Notes under the pieces: model-generated
What the model was told of the DNA's origin: nothing
The model's database searches: none
The model's input: the letters and a program-made list of their open reading frames with translations, nothing else
Origin: Coleophoma eucalyptorum
Lineage: Eukaryota > Ascomycota > Leotiomycetes > Helotiales > Dermateaceae
Reading direction: 5' to 3'
Assembly (NCBI GenBank): GCA_026120035.1
Contig: JALRME010000001.1
Location: 2,369,909 to 2,433,908, forward strand
DNA: 64,000 nucleotides
Position numbers and translations under genes: made by a program
In this document: one piece after another, positions 1 through 64,000 of the stretch
Numbering within the stretch: the stretch's first letter is position 1
Layout: each line of letters begins with the position of its first letter

Positions 1-42
1 GACGGATTTATATGTAATTGACTAACCTTCGTGTTCCGGCAG

Positions 43-1949
43 GCCGAAAAGGCGATTTTTGGGAGCTCTAGCAGAGAAAATAACCATATTGGCGAGAAAA
101 CCACGAATCGTCTAAGCAGCTCTATCTTGCGGATCGTTCGGCACGGGCCGAAGGAAACGAACTTCGCGATTGTGGATATTCCCGGCCTTGTTCGTGGTTG
201 GTCGCGGTCCGTCCCGGGCGAGCTATCAAAGCTAACTGTGATATAGGAAACGAAGCGAACAATGAACATCGAACCGCTAAAGATCTTGTCCAGAAATATT
301 TGAGGAACATGCGAAGTATAGTTGTGTAGGTGGCCGAATCAAACTTTCTCCCCCTCGGTCATAGCTAATATTATACAGCGTCGTAATCGATGTTGTAGAT
401 CTAGAAAGGCAAGAGATTTTCCAGATGTTGGATGGATTGCCCGATGAAGAGTCTCGGGTTATTGGTGTGATTAACAAGTGTGATACTAAACAAAAAAGTT
501 CACACGATTGGGTAGTTATCCCATCGGATCTTTGCTTTGTCGTTGATTTGGCTAATGGTTCAGGTATTTGATCTCATCCGCAATAATCCCTCCCGCTCGA
601 GAAAATATCTGAAAGAAGGATGGTATGGCCTACGAAATCGGCAAGCATCCGAGCTAGATAATAGCGATCTTGAGAGGGACAGGGTTGAAGACGAGTTCTT
701 TGCTGGTGGTGATTGGGCATCTCTCAACAAGGAGAGGCTGGGAAGGCACCAGTTGAAGAAGGCACTCATCACGATGCGCAACAGGCATATCAAACGCAGC
801 ATACCTGAACTAGTTTCAGAGATCCAACATAAACTTGATATATGCATGGCGCGGAGCAATCAGCTCGGAGAGCCACGCGACACGAATATAGCCCAATACA
901 CTCTGATCAATGGCATTGCCATGCGGTACTCGCGGATTGCTGACGGAGCACTAAATGGACAATACAAATCTTTGTCTAATGACAGACTCTTCGCCAGAAA
1001 GCTCATAAGGGATGATCTTGATCGATTCCATGCAAACATGGTCGCGAGGGGCCTGGAGAAGCAGTTCAGTACCGATGCCCAAGATGCAAGGATAGTAGCA
1101 GGCCTGCCAGAAGAAGAGTGGGCCGCCAATATTATGCAGATTCCAACCTATACGTGGATATACGAGACAATCAACCGATATCGAGGACAGGAAGACGCCG
1201 GGGATGTTAACCCAGAAGTCAAGAATGAATTATGGAAGCAACAAACCGCCAGCTGGGACGAAATCGCGACTACAATCCTGATCGACATTGAGAAAACGGT
1301 TCATGGGGTCCACACCGCTATCCTTGCAGAGGCCTGTCCAGAAGATGATCAGCGCGCAAAGATGCTTAACTGGCTTGAGGATGCCTCCACCAAGGCCTCC
1401 GAGGCTGCCAGAACCGAACTGCAACGCTTGGTTGCCGATGAGCGTGATGCGCAACTGTTCACTCTAAATCCAGCCAAAGTCGAGAGGCAACATTGGTACC
1501 GCGAAGCCAGAATCCATGCCATCACGGCTCAGTGCAAGATCGATCGTCCAGCAACCGCCTTACCCCAAGCGGCAGAGCCGGCGTCGAAGGTCAATCATGT
1601 GAACGCAAACGTCATCATCAACACCATCATCTACGGCAATCCCGATCTTGCTAGTATCCTCAATACGCACGACAGTCTTGCGGCATACTACTTTGTTGCT
1701 CTGTATCGCTTTATCGATAATTTTGCGATGCAAGTCGTGGAGAGGCATCTTCTGGGCCCATGCAGCCCGCTCCGCCTCTTTACATCCGACTATGTTACCC
1801 AGAAACTATATGGGGAGCCAAATGCGGCAGCACTGCATGAACTGGCGTGCGAGGATCCGACCAAGGCCAAAGAACGGCTCGAGTTGAATATGGAAAAAGC
1901 AAGCCTGGAAGAAAGCAAGAAGCGGGTTCAGAACTTCAAGATCGTCTAG
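43..1949 (+). CDS. Dynamin-like GTPase, 5' end outside the window
   Basis: Large GTPase of the dynamin/Mx-like group common in filamentous fungi, which remodels membranes; no specific organelle can be assigned. Four exons join in phase: 43-196, 247-325, 379-511 and 564-1949, giving 583 visible residues. The introns are 50-53 bp with GCTAAC/GCTAAT branch sites. The first exon starts after an acceptor at 42, so the start codon and the P-loop (G1) lie upstream of base 1. The G3 motif DIPG is at visible residues 45-48. The G4 motif reads NKCD where most dynamins have TKxD. A long helical middle domain follows, and the last 100 residues resemble a GTPase effector domain. No PH domain or transmembrane segment is seen. 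The family assignment is firm; the cellular role is not. Confidence 0.85.
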
Positions 1950-2448
1950 ACGGGTGGGTGTAGGTGAATCAGTTTCCCGACAAGGCAATAAAAAGGCTGT
2001 TTCTTCCGTAGTGATGACCGCGAAGTGCTGGCCCTGGAGAAAGGTGAGCCGCCTGACCCCTTCCCAAGAACAGGGCTCTTGCGTGGAGAAAGGACAGGGG
2101 GAGGTGCACCGTCGGTTGATTGGGTCCTTTCAGCCAAGCCTTGGGGTCGACTGCAGAACTCACTGCATTGCTTACCGTCCAATGTTCGGCTGGTGCCTAT
2201 TTCCCAGCAGCCGACGACATCATTCGTTGTACTGCAGGAGTATCGTCGGTACCTTCCCATATCTCACATCAGCAATTAAACTCTTGCGTGTCATGCCAAT
2301 GTCAACCTCATTTGCGATTTGGGGGCCAAAAGGAATGCCCCCTCCCCACATTGAATCAATTAAAGGAGAGCAGCATCGTCAATTCTGCTCTTCTCTATCT
2401 TTGCCTTCTGTTATCCACAACCCCGAGATCAGAAGAGGGCAGCCCGAT
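1950..2448. other. Intergenic region, dynamin gene to membrane protein gene
   Basis: About 500 bp holding the dynamin 3' end and the promoter of the next gene. The downstream frame stays open back to 1954, but the first ATG with a sensible context and protein-like sequence after it is at 2449. I see no RNA gene or repeat here. Confidence 0.4.
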
Positions 2449-4209
2449 ATGTCTGGACGTGAATCTGCCGAAGAGCGCGAAACCCGTGCTAGCCTGCCGG
2501 TCAGCACGCTAGCAACAAGCGACGCCGAATCTGAAGCGAAGTCATCGGGCTTGTGGTCTCAGGCGCTTGCCCTTCCGTCATTGATTGGATCTATCACACC
2601 TCGCACGTTACAACTATTCCTTCTGTCCTACCTCCTTCCCGCTGCCACCGCACAAGAGCTTACCCCAGTTCTGTGCAATATATCCGGTGAGAGCGACTAT
2701 TATAAACCCGGAGAAGCATTCCACGTTCCATCATGGCTCCGTCGCGGATCATGTGTTCGCGGGAACGGGAACTATGCGCAGTGCCAGGCCAACCTCCGGT
2801 CTGCTCTCGACAACCTGGATTCCATCCATAGCACTGAATACAGCGCTGCAGCCGGCGTGCTTGCTCTCCTACCCACCATTGGAGCCGTCTTCGGCACTCC
2901 TACTTCAGAGATATGGGCATTGCTGACGGTATTGCCATTTGGCGGGAGTCTCGCGATGCTCCTTACCTTCGGCTCGACCATTATGCCCGACCGTGTTGAT
3001 GAGTATGAGCATGCTTTCTCCAAGCATAGCGTTCGGTTCAGCAAGGCTGAGAATGACGATGTAGAGAATGATGAGCTCGTCGAAGATCCCGTGTTTTGTG
3101 AGCGCAAACTAGCTGAAGAGACCGAGAAAAAGAACTCAGCACTGCAGCTGTTGTCGAAAAAGATACGTACGCGTCTGAGCCAGCGCAAACGCCAAGGACT
3201 GTCACGAACTGTTCTCGCAGCCGGCCTTCTTGGAATGGTTCTATTGTTCGCCGGGGTCCAGGTATCGATGGGAATTGTCGAGTATGGTTCCGTCTACTCT
3301 GATGATTGCACCTTTGATGGATGGTTCCATGCGTGGTACATTATAAGTAAGTGCCTCTCTTGTTTCGTTAAATCTTGAGTCTACACATTTTGTGTCCCAA
3401 ATGGGCTTTGCAAGCAAAGCGAAGCATTGATCTGGACGCTGTTGGTGTGAGTGGTCTCTGTGCTGACGGACTTAATAGTTACTTTTGTTGCAATTATCGA
3501 CAATTGGAGTCTGCTGCCTTTTGAGAAGGACTGGAAATTCTACATATCAAGCATCCCCTACGATGTTGAGGTGACAGGCGGCGAGGCCATTGATGCCGAC
3601 TTTAGCCACAGCCAGACTGAACCAGTGCCTGCAGCAAACATGGTGGGCCTTGCACTGAAACAACTTTCCACTGTAAAGCCAGCTGCAATACGGCTGACAA
3701 CATCCTCGCTACCAACTCAAAACCGCAACTCTATGCTCGTCATGGTGTCCATTACACATGATCTGCAAAACCTACCCAAGTGGCGCTCTGGACTCCAACT
3801 TTTTGCAAAGTGTGCTAGCGTCATTGTATTCGTCTTTGGGACTTGTATCTTCTCTGCTGTCACGCTTTTGGCAATGCCTATGGTACAGATGGTCGTGGTG
3901 CTCATTGTGGCTGGTGGCATTGGCTCACGGCTTATTGCTACTGCCATTGTTACTGAGATTGCAAAGTCTGAGCCTATAATCCATGTTGTAGCAAATGACG
4001 AATCGCAAGCGTTCGAGGCTATTGCCGAGATATTCAGGCTCCAGCAGAAGCCAGACATGAGTTTCCAGGTGGAAATCCAGGGTCAGATATTCGTGGATGG
4101 TAAGCGAGTTGGCAAACGATCGCCATGGCACAGGAGGTTTCTAGGAGTCCTGGCCAGTTCATTTGACTTGAGAAAAGTCAAGCCTTATAATATGGGGGAT
4201 AAACAGTAA
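2449..4209 (+). CDS. Multi-pass membrane protein of unknown function
   Basis: Unrecognised integral membrane protein of about 542 residues. Exons 2449-3346 and 3479-4209 join in phase 1 across a 132-bp intron with a GTAAGT donor, a TGCTGAC branch and an AATAG acceptor. Hydrophobic segments are visible after about residue 47, in the alanine/leucine-rich part around residues 130-185, just before the intron, and as two adjacent segments in exon 2 (the VIVFVFGTCIFSAV and MVQMVVVLIVAG regions). The loop around residues 190-250 is highly charged. The final 70 residues are soluble and contain QVEIQGQIFVDGK. The intron is unusually long; a version with a tiny extra exon inside it is possible, but would leave a 34-bp intron. 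The stop codon lies only 7 bp from the end of the convergent oxoprolinase gene. Confidence 0.65.
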
Positions 4210-4216
4210 ATTCTAA

Positions 4217-7200
4217 CTAAGCAGACTCTCCCATAGCCTGTATCATTCCCACCGATCCATTTGCAGTGCCAATGAAATTGCTCGTGGCTTTCTTAATAAT
4301 GCTTGAAACTAGGCTACTCCCGCCTGCTTCCTTACTTCCCCAGCCTCCTCCACCAGGAGATTCAACAATAATGCGATCACCAACTTCCATCATGGCCGTG
4401 TTCTTTCCGCCAAGATTGACGGCCCTGCCAGATTTCTGCAACCACGTGTTCCGTCCCCTCCTACCATCTTCACCACCGCAAAGTCCGTAGGGTGCGAACG
4501 CTCTTCTCTCACTAAGGATAGAAACCTTGACAGGGATAGAGAATTCAATGTCGCGGATGATCCCATTACCGCCAGGATGGAGTCCGTCACCACCACTACC
4601 TTCCCGCAAACAGAAGCGCTTGAGGATTGCTGGGTACCGTCTTTCCAAAATCTCGGGATCGGTTATCCTGGTGTTGGTCATATTGGTTTGCACTCCCGAT
4701 GTGCCATTGAATTCTGCACCGCCACCGGAGCCTCCACAGATTGTCTCGTAATAGCCAAAGCCGTTATCCTCGTCGTCGGTTCCGAAGCTAAGGTTGTTCA
4801 TGCAGCCTTGACTCGCGGCCACTGTACTGAATGCCTTAAAGATGACATCTACGATCCTTTGGGATGTGAGCACATTGCCGGCACATACTGCCGCTTCAGA
4901 GGAAGGTTTCAGGAGAGATCCGTCGGGGATCTTGACTTGGATGGGTCGAATTGCTCCTTGGTTCAGTGGGATATCCATATCCACCATACATCGTAGGGCA
5001 AAGATAATGGCAGAGTTACAAATTGCGATCGGTGCGTTCCAGTTGCCGTAGGCTTCGCGTCCAGTGCCTTCGAAATCGAAGACAGCACCTCCAGTGCCGG
5101 GATCAATTGTCACCTGGAGTTGGATAGGTGTGCCGTCATCCATATAGTCAACGGCCAGGAGAGATTGGCCTGGAGCTTTTGCATAGATGTCTTTAAGCAT
5201 ATTTCGTACCGACACCTCCGCTGCTCGCTGAATCTCTTCCACTGTACTGTGTCAGCTCACGATTTTCAATACAGATTTGGGGGTGAACTTACTATAGAAT
5301 TGGACAGTATCGAGGCTGTAGTCCTCGACGAGAGATAGAATCAATTGACTTCCACGATGATTTGCAGCAGCTTGGGCCTTGATATCGGAAATGTTGTCAC
5401 GTAGACACCTAGTACCTTTGCAGCCAGGAATCTTTTCTGGTGCCATTAAGAGCTCAGTTAACTCTTGGTCTTTGAAAACACCCCTTTCAACAACCTTGAA
5501 GGCATGGATCACAGCACCCTCCTCCCACAGATGTTTGGAGTTCGGTGGCATCGAGCCCGGTAACACACCACCGATATCTGCATGATGTCCCCGGGAAGCT
5601 GTCCAGAAAATGATGTGCTTTCCTTCGGCATCGAAAATTGGGGTGATTACCGTAAGATCAGGTAGATGTGTTCCACCACACACTGGTGCGTTTGACAAGA
5701 TGACGTCTCCTGGGTGCAAATCCTTGCCCCAGTGGTCAATTTGCCATTTGACAGCGAATGCCATGCTACCAATCATAGCGGGAACATGAGGGGCGTTGGC
5801 AACTAAACCACCGTCCGGAGAGAAGATTGTGCAAGAGAAGTCAAGACGCTCTTTAATGTTTGTGCTCACACTCGTCTGTTGTAGAGCGCGGCCCATTTGC
5901 TCAGCAATACCCATGAAACGATGGCCGAAAATGGACAGTTGAATTGGGTCGACTTGCTCTGCGGATACGTTGTCTTGCACATGCGATTCGATATCAATCA
6001 AAACTGTTTCTGACAAGATAGTGGCCGAGGATCCCGGCACGATGATGATGGTTTGCTTGTCATCCATCAACAATGCTGGCCCCGAGATCTTTGACGACGA
6101 TGATAATTTCTTTAGGTCATAGAGTGGTGTGTCATACCAGCCAAGATCCTTGAAATATACGTTCTTTTTCTCTGATGCTTTGGGAAACGAGAATTCCTCA
6201 ATTGACCCTAGTTCAGATGGCCATGATTCTGGAAGTTTTGAAGAGCTCTCGCCAATAGAGCGCACTCGATAGTCATCGACTATCACGTCACGATCAGTGG
6301 GTAGAAAGCCGAACTGTTTCGAATGGGCTGCCTTGAATGATTCCAGAATATCCTCAGACGGCACTTCGCGGATCATCAATGCTGTGTCGCTTCCTTGGAA
6401 TCTCAGATTGAGATACCTCTCAGCTTTGATATTTTCGGGCCTTATCTTCTGGCTGAGGAGAGACGTGCGGCCTATACTCTGAAGTTGGTCAAGCTCGGCA
6501 GCAAATTTAGCCTTTTGATCTTCTGAATAGATCAAAGCTGATGGGCCTCGTTCTTCATGTACAACATCTGCCAGGGCCATTCCATATGCTGAGAGAACAG
6601 AAGAGTACTTGTGAATAAGGATTCGTGATATTCCAAGTCTTTTAGCAACATCGCAAGCATGTTGGCCACCTGCTCCTCCAAACGAAGCTAAGTTATGGAG
6701 GTTTGTGTTGTGACCTTTTGCTTCTGTAAGGATACGAATAGGACGGCACATTGCTTCGTTTGCAACGTCCAAGAATCTACCTATACTCAGTATCAAGTTT
6801 ATCTTAGGGCAAAGAAAATGGCTTACCCAACAGCGATTTCCTCCAAGGTCAACTTGGATTTCGTGTCCTTGTTGACTGCTTCAGTCATAACCTCAAACAG
6901 ACTTCGGCTGGCTTCAATGTCTAATGGCTGATCATTGGAGGGCCCAAAGATCTTCGGGAACATTTCTGGTCTTAGTCGACCGAGAACAAGGTTTGCGTCC
7001 GTTACTGTCAGTGGGCCACCTTTTCTGTAACAAGCAGGCCCGGGATGAGACGATGCACTTTCAGGGCCAACCTTGAACATGCCGTTCTGCCATGTTAGAA
7101 TGCTGCCTCCACCTGCTGCGACTGTATTAATATCTAATTGGGGGCTCTGGACGGTGATTCCAGCTGTCGTCGATTCAAAAATCTGTTCTAACTCCCCTGA

Positions 7201-8483
7201 AAATCTGGTGACAATTAGCTCGAGGCTCCTTTTTATTTGCACGGCAAACGAACCGAGAGACATCGGTACTAGTTCCTCCCATATCAAAGCCAATTGTTGG
7301 TGTTTTGCTGATGGGGTCGTAGGATGTCCGGGCATAGCCAACAACACCTCCTGCAGGTCCAGAGAGAATTGCTCTCAAACCTGATAAGCCTGAGAATTCC
7401 ACAAGGCCACCATCACTTTGCATGAATTCGCAGCGGCAGGAGCTGTTTCTGATGTCTTCGAAGCCGGATTCAAACCCAGCTATGTACTTCTTGATTTCTG
7501 GTGTGAGGTAGGCGTCCGCAGTGGAAGAATTGCCACGGGGTACAACTTTCACCACTGGTGATATTTCTGAACTTGTCGAGATATGGGTGAATCCTATCTC
7601 CTCTGCAAGCTCCTTAACGGTCCTTTCGTGATCGCGGAATGTGTAACTGTGCATTAGGCATACGGCTATAGATCGATAGCCTTCATCATAAACTTCCTGC
7701 AATGACGCCTTCGTTGCTTTAACGTCTAGTTTCAAAATTAGATTTCCTGTCGATATATTTCATGAACATTGATATTCACCTAGTGGTTCCAAAACCCGCA
7801 CCGCTTCACCGGTAACTCCTAGCACAAGAGACGGGTCACTGGAGATTTCTACTGCCTTTGGTTTACGACTCTCAGTCCAACTCTCAAGTGTTACTCTTTC
7901 CGAGACTTCAACGACTTTCGAATACAGCACGTCTGGTTTATTAATGGCTAGGTCAAATAGCTTCGGTCTCGATTGGTTTCCAATGTGTAGTAAATCCTAC
8001 ACAGCGATGTCAGCACGGCTCGTATGAAATTATTAGTGAAAATAGGGATCCATACTTTGAGGCCCTTAGTAACGAAGAACGCCGTTTTCTCTCCCTTTCT
8101 TTCCAACAATGCATTCGTTGCAACCGTAGTTCCCATTCGTATTGACTCTACCCGACGTTAATTCTGTTGTCTTTGAGGTCACAGCAAGGACTGCACCCAC
8201 CAACTCCAGCAAGCGATATCTTCTGCCCTTTCGGATAAGGCGTATTGTTTGCAAATTCTAGGACCCTCCGAATTGCCTCGACGGGAGCATCTGCATAGTT
8301 GTTCGGGTCGACAGATAAGAGTTTGACTAAATAATCATTCTGCCCTGGTATACTCGCAATGCACTAACAAATCAGCATTGTTCTGCAATCCATTTAGATT
8401 GCTGCTTTGCTCACATCGGTAAAGGTTCCTCCTCTATCTATGGAAATCTTGATACCACTTTTTTGCGTTGCGATAGATCCCAT
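4217..8483 (-). CDS. Fused HyuA-HyuB 5-oxoprolinase/hydantoinase family enzyme (copy 1)
   Basis: ATP-dependent ring-opening enzyme of the 5-oxoprolinase/N-methylhydantoinase family, normally cytosolic. Eight exons (minus strand) 8483-8415, 8363-8201, 8147-8056, 7996-7780, 7725-7243, 7196-6827, 6776-5293 and 5241-4217 keep phase and give 1300 residues, the usual fused length. The start is the ATG before the family-typical N-terminus, with IDRGGTFTD at residues 15-23. HyuA features follow: [48 protein letters not shown] and GGAGGQHA. The HyuB half starts near [13 protein letters not shown] and contains [27 protein letters not shown] and the C-terminal SPGGGGWG. The junction after TDVSRF is the least certain: I used a GTGCAA donor. 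An inverted repeat shared by the cluster lies 326 bp upstream. Whether the substrate is 5-oxoproline, a substituted relative or a hydantoin cannot be read from the sequence. Confidence 0.9.
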
Positions 8484-9198
8484 ATTGAATTAGTGTAGTT
8501 TAACAACCAGGAATTAAATCAAGGAGTTCAATGAAGTCGAAAGACGATGATGGGGGTTTGTAATGAGGGGCTATATCTTCATGGCGGGCACCAAGGGATT
8601 TTGTATCGAGAATTCTGTAGAGTCTAGAAGTCAATGTGGTGCACAACAAATCCCTACGGAGCTCCACGTCTTCCAAAACTCTACTCCAGAGCCATACAGT
8701 ATGGAATCGATAGAGCAAATTACTCCTTGAAAGCGAGTGTACAGGAAATTCATTAGGAATTCTAACTCGGGAAAGTGGGCTGGGCACCGGTCGTGACATC
8801 CGAGCTGATCGGCTCCTAAGCAGAGTCGCCGAATCCTGCTCCTCCACCCCCACTAACAAATGCCTTAACCCTTGAATGATGTGATTGCGTGGTTGGAGAA
8901 TTGAGCATTTGTATTCACTATGATAGTCTACCTATTCCCACTTATCGGACTAAATGGTGAGAACAAACTCATGTTATGAATTTGCTGCTGCCAGATCTAT
9001 CAACCCACCATGGTATTGCTGTATTTGATTCCGTATCACAATTATGCTATTCTGTGACAAACATCTTCGCGGGGATTTTAGTTATTATCATGACTCAAAT
9101 TGATAATGTTCTTTTAATTCCCATTTACAGTGTATATCACTATTACGCAGTACCTAGCGCATGAGCCCAACCCCCGCATCCATCGTTGTTCCTGTGCA
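8484..9198. other. Intergenic region upstream of oxoprolinase copy 1
   Basis: About 715 bp containing the promoter of the leftward oxoprolinase gene and the 3' end of the leftward aminotransferase gene. It holds the inverted repeat at 8809-8832 described separately. An open frame at 8500-8859 lacks family features and codon structure and is not treated as a gene. Confidence 0.4.
8809..8832. promoter_or_regulatory. Cluster inverted repeat A, TCGGC-N14-GCCGA
   Basis: Perfect 5-bp arms TCGGC (8809-8813) and GCCGA (8828-8832) give CGG-N16-CCG, the two-triplet layout bound by Zn2Cys6 dimers. The site is 326 bp upstream of oxoprolinase copy 1. The same arms and spacing recur at 19546 and 23854, and with one arm difference at 10731. 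Binding by the cluster regulator is inferred. Confidence 0.65.
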
Positions 9199-10539
9199 CT
9201 ACTGAATATCACGCACAGTCTTGTCAATTGCCATGGCGAAATATTCTATATTGTTTTCGTTTAGACCAGCGATAGAAATCCTTGAAGTGTCGGCCATGTA
9301 GATATGGTATTCATCTGTTGCAGGGTCAGTAATAGAAAGAGTAGTCACGCTTCCAAGACTTGCCTTGCATGTGCTTGATTTGTGCGGGTGATATGCCAGT
9401 GTATCCAAACATTCCAGACTGTCTAATTATTGGAGACCAGTCCCCTGGCGTTTGAAGTCGGACAAGCTCATCGTATAACTTCTGTCGCATAGACTGAATC
9501 CGTGACGACATTGTGATGAGATCCTTGGCCCATTGCTCTTTTATTTCAGGGTTGCTAAGGACTGCTGATACAATGTGGGAGCCATAAGCGACGGGACTAG
9601 AGACCGTTGCTCTTTGTACGTTCTCGAGGATGGAATTGACATTCACTGCCATTTCTGGACTCTGAGTGACAAATGCCACCATTCCCGTTCGTTCTCCATA
9701 GAGGCCCATGTTTTTCGCAAAGGAGAGCGCAACAGCGGCCTCGATGCCGCAGTCCTCAATAAAATACTTCAGAGCCCATGCATCGTCATCGACAGAGCCC
9801 GAGTTGAAGCCAAGATATGCCGAGTCAAAAATTGGGAACAGTTGTCTTTCTTGGATTACCGATGCAATTTCCTTCCATTGAGTTTGGGATGGATCACAAC
9901 CAGTTGGGTTGTGGGCACAAGTGTGCAAGACAATGGCTGATCCAGGAATTGCTGCCTTCAGTGACTCCATATATCCTTCAAAGTCGAAAGCGCTGTTTTT
10001 GTAGTATGGCATTTTGTGGACCGCAAAATCGAGCGACGCGAAAAGAAGTTCGTGATTTGACCAGGTAGGGTCAGTGATATATACGTGACCATTTGATGCG
10101 TTTGCCTTTTTCAATGCAAGAGCTGCAAGATGGAGTGCTCCTGTGCCCGAGAGCGATTGACATGAGGCAATCTGAATATCATTTGCATCAGAGGTCGTCC
10201 AAAACAACAGCCAGAAAATTGACTTACGCATTCTCTTTTCAAAGCATCTGTACCATGAAATACGAGCTCAGTTACTCCGGTTCTGAAGCTTTTCGACCCA
10301 GCAATAGGGAGATATTCATGGCCACAGTCTGCAATCAAGGTTTTGGCCATACGCACACTTGGCAATACCCATGGTTTTCCATTCTCGTCGCGATATGTTC
10401 CAGCACCAACATTCACCTTCTTCGGATGCGGATCCGCAAGATAGTTTTTGGTGACCTCAAAAATTAAGTCAGCCGGTATATGGGGAGCTGACTCAAAGAC
10501 TGAGCGCTTTTCTGATTTGGAAGCTAGAATTGAACCCAT
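9199..10539 (-). CDS. Aspartate aminotransferase-type class I aminotransferase
   Basis: PLP-dependent aminotransferase of the aspartate/aromatic group, 411 residues, the usual length. Three exons on the minus strand: 10539-10228, 10171-9364 and 9314-9199. The first intron is GT-AG. The second has a GC donor (AAG|GCAAGT) with a TACTGAC branch and a CAACAG acceptor; it is the only junction that restores the family C-terminus. Motifs: SGTGALHLA (cofactor phosphate), HNPTGCD, DSAYLGF (pyridine nitrogen Asp and Tyr), the Schiff-base lysine in SFAKNMGLYGER at about residue 257, and the C-terminal substrate arginine in SRISIAGL. No mitochondrial presequence is evident. Besides aspartate and glutamate, such enzymes accept 4-hydroxyglutamate, which would fit the aldolase and hydroxyacid dehydrogenase nearby; that link is inference. 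It diverges from the Zn2Cys6 gene and shares its promoter. Confidence 0.92.
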
Positions 10540-10953
10540 TGTTGCGTGTGGACTAGAAGGATAGAGATTCGGGGAATGACACTAATAATAACACAGGATC
10601 AAAAGAACGAAGCACGTCGCAGTAACTCTTTAAAGAATACCTCTGACATGATTGTACTCGTAAACTTTCGGCTGCAACACGTATTTGGTCATGCTGGCAC
10701 TGTTCACTCACTCCGTCGTCGGCTAGAAGATCGGTCTCTTTCGCAAGTTGCCGAGTGCGAGCCAGAAAGTGGGATGGTATTCTGCCACAGATAAGATTAT
10801 CTATGTACCACGAGCGAAAGCGGTCTGGGCACAATTAATGGGTCTACAGTCTCCCAGACATCGGTCGAGGACGTCAACACCTGCATAGAGCTTGCATTGC
10901 TGGTTTAGTAGACAGTGTCCAGCCGGTATTTCGTGAAGACAACTTTAGGAGTC
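10540..10953. other. Divergent promoter, aminotransferase and Zn2Cys6 regulator
   Basis: A 414-bp region between two outward-facing genes. Inverted repeat D (10731-10754) lies almost exactly midway, about 190-200 bp from each start codon, so one site could serve both genes. Confidence 0.55.
10731..10754. promoter_or_regulatory. Cluster inverted repeat D, TCGGT-N14-GCCGA
   Basis: Arms TCGGT (10731-10735) and GCCGA (10750-10754) keep the CGG-N16-CCG core of the cluster motif, with one imperfect flanking base. Its place in the regulator gene's own promoter suggests autoregulation. Confidence 0.6.
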
Positions 10954-13366
10954 ATGTCGGCTTCTCGCTCTAATCAGTCCACCCGCATTGAGCATGGATC
11001 TCCTGAGGCACCTAGAAACCCACCTGCAAAGTTGATGCGGAGTTGTGTTGCATGTCGGCGGTGCCATGCGCAAAAGGTAAAGTGCAATGGCGAGCAGCCG
11101 TGTAGAAATTGTCGAGGTTCAAAAACTCCAGTCGAATGTGTATATCCCGTTCGAGATAGAAGAGTCACCATATCAGAGAGGTAATGTTCGACTGCACGAT
11201 CCATTGAATATATTTCTGTCAAAATCACCTCGGGATGTATAAGGTAGCAGCGGTACTGACTAGATTCAAGTTATATTCGGAAGCTTGAGGCGGAACTCAG
11301 CGCGGCAAAGCGAAAAGCATCTCCCGAGCAGAGTTTAGAAGCAGAAGCACCAGTGGAAAGGCAGCAAAAAACTCAATCACATGCCCGTCACTTACACAAG
11401 CGCTTCAAGACCTCAGCTGTCGATGCACCCAGTCCGTCTGGGGACGATGACGTGGCTGGGGATCCTGCAGAGCCCTTCTTGGACGAGTTGAATATCCAGC
11501 CAACATATATCGGCGAGGCTGCCTGTACGACTTTCGGAAGCAAGTTCCGCCAGTTTCTTTTGGGAGGCTGTGCTCCACCTCCTGTCCAGCGCCCAAAATA
11601 TTACAAGAACATTAAGTTGTTGCGTGCCTCTTGTACAGAATGCGAGCTGCCCAACCGCAGCGATGCACAACTCTTAGTCCGAGTCGTCCTCCGCTTTGTG
11701 GGAGCCGATTATCATCTCTTACGAAGAGCATCATTTTTAGAGAGACTAGACGAGACATATAAACTACCAGTTCTCGATGACCCCATCTGGTTATGTCGAC
11801 TGTTCACTGTATTAGCCTTAGGAGAAGTATACTCAGTACGCTCCTCTAGGCTTCATGGAGATGGTGTTCCTGGGACGGCCTTCTTCGTGAAAGCTATCGA
11901 GTTCTTTCAGGATCTTTACGAGGAGCCTACGTTGGAATATATTGAGACTCTTACCCTTCTTGTAAGTTTATCTTTGTGAAAATTTTACGTTCCCTTACGC
12001 AAAATTTCTATATGTTGTGTAATATTTTACATTTTGTATCGTCAACTGATAAGTACACAGTCTTTCTACTCAGTCATCCTCAACCGCCGAAATACAGCTT
12101 ATGCTTATATTGGGCTTGCTTTACGACTATCAGTAATGCTTGGATTACATCGTAAAGTGGAGGCTGATTCTACTATGACGGCCGGTGATCGAGAGCATCG
12201 GATTCGTGTGTGGTGGACGGTATATTGTCTAGATCGCTTGATGAGCTCCAAAGTTGGACTTCCCGCCATGATACAAGATGAAGATATTGATACGCAACTA
12301 CCATCTATGGATGGTCTCTCTGCCCAAGACATGCAGGATTTCTATGACCCAGCACATCTTATCGCACAGATTCACTTATCGAGAATAACCGGAAACGTGC
12401 TAAATAAGATTTATCATATACCGCAGCCAGGACGAGCAAATACCTTTCTTCAAGGTGTTCAAAAGACACTCACGAGTTTACGAACATTTCATGAAAATTT
12501 ACCTGCACTGTTGAGGCTCAATCAAAGCAATCCGGTGATGTATGCAAATCGATCTGTTGCATCTCTACATCTCCATTTCAATCAGGTACGCAACTCTCAG
12601 ACACTGCCAAATCGTTTCTAACCTCCCACAGTGCGTCATACTCACCACGAGACCAGTTTTGTTTTACGCATTTCGGTCAAAATTCCAAGATTTCGCACAT
12701 GGAATGTCAGAAGTCTCACATAAGGTACCACCCATAACACTAGCTTTGGCAGAAGCTTGCATACAGGCAGCGCGAGTATCAAATCGCATCTTATCCCAGC
12801 TTTGGGTTGACGGCTGCCTGGCCGTCTATGGATTTTATGATGCAGTTTCAATATTTTCGTCCACCCTGGTTCTCATGATCTCCTCGGCGATGCAGAACCC
12901 TGAAACTGATGTTGACGCAGACGGTATAGGCACGGCTTGGAGTGTGATCAGATCTATGCGAGAAGAAGGAAATGTACCAGCAAGTGAATATTTTGATCAG
13001 TTGGTACATTTAAAACAAGATCTAGAAGAAGCCTGCGCAAGAAGGAGACACTACAAACCACCGCAAGCTTCTAATAGTAATTCAACTGCATCGCCACAGC
13101 AATCGACAATAGCAGCTTCGAACAAGCCTCCGAATTTGCACGATCTTGCTCATGCTGCCTCCCATTTGTCAATACCCCAACCAGTTTCATCAACAATGGA
13201 AGCTATCAGCACCACAGATAACGTTCTTCAAGATCCATCTCTTTCCGAATTTCTCGCTGAGCCGCTAGCAAATTGGGACCCCAGTGTATTTGATCAAATT
13301 TTGACTAGCACCAACGGTGACCAGAGTTTTTGGAACTTTGACTGGGCCAAAGCCAACATGGGTTGA
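10954..13366 (+). CDS. Zn2Cys6 transcription factor with fungal-specific domain
   Basis: Nuclear regulator of 725 residues. Exons 10954-11180, 11271-11961, 12061-12585 and 12632-13366 are all in phase. The binuclear zinc cluster uses cysteines 34, 37, 44, 50, 53 and 62 (C-x2-C-x6-C-x5-C-x2-C-x8-C). A short linker and a coiled-coil start (YIRKLEAEL) follow directly, as in dimeric Gal4-type factors. The middle has the PF04082-type region, including LNRRNTAYAYIGLALRLSVM, GLHRK and RVWWTVYCLDR. The C-terminus is rich in Ser/Asn/Gln and ends in an acidic-aromatic stretch (FDQILTSTNGDQSFWNFDW) that looks like an activation domain. The start is the first ATG, nine codons before the basic region; a slightly longer non-ATG frame was ignored. 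Its position inside the cluster, and a CGG-N16-CCG repeat in each cluster promoter region (N15 or N17 in two), make it the likely pathway-specific activator. Confidence 0.93.
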
Positions 13367-13938
13367 AAAAGCTCTAGGGTTAGACCCCTAAAATCTCCCA
13401 TGAAGTTGTATGAGCTTGGGAGTATTCTGTTGGCGATAAACCAGAACCTTCTACAGTCAAATATTATTACTATCACCGTCATTCTTGAAATATATAAGAT
13501 TTAACCAGTAAATAGGAGTATTCAAAGAATTTCCTAATAGAGTAGAATAATATCAATTGACGCTTTACCATCAACAAGCCTCGTCTAGAAATTTATCACA
13601 ATCTTACATATACTTCTAATTCTGATAGAACTAAGCATGACCGGCGGCCAACTCGCCTATAATTATGGTAGCCGATAGATAAGGCCCGGCCTCTCGGCTT
13701 CAGGTAGAGTTTTGCCGAGTCGGAGTTGGCACAGCGAGAACGTATGGCATAAGTGGTGGTAGATATTTGCAATGCGGCAGCTGTGTACAGGGATCATATT
13801 GCTACATCGTGGTTGGCTTTTTCGAGTCCCGTTAGTAAGAAGTGAGGCAGACTTGCAAAGATAAGTACTATTTGTTCCACATGAAATCCTGAATTCTTGA
13901 GTAGCAAGCCAGCTCTGGGAATTCACATTATAGACAAC
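13367..13938. other. Intergenic promoter of oxoprolinase copy 2
   Basis: About 570 bp: the 3' end of the regulator gene, an AT-rich middle and a CG-triplet-rich stretch (13640-13725) that includes inverted repeat B. No RNA gene or repeat family recognised. Confidence 0.4.
13694..13718. promoter_or_regulatory. Variant cluster inverted repeat B, CGG-N17-CCG
   Basis: Arms TCGGC (13694-13698) and GCCGA (13714-13718) match the cluster motif but the spacer is one base longer (N15 between arms). The arms extend to 6 bp (CTCGGC/GCCGAG). It lies about 220 bp upstream of oxoprolinase copy 2. Lower confidence than the exact-spacing sites. Confidence 0.45.
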
Positions 13939-16900
13939 ATGCCGCATAGATCATCGTCACCGCGGCCTGCGGGCATACTCATCGCGATAGACAGAGGAGG
14001 AACCTTTACCGATTTGTAAGTGTTATTGTATTGTGTGAGGAAGCATTCACTGACCAAAGTCTAGCTGGGCGAAGATTCCTGGTCGCCAAAATCCTATGGT
14101 ATTTAAGCTTCTATCTGTGTGCCCAGATGCCTATCCAGATGCCCCAACGGAAGGTGTACGACGGATATTGGAGGAAGCTACCGGCACATCCATTCCGAAA
14201 GATCAGCCACTTGATATCAGTCTTGTTGAGTCCATTCGTATGGGAACAACTGTCGCTACTAAGTGAGTGATTTAGACGATCATCGAAAAACTAGCTTTTG
14301 CTGTGACACTAACAATTCCTCAGTGCTTTACTGGAAAGGCAGGGTGAACCTGTAGCTTTACTTATTACAAAGGGCATGCTAGACCTCTTGATAATTGGAA
14401 ACCAGGCACGACCAAACATTTTCGATCTCACTGTTAAAAAGCTTGACAAACTGTATGAAAAGGTCATTGAGGTGGACGAACGTGTAACGATAGAAGGATT
14501 CTCTGAGGATCCCGAACCAAAGCCAATAAATGCCTCCGATGATCCCGATCTAGTGGAAGGCTTATCTGGTGAAGTTGTGAGAATTTTGAAAAAGCCCAAT
14601 TATGAGAATGTCCGCAAGGATCTCCAAGCATTATGGGATGAAGGATACAGAAGTCTTGCAGTTGCTCTTATGCATTCTTATGCATATCCAACCCACGAGT
14701 TGGAAGTTGCACAGATTGCAAAGGATATGGGTTTCAAGATTTCTGTATCCTGCGAGTTACAACCAATGATCAAGATTATCCCCCGAGCACAATCGGCAAC
14801 AGCAGATGCATATCTGTCGCCCGTTATTCAACGCTACCTGGAAGGTTTTGCCAAAGGGTTCCTTGGAGAGTTTAAAGATGAGAAAAGCTCGAAAAAGTTG
14901 TTGCTTTCGCAATCTGACGGAAGTTTGACAACATTTGCAACATTTACAGGACTCCGTGCCGTGTTATCGGGTCCTGCTGGTGGAGTGGTTGGTATGGCTC
15001 GAACTTGCTTTGATGAGGTCTCCCAGGTTCCAGTCCTCGGTTTCGACATGGGTGGTACTTCAACAGATGTTTCCCGTTATGGAGGATCCTATGAGCACGT
15101 TTTCGAGAGTACCATTGCCGAGGTCACTATTCAAAGTCCTCAGCTCGACATCAGCACCGTGGCTGCCGGTGGTGGCTCAATGCTTTTCTGGCGCAATGGT
15201 CTCTTTGTTGTGGGTCCAGAATCTGCCGGAGCATTTCCAGGGCCTGCTTGCTATGGAAAGGGAGGTCCTTTGACCGTCACAGACGCCAATCTCTTTCTTG
15301 GCCGTCTAGTTGCAGACTTCTTCCCTTCAAAGCTCAATCTGGACGTAGTCAAGTCAAAGTTTGCGGCATTGACTGATGAGGTGAACTCCGACAGAGCTGG
15401 TTTGCCACCGATGACGGCAGAGGAAGTTGCAAACGGATTCTTGTCTGTCGCCAACGCTGCGATGGCTAGACCTATTAGAAATCTTAGTGAAGGTCGTGGT
15501 TTTGATACTTCAGCGCACAACTTAGCTTGTTTTGGCGGCGCTGGTGGTCAGCATGCCACAGCTGTTGCTCGTGATTTGGGCATCAAAAGGGTTCTTATCC
15601 ACCGTCTTTCAAGTATTTTGTCAGCTTATGGAATGGCCTTGGCGGATATTGAGGTCGATCTTCAAGAGCCAGAATCAGTTGCGTTTAATGAAAGCACCAA
15701 ATCTCGCCTAGAAAGTCGAATGGAAGCTATCAAGGAGAAAGCCAGCACCAAGCTTGCTTCGCAGGGCTTTACTGGATCACAAATAACTCACAACTATTTC
15801 CTAAACATGAGGTACAAGGGTAGCGATACATCTCTCATGGTCCAAGGTACAGGAAAAGAAACAGACTTTGCAGATGCTTTCACAAAGCGGCATATGCGGG
15901 AATTTGGATTTACTCAACCTAGAGAGATTCTCGTTGATGATATTCGTGTTCGAAGCGTGGGGCGGAGTATGAACCTCGAGAAACTTGGAGGCTTGGAGAT
16001 TCCCGAAAATTTGAGCATACTGGAATACGCCGGCAAAGATAAGTCGGCCTATACTCGACAGGTCTACTTTGAAGGGAGCGGATGGGTTGATACTCTTGTC
16101 TTTCACCTTGACAAGCTACCTGCCGCCCACAAAGTTTCCGGTCCAGCTATAATCATAGATCCTACCCAGACTATCGTTGTCGATCCGGCCAGCGAAGCAA
16201 TCATCCTCCCACAACATGTTATCATCGATTTATTAGACTCAAAAAGTCAATCTATCAGCTCAGAAGTTGTCAACCCCATTCATCTATCGGTTTTTGGGCA
16301 CCGCTTTATGAGTATCGCCGAGCAAATGGGAACAACTTTCCAAAAGACCTCGATATCGACTAACATCAAAGAACGACTAGATTTCTCATGTGCCATTTTC
16401 TCCTCCGATGGTGGACTAGTGGCAAATGCGCCTCATATCCCTGGTCATCTCGGATCTATGGCATATGCCATTGCATATCAAGCCAACAAATATCCCAAAG
16501 GAGAACTGAAACCTGGAGACGTCCTATTATCCAATCACCCCATTGCTGGAGGAACACATTTGCCAGACTTGACGGTCACCACCCCAGTGTTTGATGATGA
16601 CGAAAATCCACAGGAAATTCTATTTTTCGCGGCAAATCGTGGTCATCATGCAGATATTGGTGGCATTGCTGCTGGATCCATGCCCCCCAATTCCACAGAA
16701 TTGTGGCAAGAAGGCGCTGCAATTGAGTCTTTCAAGCTAGTTAGGGAAGGCGAGTTTGATGAAGCTGGTGTCACAGAACTTTTGTACGACATTCCAGGAT
16801 CTTATCCTGGTTGTAGTGGAACTAGATGCCTGAAGGACAATATTGCAGATTTGAAGGCAGCAATCGCAGCCAACAAGCGCGGTATATCTCTACTTTCTGC

Positions 16901-17894
16901 AATGATCAAGGAGTACACATGGCCAGTTATCAAGCTTTACATGGCTGCTATTCAAAAGAACGCCGAGGATAGTGTTAGGGATCTTCTCAAAAAGTTCAGC
17001 GTCCGTTTCCATGGCCAGCCTCTGGAAGCTATTGACTACCTCGATGATGGAACACCTCTTGCTGTTAAGATTAGCATTGACGGCGAAACGGGGTCTGCCA
17101 AGTTCGACTTCACCGGAACAGGTCCAGAGACTTTCAATAACTTAAATGCGCCACCAGCTGTCATGTTCAGCGGCATCATGTACTGTTTGCGATCGATGAT
17201 TTCCACTGATATTCCTTTGAATCAAGGTTGCCTTCAGCCAATAGAAGTCTACTGTCCACCAGACACTGTCCTTTCTCCATCACTGAAAGCAGCTACAGTT
17301 GGATCGAATGTCGAAACTTCGCAGCGTATCATCGACCTGATCTTCAAGGCTTTCCGCGCTGCTGCTGCAAGTCAAGGCTCAATGAACAATCTCACTTTTG
17401 GTTACGGAGGCACGGATTCTGTAGGCAACGTTACCAAAGGCTTTGGCTACTACGAAACAATTGCTGGCGGAGCTGGAGCTGGAGACGATTGGCAAGGACA
17501 AGATGGCGTCCATACCAATGCCACAAACACCAGAATGACAGATCCGGAAGTGTTTGAGAAACGCTACCCAGTAATCCTGCGAGAGTTTTCAATTCGCAAA
17601 GGCAGTGGTGGAAAAGGTCGCAATAGAGGTGGAGACGGTTGTATTCGTGACATTGAAATTCGTCTTCCAATGCAGGTCAGCATTTTGAGTGAGAGGAGAG
17701 TCATTGCTCCATATGGTATGGCAGGTGGAGAAGAAGGAAAGAGAGGAGTTAACGTTTGGATTCGAAACGATCCACTAGATGGCTCAGTCCGTACCATTAG
17801 CCTGGGTGGGAAGGCATCTGTCATGATGATCCCTGGAGATCGCATTATCATCAATACCCCAGGTGGAGGAGGTTATGGAGTCCCAGAGGTTTAA
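13939..17894 (+). CDS. Fused HyuA-HyuB 5-oxoprolinase/hydantoinase family enzyme (copy 2)
   Basis: Second ATP-dependent oxoprolinase/hydantoinase of the cluster, 1281 residues. Exons 13939-14015, 14065-14262 and 14324-17894 keep phase. IDRGGTFTD lies at residues 17-25, followed by [33 protein letters not shown] begins near residue 331, and [16 protein letters not shown] follows. The HyuB half begins near residue 742 ([14 protein letters not shown]) and has [20 protein letters not shown] and the C-terminal NTPGGGGYG. The catalytic and glycine-rich motifs are shared with copy 1, but the intron positions differ: two here against seven there, none at the same codon. The pair is therefore not a recent tandem duplication. 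Two non-identical copies suggest division of labour, for example two related lactams or a ring and its substituted form, but this is inference. Confidence 0.92.
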
Positions 17895-18194
17895 ACTCAA
17901 CATTTTGTTATTTGATATTACTAGGTCAGGTAGTTAGGGGTTGGCGTTGTAGAATCGTTAAATTGTCATATTTTTCAAAGTTCAGCATGGAACATAAATT
18001 AAGTGTATTTTCCCAGATTTTGATAACTTTTTTGGGAACTGTTGTTGAGATATTGCTTTAGCCCTTCTTTTCTATCCAAAGAATATAGTCTCAACTAAAA
18101 GAATCGAAGCACATTGAATCAATCACTCCGCCTTAGTGTAATTTCAATTGTTCCATGTGTGCATTGGTTTAATTAGAATTAAGTTACGTTGAAG
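17895..18194. other. Convergent intergenic region
   Basis: About 300 bp, AT-rich, between the convergent ends of oxoprolinase copy 2 and the M20 gene. It would hold both 3' untranslated regions; nothing else seen. Confidence 0.4.
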
Positions 18195-19315
18195 CTATGA
18201 TTTATTAAGGCAGTGCAGTGTGAGCTTTTTGTAGGCTTGCACGGCCTCAAGCAACTCATCCACCTCAATCTGCTCGTTCTTCCCATGTGCATTAAGGATT
18301 GTTCCAGGTCCATAAAGATATTTCTTGTGCTTGCCTTGCAGTCTCGGTACATCGGTACCAAAAGCTGCTGCATAAGTCTTGAAGCCTAAAGGATATAAAT
18401 CAGCATGCTAAGAATCATTTGTACATTTCCACGGCCACACCCACCTTTGATATCGTGATCCAACATGGTCTCAGAGTATTCGAAATTGAATGAGACTTCC
18501 ACATCAGGATATCTCGCTACAATATCTGATATCTGTGATTTGATGGCGGGGAGATCCTTGGCAACGCGCACTGCACATAAAGCCTTGGCAGAAGCTGCCA
18601 GTACATTGTACGCAACGCCACCAGACATCTGGCCAACATGGAAAGTTGATGGACCAAGCAACTCGGATTTTGGCCACTCTGTCGCTAGCAGATCCGAAAG
18701 CACTCCAACAAGAGCTCCATTGGCACTGGATCCTCTCTCTGGGTATCCGGAATGGCTGGCAACCCCCTTCGCAGTCAATTCGAAGACTAAGTGACCCTTG
18801 TGCCCAAGGCCTAACTTGCTTTCGGTGGGCTCGCCAAAGATGACAGCTTCCCACTGTAATGCCATATTGTTGGCAGCGAGCATTCCTGGACCTCCTTTTT
18901 CTTCGCCTACAACGAAAAGAAAGCTGATATCAGAACCCTCTTCACTAAGCTTATTCTCCCTTCGGAGCTCCTCCACAGCTTCAATCTGTGCTGCTAGTGG
19001 CCCCTGATCGTCACATGCACCGCGACCGAAAATTGTCTTTCCGTCTTCTGACACTGACATTGGGATATGGGGTGGAACTGTATCAATGTGACTTGTCAAG
19101 CAGACTCTGGTCTTGCGGCATGTTTTTGGCCCAAGGTAGGCATAAACATTATGGCGTGTTGAACCAGGAGAGATGGGGATTCTCTCGACCGTATAACCTA
19201 AACTCTGAAGATGTGCCTCTAGAAAAATCCCAACAGCAAGTTCGTCATCGCTTGTGCTGGGAATATCGATGAGCTGCTTCAGTAGAGCAACGACAGGAAG
19301 GTCCAGAGCCGACAT
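18195..19315 (-). CDS. M20 family amidohydrolase (ArgE/DapE/acetylornithine deacetylase-like)
   Basis: Zinc-dependent amidohydrolase of the M20 family, 353 residues. Exons 19315-18445 and 18385-18195 (minus strand) join in phase 1 across a 59-bp intron with a GTGGGT donor. Metal and catalytic motifs: SHIDTVPP (His76, Asp78), GRGACDDQGP (bridging Asp), VVGEEKGG (catalytic Glu pair), GEPTESKLGLGHKG, a dimerisation-domain ASHSGYPERG, and the last metal ligand in ILNAHGK near the C-terminus. Related enzymes remove N-acetyl, N-succinyl or N-carbamoyl groups from amino acids. In hydantoin pathways an M20 enzyme (HyuC type) follows HyuAB, so an N-acyl or N-carbamoyl amino acid made by this cluster is a reasonable substrate; the sequence alone looks closest to acetylornithine deacetylase. 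It diverges from the hydroxyacid dehydrogenase gene. Confidence 0.9.
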
Positions 19316-19682
19316 AATTGGGTTTTATTTGGACAGATTATAAAAAGATTCTGAGCGGATACAGCACTTCCAGTCTCTCTCTTGCAAGTCCTGCATGTCG
19401 AATTATAGCCTGAATCTGCCATATCGCCATGGAACTTCTGACGACCTCTCGCTTAGACTTCTCTTTCGCTTATCCGCCCGCAGCTTTGGGCTCTTACTCA
19501 TACGTATTTTCACCCCCATTGTCAACCGCCGTCTTATCAACAAGATCGGCCATCGCCTGCCCGAGCCGATCATCGCCGAGATCTGCTCCCACTGTTGCGG
19601 TCGTCCTCGCTAATCTGTTTCAGTCACCTCTTATGGTATTTGGTGGCCGACATCTCCTGATGTGTTTGACAGGTTTGTAACG
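19316..19682. other. Divergent promoter, M20 gene and hydroxyacid dehydrogenase gene
   Basis: Short region between divergent genes containing inverted repeat E. The bases just before the dehydrogenase ATG (TTTGACAG) resemble an intron acceptor, so a 5' untranslated intron is possible. Confidence 0.45.
19546..19569. promoter_or_regulatory. Cluster inverted repeat E, TCGGC-N14-GCCGA
   Basis: Perfect arms TCGGC (19546-19550) and GCCGA (19565-19569) with exactly N14 between them (CGG-N16-CCG), as at 8809 and 23854. It lies about 230 bp from the M20 start and about 115 bp from the dehydrogenase start. Confidence 0.65.
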
Positions 19683-20738
19683 ATGGAATCCTTGACCAGT
19701 ACCCTAAAACGCAAACCAACAGTTCTGGTGGTTACTTCATCAGTTCGTGCGATCCAATCTGAACAATGGAAACGAGCTCAAACACAATACAATATTCTGA
19801 ACTACGACTGTAAAGACGTCGAGGAATTCTGCAATCGGCTCTCCCCTGGAGGCTTATACAGCGAAATCGATGTGATTGTTCGGACTGGTTGGCTCAAAGC
19901 TGAGCCTTATTCTGATCTTCTTTTATTCACCGAAGCGGTTGCAAAATATTATCCACCCACATTAAAGCTCATTGTATGCTCAGGGCATGGCTACGATGCA
20001 ACTGATGTTCCTGCGTTAACAGCAAGGGGCATATGGTATTGCAACACGCCAGACACATGTACGGAAGCGGTTGCAAACACCGCTTTGTACCTCATTTTGG
20101 CTTCCTATCGTTATTTCACTTTTGCTGAGCATTGCGCACGCAATGACTGGGCTGCAAGTCGGTCTTTGGGAAACAGGGCTGTAGATCCATTAGGAACTAC
20201 CCTCGGGGTTATTGGGCTGGGAGATATTGGGATTCGTACTGCACAAAAAGCCGCGCTCGGTCTTGGAATGGAATTATGCTACCATAATAGACGGCGTGAT
20301 CTGGAGAGAGAGAGGCTGGTTGGCGTTGATATTGCGTATTGTGAGTCTTTGGCTGATCTGTTGAAAGTATCGGATTGTGTTTTGGTCGCATGTCCATATA
20401 CATCCGCTACTCATCACATGCTTTCAACCAAGGAGTTCAATCTTGCTAAGAAAGGAGGAATGCGAATTGTTAATATTGCTCGAGGCAAGATTGTCGATGA
20501 GGCAGCGATGCTGCAAGCAATTAAGGATGAGAAAGTGGTTGGTATCGGACTTGACGTTCATGAGAATGAGCCGGGAATCAATGAAGCTTGGTCGGAAGAT
20601 TTTATGGTCACCGTCTTACCACATATTGGAGTTTGTTCAAGTACCAGCTGGGACGGTTTTGAGAGGGTATGCTGGGAAAATGTTGAGACTTTCTTCGAAA
20701 CTGGAAAACCACTCAACCCTGTCAATATAATTACCTAG
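19683..20738 (+). CDS. D-isomer-specific 2-hydroxyacid dehydrogenase (glyoxylate/hydroxypyruvate reductase-like)
   Basis: Cytosolic NAD(P)H-dependent reductase of 2-oxo acids, single exon, 351 residues from the ATG at 19683; another in-frame ATG at 19662 would add seven residues. The nucleotide-binding motif is GVIGLGDIGIRTA. The catalytic triad is visible in order: arginine in NIARGKIVDE, glutamate in DVHENEP and histidine in LPHIGVCSS. The basic residues after the binding fold (HNRRRDLERER) favour NADPH. The family includes glyoxylate and hydroxypyruvate reductases. In this cluster it could reduce glyoxylate or another 2-oxo acid released by the aldolase or the aminotransferase, but the substrate is not determined by the sequence. 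Confidence 0.9.
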   Translation: MESLTSTLKRKPTVLVVTSSVRAIQSEQWKRAQTQYNILNYDCKDVEEFCNRLSPGGLYSEIDVIVRTGWLKAEPYSDLLLFTEAVAKYYPPTLKLIVCSGHGYDATDVPALTARGIWYCNTPDTCTEAVANTALYLILASYRYFTFAEHCARNDWAASRSLGNRAVDPLGTTLGVIGLGDIGIRTAQKAALGLGMELCYHNRRRDLERERLVGVDIAYCESLADLLKVSDCVLVACPYTSATHHMLSTKEFNLAKKGGMRIVNIARGKIVDEAAMLQAIKDEKVVGIGLDVHENEPGINEAWSEDFMVTVLPHIGVCSSTSWDGFERVCWENVETFFETGKPLNPVNIIT

Positions 20739-21175
20739 AAATATGAATTTGAAATAAAACTTTTCAAAAGGGTCAATTGACTCTTAGTTTCGGATTTTGA
20801 GAACAGGAGCACTTTTAGATACCTGGCTAGAAAGTGATAATTGCACTGTGTCCTTATATTTTTCATTTGAATCATTTTTGACGAAGACTTCAGCAAGGAG
20901 TATATTTACATATTTCACAGCTCTGTATCTTTAATCACTAGCGACATCCATGCGCACTTTATGCTTTTTATGGCTCTTGTTTAACAAGCATGAAATCTTG
21001 TCTCTATATAGATTATCCCACTACTGCCCAGCCTTACATTGCATCCTTCTAAAGAAACTACCTCATACACCTGACAAATCCAGTTTGACTCTATGTCTAT
21101 GATATATCACAGGTTTGACGATTCTTCATAGGTCAACAAGAAAATCTCTAGCTATTGCCTTATACAAAAACACTT
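20739..21175. other. Convergent intergenic region
   Basis: About 440 bp, AT-rich, between the 3' ends of the hydroxyacid dehydrogenase and MFS genes. No feature beyond presumed 3' untranslated regions. Confidence 0.4.
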
Positions 21176-22905
21176 CTACGTGGAGTATCTGAAGTACACA
21201 TTCAGGTCTCCCTTCTCAGGCTCGTCGGGCAACGGAGTCCCAGCTGCAATAGCTTCCTGGATCCTAGTATCGCGACGCTTATTGACAACGTTCATACCGA
21301 CCACTAAGATGATAACCTATCAAGGAGTTAGTCAGGAGCTCGCTTACATATAGTTGAATGTGGGACACTTACCATCAACCCAGCCAGGACTGTAAGACCA
21401 AGAGAGATCGAGAGGCCTTTGATATATCTAGGAGCACTTTCTGTAGTGAAAACCTGGCCAACGGCAACACCGGCAGTGTTTGCACATGTGAGAGTCGCAC
21501 CAATCATGGTTGCTCTCTTGAAATGATTGGAGACATTGTCATTCAGCCACATCAGAGACATGCCAGTTGTTGGATAGATACCCATCACAACGATAAAGCA
21601 GGCAAAGTAGCGAGCACCAACATTATCAACACCGATGAGGATTGCGTAGCCGATGATCAAACAGATGAGTGGTCCACCGATCCAGTATCCTGTACATCAT
21701 TCAACAGGTATCCTGCGGATATAGGAAGGTCAACTTACCTCTTTGTGACTTATCCGACATCCACGCTACGAAGCAGAACCAAATAAGACCCCAGATATAG
21801 ATGGGCACTGTAAGTAGGTTTGCATTGACAGACGAGTACCCCATACCGGTGATGATTTTCGGCAGGAAAGTGGTGAAACCGTAGAGTGAAATGTCGACCG
21901 AGAATTGGAATACCACACTTGAAGATGTCAATGATAGGGTTTTCTAGGAGTTTTGTCGATAACTTACAAGGCATACCACTTCGGATCGACGAACGCCGAA
22001 AGAACAGATGACCAGCTAAACTCTTCGTCAACACCCCAATGAGGATCCATTGCATATCGTAAGTTCATCATGGCTCTCTCGTCCTCCGTCAAAAACCAAG
22101 CAGTTCGAGGATTTTGTGGGAAAAGCCATAGGAACGCGGGAACCACAACCACGGTCAGGATTGCCTCTACGATGAAGAGCCAACGCCATCCCTGGAAGTC
22201 ACCAGGCCCCTTAATTTGAGTAAGCCCATAGGCCAACAGGCCACCAAATGCACTGGAGAGCGCACTGAAAGCGAAAATTAATGCTGACCGCTTGCCTCGC
22301 TCAGACTTTTTGTACACAATGCCGATGTAGACATCAATACAAGGAATAAGACCTGCTTCAAAGAATCCTAGCAAGAGTCGACAAATGTAGAGGCCCCACC
22401 AGTTTTCGATGAATCCCATGCCGAGTGTGACACATCCCCATGAGAACGCAATAAAGCTTAAAAGATACTTGGGTCCAATGATTTTCAGAAGGATGGCGAC
22501 TGGTGTTTCGAGCGTGACATAGGTTGCATAGAGCAAGCTGACGGATGTTCCGTACTGATTGCCGACAAGTCCAATATCAGTCGGCATACCAGCGATGTTC
22601 GCATTACCAATATTACTCCTGTCATCCTGTCAGAGTCGTTCGACAAACATTGATTTGGGGATGGTAGAACCGACCGGTCCAAGTTTGCCAACATGTAGAA
22701 TAACCCCATCAAGCCAATGCAGTATATCTACGAAGAAATCAGTATTGGAATCATTACCAACTCCTATTTTGCCCACATCGAATTTCCACATCATTTTCCG
22801 CTCCTTAATTGGATCGATGTAGTGCTCAGAACTGCCATCTGCAACCTCCTTCCCTGTGCTGATCGCTGGGGACTGCGTTGCCGTCTTTTCGTCCGTCGCC
22901 GACAT
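21176..22905 (-). CDS. MFS permease, Dal5/allantoate-type anion:cation symporter
   Basis: Plasma-membrane transporter of the major facilitator superfamily, 489 residues. Six exons on the minus strand: 22905-22777, 22727-22675, 22618-21968, 21917-21739, 21689-21373 and 21316-21176. All phases agree and introns are about 50 bp; the donor at 22674 (GTCGGT) is weak but the join restores NLDRSNIGNA, the family signature. Other features are the N-terminal charged cytosolic tail, LVGNQYGTSVSLL, the RLLLGFFEAGLIPC motif of the first half, WMSDKSQRG in the central loop, and about 12 membrane segments. Relatives carry allantoate, nicotinate, tartrate and other small carboxylates. It is a plausible importer of the cluster's substrate. 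The upstream region contains two candidate regulatory sites, F and an AGCAGGG inverted repeat. Confidence 0.9.
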
Positions 22906-23107
22906 CTTGAGATATCGTAATTCACAAAGTAGACAATTCTGAGTAGAAGTGATACTATCCAGAAAGTATCGAAACTCTGGAATCAAGGTACTGTTTTGAC
23001 CGACATGAAGCTTGGCTGTTTACCAGCAGGGTATTAAAATAGCCCTGCTTCTCATCGCGGTATGTCATTCGCTAGTATCCTGCCCGTCACCCATCTTGGA
23101 GTAGTGC

Positions 23108-23130
23108 TCGGTCCCTGAAGATGTAGCCGA
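23108..23130. promoter_or_regulatory. Variant cluster inverted repeat F, CGG-N15-CCG
   Basis: Arms TCGGT (23108-23112) and GCCGA (23126-23130) with N13 between them, one base shorter than the exact cluster motif. It lies about 200 bp upstream of the MFS start. Weak on its own; listed because of its location. Confidence 0.35.
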
Positions 23131-23383
23131 TCATGTTGATAAGACTCATAAGAGCTGTGGCATGACTACGAAGTAAAAGCCAATGTGGTCTCGAGATATT
23201 GCGCTTATTATCCAGAACACGCAAGCTAATGGCCGCAATCTGCTGTGCCAGGAACTATATTTTAGTAGACTAGATTGCTTGATAGGGTACAATTCAGAAA
23301 ATTGGTTGGCGACTGATAAGCACTGAGGCAGGTACTGTACTTAGTCGTTCGGTAGCGGATACTCTTCAAGCAGGTGAGATATA

Positions 23384-23397
23384 CCCCCCCCCCCCCC
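23384..23397. repeat. C14 homopolymer
   Basis: Run of 14 cytosines in the MFS/DapA promoter region. Length may vary or be affected by sequencing error. A similar C15 run is at 50846. Confidence 0.8.
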
Positions 23398-23853
23398 ACA
23401 CAAATTTTGGGTCACATGATTTTACCGACGGGCGATATGCAATCGGCTCATCATCCCCCATACAAAGTATTGGAGAAGTGGGAGTGGGAGTTCATACTCA
23501 TCACTATGAAAAGTTGATGAATGTCCATCCAAACTTGTATTACCGGCTGGGGCAGCTCTCGTATCCACGAGAAAGAAAGTATGTTACCGGCAATGCTTTC
23601 GGTTATCTGCTTTCCTCGCCGTAGCAGCTGTCGTTGCAGGTTTGATCAAAATAGCTAAACTATTCAAACTTTGCAAGATTTTAGCATCAAAACTGGGTAT
23701 GGGGGTTGGAGCCTTTTAATTGATAAAAATGCCACTCAAGTGAATGTGATGTTTTCTTTTTCGCCTCGGGGCGAAACATTGTATTACTCACAGGATACAT
23801 TCAAGCTTTGGTGGACAACAGTGGACAACAATGCTTCGGCTCACTGCCGGTCA

Positions 23854-23877
23854 TCGGCTTCCCCATCAAACGGCCGA
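23854..23877. promoter_or_regulatory. Cluster inverted repeat C, TCGGC-N14-GCCGA
   Basis: Perfect arms TCGGC (23854-23858) and GCCGA (23873-23877), N14 between them, 123 bp upstream of the DapA-family start codon. The flanks also match site A: both are preceded by A and followed by AT. Confidence 0.65.
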
Positions 23878-23999
23878 ATTAACAATCGGTCGCTGTAATC
23901 CAAGAAACACTTGCATCTCCTCAAATAGCACGATTACCCCTCTAATAATTTTATTCTGACCATTCTTCCTTGACAGAAAATACCCCGCACATTATCACG

Positions 24000-24956
24000 A
24001 TGTCTACAACAATCTCTGTTCCTCCCTCGGGAGTTTGGTGTCCAGCCGTTACTTTCTTTAATCACGACAATGACACCCTCGATCTCGCTGCGCAAAAGCA
24101 ATACGATGCTTATTTATCGAAGACGGGACTTGCTGGGCTGGTTATTCTAGGAACCAATGCAGAGGCCTTTTTGCTCACCCGAGAAGAGCGATACTCACTT
24201 ATTGCTACTGCCCGTGAAGCAGTAGGACCTTCGTTCCCAATTATGGCAGGTGTCGGAGCACACTCTACGAAACAAGTCCTCGAGCTTATTGCCGACGCAA
24301 GCAAAGCCGGTGCCACCTACGTCCTTGTCTTACCTCCAGCTTATTTTGGCAAAGCAACTACACCTGCTGTGATTGAGAGATTCTACGCTGACGTCTCTGC
24401 TGGCTCACCTCTGCCAATTATTCTTTACAACTTCCCAGGCGTGTGCAATGGTGTCGATCTGGACTCAGAACTTATTACGAAGCTGGCCAAGAAGCACGCA
24501 AACATTGTTGGAGTCAAGTTGACCTGTGCCTCGGTGGGCAAGATTACACGTCTCACAGCTTCGCTTCCTGCCTCGGAGTTCGCGACTTTCGGAGGACAAT
24601 CAGACTTCCTTCTTGGCGGTATGGCTGTTGGTTCTGCCGGTTGCATTGCTGCATTTGCAAATGTATTCCCAAAGACACTCGCTAAGATATACAACCTGTA
24701 CAAGGATGGCAAGACTGAGGAGGCTTTGAAGCTGCACCGCATTGCTGCATTGGCTGAGAGTCCTTGCAAGGCTGGAATTGCCACTACGAAGTATGCTGCG
24801 GCTATTTTCACCGCCAAGGAAGCCGGAATTGAGGGTGCAGAGGAAAAGTTGAAGCCGAGAACTCCATATTCTGAGGCATCGGCAGATGCTAAGGCTCAAG
24901 TGAAATCAGTAATGGCTGAGATGGCCTCAATAGATTCGTCGCTACCATTGGTTTAG
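24000..24956 (+). CDS. DapA-family aldolase (dihydrodipicolinate synthase / 4-hydroxy-2-oxoglutarate aldolase-like)
   Basis: Class I aldolase of the DHDPS/N-acetylneuraminate lyase family, single exon, 318 residues from the first ATG (24000). It has GTNAEAFLLTREER in place of the usual GTTGE loop, YNFPG with the catalytic tyrosine (Tyr143) and VGVKLTC with the Schiff-base lysine (Lys173). Fungi make lysine by the aminoadipate route, so a true dihydrodipicolinate synthase is not expected. Fungal members are usually sugar-acid or 4-hydroxy-2-oxoglutarate aldolases that release pyruvate plus an aldehyde. With the neighbouring aminotransferase and 2-hydroxyacid dehydrogenase this resembles the last steps of hydroxyproline/4-hydroxyglutamate breakdown; this link is inference. 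L-2-keto-3-deoxygalactonate aldolase is an alternative. Confidence 0.88.
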   Translation: MSTTISVPPSGVWCPAVTFFNHDNDTLDLAAQKQYDAYLSKTGLAGLVILGTNAEAFLLTREERYSLIATAREAVGPSFPIMAGVGAHSTKQVLELIADASKAGATYVLVLPPAYFGKATTPAVIERFYADVSAGSPLPIILYNFPGVCNGVDLDSELITKLAKKHANIVGVKLTCASVGKITRLTASLPASEFATFGGQSDFLLGGMAVGSAGCIAAFANVFPKTLAKIYNLYKDGKTEEALKLHRIAALAESPCKAGIATTKYAAAIFTAKEAGIEGAEEKLKPRTPYSEASADAKAQVKSVMAEMASIDSSLPLV

Positions 24957-25314
24957 ATGATAATAAATTCCAAAGCAATAGATTTATTTACAAAAGCCTA
25001 CAACAGTGAAATTAAAGATGAAATGCCGCGTTCGATATGCTTACGACAAATGCATTAACTTCATGCTTGGTTGTCGAGCTTCATTTGTAGCGAGTACGAC
25101 GCTTATGTATGACGAAAGTTTTGGTCATATTACGCCATGTATTAGCCATATATCTGCTGATTTTCGAAACGAGGAATAGCGGTATTCAAGATCAACACTA
25201 CTTTACAACTGAGAGTCATATCTAGGTTTCTTTTCTTAATTTATATTATCTGATTTACGTTCGAGGGTCATTACAAGACTGAGCCGGAACCCCACGAATA
25301 TATATATACTCGAG
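24957..25314. other. Intergenic region, end of the cluster to monooxygenase
   Basis: About 360 bp, AT-rich. I see no CGG-N15/16/17-CCG repeat here, so the cluster regulon appears to end before the monooxygenase gene. Confidence 0.4.
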
Positions 25315-27417
25315 ATGCCGCAGGTACGAGACGAGCCCCCTCGGCCAATCAAGACGGTGGCTATTATTGGCGCCGGTGCCTCGGGTAGGTCCCAAAGCTT
25401 CTTTTCACCTCCCTTCTCCAAGCAAGGGACACTTTGCAAGATTTGTTACTTCTACATGGTTGTTTGATGTAGGAAGTATATCCTCATAATCAAATTCGCA
25501 AGATGGGTGGAACATATAGTTGGTGCTATGAATGAGACAAAGTTACGGAGATGGAAAGACTGAAGTGGCGAGGAGGCTTCAGCTATCCCGACGAGGAAAG
25601 GTGAACAATGGCTACGCCGGAGGGGTATTTTATGCAACGCTCATTATTGAGATTCTTCCTACCAGAGTAAGAGCTGATGAAACATGCCTCCACAGGTGCT
25701 ATCACGGCTGCTGCCTTTCAGGCTGAGAATTATTTTGACCGGATTCGAGTCTTTGAAAGGCGGGAAACCGCTGGTGGAACTTGGTAGGTTCTCTTTCTTT
25801 AATTTGGTCCTAGTTTAAGTTTCCAGGTAAGGTCATGGAGAAACGATCTGTCCAGAAAATTCTATAAATATTTAAAGCTTATGCAAATATCTTCAGGATC
25901 TATGATGCGAACCCAGATCATGGCTTAGCCCCTAGACCAGGTGCTCTGCCGGCGGAGACTGACCCTCCATTAACCCTTCCTACGCTCCACGGGAGTCATG
26001 TGAAAACGACGAAACCTAACTCTCAACAGAGATATGATCAGACACCAATTTATGACAACCTTACGTGAGTGCACTCCTTTACAAGCAGCTATTGGGCCTC
26101 GGGTTTGTTAAAGAGGATAATTATAATAATGACAAGCGGGCAGTACAAATGTACCAGACATAGCAATGTCCTTCTCAGATAAGCCTTTCGCTTATGGGCC
26201 ATTCGTTCCTTACTGGGTACCTCGACAGTATATTGAAAACTATTTCTCTACACATGCAACAGATAAACTTCTTCAACTAGGCACAACGGTTGAAGACCTG
26301 TCAAGATTGACAGATGACAGATGGAAATTGACGTTACGGAAGTACAATGGGATTAAAGAGGCTGATGAATGGTGGGAGGAGACTTTTGATGCGGTCGTAA
26401 TTGCGAATGGGCATTATTCAGTTCCATATGTACGGAACTTCGCCCCAACTAGGATAACAAAAGCTGACTTGAGAGCCATAGATCCCATATGTTCCTGGAC
26501 TAGAAGCATATATGAAGAAATTTCCTCGACGAGTACAGCATTCCAAGAGCTTCAGGAGAGCAACAGATTACGCGGGACAGAGAGTTCTCGTAATTGGCAA
26601 CTCTGCTTCTGGCCATGACGTTACTGCTGCTCTTCTTGCCAACGCTGAGCTACCCGTTTATCAGTCTCGCCGAACTGCTTCTCGCTGGGATGGAGCCAAA
26701 CCACCAGAGGGAATTGTATGGAAACCGATCATCTCTGAGTTTCTACCCAATGGTAGGATCTATTTTCAAGATGGGAGCTTCCTGGACGATATCGACACTA
26801 TTGTCTACTGCACCGGTTACAAAGTGTCATACCCATTCTGGAACTCAAAAACCAACGGGAGGCCTCTTTGGGATTACACCGAGAACAGAGTGCATGGGAA
26901 TTACCTCCACACTTTTCTACCTTCCCTCCCAACCATCGGACTTATCGGTATACCTCGGGTCCTAACTTTCAGGAGTTTTGAGTATCAAGCTATTGCACTT
27001 GCTCGGGTCTTTTCAGGCCGCTCCAAGCGTTGGGAAAGTATTACAGAAGATGATAAAACAAATTGGGAAAAAGAAAGACTGAAGTATGTTACAAGGGAAA
27101 AGAAGAAGTTTCACGAAATCGACTGGGAAGAAGGGGAGACCTGGACGTGGTTCCAACAGCTTTTTGAGGTAGCCGGCTTAGGTACTCTTGGGGGTGAAGG
27201 GAGACTGCCACCTGTACTGGAAGATAAGGTTGTATGGGCAATTGAGAACATCAGAAAGTATCCTGAGCCGAAGAAAGATGGACCCAACAATGGCAACGAC
27301 CACAAATCAAATGGCGTCATCGAAAAGCGTGACGAGGATGCAGGGTGGGTAGTTGTGGGGAAGGGATCAGAAGAGCCGGCATTTCGTGCCAAGAAGGATT
27401 TGTTGCACTATATCTAA
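25315..27417 (+). CDS. Flavin-containing monooxygenase
   Basis: FAD- and NADPH-dependent monooxygenase (FMO/class B group), 515 residues. Exons 25315-25384, 25696-25783, 25897-26064, 26144-26429 and 26482-27417 join in phase. The FAD motif GAGASG (residues 19-24) is split by a 311-bp intron, much longer than any other intron in the window. RRETAGGTW follows, then the NADPH motif VLVIGNSASGHDV and the late FMO motif VYCTGYK. The last intron can start at 26430 (GTACGG), giving SVPYIPYVPG, or at 26421 (GTTCCA), giving HYSIPYVPG; the coding sequence on its two sides is partly duplicated. Substrates of fungal FMOs of this group are diverse (amines, sulfides, ketones) and cannot be assigned. It has no cluster inverted repeat in its promoter. 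Confidence 0.85.
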
Positions 27418-27854
27418 GAGCTCCCCATTCTTTCTGATATCGCAGTCAACGACATATATATTAAATGGGTCTGGTTGTACAGGTAGTAGCTGCAAGAGCA
27501 CTTGAAAAGGGCACGAGCGCGGGGCTGAGATAATTCAATTATCTAACTTCGCAATCATATCGTTTGTACATTCCAATACTCGCTAGAATAGGAAGCTCGG
27601 CAGATAGTATCTCTGGGCATCAAGCGACGGTTGATGAAATCCTGCTGTGATGGCGCGATAACAGCAATTAAAAATATCTTGGCATCCACGATCCAAAAGG
27701 CGTGATTTTCCAGGTTTTGTTTGTAATTTTGCAGCAATGAAAATCTACTTGAATGGAAAAATAAAGTATTTAAAAAATTCGTGAATCTGGGTGAACAATT
27801 ACTTCCCTCTGTATGTGCTCTGATATGTCAATAGTGAAGCACCCAGGCAGCAAA
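27418..27854. other. Intergenic region upstream of the PL4 lyase
   Basis: About 440 bp, AT-rich, holding the end of the monooxygenase transcript and the lyase promoter. No repeat or RNA gene seen. Confidence 0.4.
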
Positions 27855-29662
27855 ATGAAAACGTTCTCTCTTTGTGCTTCCTTGCTCTTGGCAACAACCA
27901 ATGCCGCAGCCAACTCAACTAAATCGTCTGGGCCATTTTTGCAATCCCTCGACTCGGAGACTGGCTGGATTGTTGGAAATGATCTCTGGAACATCACCAT
28001 TGGTGAAATCTACGGCAAAAAGCTGTTCTACCAAGGCCAAGACCTCATTGGGAATGCCGTGGGACATTATTCTGGATTCGGTAAGGAAATATGATTCCTT
28101 AGGTACAAATAAAAAATCGAAGCTGACACCTGAGCACAGATGGAGAAACCAACTTCGTGTGGACATCAGCAAGTGTCTACCAAAACACTTCGGAGTATCT
28201 GGACGTGGTATTCTCAGCCACTGAGGTTGACCTCCATTGGGTGATATATCCTGAGCTTGCAGGTGCATATCAGTACCTTGTCAACAAAGCACTTCCAACC
28301 CTAGGTGTTTTGCGCACTCTATACCGTCTTGATAACACAACATTCACACATGGGCGTACTAACGTCAAAGACGATTTACTACCTCCATACGCCGAAATCC
28401 TGGCTGCAACCAAGGTCCAGGACGAGACTTGGCAACGGGCTGATGGCACATATATCACCAAGTATGATTGGTCGGCTTTTGTACGAGAAATTGATTTCCA
28501 CGGAGTCTATGGCGACAACTTTGGCTCCTGGTATATTCGCCCGGGACGAGATTACATCAATGGAAATCATTTAAAGCAGGAGTTGACTGTGCATCGCGAG
28601 AGTGCCACTGGTGATGCTGTGGAATTGAATGTCATCCACGGCTCACATTTCCAAGTCACTTCCTCGGCGACTTTTCCAGTGGGCAAGACGTGGGGACCTT
28701 GGCTCTGGTATCTGGTCAGTTCTCTTCTGCCCAATATAGAATATAATTTCAAGTGCTAAGCCTTTTCACAGAATAACGGCTCGAAAGCAGATGCGTCCAG
28801 TAGAGCTCAGCAAGAGTTTGCAGGTTGGCCATACACGTTCTTGAACACAACTGGCTACCAGTCTCGCGGTAAGGTGTCTGGCAAACTTGTCCTCTCTGAT
28901 GGTCGTCCTGCTGCTGGAGCAGCAGTATTTCTTGGCGATAATACATCCAATGTCTCCACTCTAGACCAAGGTACCGATTATTATTATGCTGGCTATGCTG
29001 ATGACGAGGGAAACTTTGATCTCGACAATGTTCGGTCTGCCAAGTACGCTTTCTATGCTTGGTCGAACGGCGGAAACCTTTCAGATGTATCTACCACATT
29101 TTCTCAAAACAACATTGTTGTCGGCGACAGTGAAGAACTTTCTCTGGGCAATCTTGTATGGGGTGTCAACTCACGAGAGCGTATCTTCCAAATCGGGGAT
29201 TTGGACCACAAGACACTGGGATTTCACAATGGTGGTGCACCGCGTCAGCACGGCCTGGTTGCCGAATCCCCAGCAAACCTCACGTACGTTGTGGGCGAGT
29301 CGAATGTGAGCGACTGGTACTACGGACAATCTGCACTTGGCTCTTGGACGGTCTTGTTTGACTTGCCTAAGGTTTCGAATCGAAGTGCCATCTTGTCCAT
29401 CTCACTTGCCGGCTACTCTAAGAGTGCCGATCTTGTCATAAGCATCAATGGCCAACAAATTTCTCAGTTAGTCACGGCCGATCTTCTCAGCGACCCTGCC
29501 TTGTATCGCTCGGGAACTACGGCCGGGGAATGGCATTATTACGAATTCAACGTCGATAGTGGGGTGCTGCAGGCAGGCTTGAACAATGTTGATTTCCAAG
29601 TCACTAGATATACCTTGTGGCGTGGTTTCTTGTGGGATAGCGTATTCTTGGATTGGAACTGA
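27855..29662 (+). CDS. Secreted rhamnogalacturonan lyase, PL4 family
   Basis: Extracellular enzyme that cleaves the rhamnogalacturonan I backbone of pectin by beta-elimination, 563 residues. Exons 27855-28080, 28140-28714 and 28772-29662. The chosen ATG begins a clear signal peptide (MKTFSLCASLLLATTNAAA). The catalytic domain contains IVGNDLWNITIG, LVNKALPTLG, RLDNTTFTHGRTNVKD, FHGVYGDNFGSWYIRPG and VGKTWGPWLWYLNNG. Then come a fibronectin type III-like domain (GKVSGKLVLSDGRPAAGAAV) and a C-terminal jelly-roll domain (SWTVLFDLP to WRGFLWDSVFLDWN), the usual three-domain order. Many N-glycosylation sequons fit secretion. An upstream in-frame ATG at 27813 would hide the signal peptide and is unlikely. 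The gene indicates a plant-associated or plant-litter lifestyle. Confidence 0.92.
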
Positions 29663-30534
29663 TATGGTTTACCATACTGGAATAAAGTTTAGATAGAATT
29701 TTTCTGAGCCCGACGCCTCGGAAATGCAACATATTTTCCTGTCTATGGAAAGCAGACAACCTGGAAAAGCTAAAATATAACTAGATTACAAAGCACAGCT
29801 TCTTCAACAAGCTCACGGAATTGCACTGCATAGCTGGCTCTGTGATCTGATATTGATTGGTGAACTACACTGGTGCGCGGAGCTGCAGCGGTTCGTCCCG
29901 CTATTATCCTGGCCAAAAATATCACATCTACGATCTCACATCACTAGATTGGTTGAATTGTTCTATTAAACCACCAAATTTTATTGGGGGTCTGGATTGT
30001 ACGCGCGGCTCTTTTCACAAGTTATCAAAATGTGGAGTATATTTGATATATGGCACTCGGCTGGCTCGGAGTGCGCACCAACCACTTAGGTTTTCGGATT
30101 TGGAGGGTTTCAAGGAAGCAGCCAAGGGGGCTGCTTATCCTCCAAAACCCTGGAGCAATCTTGTCGATCACGGTTCCTGTTAAATCAACCACGTTATTCT
30201 TTTGGGACTAGTCACGTAACAAGCTTTATATCACTAGTAAAGTGCACTAAGTTAATGGATTAAGAAACTTGGAATCAAACACGGACTCAGCATGAAATCC
30301 TCGAACAAACCCTATTTGTAAGGTTCTTTCCATACATACTTTAAAGTCACGACCTACTTTAGAAACGATATTCCAGAGTGGATTGCTTGTCATTTGTTGA
30401 AGATGGCCTCGTACATTCCCGGACAAGGTTGATTGTCCTTTTCATCTAATGTACTAAAGAATTCACTGGGTGGTAACAGCCATCCATTTCTAATTCTTGA
30501 ATTATCATTACATTACTAAGATTCTAAGTTCTAT
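29663..30534. other. Convergent intergenic region
   Basis: About 870 bp between the lyase and a convergent membrane-protein gene. A 108-codon frame (29857-30183) starts at TTG and has no recognisable features, so it is not called. Nothing else seen. Confidence 0.4.
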
Positions 30535-31641
30535 CTATAGACATCGCTGTCTGAAAGCTCTCTTATCCTTCTCTGGCTCCTGTCCCAGCACATCGGGATA
30601 CTTCCATCTCAGCCCCCAGCTCCACCATAACTTGAACTTCTCACTGGCCTTCAACGCCTTCCACTTCTCCTTGAGCTCGGCTTGCTCCTCCGCACTCTTG
30701 GCTTTGTACGTCGGGCCAACCCAGCACAAGAACAGGCAGCTGAGACAGCACCATGCATATGGCAACCCGCGTTTCCGCTGCTTGCCCAGCATAAGCCCCT
30801 TGAACGACATCCAGTTCTCCCACAGCCCAATCAGGATCCACAAGAGAATCCATCCGACTGGTACGCAGACCGCTATGATGATGACATCCCGATAGCCACA
30901 GCCGTAATAACATGGGTAATCATAGTAGTTGCTGCTGCTACTGCTGCTACCGCCATATCCAGTATCAGGGTCATATGCGAAGGTAGGTGTGCAGGAAGCT
31001 GTCGCTGAAATAGTTTCGCAGTAGGTTGTAGGGGTGTAACAGTAGCTCATATAGTACGGCGCGTTTTCCGAGGACAACGAAGAGATTGTGGCGGCTGGGA
31101 CATCGGTAGGGTCCAAGATGGCAAGCATGGCCGTTGTGCGCGAGATGCGGTCATTGTCGTAGTAGTAAGTGTAGGTTGCTACCGTGGGTGTGACGGTGGC
31201 AGCAGTAAGTTGGGTTTGAACAATGGCGGGGATGTCGACGGGCAGATTAGTTACAAAGGTCCAATTCTGGCCGGTACATGTGGCGGAAGGAGTGTAGGTT
31301 ACTGGCACAACGTAACTTGTAGCAGTTGTCGAAGAGTAGCCTACATAATCGTCTGTCGTGGTACGGCCGCTGCCGGGAGGGAGTATGATATTCACAAGCG
31401 TGACATCGGCGTATGAAGAGGCATCGGTTGCAGTGCTGATGGCATTGGTCACAGGAGTCGCGGTTGGAACCACCTCCTCAGTATAGGTATACTCAGTTGC
31501 AGGATAGGTTGTGTATATATCGGTCTCGCCGTCGTAGGTATAGACCGAGATTTGAACGTAGCTAGTCACTATGTAAGGTGCGGGCGCTGCGAAAGTGCAG
31601 ATTGCAAACAGCAAAGTCGTCAGGAGGAAAAGGGAAACCAT
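30535..31641 (-). CDS. Single-pass surface-type membrane protein, Ser/Thr/Tyr-rich, unknown function
   Basis: Unrecognised fungal membrane protein, 368 residues, no intron. The start at 31641 opens directly on a signal peptide (MVSLFLLTTLLFAICTFAAP); the frame continues 8 codons upstream to another ATG, but that version buries the signal. An ectodomain of about 230 residues is rich in Thr, Ser, Tyr and Val with paired cysteines, likely O-mannosylated, and ends in a serine run and a small Cys/Tyr-rich segment (NYYDYPCYYGCGYRD). One transmembrane helix follows (VIIIAVCVPVGWILLWILIG), then a basic, tryptophan-rich cytosolic tail with a second Cys-rich hydrophobic patch (WCCLSCLFLCWVGP) that may be palmitoylated or dip into the membrane. 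A wall- or surface-associated role is inferred. Confidence 0.75.
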   Translation of the reverse strand: MVSLFLLTTLLFAICTFAAPAPYIVTSYVQISVYTYDGETDIYTTYPATEYTYTEEVVPTATPVTNAISTATDASSYADVTLVNIILPPGSGRTTTDDYVGYSSTTATSYVVPVTYTPSATCTGQNWTFVTNLPVDIPAIVQTQLTAATVTPTVATYTYYYDNDRISRTTAMLAILDPTDVPAATISSLSSENAPYYMSYCYTPTTYCETISATASCTPTFAYDPDTGYGGSSSSSSNYYDYPCYYGCGYRDVIIIAVCVPVGWILLWILIGLWENWMSFKGLMLGKQRKRGLPYAWCCLSCLFLCWVGPTYKAKSAEEQAELKEKWKALKASEKFKLWWSWGLRWKYPDVLGQEPEKDKRAFRQRCL

Positions 31642-33118
31642 TTCAAGTTCGTGGCAGGTGACCAAGACAAAAAGTGATCAAGAAAGTGCTTCAATAACAG
31701 AAAGCATTAACGACGGGGTGATGCTGCGTAAATAGAACGACAGGACGAGTGATAACACTCAACAGACAAAGCAAACTGCGGGAGAAAAATCAAGAGAAAA
31801 TGTCAAAGTAAAGCCAACGGGGGGTCAAAGGCCTGGAGGTATACAACAATTAAGCTTGAAATAAGGATAATTTGGGATCCGCTTCTTCGCCGTATCGCTT
31901 TTGCTGTGCCACCATCTCACCGACTGGCCGAAGCCCAAAACGAGACATATATCCTCGTTTAAGATTGCGCTGCAAACGCCGCTGCCTTAGCGAGGCCACA
32001 ATTCTAGGCTGCACTCCCGCCCTCCAGGCTAGCCCTCCAAATATAGCTCGGTCACCGTCTTGGCAATCTCGGTAGGGCGTCTGTCACTCGTTGTGGCGTA
32101 CTTTTGCTTTATACGAAGTTGTTCCCAGGCTTTATTGCGGCTATACTCATCACACGACTAGCCACTGTTAGGAGGAATCTATGCAGTCGGAAAAGATACG
32201 AATACTTCACGAGAACCATCATGGGCCATAATGGATTTTTTACACTTAGTGACATCCTATTTATTAGGCAAGAACCCTTTTTTTTTGGTGATAGAACAAG
32301 TGTTCGTAGAGTATGCCACTGGTGCTTCCCTTTTACATTCGAAGTGATAATACGAGATGGAGATTGAGAATCACATAATATGCATTGGTCCTCTTCCCAG
32401 GAAAAAGGCTATCGACATACGAGATATCTGTTCTGAATATCTTCGTCATTAACTACTTAGTCGTTTATCCTACTTGGTGAACAAATCTGTGGCTCTAATC
32501 GGCTTCCCATATGTAGCATTTCAAGATCCGAGACAACTTTGTGGAGCGATTGAAAGCCCATGGCTTTATGGAGATATCGAAAGGTTTCAGGAAATCTACT
32601 ACCAAACTTAACAATTGTTCTACTCAAAACATAGAGTGTTCGTGTCCTACCATGTCACAGCAGCGAAGTTTGTGAGTAGGTCGCAGGCCATGCTTCTTGT
32701 TACCTAGTTCTATAGAGTTAGGTATGACAAATGAATGTCCTAGGTGAACAAAGATCAAGCAGATACGTGAACATGGAGCAAGACATTCCAAATTGCTTCC
32801 TACTTAGAAAGTTTCTATGAATAGCCACGAGTCTGCTTTCGCTCCGCCTTAAGCTGCCACTTAATGGTTCCTATCCCTTCGTCATTACCGTAGTAAGTTA
32901 TAAGCGACTTCCCTAGTGAAGTCTTTGCAATGGTTTTATACCGGGGAGAGCTTCGAAAATTAGCTTGGAGTAGCTTAAGCGTGTGTTTGGCCCCTAAATT
33001 GAGGGACAGGCTAACTAGAAACCACGGGTGCTGGGTCATAACGGCTTAAATAATCTATGTAGAGTGTTCTCCCTAGCGGCCTCTCACGTATACCGATAGA
33101 AAGAGGAATAATAAGATA
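31642..33118. other. Gene-free stretch before the NACHT-WD40 remnant
   Basis: About 1.5 kb, AT-rich with many stops in all frames. I looked for terminal repeats, transposase-like frames and RNA genes and found none I could support. Its neighbour is a decayed NLR-like gene, so this may be degraded repeat or gene sequence. Confidence 0.35.
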
Positions 33119-35025
33119 CTATAAGAAAATATCACAGTTAGTAGTCGATACTCTATACATACTATAGAACCTTTGATGCTTGTGTAAAGCCAAATTTAAA
33201 AATGAAATCCTCTCAGAATCTTGCCCTAGAACGACAAATCTACGCGAAATAGCGAAAACTCTTGTACGATATTCAGAAGGCAACCAGAGAATTTTAACAC
33301 CCCCTTCTGTAATCCAGTCATTTGATACATCTAGAGCTCGTAGTCTCATCTGAGTATCAGACCCTAAAACTACCTGCTTACCGTCAGCCGAGAAGGCTAC
33401 TGAGGTGACCATAGATACATGGCCTTCGAGCGTTGGCAGCATCTGCTGTCCTGTCGTCGCGTCCCAGAGCCGTACTGTCTGATCCCAAGACCCAGACACC
33501 ACCTTCTTGCCGTCAGCCGAGAAGGCTACTGAGGTGACCTCGGATGTATGGCCTTCGAGCGTCTGTAACAAAGGGCTCCAGTATTGTTCAACGATGGGTC
33601 TTTGAGTAATCCATTTTTCAATCTGGCTTTCAAATTGTTTTCTGACTAGGCTCTGAGAAGGGCTAAATATAAGGGCGGATGCATAAATCTGTAGTGGCCC
33701 TTTTTCGATGATTCCTCTGCAATAGAGAACAAATCGTCTTGCATTTTCAACAAAAGTGAGTGACTTAGGATAATCTTCGTTCAACTATTAAAAATTTTAG
33801 CTTCGTGATTCCTCTTCGGTAGGAAAGACATAAGTACTGTGAGCATATATTTAAGCTCTGTTATTATTAGAATCCCCTCAGAGATTCTGTTGATTAGACT
33901 CAGAGATTCAAGCCAAAATAAAAAGATCGTCTTTAAGAATTCATCAACTTTAGCATATGAAGTATTTATTTCATTTTCTGTGATTTCGCGAAGATGATAG
34001 ACCCAATACCGACATGCATATTGAATGTAACTTGGAAGACGTAGTCTGAGGACTATAGGGTCAATTTCGTCGACTGTTGCGCAAGGTGTCTCTAACTTGC
34101 AGATATTCTTTCCCATTGTAGTTGACATATGCTGAAGAGATCTACTACACAGTGTGGAATGTATTTCATTCGGATTGATCCAAAACCGTTCATCTTTACA
34201 TCTGTTTTTGTCGAGGAGAAAATCGCGGAACGAGGTATGGAATATTCGAACGGAGCTATCCTCGGATTCAGGGACAATTAACACAGATCGAAGGGAATTT
34301 AATATTCTTTCAACCATGACAGGTTCTATGTGATCGTCAAGGAGGTGGTGAAGGGCTTTTGGTGATAAATCGTCGAAGAGAAGAACGAGACTGCCTGTTA
34401 AAAGTCTGAAATGCTGTAAAATTTCTTCGGATTCTTCTTCATCCATGTCTTCGAGATCAAATTTCAAGATTTCAGAGTACATAGAATCAAGATCTTTGGT
34501 TCCTTGGCTGGTGGAGCTTTGGCTGCGAAGGATGACTTCAAGCCGCTTTCTAGGATTTGCATATTTTCCATTCAGAAAGCGGCACACTGTGTCGGCATAG
34601 ATGTAAAGTTTTCCGGTTCTCCTGACCAGTTCGTCCATATCTCCCCTCGGCAGTCAGTCTTGGAGTCCTGAACTTGACATCATGGACTTACGTATGTCCA
34701 TCAGCTTATCCTCAAAAATTGAGGCCACATCATGTTCGGTGTCGGATATTGAAACCATAGACAAGTCGATAAGCTTATGATTGATATTTTCAAATTCAGT
34801 AAGAAGATACTTTCCCTCTCTTCCTGTCATAAGAATCCTTAATTTGATCATGCTTCGGTTTCTTATCTCTGCCAGGAGACGAAGGACTGTCCCCATTTTC
34901 GTCTCGTCTATACATTCATCCATAGCATCAACCACAAAAGATATAAACAATGGCTGGTCTACCTCATTATTTATTCTTAACAGCGGATCCAGAATAAGCT
35001 TCTTCCATTGGACTCCAGACCACGG
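33119..35025 (-). pseudogene. 5'-truncated NACHT-WD40 (NLR-like, HNWD-type) gene with contracted WD repeats
   Basis: Remnant of a STAND protein of the fungal NACHT-WD40 group, relatives of heterokaryon-incompatibility proteins. Readable exons on the minus strand are 35025-34692, 34640-33838 and 33784-33119; both introns still splice in phase. The first exon begins in the middle of a NACHT domain: QWKKLILDPL, then Walker B-like FVVDAMDECID. An in-frame stop (35026-35028) precedes it, and no P-loop or N-terminal effector domain can be read upstream. The post-NACHT part has YIYADTVCRFL and RIFHTSFRDFLLDK. Only two WD40 repeats remain (33350-33590), nearly identical at DNA level, followed by the family's normal C-terminal end (ITEGGVKILWLPSEYR). 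The 3' end is therefore original, the repeat array is short and the 5' half is lost. A divergent transcribed fragment is not excluded. Confidence 0.7.
33350..33575 (-). repeat. Tandem near-identical WD40 repeat units
   Basis: Two adjacent copies of a roughly 126-bp unit, each with CCTTCGAGCGT and CCGTCAGCCGAGAAGGCTAC in forward reading. They encode LEGHTSEVTSVAFSADGKK and LEGHVSMVTSVAFSADGKQ. This high similarity is typical of HNWD repeat arrays that change size by recombination. Confidence 0.75.
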
Positions 35026-35027
35026 TC

Positions 35028-35840
35028 AGAGATACCTCGATTCTCCGAGATAATCCACTGCTTTCAACGCTGGCCCCCTCTTTAAGTAGCACAATGAAAC
35101 AACTACTTGTACACTTAGGTTTCGGTTTAGATCATCCGGGGAGGGTCCAAAGGGGATACACCTCAGGTCGCCAGAACGTCCTGTGGCAGGCAGCCTTGTC
35201 TGTGAGATGAGTTAGTCTTGTAAATCCTCAGGCAAACGTTCACGTGTCTGACGCGTGAACGTTAAGAGATGGCGGATAAGGGCTGACTTGTGTAAATTGT
35301 GCTTTGCGAAATTGAGGAATAGGTGATGCCACAATGAGGCCACTCGCTCGAGGATCTGGCGGGGAGGAGGGGAATCGCTTTGGCTAAGACGGACGATAAC
35401 GACTGTTTGGTTCGCATCAAATTTGGCGAATAAAGAATTCAGATCTTCATACCTGTATTATATATGTGATCTACATAGCAGGTAGTAACCCCCGACATTG
35501 TAACGAGCGTTTAATGGCTAATTAAATACCTATAAAGAGGTTCTATTAGTAACGAGTGATGCTAATCTATCGTGTGAGGGAATAAGAAATGGAGCTATAT
35601 ACGAAAGCAAGTGTGGTGGATGTTTCTGTGGGTTATTTTATTGACAGTAGAATACATTGCCATATATAGCAAATGATCCATCGAGTTTAACGGTGTCTTT
35701 ACTTGAGACATATGGATCTGAGAAAAGGGAGCAATCCCTACGTCGACTTTGAGCACGTCACATTCTCCTACTAGGCCGTATGTGCCACACTTCGGAATTG
35801 GTGAAATACAGAACACCAATCACCAGGCTACACTATGGCC
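35028..35840. other. Gene-free stretch upstream of the NLR remnant
   Basis: About 810 bp. The expected 5' half of the NACHT gene is not readable. A 10-bp perfect inverted repeat (AACGTTCACG/CGTGAACGTT) sits at 35235-35263. The part from 35400 to 35600 is AT-rich. Confidence 0.4.
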
Positions 35841-36840
35841 TTATTTGCCAGTGAATACAGGACGTCTCTTTTCCTTGAAAGCCTTCAAAGCCTCGTTGCG
35901 ATCTTCTGTTTCCACAACTCGATCATACATCTTGGTCTCGACCTCTCCTCGCGCCCAGTGTACCGCTTCCAGAGCACTTCTGACAGCTACAGGAGCACCC
36001 TCACAGATCTCGCCTGCAAGCAATACTGCTGCTCTCAAGACCTCCTCCTTTGCCTTCGCCAGCACTTCCTTCTCATCCTGACCCTCTTCTGATGTAATTT
36101 CAACCAGTCTATCAGCAATACCGAGGAAATAGGCTTCCGGGGCAGAGACACGACGACCTGTCAAGATCAGGTCTCGTGCTCTACTCATGCCAACAAGTGC
36201 AGGAAGACGGTAGGTTCCTCCAGCCCCGGGGATTATACCGAGTCTTGTTTCTGGCAGTCCAACCTGTGCTGTAGATGCCAAGACACGCAGATGTGTGCAG
36301 AGAGCAAGTTCAAGCCCACCTCCAAGGGCAAGAGAAGAGACGGCAGCGATTGTGGGGATTGGGAGCGCGGAAAGAGCTTGGAAGGTGTTGCGAAGGTTTG
36401 CGAGGAACGCATTTGTCCTATAATCTGTCAATTAATGCCCCAAAAGCCCACCTAGTGAAAACATACTCCTCAGGCGTAAAACCTGCTCTTTCCTTTAGAT
36501 CTGCGCCAGCGCAGAAACAGCTATCGACCTCACTAGCCAAGATCAATGCTCTCACGGGCCCAAGGTCATTCTTCCCCTCGATAGTCTTCGCAAGGTCAAC
36601 TTCGTTTCCATGCGAGTCGTATTGACTTGCTACGCTCCTGATATTGTTTGAAAGCTCCAGGAGAAGCTGCCGCGAAATTGCATTGCGCGCGGATGGCCGA
36701 TTGAGGTTCAAAATACGGATTCGGCCGCTGCCAGGTGCAGCGACATCGTGAACACTAATCACAGGAGATGGGGATGGTGTCGAGTAGCATCGTCGGACTA
36801 TTCGTGGTAGAGAAGACGGGATGGGTCGGTGAAGGCGCAT
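35841..36840 (-). CDS. Mitochondrial enoyl-CoA hydratase/isomerase family protein (methylglutaconyl-CoA hydratase-like)
   Basis: Crotonase-fold enzyme of 316 residues. Exons 36840-36467 and 36417-35841 (minus strand) join in phase 2 across a 49-bp intron, restoring FTPEETNAFLANLR. The N-terminus (MRLHRPIPSSLPRIVRRCY) is arginine-rich without acidic residues, a mitochondrial presequence. Crotonase motifs: LNRPSARNAIS, SCFCAGADLKER (first oxyanion-hole strand), SSLALGGGLELALCTHLRV (second) and LPETRLGIIPGAGGTYRL with the catalytic glutamate. The pattern is closest to AUH-type 3-methylglutaconyl-CoA hydratase in leucine breakdown. Another enoyl-CoA hydratase is possible. It diverges from the ankyrin gene with a 270-bp shared promoter. 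Confidence 0.9.
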
Positions 36841-37110
36841 TGTGAAAGATATTTTCGTGGTTTTTGTTTACCTTCAGCCAGGGCAAGAAGGAAAAGCTGG
36901 GGTACTTTACGGGTAGCCTCGGCACCAGTCAGGCCTCGAGGAATTTGGCGATGTCATCATTCATGCATGCTCGATTATCCAAGCAATTCTTCTAGAACCT
37001 TTGCTTTGGAGATATATAGCCTTGATCTGGCTGTCTTCCTAATCCTCCGATAGTTTCCGCCCGAAGTACGATCCCCTCCCTCCTGTCATCAAGACAGCTC
37101 ATCCTACATA

Positions 37111-37781
37111 ATGGCTCAGACCAACGGAAACGGCGTACACAGCGTACAATCATTGCCCCCAGAAGCGATTGCTCTCGCCACAAGAATGTTCGACGCAGCA
37201 AGGTCTGGGCAAATGGATATATTTCAACAGGCTCTCCCACTCGGTTTGCCGGCTAATATGACAAATGACAAAGGAGATAGTCTTGTAAGTTTTCTAATTA
37301 TCTTAACTTATCCTCAAGCGGTTGACTCTTGCATCACGTGAGTGAGACGTGAAGTGCGAATAAGGTTTATTGATTATTCAGACCTGCTATCAAAAGAAGT
37401 CTGAGATATGTTCTAATGTAAACATAGGTCATGCTGGCTGCATACCACGGCCACGCACCGCTTGTCAAATTGCTTCTAGAACATGGAGCTGATCCGAACG
37501 CCGTTAACGACCGAGGACAATCACCATTAGCGGGAGCAGTTTTCAAGCAAGAAGTGGATGTAGTACAGGTATTTCTGGACTTTCACACTGGGGGCTTAGT
37601 TGAATACTAACTTTTTTCACAGGCGTTATTAGATGGGGGAGCAGATCCTGAGCATGGCCAGCCTAGTGCTATGGATGCAGTTGTGCTCTTCAAGCAGGAA
37701 GAGCAGTGGAAAACGAAGTTTGAAGAAGCACCGGGTAGGGGTAAGGCTGCTTCATCTCAGAGTAGCAATCCGGAACCGTGA
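37111..37781 (+). CDS. Small ankyrin-repeat protein
   Basis: Soluble protein of 157 residues. Exons 37111-37284, 37428-37568 and 37623-37781, all phase 0. About three ankyrin units can be read: ATRMFDAARSGQMDIFQQALPLGLPA, then VMLAAYHGHAPLVKLLLEHG with DPNAVNDRGQSPLAGAVFK, then ALLDGGADPEHGQPSAMDAVVLFK. A short, charged, serine-rich tail follows. Such single-domain fungal ankyrin proteins are conserved but their partners are generally unknown. The first intron (143 bp) is longer than usual here. Confidence 0.88.
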
Positions 37782-39102
37782 CCTAAGTATGCTCATATAA
37801 TTATACATTAGAAGTCTTACACTCACTCTTCCATATTGGGTGAAAGGATTCTGTTGCTGTGCTGTGACTTTGCAATCCCTCTCTTATACATCGCTTTGCA
37901 AATTATGTGACCGGCGCTTAAACATTTTCTGCGTTGATAATCTATAGATCTAGCAAGGACTAGTTCTCAATCTTTATTTCCTAGCTTTGACAAGCTCGAG
38001 AATCAACCATAGGTGATCAAAAAGTCGTATATTCCCAAAGTGGAATAAAATGCCAAACCGTATTCTATATTTCCGGAAGAAGATGTCGAACTGAGGTAGG
38101 CGAGGACAAATTCCAATGAAAAGAAAGTTAAAAAGAAGAAAGTCCTGTAAAATCTTCGGGATCTTATATTTATATTCATATCTTGCCAAAGGACTTTGAC
38201 CTGAATCACCAAACCTGATGGCCGCCTAGCCTTTGACTCATGCATGCAAAAGAATTATTTTATCACATTCTCGGTGATTCTTGTTGTCATAAACCTTTGG
38301 AATAGGCTGTACTTACAGAAAGGAAAATTCTACATAATGCGATGGCAACTCTCTCCACCTTAGTCTACATCATAAGCTCAATATGACAATAAACCCTTCA
38401 TATACAACAATGCATTAATTGTCTACAACTTAACAGCCCCTTCAATTTTAAGAGGTGCAGCTATGGGTGGTACTAGCACCCTTGGTCCTGGAGAAGAAGG
38501 AAGACTTGGATGCGTTGCACTACTTTATTGCCTCCCGGACTTTCCCACGCGCTTTCCCTAGACGCACTTCAGATCAGGACAACTTCACAATTTATTTCTT
38601 GCAAAGAGATATAAATCGATCTTCGCGTCTTTTGATTCTGACCTTAGGGGTGCAACCAGAAATACAAACGCGCAATATTTTCTTCGTATCTTCAAATTGT
38701 GCTCTTGGCCTGCAGGTACCATTGTAACAAGACATAGACGCGCACACGTCTTTTTCTTCACATCTTCAAATTGTACTCTATGGGTACAACTCCCACAAGG
38801 AGTAACTCGCCTTCGCGTCTTTCAATCTCAATCCACAAGAACCGTCACTACCACCACATTCTCCAACGCAACCTATCATATTATACCGTTGAGAGAACCA
38901 TCGTATTGTCGGATCTCTTACATGCTATGAACTACCGGAAAATCCAACCAAACCTCACCAATTTTAAAGCCGAAATTAGTTGGGATCTTCTACAACAGTA
39001 ATAATATTAAGCGACAAGCGACCACAGTCATCAAGAGGCTTGCAGTCTTCTGCCTCGCACTCAGCTACTCCAATTAATAGAGTTGCACTTGTCAATAAGA
39101 TC
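37782..39102. other. Intergenic region and probable long 5' leader of the AT-hook gene
   Basis: About 1.3 kb. The proximal part (38450-39100) is pyrimidine-rich and contains an imperfect direct duplication: the 13-bp block ATCTTCAAATTGT occurs at 38688-38700 and 38762-38774 with similar flanks. Short open frames here are not supported as genes. Confidence 0.4.
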
Positions 39103-40464
39103 ATGCCAGCGAGAAAGCCAACCAAGATGGTGCCATATATTGCACCACCACCACCACCACCATGTCATATGAACACCAGCGCGCTACCACCTGCACCTCC
39201 TCGTCTTGCCTACGGACACTGCACGCCGGCACAAGCACGCTGGGCAGCCGAAGCAGCAAGAATTTGGAGCCAGAGCTTACCATCACTTCCAACAACTGTC
39301 TACAACCCATGGGCAATCTGCGCAGAGTGCAAACAGTTCATCTATACACAATACGAGGGCATAGAAGGTGACAAGATCGTTTCTGATGGCAGTCCCTTGG
39401 GCCCGATTCCCGATGCTTTTGCGCTGCAGGGATATAAGGTTCCATTCAGTGGTCTGCAGGATTCCGCCACCGCTGGTACTATGGTTGCATCTTCCGCCTA
39501 TGGAACTCCATCAGCAGCTGGTCCATCATCTGGTCTTAAAGTTGAGCATGCTCTGAATGCACTCTATCCCACCGTTGCCAGCTTCCATGCTGTCACTAAT
39601 CGTAATAATATCACAACACCCGGTGTCAAGAGAGGATCATCTTCAAATCCAGATCTTCCAGAGACCCCTGACGCTGAGGAATCCAGTGTTCGTCGATCTA
39701 AGCGAGCAAAAAAGTCTCTTGCCAGCAACTTCACGCCTGTACCAGCTGCAAAGCTAACACCAAAGCCTACTATGCCCTCACCAGCTCAAGCTGGAGGAGT
39801 TCCAGTTAAGCGTGGCCGCGGTCGTCCTCGAAAATATCCTGTTCCAGCATCATCTCTTGCATCATCACCCTTGGCTCAGCTAACCAATGGTGCACAACAG
39901 AAGCCTGTGAGTGATTCCTTCCAACCATGACTTAGCTCAAGCATGAGCCTCTAATTTCTAGAGCCCAAACTAATATACGTATAGATTGGCTATTATCCAC
40001 CCGGCTCTATTCAAGTCGTAAACCATCCTCAGAATGTAGCAATTGTCGCCAAGCCAGCTAGAGTCCAGAACCAAGCCCAAGGCCCAAAGCCATCTCAACC
40101 CCAGAAGTCATCTCAGCAAGCTCAGAGCAGCAAGCAGCAGCATGCCCACGGCAAACAGCCTCAGACCATAAAGCTAGCTCGCCAGAAACCGCCCAACCCC
40201 TCCCTGTTACCAGGAGCAGCACCAGACTCCAGCTGGCTATCCACACTGGCGGCTAAGATCGCAGCTGCAATGTTCACACGGGCCAGTGGTACCGAAGAAG
40301 GGCGGGACTTGATCCGAAAGATTGGAGAAGACATGGGAAGCCAGTTGCTCGATGAGTTGGACAAGTTAGGGGTTGATGCAGAGCAGGCGAAGATTGTCGC
40401 CGAGGCGTGGACCAATGGCGCTTTCAAGGGAATGTGGTTTCGTGAAGGGATTGAGAGTGAGTGA
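39103..40464 (+). CDS. AT-hook DNA-binding protein
   Basis: Likely nuclear protein of 427 residues. Exons 39103-39906 and 39985-40464, phase 0. The start is the first ATG followed by low-complexity protein sequence (MPARKPTKMVPYI, then a proline run). A conserved-looking N-terminal block contains CTPAQARWAAEAARIW and WAICAECKQFIYTQYEG. One AT-hook is clear: KRGRGRPRKYP, preceded by the basic VRRSKRAKKS, a candidate nuclear localisation signal. After a Gln/Ser-rich linker, the C-terminus forms a predicted helical region (SWLSTLAAKIAAAMF to AEAWTNGAFKGMWFREG). AT-hooks bind the minor groove of AT tracts; the target loci are unknown. Confidence 0.85.
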
Positions 40465-41097
40465 GGGGATGGATATATGCGCATACATGCGGGCGGGGCT
40501 GCAAGGGAGATACATCGAAACCTCTTGAACTCTCAACGAGTCAGTCGTTGCTAATGTAGACACTTAAAAGGTTAGGAAGGTTGGGATATGGTGGCCACGG
40601 AGCAATCATTGATGGCATCCTCTATTAAGCCTTCCAATGCTCAGTCATTTGGACGCAAACGGTAGCAATTTGTTAATGGAAGAAATTAGAGCGATCTTTG
40701 CATTAGAAGGTAGTAAAACAATAAAGCACAGAGATAATAAAGTTTCTGTTCATAACATATCGTAAAATTTCGTCTTTGATCCATGCCACCAAACATCATG
40801 CATGCAATGCCACCTCGTAAGCTGACTCGTTACGCTCGACTTTCTAACATATTAAAACCGCGAACGTAAGAAGAGAGCACCACACCCAAAATCGCTTTTC
40901 CTCCTATAGAGCATAAAGTACAACCAAATGGTAAAACGGACAAAGGTGGGTATAATAAATCATCAGAAAAGAAAGCAAACGAAACGCCGGCCTCCAAATA
41001 ATAAAGCCAGCAAAAATACTTAATCCCGTTTTGCACCAGCGCCGACCCCCATGCATGTGTGCACACACGTCTCTTGTCGTACAAGTTCACATGTAGT
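40465..41097. other. Convergent intergenic region
   Basis: About 630 bp between the AT-hook gene and the end of the convergent Sec7 gene; presumed 3' untranslated regions. Nothing else seen. Confidence 0.4.
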
Positions 41098-44000
41098 CTA
41101 GCCGTGTAAAGGCCCGTCTTCGATCTCGGACTCTGCCCCTTCTTCCTCTTCCTCTTCACGGTGTTCCATCATCTCCTTCTCTTTTGCCCTCTCGGCATAG
41201 GTCTTTTCCCTTGAAGTTTGTGCAAAATGCAAAGTATCAATGTAAGTTCTGAATTTGACAATTTCTCGCAGTAAGTATGAGGACTTCCTCTCCCAGTTTG
41301 CCATTGCTTTTTGTGCATTAGGATGGCGTGGAGTAAACTACATGGTTCATTAGTTTTGGCCCTGTAATTGCAATGTTTGAACTTACAGCTAATTGCATAG
41401 GGTTTCGAAGTTGATTGTGCTTCTGTAGTTCCTGTTCGATCCCAGTGACATAATCTGTCAAAGTCTTGAGTTGATCCGCTTCCATGAGATTCGAGGAGCG
41501 CATGCTTTGTGTAGGCGGCGTCCATTCAGAGATATTGATACGATCACCAGGTAAACGTCCACGAATGGCTCCACCAGGACCTTGATCAAAACTTCCACGC
41601 AAAGAACTCTGCATGCTTGGCCGAGCACCTCCTGACGTAGAGGGTCTACCAGCTTCGTTGATGGCGGTCACCAAGGCATTATTAACAATTGCTTCACTCC
41701 ATCCAAACTCGATGTTGGAGATACCGCCCACAAGTGGATGATTGGAAAGACGAGCCGACCAGTAATTGGCTGTGGAAACAAACTCCTTGACAATGTCGGG
41801 GGTTCCGACTTGGAAAAGATGAACAGCACCAGTAGGAAGGCTCAAGGCCCAAACATGTGGACGAGCTTTGCTGTACCCGGGCGATGGTAATGCTGAAGCA
41901 ATGGTTTGCCGTAACAAAAATGAGCCTAATGATTCCGCGTTCTCCTGCCAGTTGCCTCCACCTACAACCGTCTGCCCTGGAGCTTTGGACTTGGCCTTAT
42001 GCCGAAGTGACTTTGTTGAGAAGGAAAACAGCGACATGTACCCCTTCTCAATAACAGCGAATGTTTCACTCCAGTTGCGATCTTTGGCTTTCTTGTCCAG
42101 AGCCTCCAAATGATGCTTGTGTTTAACAATTCCTTCTTTTGCCCATGGGGCACCTGTCAACTCGAGAGACTCGTCTTCCAGCAGAGGCATTGCACGAATG
42201 TCTTCTGAACCGGAATTGGAAGTGTGTGAAGTGTGTGATTCCTCCCGAATAATCGCTTGTGAGAGCGCGTTAGCAAAACCAATTGACTGCTGATAATCGT
42301 TGTTGTGCCAGCTAGATCCGAAAGAGTCTACGGACATAGAGGTATGAGTTTTGCCCAAAGAGTACTTGCTCCACGTACTAGAGGCGACGGAAGGACTCCA
42401 CATTGAGGATTGGTCATCCAGACTAGTACGACTAGATCCCATACCAGAGTTTGGATAGACGCGAGCACGAGATCTATTTTTGTTGGTCCATTTGCCGTTA
42501 GGCCCGCGGACTGTGTCTGCAGTCCTCCCACGCATGTAGCTCTGGGTCTCTGAGGGTGCTTTGCTAAGAACACTAGGGGTACGTCGAAGCATCCCACTGG
42601 CGAACACCGAGAGCGTGTTCGAGGATTGAGTTGGGGGGGACTTCTCAACGGGTGCACCAAAAAGTGGAAGACGCTCGTTGCGGATAGAGATATAGAAGTC
42701 CTTCAGAACAATCTCAACTTGGACTTCCCAGGTTCTCAAGGTACCATGGAACGGTGCTTTCACCAGTGGTCCACAATCATCCATAGGGGTATCGTAGTCT
42801 AAAGGAGTGGGTGCATTGCCACCCAGATCAGAATCAACTCGAGGCAGCGGCCTGAACGAGTTCCTCCATGATGGTCTCTCAACCTCCAGTGAAGGTCGTT
42901 CGGCCTTGGCTGGTGTTTCTCCTTGTTTTGTACTTGTGGGGTCCATGAAAGCTTGGCCTTTCCCCGGCAATACTGAAGGTCTCTGCGGTTCAAATGCGTC
43001 TGGCGCAGAGTCTGCAACGGCTCTTCTGATAGTTGGCATAGTGTTCTTGATGAATTGACTGCGCGTCATCTTTTGCTCAATATCTGCCATGTGAAGATCC
43101 GTGTTTAAGAGGAGAATTGAGTAGCAAATCGTGTGAACAACATCTATACATATTAGCCATGCTCGGTCTTTATACTGCACCACGTCACTCACCAGTAACC
43201 TTGAATCCATGGTCTGGGTTGCACTGACACCACCTCTTTGCGAATGCATCAAGTATTCGGTCAACTTGCTGACTCTCCCCTTTCAGAACCAACCGGCCAC
43301 ATAGATTGCGCAATGCCGCCAGGATGTTTAAGTTTGCAAAATCGTACAGCTCCATGTATGCCAGCAAAGTTCTCAGCCGTACTGGACCATCCTCACCCAT
43401 CCACGCTGCTGCTTTCTCCTTCTGTATGAAGTCCTCATTGCCATCATAGATCTTCTTCGCTTTCTCCCGCTCTCCTTCTGTGGGCGTTGGATCGATAATC
43501 GTGGGTCCAAAATCATCAAGAGCTCTAATAGCTTCAGCTGCAGTTAGAAGCTGGCGGCTTGAAGAGAGATCTTCTTCGCTTTCCCCTTCAATTTGTACAA
43601 TTGGTAAACTATTCACAGATTTGAAAGGTTCGGTTGAGCCAGAGACATTCTCAGCCTGCTTATCCTTCCGCAATGCCAGTTTCGACCCAGTAAGATCCTC
43701 CTCCGAAGATGTGGGCTCCAACCAAACACGATGCTCTTTCGTTGGCGGGGCTGTGGGAGTTTTTGTCGGCGTAAGCATGACCCATTCCTCATCCGCTCCG
43801 GCCTTGGGCTTGGTTGCGCCATTCTCTGTAATGGCACTTGCACTCTGTGAAGAACTGAGAGCCGGCGACGATGCTCTGGCGAGAGATGCCGGTGATCGTC
43901 TCGAATGGGCGCGCTCATACTCAGCAACAAGGGCTATGTCTCTTGCTACCGTAGTTGCTGGTGCTAGTGATGGAGACGCCGGAGGGGCTGGACTCGGAAT

Positions 44001-45980
44001 CCATTTTGTATCGTTTGTATCGTTTGCATCCATTGCAGGTGCAGGTTTCTCATCTGTAGTACTACTATGGGTATCGCCGTTTTCGCTATTGTCTTGAAGA
44101 AACGTGACGTCGCTTCCGTCTTGGGCTTTTCCGTCTGCGGCTGCTGGTGAGCTGGAATTAGGGTTCAGCAGTCCGGACTCGGTGCTGGGGGATTTTTCGA
44201 GACCTTCTCTCGATCGATTGTCTACTGTTCTTATCGTTGCATTTTTGTCTGGGGTATACTCTGGGGAGAATCCTCGAATATCTCGTTCATCATAATCCGT
44301 GTAATCACTTACATGGCTCCCAAGCGTGCTCTGTGTGTGGGACTGCTTAACTTTTACAGGACTTTGTAGATATGGGCTCATGACCTTCCGGAGGCTGCTT
44401 ACGGGGCTCGCTTGAGGTTGAGGCAAGTTCTCCCGTTCGGCTGGGAGCAAGGTTGGGACGATGGGTACAGGAACTGGCACCTCAGTCTCAGAGACTGACT
44501 TCTTGCGTCTACGAAAGAAGGAAGATGGCTTTTTCGTGAGCGTATGCTCTTTGGAAGGTTGTGGTGGTGCGTTTTGAGTCTTTGTTTGGGCACCAACATG
44601 TTGCATCTTACTGCTTGGACGTTCCATGGTTTCAGCAGACGTGTTGGAACCGTACGACGGAAGCGGTTCGCCAACATGGATGTTTTTCGATGAACCAAAA
44701 ACCCTTCTGAAGAAACCAGGTCGCTCCTTAGGTTGCTGCTGTGTCGGTGCTGGCACTCCTTCTTTTGTCTTCCCGTAGCCGACATGAGGAGCTGGTGCAG
44801 GTTCTTCTTTATTGAAGGCTGGAAGCGCTGGCAACTCACGGTTCTTGTCCTGAAGTCCATAGTCATACATGTGGTTCACAGCGGTGGTTGACTTCGCCTT
44901 GTATGCACTCTTGGTTGATCTGGCACTTCTCTTTCTCTCCAGCTTCTGCATTGAATCGACGGAAGAAGATTCGGGTAGTAGGATAGGGGAGGCAGGTCGC
45001 ATCCTTCGCGGACCCCCAGGCACAGTCGGAGTTGGAGCCGCTTCGTAATCGTAAGGAGAGAAGGAGGTCATACTCGAGTTTAGTTGAGCAGCCATTGCAT
45101 CTGCCTGCGCAGTAACGCTATGTTGGTCACTGCCATAATCGAAGCTCGCAGCTCTCCCCGACAACCCATGCGTCCATCTCTGCGTGCCTGTAACCTGCGC
45201 ATAACCCAGATCCATGCTGGCTGTGCTGCTTCCTTTGCTGCTTGATTTGCCGCCCCGCGAATGCGTCTTCCGTGGAGGTATCGGCACAGGAGGTCCCCTT
45301 TCTGCGAATTTCTGACTCCCAGCTGTATCCCTGCGACCGCTTTTGGTCTTGTTCAGCCCAGACGGAAAATTCGAGCCACTGTTACTGCGTCTGCCGCGTG
45401 CAAAATGTTCGGAATATCGGCTGGAATCATCGGCGTTATCATAATCTGAGCTATAGGAGTAACTGTGTCCTGGACCTCTAGGCTGTCTAGGAGTGAATGT
45501 TTGCGCGGGATGATACGAATCGTCTCTGTCGCCGAAGGATGAGTATAATTGCTCCTCCTCTACCGTAGGATTTCTTTGTCCAAAGCTTGTATTGAAATTC
45601 ACGTTGTCAAAAGAGAATTGGTCGAGGGAAAGTAGCATGTGGTCCACCAGTGAGTCCCTTGTAATGTTTCGCGGACTGAGCGACAGGTCGTGAGAATCGC
45701 GATTTATCCGACTTCTCTCAGGCTCAGTCTCATTCTCTTTGTTGGATTGGTGATCAACGGGTGTTATATCATCCAGGAACGTCTCCCTTGGGCCCGTCTT
45801 TACTCTAAGCGCCCGATTGGCAGCAGTAATGTTGGCTTTCGCAAGTCGAGGTTTTGATTCGGGAGTCTGTGGCGGAGATACCTCCTTCCCCTTGCCTTTG
45901 TTGTAGCCGGTGTCAACATTCAGAGACACCCCGAGTCGTTTTGTTGGAGATGTCACCCTGTTCTCATCGAAATGCTGCAT
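41098..45980 (-). CDS. Large Sec7-PH Arf guanine nucleotide exchange factor
   Basis: Cytosolic/peripheral membrane exchange factor for Arf-type GTPases, 1594 residues. Exons 45980-43193, 43143-41387 and 41337-41098 (minus strand) keep phase. The first 800 or so residues are disordered and rich in Ser, Pro and Lys/Arg, with many phosphorylation-type motifs. The Sec7 domain spans roughly residues 850-1000. Its catalytic glutamate is in RLVLKGESQQVDRILDAF (near residue 902), and SILLLNTDLHMADIEQKMT follows after the first intron. A PH domain starts near residue 1255 (WAKEGIVKHKHHLEALDKK, NWSETFAVIEKGYMSLF). The C-terminus is a coiled coil ending in an acidic Glu run. This layout matches the fungal Syt1/EFA6 group, which acts on Arf/Arl at the plasma membrane or trans-Golgi. 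A TTG-initiated extension upstream was ignored. Confidence 0.9.
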
Positions 45981-48900
45981 GGCGGCTAAGAAGCGGAGTA
46001 GAGCCAACCGTTTGCGTCGAGATGCAATGAGCGCGTCGAACGATGGTTGATGTAGGCCGTCTTTTCCTCTCCACCTCCTGACCTGGGTCTATTCCAAGAC
46101 CGAGAGGGCAATGGCACTGTGTTTAGTCTCATTCGGGTTCGGACAGACGATCGGTTCGTGAAGGGGCGGCGCTATTGATCGATCTATGGCAAGAAAGGGT
46201 TGGAAGCAGCAAAGGCGGATAGGGCGTTGGATCTTGAAACGGGTCTAAAGAATCTTGCTTGATACAGTTCAGAGCAATTGCAGCAATTCGAGGATTCGGT
46301 AGGGACAGTGGTGAAGATTAAAAAAAATTAGGCCTGGGAATTATTTGGCAGTTCTGGGAGTTAGAATGGTGGTGAACGAGGCAAAAGGGATCTTCTGGTT
46401 GTAGATTGTCGCAAAGCTCTGATCGCCGTAGTTTGGTCTGCAAGTGCCAGAACTAGTCGCGAGGGAACGAAGCAGGCAGGCACGAAAGAAGATTCCTTGC
46501 CAGCCAGAAGTGGGAGAGGTTGGATGGGAACAGCAGGGAGGATCCACGTGAGATTAGAGGCTGGAGCGAGTGCGAGGTATACCCAGGGACCTTATGGAGA
46601 TGGGTTTTTAGAACTAAGTACTTCTGCAATAGCAGAAGCGGGTCTTGTCGGTATCGGATGAGATGCTGCTCGTGGCTATAGCTGTCATATATTATGACAA
46701 GGGCACGGCGGGTATGTGCTGTAGGGTAGATTCTGTACGACAATAGAGTTCCAGATGTATCGTATCCTCTTCTCCGCATTCTTTCCAACGATTGAATGAA
46801 TGTTGGGACGGTACCGGATTTCACGGCGGAAATTGCAGCACAAGAAAAGCGGTATTATTGGGGTGCTTGCAGCAATCATACAAAGCCAGAGGCGGACAAT
46901 GGATGGATGATCAGCACACTTGACCACCGGGCAATACTACCTACCTTTCTTAGTATGCATGGACTGCCTCAAGTTTGGCTTTGGCACGGCAAACTACATT
47001 CCTGGCCATGAACGAGAAGAGAGGGTTTGGTTTCAACGCAACTCAGTGATACACAGCCTGAACAGATAGCATGGATACCTATGGCCGATGCGTCCGGCAA
47101 GCTTGGCTGAGGATTGCTGGATGATACAACTCATGCTCGGCTCTTGTGCTGGTGTATACAATGTGCAGTGCTGCACTGCAATAGCACGCGCTGTATGAGC
47201 GTCATCTGTCTCGTGTGGGGATACCGTCCTGGGCATTCCAGGGTTTCGTAAGGTCAGGCTACCCAGGTATAACCCGCCAGACGCAATGGTACGGGACTCG
47301 GAGAATGCTTCTGCTATACGTACCACCGTGAGCCAAAGCGTAAAACTCCACGAGGATGAGGCCCCAATGCAGTATCTCCTGAAGGTCGCAGGTTGGGCTG
47401 CATAGAGATGCCTACTTCGTACTTCGTACCCCCTTTTTCCTTGTGCATATTTGGAGTTGTGCCTGGCATAAGTTAGGTGAGCTGGTAACTTCTGTGCGAG
47501 GGGCACCAGCGTTGTTCCAATCAGAGGTAAAGCTGTCAGCCGCCCTTTGCCATCTGCCATCCACCATCCTCCATCCATCACCCACCATGCCCAATCCAAT
47601 ACTTGTTTCTTGCAGTCAATGTAATTGATGGCTGTTTTGAGCCAGGTCGAAAGGGGTGCGGAAATTATCTGCAGGCTAATTCTGCTTCTGGAAGGCCATA
47701 TCACGGCACGGTACCACGTTATTCCAAGGCCGATGTCGAGTGCCTTTTTTAAGATACCATAATGTGGCACGAACTGGAAGCCAAAGTGCTCAACTGGGCT
47801 TTGGGCTTACTGGACAATCTCGGTGATCTGCTTCCTCATTCTGCCCAGCCAATTAGTGCGCCTCTCCTTACCGATCTGCCCCTCCGTGTCATTGCTTATT
47901 GTTATTCTCCGGCGCAAGGGTTGGAGAAACGAAGCGGAGTCGAATGTTTATGATCGGAGATGAAGAAAAGAATACCATGATGGTATGAAAAACTCTTAAC
48001 CCGCTGCTGTTATGTCACTGTCCATACCAGCCACTTGAAACGACGTCAACGTTGACACTCACCTCGTCGCAAGCATATCCCGGTCATATCAGCGAGGAAA
48101 TCCTTTTCTTCGCTTTCCAGCAGAGCGAGATAGGCGCAAAGGTCAATCAGCTTCCCATTTTGATGCGGTGTTTTCGTTTTCCTCTCCAGAATTTGAGCAT
48201 CCAGCGGTGCGAGTGACGGTTGGACTTTTTGCACCTATTATTAGTCTGACTCTCGGAGCTTTTGAGGTGGCTCAATTGCTTGAATCCACTTGCTCAGTAA
48301 ATACCTTGCTTCCTCTAAACAACTGGTAGCTTTAGCGAGCGGGGAATCGAATTCCTAGTTAAACTTTGAATCATATATCCTAGGATGTCAGGCGGGAACG
48401 AACAGGATCAGATGGTATTGAAGATGTAAGCAGACTCAACCGGATCTGACAGGACTGCTTTTACAGACAACTTGGCAATGTTCTGGCCGATGTTTCTGCG
48501 TGCCCGCCTCTAACAGCTCTATCACTTGAATGGAGTATCATCTCACGTCATGCGACAACGTCTGAGTCTATAAGTTTATACTTTGCATTCACAAAGCCTA
48601 TCGAAGAACTTGTAATGGTTCAACTAGATTCTGGTCCATCACGTATTCCTTGCAACTCTATGATTTAATATTAGCCGCTAACCATTAACTTCCCATTATT
48701 TTCCATGCATTAATTAAAAGTGCCTTTCTGCGCCCATTGTTAAAATAAATTCTGAGTTTTCTTTGCGTGAATGTGAAGGGGTCTTGCCTTCAAGAAGGTA
48801 CGGTAGCCTTTTTCTGGGGCGGATCCTTTTCCATCTTCTCTTTTTTTACTCAAATACTATTGATTGTGAGCAGGTCTAGCTAGCTGTAGTTCATTTCTTC

Positions 48901-50342
48901 CTAGACTCGTTGCAGAACTACTTTGGCCTGATCACATCAAATCTCAAATCCTACCCATTGACCCTATTTCCTGGGCCACTAACATGGGTAGTATTCAGAT
49001 CCCGACAGCTGATCGATCTGCCACAGGGTCCTTACCATACTTCTTGGGATGATTTTCATAGTCAATTCGGGTCGGCAGTGTGAGGATCGCCGAAATGTAC
49101 AGCCAGCAATCAAAATTACGCCCATCGCCCGTAGATGTGCATAGTAACGTCTTAGCAAGCTTATGAGGTCATACCAAATTCCAAAAGGCATGTTATGTCA
49201 AAGCCAGAGATAGCATCTATTTCCACCACCATAATTATAGCAGGTAGTGAACTCGTGATGAATTTTTTTTGACTGCGGCACCGTTACCTCATAGATGTGA
49301 CGCAGATAACCTGGTTAGCCCAGGAGCTCCTTTCATCGTCTAAAGTCGAAGCTAACAATTACTGAACGTCAATTATCGAGCTACTGTGCCTCACAGCCAT
49401 CCTTTCAAGGATCTCCTGGTCTGAATAGATGCTACCGGCCATGTCCCCAAAATCTCACTTTGTAATGCGCTCAGAAATGCCCAACGATAGTGCAACTATT
49501 TCAAGAAATTACTAACGGAAAGTTCAAATATGAACATGGCACCATTTCCAGTCTTTCAGTCCTAGATTGTTTGTTATTCTACGATTTCTGATACTGTCCA
49601 GGCCCTAGCTTGTATGGAGATGAGGACCTTTTTGGTGAAACTTTTGTGACTTTTTTGACTCTATACTTGACGTTGAGACATTAATGCTGGAAAAGAAGGG
49701 CTACGAGATGATGTTTGAAATTTGTAATTCTCGCTCCCAAAACTGCATAAAAGCACTCTGGAGGCGCCACAATCTATGACATTGCCAATGCAGATGAAGG
49801 TTATAGGTACTTTTGTATTGTACGAGAATGCCGACAAGGAACTTCTAAGTGAGAGCATAAAGCACGGACAGGTAGAGCACGAAGGATCTATGAAATCTGC
49901 AAACTATTCCATCCCGTGAGCAAGCATAACACCGTTTGTAGTGTGTAAAACCAAACCTCTTGTAACAGAACCATTCTCTAAATGAGTGATTTATCGCAAC
50001 ATGCAAAATGAACAAGCTCAGTAATACATTCATTGCATAAGCTTCACACAGCGTATGTTTCGTTTGAATCATAAGGTCATGTGACCACGCGACAGCCACC
50101 TACCAGTAAATAGACCTTCTAGGTATTCTTCACAATCATTGTACATGATCCATACCGTAGTCAAATCCTAACTCTATTGATCACCCAGAGTTGTTTGACG
50201 CAATCCGGTTTAGCCACAATATAGAATATCCACTATGTGGCTCGCCTCTTCCTCACCAACTGCCAAAAAGAAAATCCGGGGGTGGAAAACCTCCCCAAAT
50301 TTTTCCAAAGGAACCAAAAAAAAAGGCAAAAAAATATTGATG
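45981..50342. other. Gene-poor region, proximal part (upstream of Sec7 gene)
   Basis: About 4.4 kb without a supportable protein gene. The part next to the Sec7 gene is presumably its promoter and 5' leader. A leftward 245-codon frame (47033-47770) is low-complexity, begins outside a good start context and lacks any family features. From 48 to 50 kb the DNA is AT-rich with dense stops. No transposon ends or tandem repeats recognised. Confidence 0.4.
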
Positions 50343-50429
50343 TCTCTCAGGCGCGAGTCGAACGCGCGACATTCGGATTACTATAGACAGTTACAGTCCG
50401 ACGCCATAAACCAACTAGACGCTTTAATG
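50343..50429 (-). tRNA. tRNA-Tyr(GUA)-like gene with 12-bp intron and a damaged 5' acceptor strand
   Basis: On the minus strand the D arm (GTC/GGC stem, TAGTTGG loop), the anticodon stem TCGGA/TCCGA and the T arm GCGCG-TTCGACT-CGCGC all fit. The anticodon loop starts CTGTAA (anticodon GTA, Tyr) and is interrupted after position 37 by a 12-base intron, as in fungal tRNA-Tyr. The 3' acceptor strand is CTGAGAG plus discriminator A, followed by T7 and T9 runs (Pol III terminators). The 5' strand should be CTCTCAG with T at position 8; the sequence has CATTAAA then GC, so only about three or four of seven pairs form. The gene looks 5'-truncated at about position 9 and is probably non-functional. 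Confidence 0.65.
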
Positions 50430-52754
50430 ATGTTAGAAACTGATTCATATGTGAACATATGCTGGTGTGTACTTACACCGAGAGTTTGATCTGTTTGTTG
50501 AGGTGGAAAGGGCTTATTTGATTATTTAAAGCCCACTCGCATGGGAAATTAAAACTGTAAAAATATTTTCTATTCTTATTGCTCGGTTAACTAGATGCTT
50601 GAGCTTAATATTTATTATGATAAGAATCATAAGGTACACACTTCTTAGCACCTGTTTTGTGGGGAAATCTATTCGCTTCTACTCGTCACTTCCAGAATCT
50701 AGAGTCGGAACCAGTATCAGCAATCTTGAGCCCTCAGAAGAGTTGACTCTCGATTTCTCCGATATCTCACCAGATAAAGTTAGTAGCTCAGAGAAAGCTG
50801 TCTAAGTAGCCCTATGAACTCGGAAGCCACTACGCTTACACTTAACCCCCCCCCCCCCCCACTACACTCCTCCACCCTCGTAACAGATCTGTGGAGTTTT
50901 CTCAGATATATGAAGGAACGGTGCCAATTGGAGAATAAATTTTCATTCCAGAAGATTTTTTGAAGTCAACAAGACCCACCGCTAGCGTTTGCGAGGAAAG
51001 CACTCAAGGCATTGCATCATTTTTGGTCGCTTAAATAAGTGGTGATGTAAAAGCCATCAAGGCTGGGTACCCACTGGTAATACACTGGACAGAGCGAGTA
51101 TTACGAATTGAGATTGGTTACTTCGCTTGGGAGGAGGAGGGTGACAAAATATGGAGTGTCCAGAAGATAGTGAGAAAGGATAGCTCACACTGAAAGAGAA
51201 TTGGCCATGTTGAAAGTTGCCAGTGTCAGGGAAGAGCACGAGCTATGTCGTCGTGAATGAACCAGTTCATGGTTGGAGGGGGATCGCCTAATTTAAGGAA
51301 TCTGAAATCTGCGTTTATAAGAAGGTGTGTTTGTATTGTTACAAAACCTCCGAGGATGATTATTCATGGTGGACAAGGCGAACGGACGTCTGGTAAAGTA
51401 AGTGGGCAGTAGCCGCAAGCCACCAATACATATACTTTCATCAAAACGCCACAAAGGTGAAGACACTTTTCAAACATGCATGCAACGTGGACAGCGAAGG
51501 GTATGGCAAATAAGCAGCCAAGGCTGCGCGAGTATAACGATGACCAAGTCCAATCTCGAGAGCAAAAACTCGTCGAGTAGAAAAGCTTCAGACTGCCTTA
51601 CTCTCTTACCACCCTTGAATTGCCCAAATGCTAGCCATAGGAGTCAGGCGTAGTGCCGTCACCGTGTTGAATTTCACCAAGGCATACTCTGTAAATCCCT
51701 CAAGGAAAAGACTGTCTTGGCAAATATCCGCCTATCAATACTCAAAACACCACCAACCTACCTATTGCAAAGGTCGGGTCCCATATCGTCCCGTCTTACC
51801 CATCCCGTCGTCAGAGGCCAAGAGACGCCCGACTTCCCAGCATCTTGGGATATAGTTTGGACTAAAGAGCTTGCAGTGCTACAGCTACAGCCACAGCCAC
51901 CGCAACCCCTCCCCCCCTTCTGCCGCACGCATGCAAAACCATATCTCTCTCGCCCATCTTTCGCAAAGCTGAAAAGTAACCGTGCGAAGGTCAAGGTAAA
52001 TGCCAACGCCATCGTCAACGCCCAAAACGCCAAACACCAGCGCCAGCTAGACAATGACAGCGGGCGGGCTTGGACATGGCTTATACTTAGCGAGACTGGT
52101 TCGCTTCCCAGAACAGACGAGAGGATTTTAAACGAGACCAATCGCTGCGCACCGTATTCGACCCCCCAATCCAACCCTCCATCAAACCGCATTCCAATCA
52201 AGTGATCCGCGCCAACGACCATCTGCCAACGCTGACTGGGTAATGCACTATAGTCAAAATCTAGGGCTGAAAGGACACGACTGAAAGGTCCGACGATGTG
52301 CATCACGCATGCATACCTTGCCTGGGATATCTAGCAGGCTTAGACAAAGACTAGGGAGAGGGGGGGGGTGGCAGCGAATATTTACGTTGCGCTTGCGCAT
52401 TTCCTCGCGATCAAGGGCTTGATTGAGAAGAAATTGAACGACCGTTGTAATTGCGGCTGTCATTGCTCATCATAAGGCAAATTAGGTCCGAGTTTACCTG
52501 CGGCTGCCCTTCTCGGCTGTGAGCGTCGTTGATTGTCCATGTGTATAAGAATCGTGGAAAAGACTGTCGCAACTTCTTTTTCCCCCGTTCATGCAACTAC
52601 ACTTCCACCGTTGGACTACTTCATCAACCAACCTTCGGACTGATTGCCTCTAAAGTTCAAATTGCCACTGTGGTTAACTAACCTAAGGAAACATTTCGCT
52701 AAGAGCCCTCGTAATATACAGCTTTCCTTAAGAACTGCACCTTAGCCTCTGAAA
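50430..52754. other. Gene-poor region, distal part (upstream of RTA1 gene)
   Basis: About 2.3 kb. Contains the C15 run at 50846-50860, a G-rich run near 52360 and CT/CA-rich DNA near 51890-51920. Open frames between 51.4 and 52.6 kb are low-complexity and overlap each other on both strands; none is supported. The last few hundred bases are the RTA1 promoter. Confidence 0.4.
50846..50860. repeat. C15 homopolymer
   Basis: Run of 15 cytosines in the gene-poor region, comparable to the C14 run at 23384. Exact length is uncertain in most assemblies. Confidence 0.8.
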
Positions 52755-54025
52755 ATGGAGAATGGTCAATATGGTACGTCCACCCACATCTATGTCGGCA
52801 AGTAAATTCTCTCAACAAGTGCTGACACAAAGAGCAGTGGACGGCAGTCTATGGTTCTACGCACCCAACAAAGTGGCACCTATAGTCTTTGCCGTTCTTT
52901 TCTCCGGATCCTGCATAATGCACATTTACCTGTGCATGTAAGTCATAAACCACTCTCCATCAACACACCTGAGGAAGGGCAAGATGCTAAGTGAAATTGC
53001 CCAAGAAAATACAAGTCCTGGAGAGTAACGGGCCTTTTCCCCTGGTCAGCGCTCCTCTTCGTCGCGGGCTACATCTTGCGCGAAGTTGGAGCGTTCAACT
53101 ATACAAATCTGCCGGTGTACATTTCAAGTATAGTGATGCTATACGCAGCACCGTAAGCCCTCCCCTTCCTCCTCCATCTTTTCGCCTGGGCCCATAGGCT
53201 GAGCCATGCCGCAAACACAGACCCGTCTACGAACTAGCAAACTACTTCATCCTCTCCCGCATCCTCTACTACGTGCCCTACCACTCACCCATCCACCCAG
53301 GTCGAGTTCTGACCACATTCGCCGCCTTATCCACTGTAGTCGAAGCACTGACAGCCAATGGCGCTGCCAAAACCGCGAATACCTCTTCGTCCAAAGCAGA
53401 GCAGGACGCTGGGCACGGGCTCCTGAAAGCAGCCTTGATACTGCAGCTTGTAATCCTGGGCCTCTTCCTACTCCTAGCAGCGACGTTCCACACCCGCTGC
53501 CGGCGAGCGCAGCTGTTGCCCGCCAATCTGAACGACGTGCTCCTCACCCTCTACGCTTCATCAACCCTCATTGGGGTGCGCACCATCTACCGCACCGTCG
53601 AGTACTTCAGCACGGCAGCCATCCACGTCACGCCCGGCTTCGATCCGCAAACCATCTCCCCCATCATCCGCTACGAGTGGTTCTTCTGGGTCTTTGAGGC
53701 CATGCTAATGGTCGTAAACTCGTACATGCTCAACTTTCGGCATCCGATGCGCTACCTGCCGCGGAATAACAAGATCTATCTTGCGCAGGACGGTGTCACC
53801 GAGATCGAGGGCACCGGGTATGAGGATACGCGGCCGAAGTGGGTGACGTTTTTGGATCCATTTGACCTAGTGGGCATGGCGAAGGGCCGGAACATGAGAG
53901 AGAAATTTTGGGAGACGCATCAGCAAGAGATGGGCGAGGTTGGCTTGGTTGCTTCGGCTACATCTGCTAAAGAGGCTGAGCCAGGTCAGGATGTCGAGGC
54001 CGGAACGAGAAAGGGGAGGAGATAG
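52755..54025 (+). CDS. RTA1-family lipid-translocating-exporter-like membrane protein
   Basis: Seven-helix membrane protein of the fungal RTA1 family, 356 residues. Exons 52755-52773, 52838-52937, 53006-53152 and 53221-54025 keep phase. The 19-bp first exon (MENGQY) is short but in phase. Features: N-terminal ectodomain VDGSLWFYAPNKVAPIVF, then KYKSWRVTGL, GYILREVGAFNY, APPVYELANYFILSRILYYV, SPIHPGRV, GVRTIYRTVEYF and YEWFFWVFEAMLMVVNS. The last 80 residues are a charged cytosolic tail. Yeast relatives (Rta1, Rsb1) affect 7-aminocholesterol resistance and sphingoid-base export; transport activity has not been shown for most fungal members. A non-conserved alanine/serine-rich loop lies between two helices. 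Confidence 0.9.
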
Positions 54026-55133
54026 GACCTGTATATCTTATAGCTTGGGGAAACCTGCCTATTGTACTAAGTAAATGTAAAAGTCTAATGTCGACGACCA
54101 CCGAGATCCAGGCACATCCCATGCCGTCTGACAGTTCAAAGGAGTAAGTAAGTCACCAAATGCACTTGAACCTCCACTCAAACTTAAGCGAGCGAGCATC
54201 TCAATCCCATATCAGCCTAGGTAGCTAGTAGTAAGGTACCTTATTATTATCATGAGAGTGCATGGGTACGTAGCCAAATCATTTTGTTGAAAGAGGACAA
54301 GCATCTTGATCTTTGATGTAGCGTGCAGTTTGAGAACGCATACAGTCAAGGTTAGACTGGTAGGTAGTATTGGGATAGCGCATCAAATGGCATCAGAGTT
54401 TCACGCTATCCATCTGCATATATTGGGAAAGATGTCACATCTCAAATTCTTTTCATTACATCAAGGGAAGAAAATATCTAAACTGGCCATCTTTCGTTCC
54501 TATCCCACGCTATTCATCCATCCATACAATCCATTGATTGCTGGCTCGGGCCATCTGGCTTTACTTCTGTTTCCTTCGACTCGCAAAAAACATCCAAATA
54601 GTAAAATCTTACACAGGTCTTCGGAAGCAAGTACAGGTATATATGATCCTGTCCAAAACAACCGAAGAACAAGAGAGGTAGATGAAAGAACTTCGCCATC
54701 CGATCCATCCATCGAGGTAGAGTGCGGCAAGTTCAGAAGCTTCCAGCAAATCATGGGGTATATCGAAGTTGGTAACCGAGGCGGAAGATTCCAATGTTGA
54801 AGAGGATTGGGTGGTTGCTCAGAGAGCATCATAAAAAGAGAGTTGGCTTTATTTTCGGAAAGGACAGGACGGTGCGGAAGAGACGTGAATGGCAAATCAC
54901 GCTTTGTGTATCGTAGACGCAGTAAAGAAACGGGACCCGTATATGGGATAACTGTGTTTCGTAGCTCATTCGACGCCACACCTATACACAAAAATATACA
55001 ACACCTGAGAATAGGCGCCTCAAACCATGAAGGACCAAGCAGACCGTTATCGAAATTGGAGACCGAGAAACGCCGTTGATATGAGAGAGGCTAAGGGACA
55101 TGAAAACGGAAACTCATTTACGTCAATTGCTAC
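54026..55133. other. Convergent intergenic region
   Basis: About 1.1 kb between the RTA1 gene and the WSC gene. Overlapping short frames on both strands (54306-55079) have no protein features. Presumed 3' untranslated regions; nothing else seen. Confidence 0.4.
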
Positions 55134-56110
55134 TCATGCATTGGTGACCTGTGTTAAAATTAGCATGAAACGCAATGTCAGTCATATAATCACTACGCAC
55201 CTTCAAGATACGCCGGGAGTAGTCTTGGTTATCAGCGATGCTGCCATCACTCATTCTTCTTTGGGCCATGACAGCGGGATCGAGACGAGTATCGGTAAAG
55301 GAAGCACTTCCACTGCTGGTAGATGGCTTTCCAGCACCGATGAAGCTGTTGACTGCAGCATTTCGTCTGTGTCCCTCCTCGATCTCACGTCTCTTGCGAG
55401 CTCGAAGGAAGAGGAATGCACCTCCAGCAATTGCGAGGGAACCAACAACACCGACAACGACGCCTGCGGCGATGCCAGCTTTGCTTGTTCCCCCCGACTT
55501 GTTTGCTGCAGCAGCTGAAGCAGATGCACTATTGGCTTGACTTGACGCGGTGACCACAATGGTTTGTCCTCCAACGGTCACAACGGATGGTGACGCGCTC
55601 GTGGTTGTTGATCCGCCGGAGGCCGCTGAACTGGAAGACGAGGCATCCGCATTGGCAACGTTAGTCTTGGTTCCACTCAGGTAGACCGTCCAATAACCAT
55701 CTCCACCACCTGTAAACAAAGTTAGCTATGTCCCTTCTACCTTGACGAAGGGTTCTACACATACACATCTCGGTATCGTATCCATCACAAGGGTCGTTGC
55801 AATATGAATCATCGACCAGGCTGGCGGCTGGTGGCAGAAGGTCACCACACCAACAATCGCTCCCACCCGTAGTAGCCAGTACCGCCTTGCTCATCTCGAC
55901 GCATAGTGGTTGACAATATCCCGAGGTCTGGTAGGTCCAGGTGTCGTTGAAGGTCAAGCCAGTGCTCGAAGAAAAGCAGCCCTTGGATGTCATGGACTTC
56001 AGTTGAACGGTGGTAGACGGCTCTGGTATCGCTACGGGATCAGCGGTAACCAGTTGTGCGGCCAACAGCACGGTGGCCGTGGCAAAGGAGAGGGAGAAAA
56101 ACGACTTCAT
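55134..56110 (-). CDS. WSC-domain cell-wall stress sensor
   Basis: Plasma-membrane sensor of the Wsc/Slg1 type that signals wall stress to the Rho1/Pkc1 pathway, 289 residues. Exons on the minus strand: 56110-55765, 55709-55201 and a 15-bp last exon 55148-55134. Signal peptide MKSFFSLSFATATVLLAAQLVTA. The cysteine-rich WSC domain runs from about residue 44 to 125 (CFSSSTG, GYCQPLCVEM, CWCGDLLPP, YCNDPCDGYDTEMCGG). A Ser/Thr-rich stalk (SSSSSAASGGSTTTSAS) follows, then a transmembrane helix (GIAAGVVVGVVGSLAIAGGAF), RARKRR, and a cytosolic tail ending NQDYSRRILKVTNA. The tiny last exon is supported because it restores this conserved family ending; without it the frame runs into unrelated residues. 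A 4.2-kb gene-poor stretch lies upstream. Confidence 0.92.
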
Positions 56111-57026
56111 GATGGCGGTCGTTGTGTTGTGGCCGTGGCCGTGAATTGAAGATTAACGAGACAGTCGAGGATCGCGGTCGTCCGGCAGCAGTTGGACTTC
56201 CCAAGAATGCACACGGTGTGGATTCACGTCGGCGTAGACTCCTCCTTCTGTAGGGAGCGAGGACGAGGACGAAGGGGCTGTGAAGACTGGCTTGGCTTAG
56301 GGGGATCGTGTTATTGTTGATTCTGATGCTCGTAATAGGATAATGGGCTGTTTCGAGTTGTCGAGTGTGCGAAGGGTACCCTGTCTGTCGGTCTGTCTGT
56401 CCTCCTCAGGTGAGCGAAAAGCAGACGCGGCCGGAAGGTAGGTCGGCGGGAAAGGAGCGTCGTGAGGTAGGAAGGAATAAATCACAGGGAGGGAACGTAA
56501 GTCATCGACAACGACTCTGGTGATAAAGAAGAGTCGAAGGCCGAAGAGGGAAGGGGTGAAGGTCGAAGAGCTATGAAGTGAGTGTGAGAGAGAGTGGGTG
56601 TAAGGGAGAGAGAGTGGTGATGAGGGCGTGGTTGAAGATGGATGGGCCGGGAAGTCGAAAGATTGGGGAAGGACAAACGATCTGGGTCTGCGTGGCCAGC
56701 GACGAGGAGCGCGAGCAGCGAGAGGAGCGAAAGAAGCGAAAGAAGCGAGAGAGGCGAGAGAGTTGGGGCTTCGTGGGAAGGAGCACAGCAAAAGGAAATT
56801 AAGAGTGGGTGTCCGAGGGAAGCTCGGGTCGATGATTGGGTTGGTGGCTTCGGGTGACGAGACAGGGGAAGAGGCAGAGCCAGGACGAGGGAAGGGAAGG
56901 GGAGGGCCAGGTAAGAAATAGAATGCGGATGCATTTATTGCACGGCCGGAGGGTTGGAGATACTGGGTGGTTGTAGGCCGTATTTACCAACACCAAGCCG
57001 TGCAAAGGCATTGCATTGCACTGCAC

Positions 57027-57063
57027 TGCATTCCATCCATTCCATCCCATCCCATCCCATCCA
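57027..57063. repeat. ATTCC/ATCCC short tandem repeat
   Basis: Degenerate 4-5-bp tandem repeat (CATTCCATCC, then CATCC and CCATC units) in the WSC upstream region. Confidence 0.7.
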
Positions 57064-59907
57064 TGGCTCCGGGGGATTTTGCCTTTGGTCCTTGGTGTTG
57101 GCTATAGATTTACCTTTCGTCGGTTCTCCTGCCCTCTCCTCTTTTCCCACTCGTTTCCTCTTTTCATCTTGTGTTGGATGGGATGAAACCCGGCTGGACC
57201 AGGATGCGGTGTGATTGGCCCGACTTGTGCAGTTATGCCAGGTACCAGGGGAAAAGCGCGCAAGTGACATAAAGTCAGGTACGACAGCGCTTTATGAAAG
57301 GATTTCCTTGTGCGGGGCTATGCCTATTGGGGCCTACGCCCTGGCGCTGCCAGCTGAAGGTTACCATCGTCTACCAAACAAAGGCACGAACCCTCCTCCC
57401 CCAATCAGACGGAAGACACGACACCTTCCCTGAATCATCACCCCCCAACGCGTGAGCTGCATCTGATCGCGTAAAGTCTTTCCTTTGCTTCCCCTCAAAG
57501 TTCAGACCACAATTCCTGCCAATAATCTCCTCGGTCTTGGCCCTAACGACACCATCCACCCCCGACCATTACTTCACTCTACCGGCAACCAGTTTTAGAC
57601 TATGCCAAGCCAAGCTGTTTGACCGAACTAGCAAACAATCAGCGTGGACAAGCAAAGGAAACGCAACGCAAACGCAACGCAACGCAACATAGGGAGGTGA
57701 AGTGAAGAGCCGTCTCTCTCGCGCTCCAGATTTAGATACGGATTTCGACTTCGATCTCGTGTTCTGCAGCACCGTCCGCATCAGCGACACACGACACCAA
57801 ACGAGCGATGGCGTTCTGTCGGGCATGGATACAAAGCCCAATCCCAGTCTCCATCCGATCGTGTGAAGCACCTTTGCTTTCTCTGTCCTCGTGCCGCTGT
57901 ACCGTCAAACGTCAGTGAAGAAAACATCGGCAATGCAGAGAGGGTCTTCGGCCTGGGGCCCAAAATAACCCAAAATGTAATGAAATCGTGTCGATCATCG
58001 GGAGAGGGTGGTCCCCTCCCAAAGTTCAGTTCAAAGTTCGTTCAAAGTGCCCAGCGTTAGTCAGTCGCTCGGTTGCGCATGGCCTGGCGGAATTCCCCTC
58101 CCCTCTCCTCCCCTCCTATTTTCCTAGAGCCAGCCTCGTTTTCGCCTCAGCATCACATCGAGCATTGTGACATGCTGGGACATCCCTCTCGGACACGCCA
58201 TCCACATCTTTAAATTCCCTTAAACTTTTACCTACTTTCTGACCTCATTTTCCTCTGCCTTCCCACGCTCGAATTGGGGGCCGGCACGAATATGAGTTTT
58301 GTTTGTTTTGTGGGTGTCAGTCGTGCGTTAGATTGGTACGACCCGTTTCTCGCTGGAATGGGGCGTATTGATGTTTCTATTTCTATCTTATACTTCGCTG
58401 CCACCAACCTCCCGCGCTTCCGCGCATCTAGCCAAAACTCAACGAAGCAAAATGTCCGTACCTGGTGCATCGTACTTCCGCTCTCTCTTCCACCGTCACG
58501 TTATCGCATTGAGCATGCCCGTTTCCTCGCTTTTCGTGCATGAACACTGGTGACCTCAGATCTGCGGACTGCGCGTCACGCGTTCATGCAGCTTCAAGTT
58601 TGGCATTCTTCACACTGTACGTATCTAGCTGTCACTGCCGCTGCATAGCATGAATCATAATCCCCGTCTTTTGTATGCCAGATCTCTGGTCCTTGATTTT
58701 TTTTTTTTCCTTCTTTGATAACTCTGAAGCATCCTATCACAAAATAGACAATACTCACGATGCCCGTGCTGGGTGTCCCTGCAGGATAATGACGGCAGTA
58801 ATCTATTCTCCGCTGTCACTGCCTCGAAGGAACCTGAATTTTGTCTTGGGTGCGGGTCACAGGGCTTACGGTTTAACGGATCTCTGTCACCAACATCTCA
58901 GCTTGCTATCAGTAAACACGGCTGTTTCTCTACTTGACCCTAACACCATGCCAAAATACCTGGTCCTAACACTTCCAAAATTTCCACCCATTGGACGTGT
59001 CTCTACGCTTAGACATGAAATTTGCTATTCTATACCATGTACAGGCTGGTATCTCGCTAGTTCATCGGCATATTAGAGCCTATAAAAAGCAATGTACAAA
59101 TGCACCGTCCATAACATATCAGGTATTACCTTTTATCTTGTCCACTGCTCACCTTAACCGTATTTATTTGCTATTGGTCTCCACGCTATAAGATAGCCAA
59201 AACGGACTTCAGTCTTCCTGAAAGCTTCGCGCGTTGAAGCCTGCCTAGCCCCATGCACCCCGGCCAAACATTTCTTCTCGAAACCCGCTGTCCAGCTCTC
59301 GGACTATCTCCCTATCGCAACTCCTTCCGTGAATTGTATGGGTTCTCGGTAGCCTCGCAGCCCCTTCCTAGATGCCGTCGTGAACCAGGGAGTTTTAGAG
59401 TCAGAGGCTGAGACTGAGGCCTGGTAGGTGTGGCTTCGGTGCAAGACTCCTTGCGACTGCATCACGCATCCAGATCTGAGATGTCCGGATTCGGAACGGG
59501 TGCTGGTACCAAGCTCTCTGGTTGCTTACGGAGATGGTCTCGTGCTATGCGCGTGGGACTACTTCGTGGGGTTTCTATAGTGGGAGAGTGCAAGGTGATG
59601 GATTGGCGGGAGACAAGCACGAGACTTGAGCAGTGACACAGTGTGCAACTAAATAGTTCAGTGATAATTCAATCCATGTTTGTAAGTTCAGAGACTCTGT
59701 AATATGCTGCTGGACGTCCGGGAAGCATCGCCCTGTTTACCTTGATTTCAACCAAGCCAGGTATCATAGCGAGTGTGCAGTTATTGTTATTGTACCAATA
59801 ACGGTAGATCATTTATCTTGGATCTGTCCAGCGTCTTTCAATTGCCTCCCCATGATCCTTAATGGGCTGGTCCAACATGATAATATAAGTATGCTCTTAC
59901 TCTTTAA

Positions 59908-60306
59908 CTGCCTGGTGTTGAAGACCTCTTAAGCGATATTGACCATCAGACCAATAAAGACGACAATCCTTTATTGCCAAAGAGACCTCTAACAACTTGG
60001 TCATTATTATCTACCGATTCCAGCTCCATAGATATTCTCTTTAAAGTAACTAGCTTTCTAGAGGAATAACCTGATGGTGAGTCCAGACAATGCCTCACAG
60101 TCGAAGAGCCTCGGCACGATATCAAGAAGCGAAGGGAGAAGTACCTCACAGCACGTTCGACGCCACTATGCATCGAGAGAGTACTAGAGAAGCTGTACGA
60201 ATCCAAAACGGGTACAGCATCTCTCCTACGCGTCCCTCCAGATGAATGTGCCGACGACCCTGCATGCCTAAGTCGAATATTTTATGTCAGGATAATGATC
60301 CGATTA
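59908..60306 (+). pseudogene. Coding-like remnant, no recognised family
   Basis: In one plus-strand frame, about 390 bp read as protein-like sequence with a single internal stop (TAA at 60067-60069). Before the stop: GVEDLLSDIDHQTNKDD and SSIDILFKVTSFLEE; after it: EEPRHDIKKRREKYLTARS and LCIERVLEKLYESKTGTA. Charged, helical composition and lack of stops distinguish it from surrounding DNA. It has no start codon context, no intron pattern I can trust and no family I recognise. It could be the relic of a lost gene, or chance. Confidence 0.3.
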
Positions 60307-60319
60307 AACCCTAACGACC

Positions 60320-61327
60320 TCAGGGTGGTGGTTCTCGTCTACCACGGCGACTGCTGTACGGTGAATAACGCTGCCCTCGTGAATGATTTGAATATCCTCT
60401 AGCTCCTCTATATGAGTCACGCTGGTTGCTAGGTTGATGATCTGGTCGGACAGTTTCCTCTGTGGAAGCTCCGACAGATTCCTTCCGTGAGCTCTCATTA
60501 TACTGCACGTTTCTGTCCCAATCCACTAAAGAGATATACGGACTTCTCAACCAAGCTCGTAGCTCATGTAAGAAAAGCCTCGTATTCTCCCTACCTAAAA
60601 ATTCCTGCAACATCTCTTCAGCCTGCCCACTGCTACCTTGCATATCCACTGTTTTCAGGATCGCCACGATATACTCCAACAAAAACTCAGCATTGTTGGC
60701 TCTTCGATCGCTGGTGTCTCTATCACCATCCGGATTCAAAAACTCGAAGACTTTAAGCTCCCTCCGTATCCATTTGCGTGCTCTTGTCACTAACTCTGCA
60801 TCGTTGCTGAAGAGTTGTGGGGTCAGATCTCGGAATCGTGACATTCGATTTGAGCCGACATGAAGAGAGAAGAGTTGATTTTGATAGATGTGGCGTCGAC
60901 GTAGAAGTGCCTCATCAGGAGTCGGCGCAGAAGTATGAGCTCTTTGTGGTCTGTGAGGTCTCCGCTGGCGAATGTTGCGAGTCCGTAATCCGTGATTGCT
61001 GGATGCCCCCGAAGATGCAACGACTTTCGCGACCGGAACTGTGTATGACTTGTGGCCCTGGTCACTGAACTCGTAATGAACAGTTTTGGTTTCTGTCTTG
61101 CATAACGGACACGATGTCTGCTCTTCGAGCCAACTGATCAGGCAGAGAAAGTCGAAGCTTGCATGTTGGCAAGGTTGAGCGACAGCCTTCTCTGAAATGC
61201 GCTCGAGGCAGATTACGCAGCAGTCTTCTTCCTCAGGCGCTTCGGTGGTTACAGACTGACGAGAAGATATCTCTGCAAGTGTTGTCTGAAGTATTTGAGA
61301 CCTTGCATCAAAATCTTTGCTGTCCAT
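60320..61327 (-). CDS. RING-finger protein, probable E3 ubiquitin ligase
   Basis: Single-exon protein of 335 residues from the ATG at 61327 (a TTG-initiated extension was rejected because it lacks a start codon). The N-terminal RING domain reads [28 protein letters not shown] and CPLCK, a Topors-like C3HC4 variant in which Phe residues replace part of the usual H-C pair, so binding of the second zinc may be atypical. The middle is conserved-looking and helical ([49 protein letters not shown]). The C-terminus is rich in Arg, Ser, Tyr and Gly. Fungal relatives are annotated as RING-finger proteins of unknown substrate. The gene diverges from Sld2 across about 300 bp. Confidence 0.85.
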
Positions 61328-61624
61328 GGAGTTGATGTGATTGCCACCCAAGGAAAGCAGACGAGAGTGAGGTCAGTGACGATATTTTGCGATAAGGCTC
61401 GGGCCGAAAAGCTGAATAAGGAAGGCGGTCTACATTTCGCCGGTACTGGACGCGTCGAAAACGCGACCTTTGCAAATCCATTTAACGATTTTGCAAGATC
61501 GGAAGGCAATGCTGGAAGAATTGAAGCTGCGTATACTTATAGCACTCGTATAGAGACCAGGGAAATCTTGGATTGGAGCCAGGAAGGGCACATAGCACAT
61601 CCTGGGATGCTCGAAGGACAAAGA
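61328..61624. promoter_or_regulatory. Divergent promoter of the RING and Sld2 genes, with MCB-like boxes
   Basis: About 300 bp between divergent starts. It contains ACGCGT at 61450-61455 and ACGCGA at 61461-61466. These match the MluI cell-cycle box (core ACGCG) bound by MBF in yeasts, which drives G1/S genes. The pair lies about 160-175 bp upstream of the Sld2 start, a sensible place for an S-phase replication factor. Functional use is inferred. Confidence 0.5.
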
Positions 61625-63244
61625 ATGGCAGGAACGCGAGCAATACCACGAGATACCCAACCGTCATCTGACGTACCGGATCAATCATCTCGACATCCAG
61701 GCGTTGCAGAACGATCTACTGTCATTCGATCCGAATTGAAAGCCTGGGAGAGGGAATTTGCTGCAGCAAATGGAGGACAAAAGCCAGGGAAAGATGATGT
61801 GAAAAGAAATCCTGGAATTGGTATGTAAAATGTCCTATTATCATGGTCGAAATACTGATATAAAACAGATCAAAAATATAAAGAATACAACAGATTGCGG
61901 GGAATCCTCTCAGGCAAGATCAATCCCGATCTTCCTGTACCTAGGGGGAAGGAAACCCCACGCAAAAGAAAGCATGATGCGGAACCGGCCCGAGGACTCT
62001 CAAAAAGGCAGCATGTTGACAGTACGCCTTCAAAACCTGTTGAACCTTGGATGGTCGACCAATATGAATCACCTTCCGTTGTCCGAAGTCTGTTCACACC
62101 TACAAAGAAGACTGTCATCGATCCAACACCACAGAAAGATGGACAAGTACTTGGTCTGTTTGATCTACTTCAAGAAGATCCCACGCCATCCAAGGCAGGG
62201 GAGTTCAAGATACCGCAGAAATCGGCAATCCATGCCACTCCAAGCAAACCAAGATCCACAGACAAACCGTCTGGAACACCTAGGCATAGCAGAACACCTC
62301 AGTCCGTCTCTAGACAGTATTTATTAGACACCTTTGCAACGCCGATCAAGAATCGCCAACCTGATGCTCAAGGAGACAAGACTCCTTCGAATACTGTGTC
62401 AAAACTTAGCTTTTCTACGCCATCATTTCTCAGGCGAGAGAGCCAGCGATTTCCTATGGCCACAGTCAACGAAAATGAAGATGGCCCTCCGCTTTCACCA
62501 CAAATGGTGCGGGTGCCAAGAAAACCGCTAGTCCGAGGACTCAGCAGTATGCTTGCAGGTTTACGACAGATGGAAGATGATGCAGCGGATGAGGACTTGG
62601 AAGCCCTACACGAGATGGAGAATGAGATGGCAGGAATAAGCAAGCCTGCACCGGCGAAGCCAAAACTAACAGGACCACCCAAACCCACGGAAGATATCTT
62701 GGTTCGAGACAGCCAGCCAGGACTTCCTCTGGGCGGGTTTGACGATGAGGCTTTGTATGACAGCGAACCCGAGGAACCAACACTAGGACGAGACGGTCTA
62801 CCACTGAAACCCTACAAGAAGAAAGGTCAAAAGCGCACAACAAGAAGAGTTAACATGCGGCCCAGCCGCGTAAAGCCCAGCACCACAGAATCAAATTCAC
62901 TCTACTCAGAAAGTGAAGATGACGATAGCGAAGACGAGCTTCACCAAGATTTCGACGCTTCCACGGTCCGGGAGACGCAGATCGATCCTAACACAGGCTT
63001 TGAGGATGCCCGCAACTTCGACTCGGATACACAATCGGAATATACGGCCTCGGAGGGTGGGACGAGGTATAAGCGACCGGATCAGAGTAAGAAACAGAAG
63101 CGTATTGGGCGGGATGGGAAGATCAAGCGGGTTGCGAGGAAAGTGACTGCGTTGGCGCATCAGAATTTCAAGCGGCTGAAGTTGAGGAATTCGGGAGCGA
63201 AAGGGGGACCGGGACATGGGAGTCGCTTTAGGAGAAAGAAGTAG
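61625..63244 (+). CDS. sld2: DNA replication initiation factor Sld2
   Basis: Sld2/Drc1 homologue, a CDK substrate that, once phosphorylated, bridges to Dpb11/TopBP1 during assembly of the replicative helicase. Exons 61625-61820 and 61869-63244 join in phase 1 and give 523 residues. The diagnostic N-terminal motif spans the intron: ELKAWEREFAAANGGQKPG, then KYKEYNRLRGILSGKI, related to the N-terminus of metazoan RecQL4. A long disordered stretch follows with many TP/SP sites in CDK-like contexts (STPSKP, FTPTKK, PTPQK, PTPSK, GTPRHSR, ATPIK). The C-terminus is strongly basic (KQKRIGRDGKIKRVARKVT). The start is uncertain: another in-frame ATG at 61607 adds six residues, and the frame is open further upstream. 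Confidence 0.88.
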
Positions 63245-63899
63245 AGTGTGTATATGGGAGAGGAACAAAGTATAGGGAGAGGTATGCTCGGGTCACGAAT
63301 ATGTATGAAATGCAATAAATACGAAGCACATGTATAAACTGAAATGACTGAGGGATGAATGATCCATTTATTTATGCCCTTTCCCTATGTCCCGTTGCGT
63401 ATAATTGAAAAGAACCACATGCGTACAATACGTACAATACGTACATAAAACTCAGAGACCGTCCAAATCAAGTGTCTCATCATAAAGGACAGCTTAATTT
63501 GCTTCTCAACATCTCCGATCCTCCACCGCTAGCTTATTAAAAGACATCCAGGTATAGTGCATAAACCATCTTTCATCGAATCTTCATCCACATCCTCGTC
63601 ACGTCCCTGTATTCCCTCCTCCCTTTTCTTCGAAAAGGCACAAACACAAAAACATTGCCCAAAGTTTCCACTCTTTCTTTGATTGAACTCCGTCCCAAAT
63701 GCTCCAATGACAAGAAATACCCATGTATACAACGTTTAGAGCCGAATGACTTTCCAAACTCTTTCGTCATCCGACCGTCGGCACAACCCACAATGATATA
63801 CGTGGTTGCTCGATTTATCAAGACTATGCACGCTGAAAGCTGTCAAATTCTTTTCTTACTTTGTCGTTCCCGCTCTATTCGAAATCTCATATCTGTCGT
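63245..63899. other. Intergenic region at the right end
   Basis: About 650 bp. Includes a 9-bp tandem repeat (CGTACAATA, about 2.6 copies) at 63422-63445. Frames at 63529-63903 are not supported as genes. Confidence 0.4.
63422..63445. repeat. 9-bp tandem repeat CGTACAATA
   Basis: About 2.6 copies of CGTACAATA in the region downstream of Sld2. Minor low-complexity feature. Confidence 0.7.
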
Positions 63900-64000
63900 T
63901 TAAATCTCCATAACACTGTCTCGTTCGTCGAGTGGCGACTTAACCAAATGTCTCGCTAAGAACTCGGATACTGAGGATCATGACAAGCAGACCAATTGTA
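63900..64000 (-). CDS. Possible 3' end of a leftward gene continuing past the window
   Basis: On the minus strand a good intron acceptor (CCTCAG, at about 63973) is followed by a short open stretch ending at a TAA at 63902-63900 that reads SEFLARHLVKSPLDERDS, then VMEI. Alternatively another frame gives a hydrophobic tail (TIGLLVMILSIRVLSETFG) ending at 63940. Both look protein-like; too little is visible to choose or to name a family. Confidence 0.3.

What the first reader, a model, noticed from the sequence alone, without database searches (positions are those of the whole stretch)
8809..23877. One inverted repeat, CGG-N16-CCG, marks the promoters of a whole catabolic cluster
Exact-spacing copies TCGGY-N14-GCCGA occur at 8809-8832, 10731-10754, 19546-19569 and 23854-23877. 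They fall in the promoter regions of oxoprolinase 1, aminotransferase/regulator, M20/hydroxyacid dehydrogenase, and aldolase/permease. Near copies with N17 (13694, oxoprolinase 2) and N15 (23108, permease side) cover the rest. With nine or ten fixed bases at a fixed distance, a chance hit in the roughly 3 kb of promoter DNA would be rare, and four at the same spacing much rarer. CGG triplets in inverted orientation are the classic target of Zn2Cys6 dimers, and the cluster encodes one with the same site in its own promoter. I propose a self-regulated regulon covering 4.2-25 kb.
Basis: partly seen in the sequence, partly recalled or inferred. Interest (0 to 1): 0.9.

Follow-up and report, generated by a model that had tools for sequence, protein, structure and literature searches.

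The report
Shared control site across fungal cluster
A fungal cluster of eight genes that looks like a breakdown pathway carries the same paired DNA sign in each of its six control regions, very probably the landing site of the cluster's own zinc-cluster regulator; this way of control is well known, while the pathway itself still needs a name.

Summary
TCGGY-N14-GCCGA is at the four stated places, with N17 (13694) and N15 (23108) copies in the other two control regions: one copy in each of six regions serving eight genes. The host is a 45.26-Mb fungal genome near Coleophoma. The exact motif has 70 places genome-wide, no excess over a reversed control; the cluster expects 0.03 and has 4. Among tetramer palindromes with spacing 0-25, TCGG-N16-CCGA ranks first; among trimers CGG-N16-CCG does not. 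Six oxoprolinase paralogue 5' regions lack the TCGG form. The regulator is a canonical Zn2Cys6 protein. Regulator, oxoprolinase 2, permease and aldolase are linked in several other fungi. Four of six sites have GATAAG within 35 bp, suggesting added nitrogen control. Best reading: a self-regulated, pathway-specific regulon limited to this cluster. Binding, expression, and conservation of the motif in other fungi could not be tested. Spacing 15-17 falls in the published Oaf1 range, but the Oaf1 inner bases are absent. New member of a known kind; the substrate is a guess.

The parts
4217..8483 (-). Oxoprolinase 1 (hydantoinase A+B type, several introns)
   Evidence: PF02538 over 4217-5251; tblastn of oxoprolinases P0086/P0096, main pieces about 50%; ATG at 8483 read by eye
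8809..8832 (.). Site 1, TCGG-N16-CCGA, centre 338 bp before oxoprolinase 1
9199..10539 (-). Class I aspartate-type aminotransferase (introns; both ends read by eye)
   Evidence: PF00155; aspartate aminotransferases are the best solved relatives
10731..10754 (.). Site 2, N16, midway in the divergent aminotransferase/regulator promoter (about 204 and 212 bp to the starts); GATAAG 35 bp away
10954..13366 (+). Zn2Cys6 regulator, exons 10954-11180, 11271-11961, 12061-12585, 12632-13366, 725 aa
   Evidence: spliced; PF00172 and PF04082 on exon pieces; homologues
13694..13718 (.). Site 3, N17 variant, centre 233 bp before oxoprolinase 2; GATAAG 10 bp away
13939..17894 (+). Oxoprolinase 2, full length
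   Evidence: PF05378, PF01968, PF19278, PF02538 on 14313-17894; P0086 96%
18195..19315 (-). M20 metallohydrolase, ArgE/DapE-like (ends read by eye)
   Evidence: PF01546, PF07687; TIGR01910 below its cut-off
19546..19569 (.). Site 4, N16, in the divergent M20/dehydrogenase promoter; CTTATC 7 bp away
19683..20738 (+). D-2-hydroxyacid dehydrogenase
   Evidence: PF02826, PF00389; nearest solved: D-mandelate dehydrogenase, then a ketogluconate reductase and glyoxylate reductases
21176..22905 (-). MFS permease, anion:cation-symporter-like (introns; ends read by eye)
   Evidence: PF07690 on one 221-aa piece; TIGR00893 below its cut-off
23108..23130 (.). Site 5, N15 variant, centre 214 bp before the permease; GATAAG 7 bp away
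23854..23877 (.). Site 6, N16, centre about 135 bp before the aldolase
24000..24956 (+). DHDPS-family aldolase
   Evidence: PF00701; 3qfe at 506 bits, 4-hydroxy-2-oxoglutarate aldolase 3s5n at 99 bits

Best explanation
The sites are operators of one pathway-specific regulon. The cluster's Zn2Cys6 protein binds as a dimer, one zinc cluster on each TCGG half-site, across a spacer of 15-17 bp, and activates all eight genes, its own included, when the pathway's inducer is present. GATAAG boxes beside four of the six sites suggest that a general nitrogen (GATA) regulator acts with it. Shown: sites, spacing, promoter positions, enrichment, the DNA-binding domain, linkage of part of the cluster in other fungi. 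Inferred: that this protein binds them, dimerisation, activation rather than repression, autoregulation, the role of GATAAG. Guess: the substrate is a 4-hydroxyglutamate-like or cyclic (oxoproline) amino acid, opened by the oxoprolinases, transaminated, and split by the aldolase to pyruvate and glyoxylate, which the dehydrogenase reduces.
For: One site in each of six promoters. Enrichment against the genome and first rank in the tetramer dyad scan. A refined form TCGGYYYC-N10..12-GCCGA has 20 places genome-wide: 5 in this cluster; of the 15 elsewhere 10 lie inside open frames of 200 aa or more; the form was derived from the sites, so it leans to them, and it misses site 4. Canonical Zn2Cys6 domain. 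No TCGG or CCGA at 24957-25315, before the next open frames to the right. Between promoters only one similarity has E below 0.01, a 20-bp piece at sites 4 and 5, so the sites are not copies of one duplicated promoter.
Against: No binding or expression data. No orthologous DNA was on hand, so conservation of the motif is untested (searches found none). Two of six sites differ in spacing, which a rigid dimer would not favour. In the trimer dyad scan CGG-N16-CCG is not first. The paralogous regulator's divergent promoter lacks the TCGG form and has only two CGG-N17-CCG. Some species in both lists have regulator and oxoprolinase homologues far apart by locus tag. Another Zn2Cys6 protein of this genome could bind instead.
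Confidence: 0.75

Rival explanations
1. The sites are functional, but bound by another Zn2Cys6 protein (or a heterodimer) encoded elsewhere; the resident regulator uses a different site.
For: The genome has many related proteins (65 matched stretches, the regulator's own exons among them), and which one binds cannot be told from sequence. CGG pairs are typical targets of the class (PMC5559640, passage).
Against: No genome-wide excess of the motif, as would be expected for a wide-acting factor; in the window the sites are confined to the cluster that encodes the regulator, and one lies in its own promoter.
Confidence: 0.15
2. Chance: CGG/CCG pairs picked out after the fact.
For: The motif was chosen after reading; 1 of 200 shuffled sets also has some tetramer dyad in 4 promoters, and several trimer dyads do as well as CGG-N16-CCG.
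Against: The expected number in the promoters is 0.076 for the three spacings against 6 seen; one per promoter, none missing; zero elsewhere in the window.
Confidence: 0.04
3. The sites are an oleate-response-type element for an Oaf1-like factor (peroxisomal or fatty-acid control).
For: The published Oaf1 form CGGNNNTNAN9-12CCG (PMC2174516, passage) spans spacing 15-18, which covers 15-17.
Against: The inner T-N-A form matches 0 of 12 orientations of the six sites, and the gene families do not look like fatty-acid genes.
Confidence: 0.03

Closest known systems
PglR and the PGL1 pigment cluster of Fusarium (CGG-N3-CCG)
   Same: A Zn2Cys6 regulator encoded in its own cluster, with one palindrome of inverted CGG enriched in the promoters of the genes it regulates (PMC4872168, passages).
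   Different: Spacer 3 instead of 15-17; a biosynthetic cluster; there backed by overexpression and by conservation across species.
Oaf1 oleate response element, CGGNNNTNAN9-12CCG
   Same: Inverted CGG with a spacer of 15-18 (PMC2174516 table, passage).
   Different: The internal TNA form matches 0 of 12 orientations here; different gene content.
War1 (CGG-N23-CCG) and Gal4 (N11)
   Same: CGG pairs at long fixed spacing, sites of Zn2Cys6 factors (cited in PMC4872168, passage, which prints the Gal4 site as CGG-N11-CGG).
   Different: Other spacings; other pathways.

Membership tests
Gal4-type Zn2Cys6 regulator | C-X2-C-X6-C-X5..12-C-X2-C-X6..9-C zinc cluster | tested here: met
   CRRCHAQKVKCNGEQPCRNCRGSKTPVEC; PF00172 39.3 bits against cut-off 21
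Gal4-type Zn2Cys6 regulator | Fungal_trans middle domain | tested here: met
   PF04082 74.1 bits against cut-off 23 on one exon piece
Gal4-type Zn2Cys6 regulator | Linker and coiled coil for dimerisation | tested here: inconclusive
   A stretch like ESYIRKLEAEL after the linker is kept in many homologues, read by eye; no structure predicted
Gal4-type Zn2Cys6 regulator | Binds paired CGG triplets | not testable with these tools
   Sites are present; binding needs an experiment
Cluster-specific self-regulated regulon (as PglR) | Same palindrome in all cluster promoters, the regulator's included | tested here: met
   6 of 6 promoters, with spacing 15 (once), 16 (four times) or 17 (once)
Cluster-specific self-regulated regulon (as PglR) | Site not common elsewhere in the genome | tested here: met
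   70 places in 45.26 Mb, no excess over control
Cluster-specific self-regulated regulon (as PglR) | Site conserved in orthologous clusters | not testable with these tools
   No fungal DNA of relatives found; two searches gave none
Cluster-specific self-regulated regulon (as PglR) | Expression of the genes depends on the regulator | not testable with these tools
   Needs a deletion or overexpression strain
Oaf1 oleate response element | CGG-N3-T-N-A inner bases | tested here: not met
   0 of 12 orientations
Oaf1 oleate response element | Spacer 15-18 | tested here: met
   15, 16, 17

The most novel reading that the evidence does not exclude
An undescribed, ancient pathway of ascomycete fungi breaks down a hydroxylated glutamate or oxoproline compound (for example 4-hydroxy-5-oxoproline to 4-hydroxyglutamate to 4-hydroxy-2-oxoglutarate to pyruvate and glyoxylate). 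It is run by one Zn2Cys6 regulator through an N16 palindrome coupled with GATA boxes into a composite inducer-plus-nitrogen switch.
Probability: 0.25. Interest if true: 0.6.

Novelty: new member of a known kind. Interest (0 to 1): 0.42.

Why it matters
It gives a directly testable operator for a regulator and gene cluster whose members are linked in several classes of ascomycetes, ties two oxoprolinases of unknown substrate to an aldolase, aminotransferase and dehydrogenase, and would add a 15-17 bp spacing case to the Zn2Cys6 code. If bound, the same site could be used to find the pathway's genes in other fungi.

Tried and rejected
Trimer dyads over the six promoters: ATT-N14-AAT is in 5, and CGG-N16-CCG shares 4 with six others (CTG-N3, ATA-N4, AGA-N4, ATA-N7, TCG-N18, TTG-N20 with their complements), so trimers alone do not single it out; TCG-N18 is at least partly the same base pairs one step outward. 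Search for further targets: of 15 refined matches outside the cluster, 10 lie in open frames of 200 aa or more; the other 5 (L049, L050, L051, L058, L062) were not annotated, and the 66 outside places of the exact motif were not followed beyond the loci. Paralogous regulator's divergent promoter: no TCGG form; two CGG-N17-CCG only, too weak to count. Oxoprolinase paralogue 5' regions: L032-L037 reach the N-terminal part, L038 does not; 0 of 7 has TCGG-N15..17-CCGA, while L032 and L035 each hold one bare CGG-N16-CCG. Orthologous DNA in the bacterial/archaeal and viral collections: none. Literature, full-text searches of the held library only: oxoprolinase with Zn2Cys6 and gene cluster, 0 papers; CGGN16CCG in three spellings, 0; oxoprolinase with Aspergillus, transcription factor and cluster, 17 listed, none on such a cluster by title and start of abstract, none read; 4-hydroxyglutamate with fung and hydroxyproline, 3 listed, off topic by title, none read; 4-hydroxy-2-oxoglutarate aldolase with fung and gene cluster, 9 listed, none on topic by title, none read; Zn2Cys6 with CGG triplets and spacing, 2 listed, passages of PMC5559640 seen, PMC12719309 not opened; oleate response element with Oaf1, 0; War1 with CGG, 4 listed, passages of all four seen, of which PMC2447501 and PMC8877037 gave nothing on spacing.

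Full report
Observation. Two more copies of TCGG...CCGA with spacers 17 and 15 lie at 13694 and 23108. The six sites fall one each in the six control regions that serve eight genes (the stretch between permease and aldolase counted as two, split at 23450); none lies in an open frame of 150 aa or more. To the right, 24957-25315 has no TCGG or CCGA. To the left, the open frame 3451-4209 runs towards oxoprolinase 1. So the sites mark the cluster and stop at its edges.

Chance. The window lies in a 45.26-Mb fungal genome. The exact motif has 70 places there, and the reversed control is as common (97 against 113 strand-hits), so the motif is not globally enriched. For the 20.8-kb cluster 0.030 are expected and 4 seen (P 3.4e-8). 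For N15-17, 1087 genome-wide against 1986 for the reversed control, 0.076 are expected in 3.2 kb of promoter and 6 seen (P 2.5e-10). These values ignore that the motif was chosen by eye. A scan of all tetramer inverted dyads with spacing 0-25 puts TCGG-N16-CCGA first, in 4 of 6 promoters; the next, at 3, is CGGC-N14-GCCG, which is the same sites, and the others listed are at 2; any dyad reached 4 in 1 of 200 shuffled sets. With trimers the picture is less clean: ATT-N14-AAT is in 5 and CGG-N16-CCG is one of seven at 4. Between promoters only one BLAST similarity has E below 0.01, a 20-bp piece, so the sites are not remnants of one duplicated promoter.

Specificity. Seven stretches at the 5' side of other oxoprolinase genes were fetched; six reach the N-terminal part, and none of the seven carries TCGG-N15..17-CCGA, though two hold a bare CGG-N16-CCG. 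The genome has nine loci with Hydantoinase_B matches, two of them in this cluster. A refined form, TCGGYYYC-N10..12-GCCGA, has 20 places, 5 in this cluster; of the other 15, 10 lie in open frames of 200 aa or more. Since the form was taken from the sites, this is a description, not a test.

Regulator. Spliced from four exons, the 725-aa protein has a canonical Zn2Cys6 domain and a Fungal_trans domain. Among solved structures only Ppr1 passes E 0.001 (9.4e-4), with Put3 next (0.02) and Gal4 weak (0.42). The search gave 85 related proteins; 51 of them show the six-cysteine pattern near the start, nine of these being weak, more distant hits (P0077-P0085), and the rest are fragments or models without it. 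In 15 chosen full-length homologues all six cysteines are invariant. The closest, 90% identical, is from Coleophoma crateriformis, whose oxoprolinase 2 is 96% identical.

Conserved linkage. Comparing by eye, 20 of 85 regulators have the same source and the same longest-contig length as one of the 120 listed (of 7978) oxoprolinase-2 homologues, and nine of these pairs have near-consecutive locus tags, such as BP5796_06112/06111 and LTR84_000612/000613. On contigs of millions of bases a shared contig alone is not neighbourhood. Gene models that wrongly fuse neighbours show the regulator beside the aldolase (Fonsecaea nubica, 68% to this aldolase over 311 aa) and beside the permease (three fungi, 61-66% over the piece compared). 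Against this, Talaromyces atroroseus (UA08_02518 and UA08_07317), Pseudogymnoascus VKM F-4520 (V502_05055 and V502_02296) and Aspergillus nanangensis (FE257_010637 and FE257_006252) have their listed homologues far apart by tag; these may be paralogues, but linkage is not shown there. A paralogous regulator in this genome (36-42% in the pieces) again lies divergent to an aminotransferase (40%), with no TCGG-N15..17-CCGA in 16 kb.

Second layer. GATAAG occurs 8 times in 3.2 kb of promoter against 1.46 expected from the rest of the window (P 1.4e-4); 201 kb of other loci have a similar rate, 0.50 per kb. That background is mostly coding, and base composition was not controlled. GATAAG lies within 7, 7, 10 and 35 bp of four of the six sites, 108 and 533 bp from the other two; one site has about a 5% chance within 45 bp. 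Sites 4 and 5 share a 20-bp piece that includes GATAAG and one half-site, in mirror orientation. That GATAAG is the target of fungal nitrogen GATA factors such as AreA is recalled, not tested. It suits a cluster that feeds on an amino-acid-like compound.

Function. Families: two oxoprolinases, an aspartate-type aminotransferase, an M20 hydrolase, a D-2-hydroxyacid dehydrogenase, an MFS permease and a DHDPS-type aldolase; the NCBIfam matches are all below their curated cut-offs. Order of reaction and substrate are my inference from general enzyme knowledge. The 4-hydroxy-2-oxoglutarate aldolase of known structure is among the relatives of the aldolase, but at 99 bits against 506 for a putative DHDPS-family protein (3qfe; its fungal source is recalled), so the substrate is open.

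Comparison with known systems. The closest precedent is PglR of Fusarium, a cluster-encoded Zn2Cys6 protein with CGG-N3-CCG enriched in the promoters it regulates; the same paper cites War1 CGG-N23-CCG (PMC4872168, passages). Oaf1 is listed as CGGNNNTNAN9-12CCG (PMC2174516, passage), spacing 15-18, but its inner form matches 0 of 12 orientations here. A search for N16 spelled three ways found no paper in the held library. I therefore call this a new member of a known kind. What could not be tested is binding, expression, and whether the sites are kept in the linked clusters of other fungi.

Noticed in passing
window 13678, 19533, 23138, 10790: GATAAG boxes (either strand) 7-35 bp from four of the six sites; GATAAG about fivefold more frequent in the cluster's promoters than in the rest of the window.
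   Followed up: partly
window 19531-19550 and 23126-23145: A 20-bp piece, 95% identical in mirror orientation, joins a GATAAG box to one half-site at sites 4 and 5.
   Followed up: partly
window 23599-23622: A seventh, degenerate copy with spacing 16 (TCGG...CCGT) between permease and aldolase (seen in L018; coordinates converted by hand).
   Followed up: no
L047 4600-8000: Paralogous aminotransferase and regulator, again divergent, with two CGG-N17-CCG between them; a further gene beside them (L047 2991-4058) looks by eye like a P1-type peptidase (recalled, not tested).
   Followed up: partly
G000, nine and thirteen loci: Nine loci with Hydantoinase_B matches and thirteen with DHDPS matches in one fungal genome.
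   Followed up: no
P0054: In Fusarium oligoseptatum a PF01042 (RidA-type) domain is in one gene model with the regulator homologue, hinting that such a gene lies beside it there.
   Followed up: no
window about 23380-23398: A run of C in the permease/aldolase intergenic stretch.
   Followed up: no
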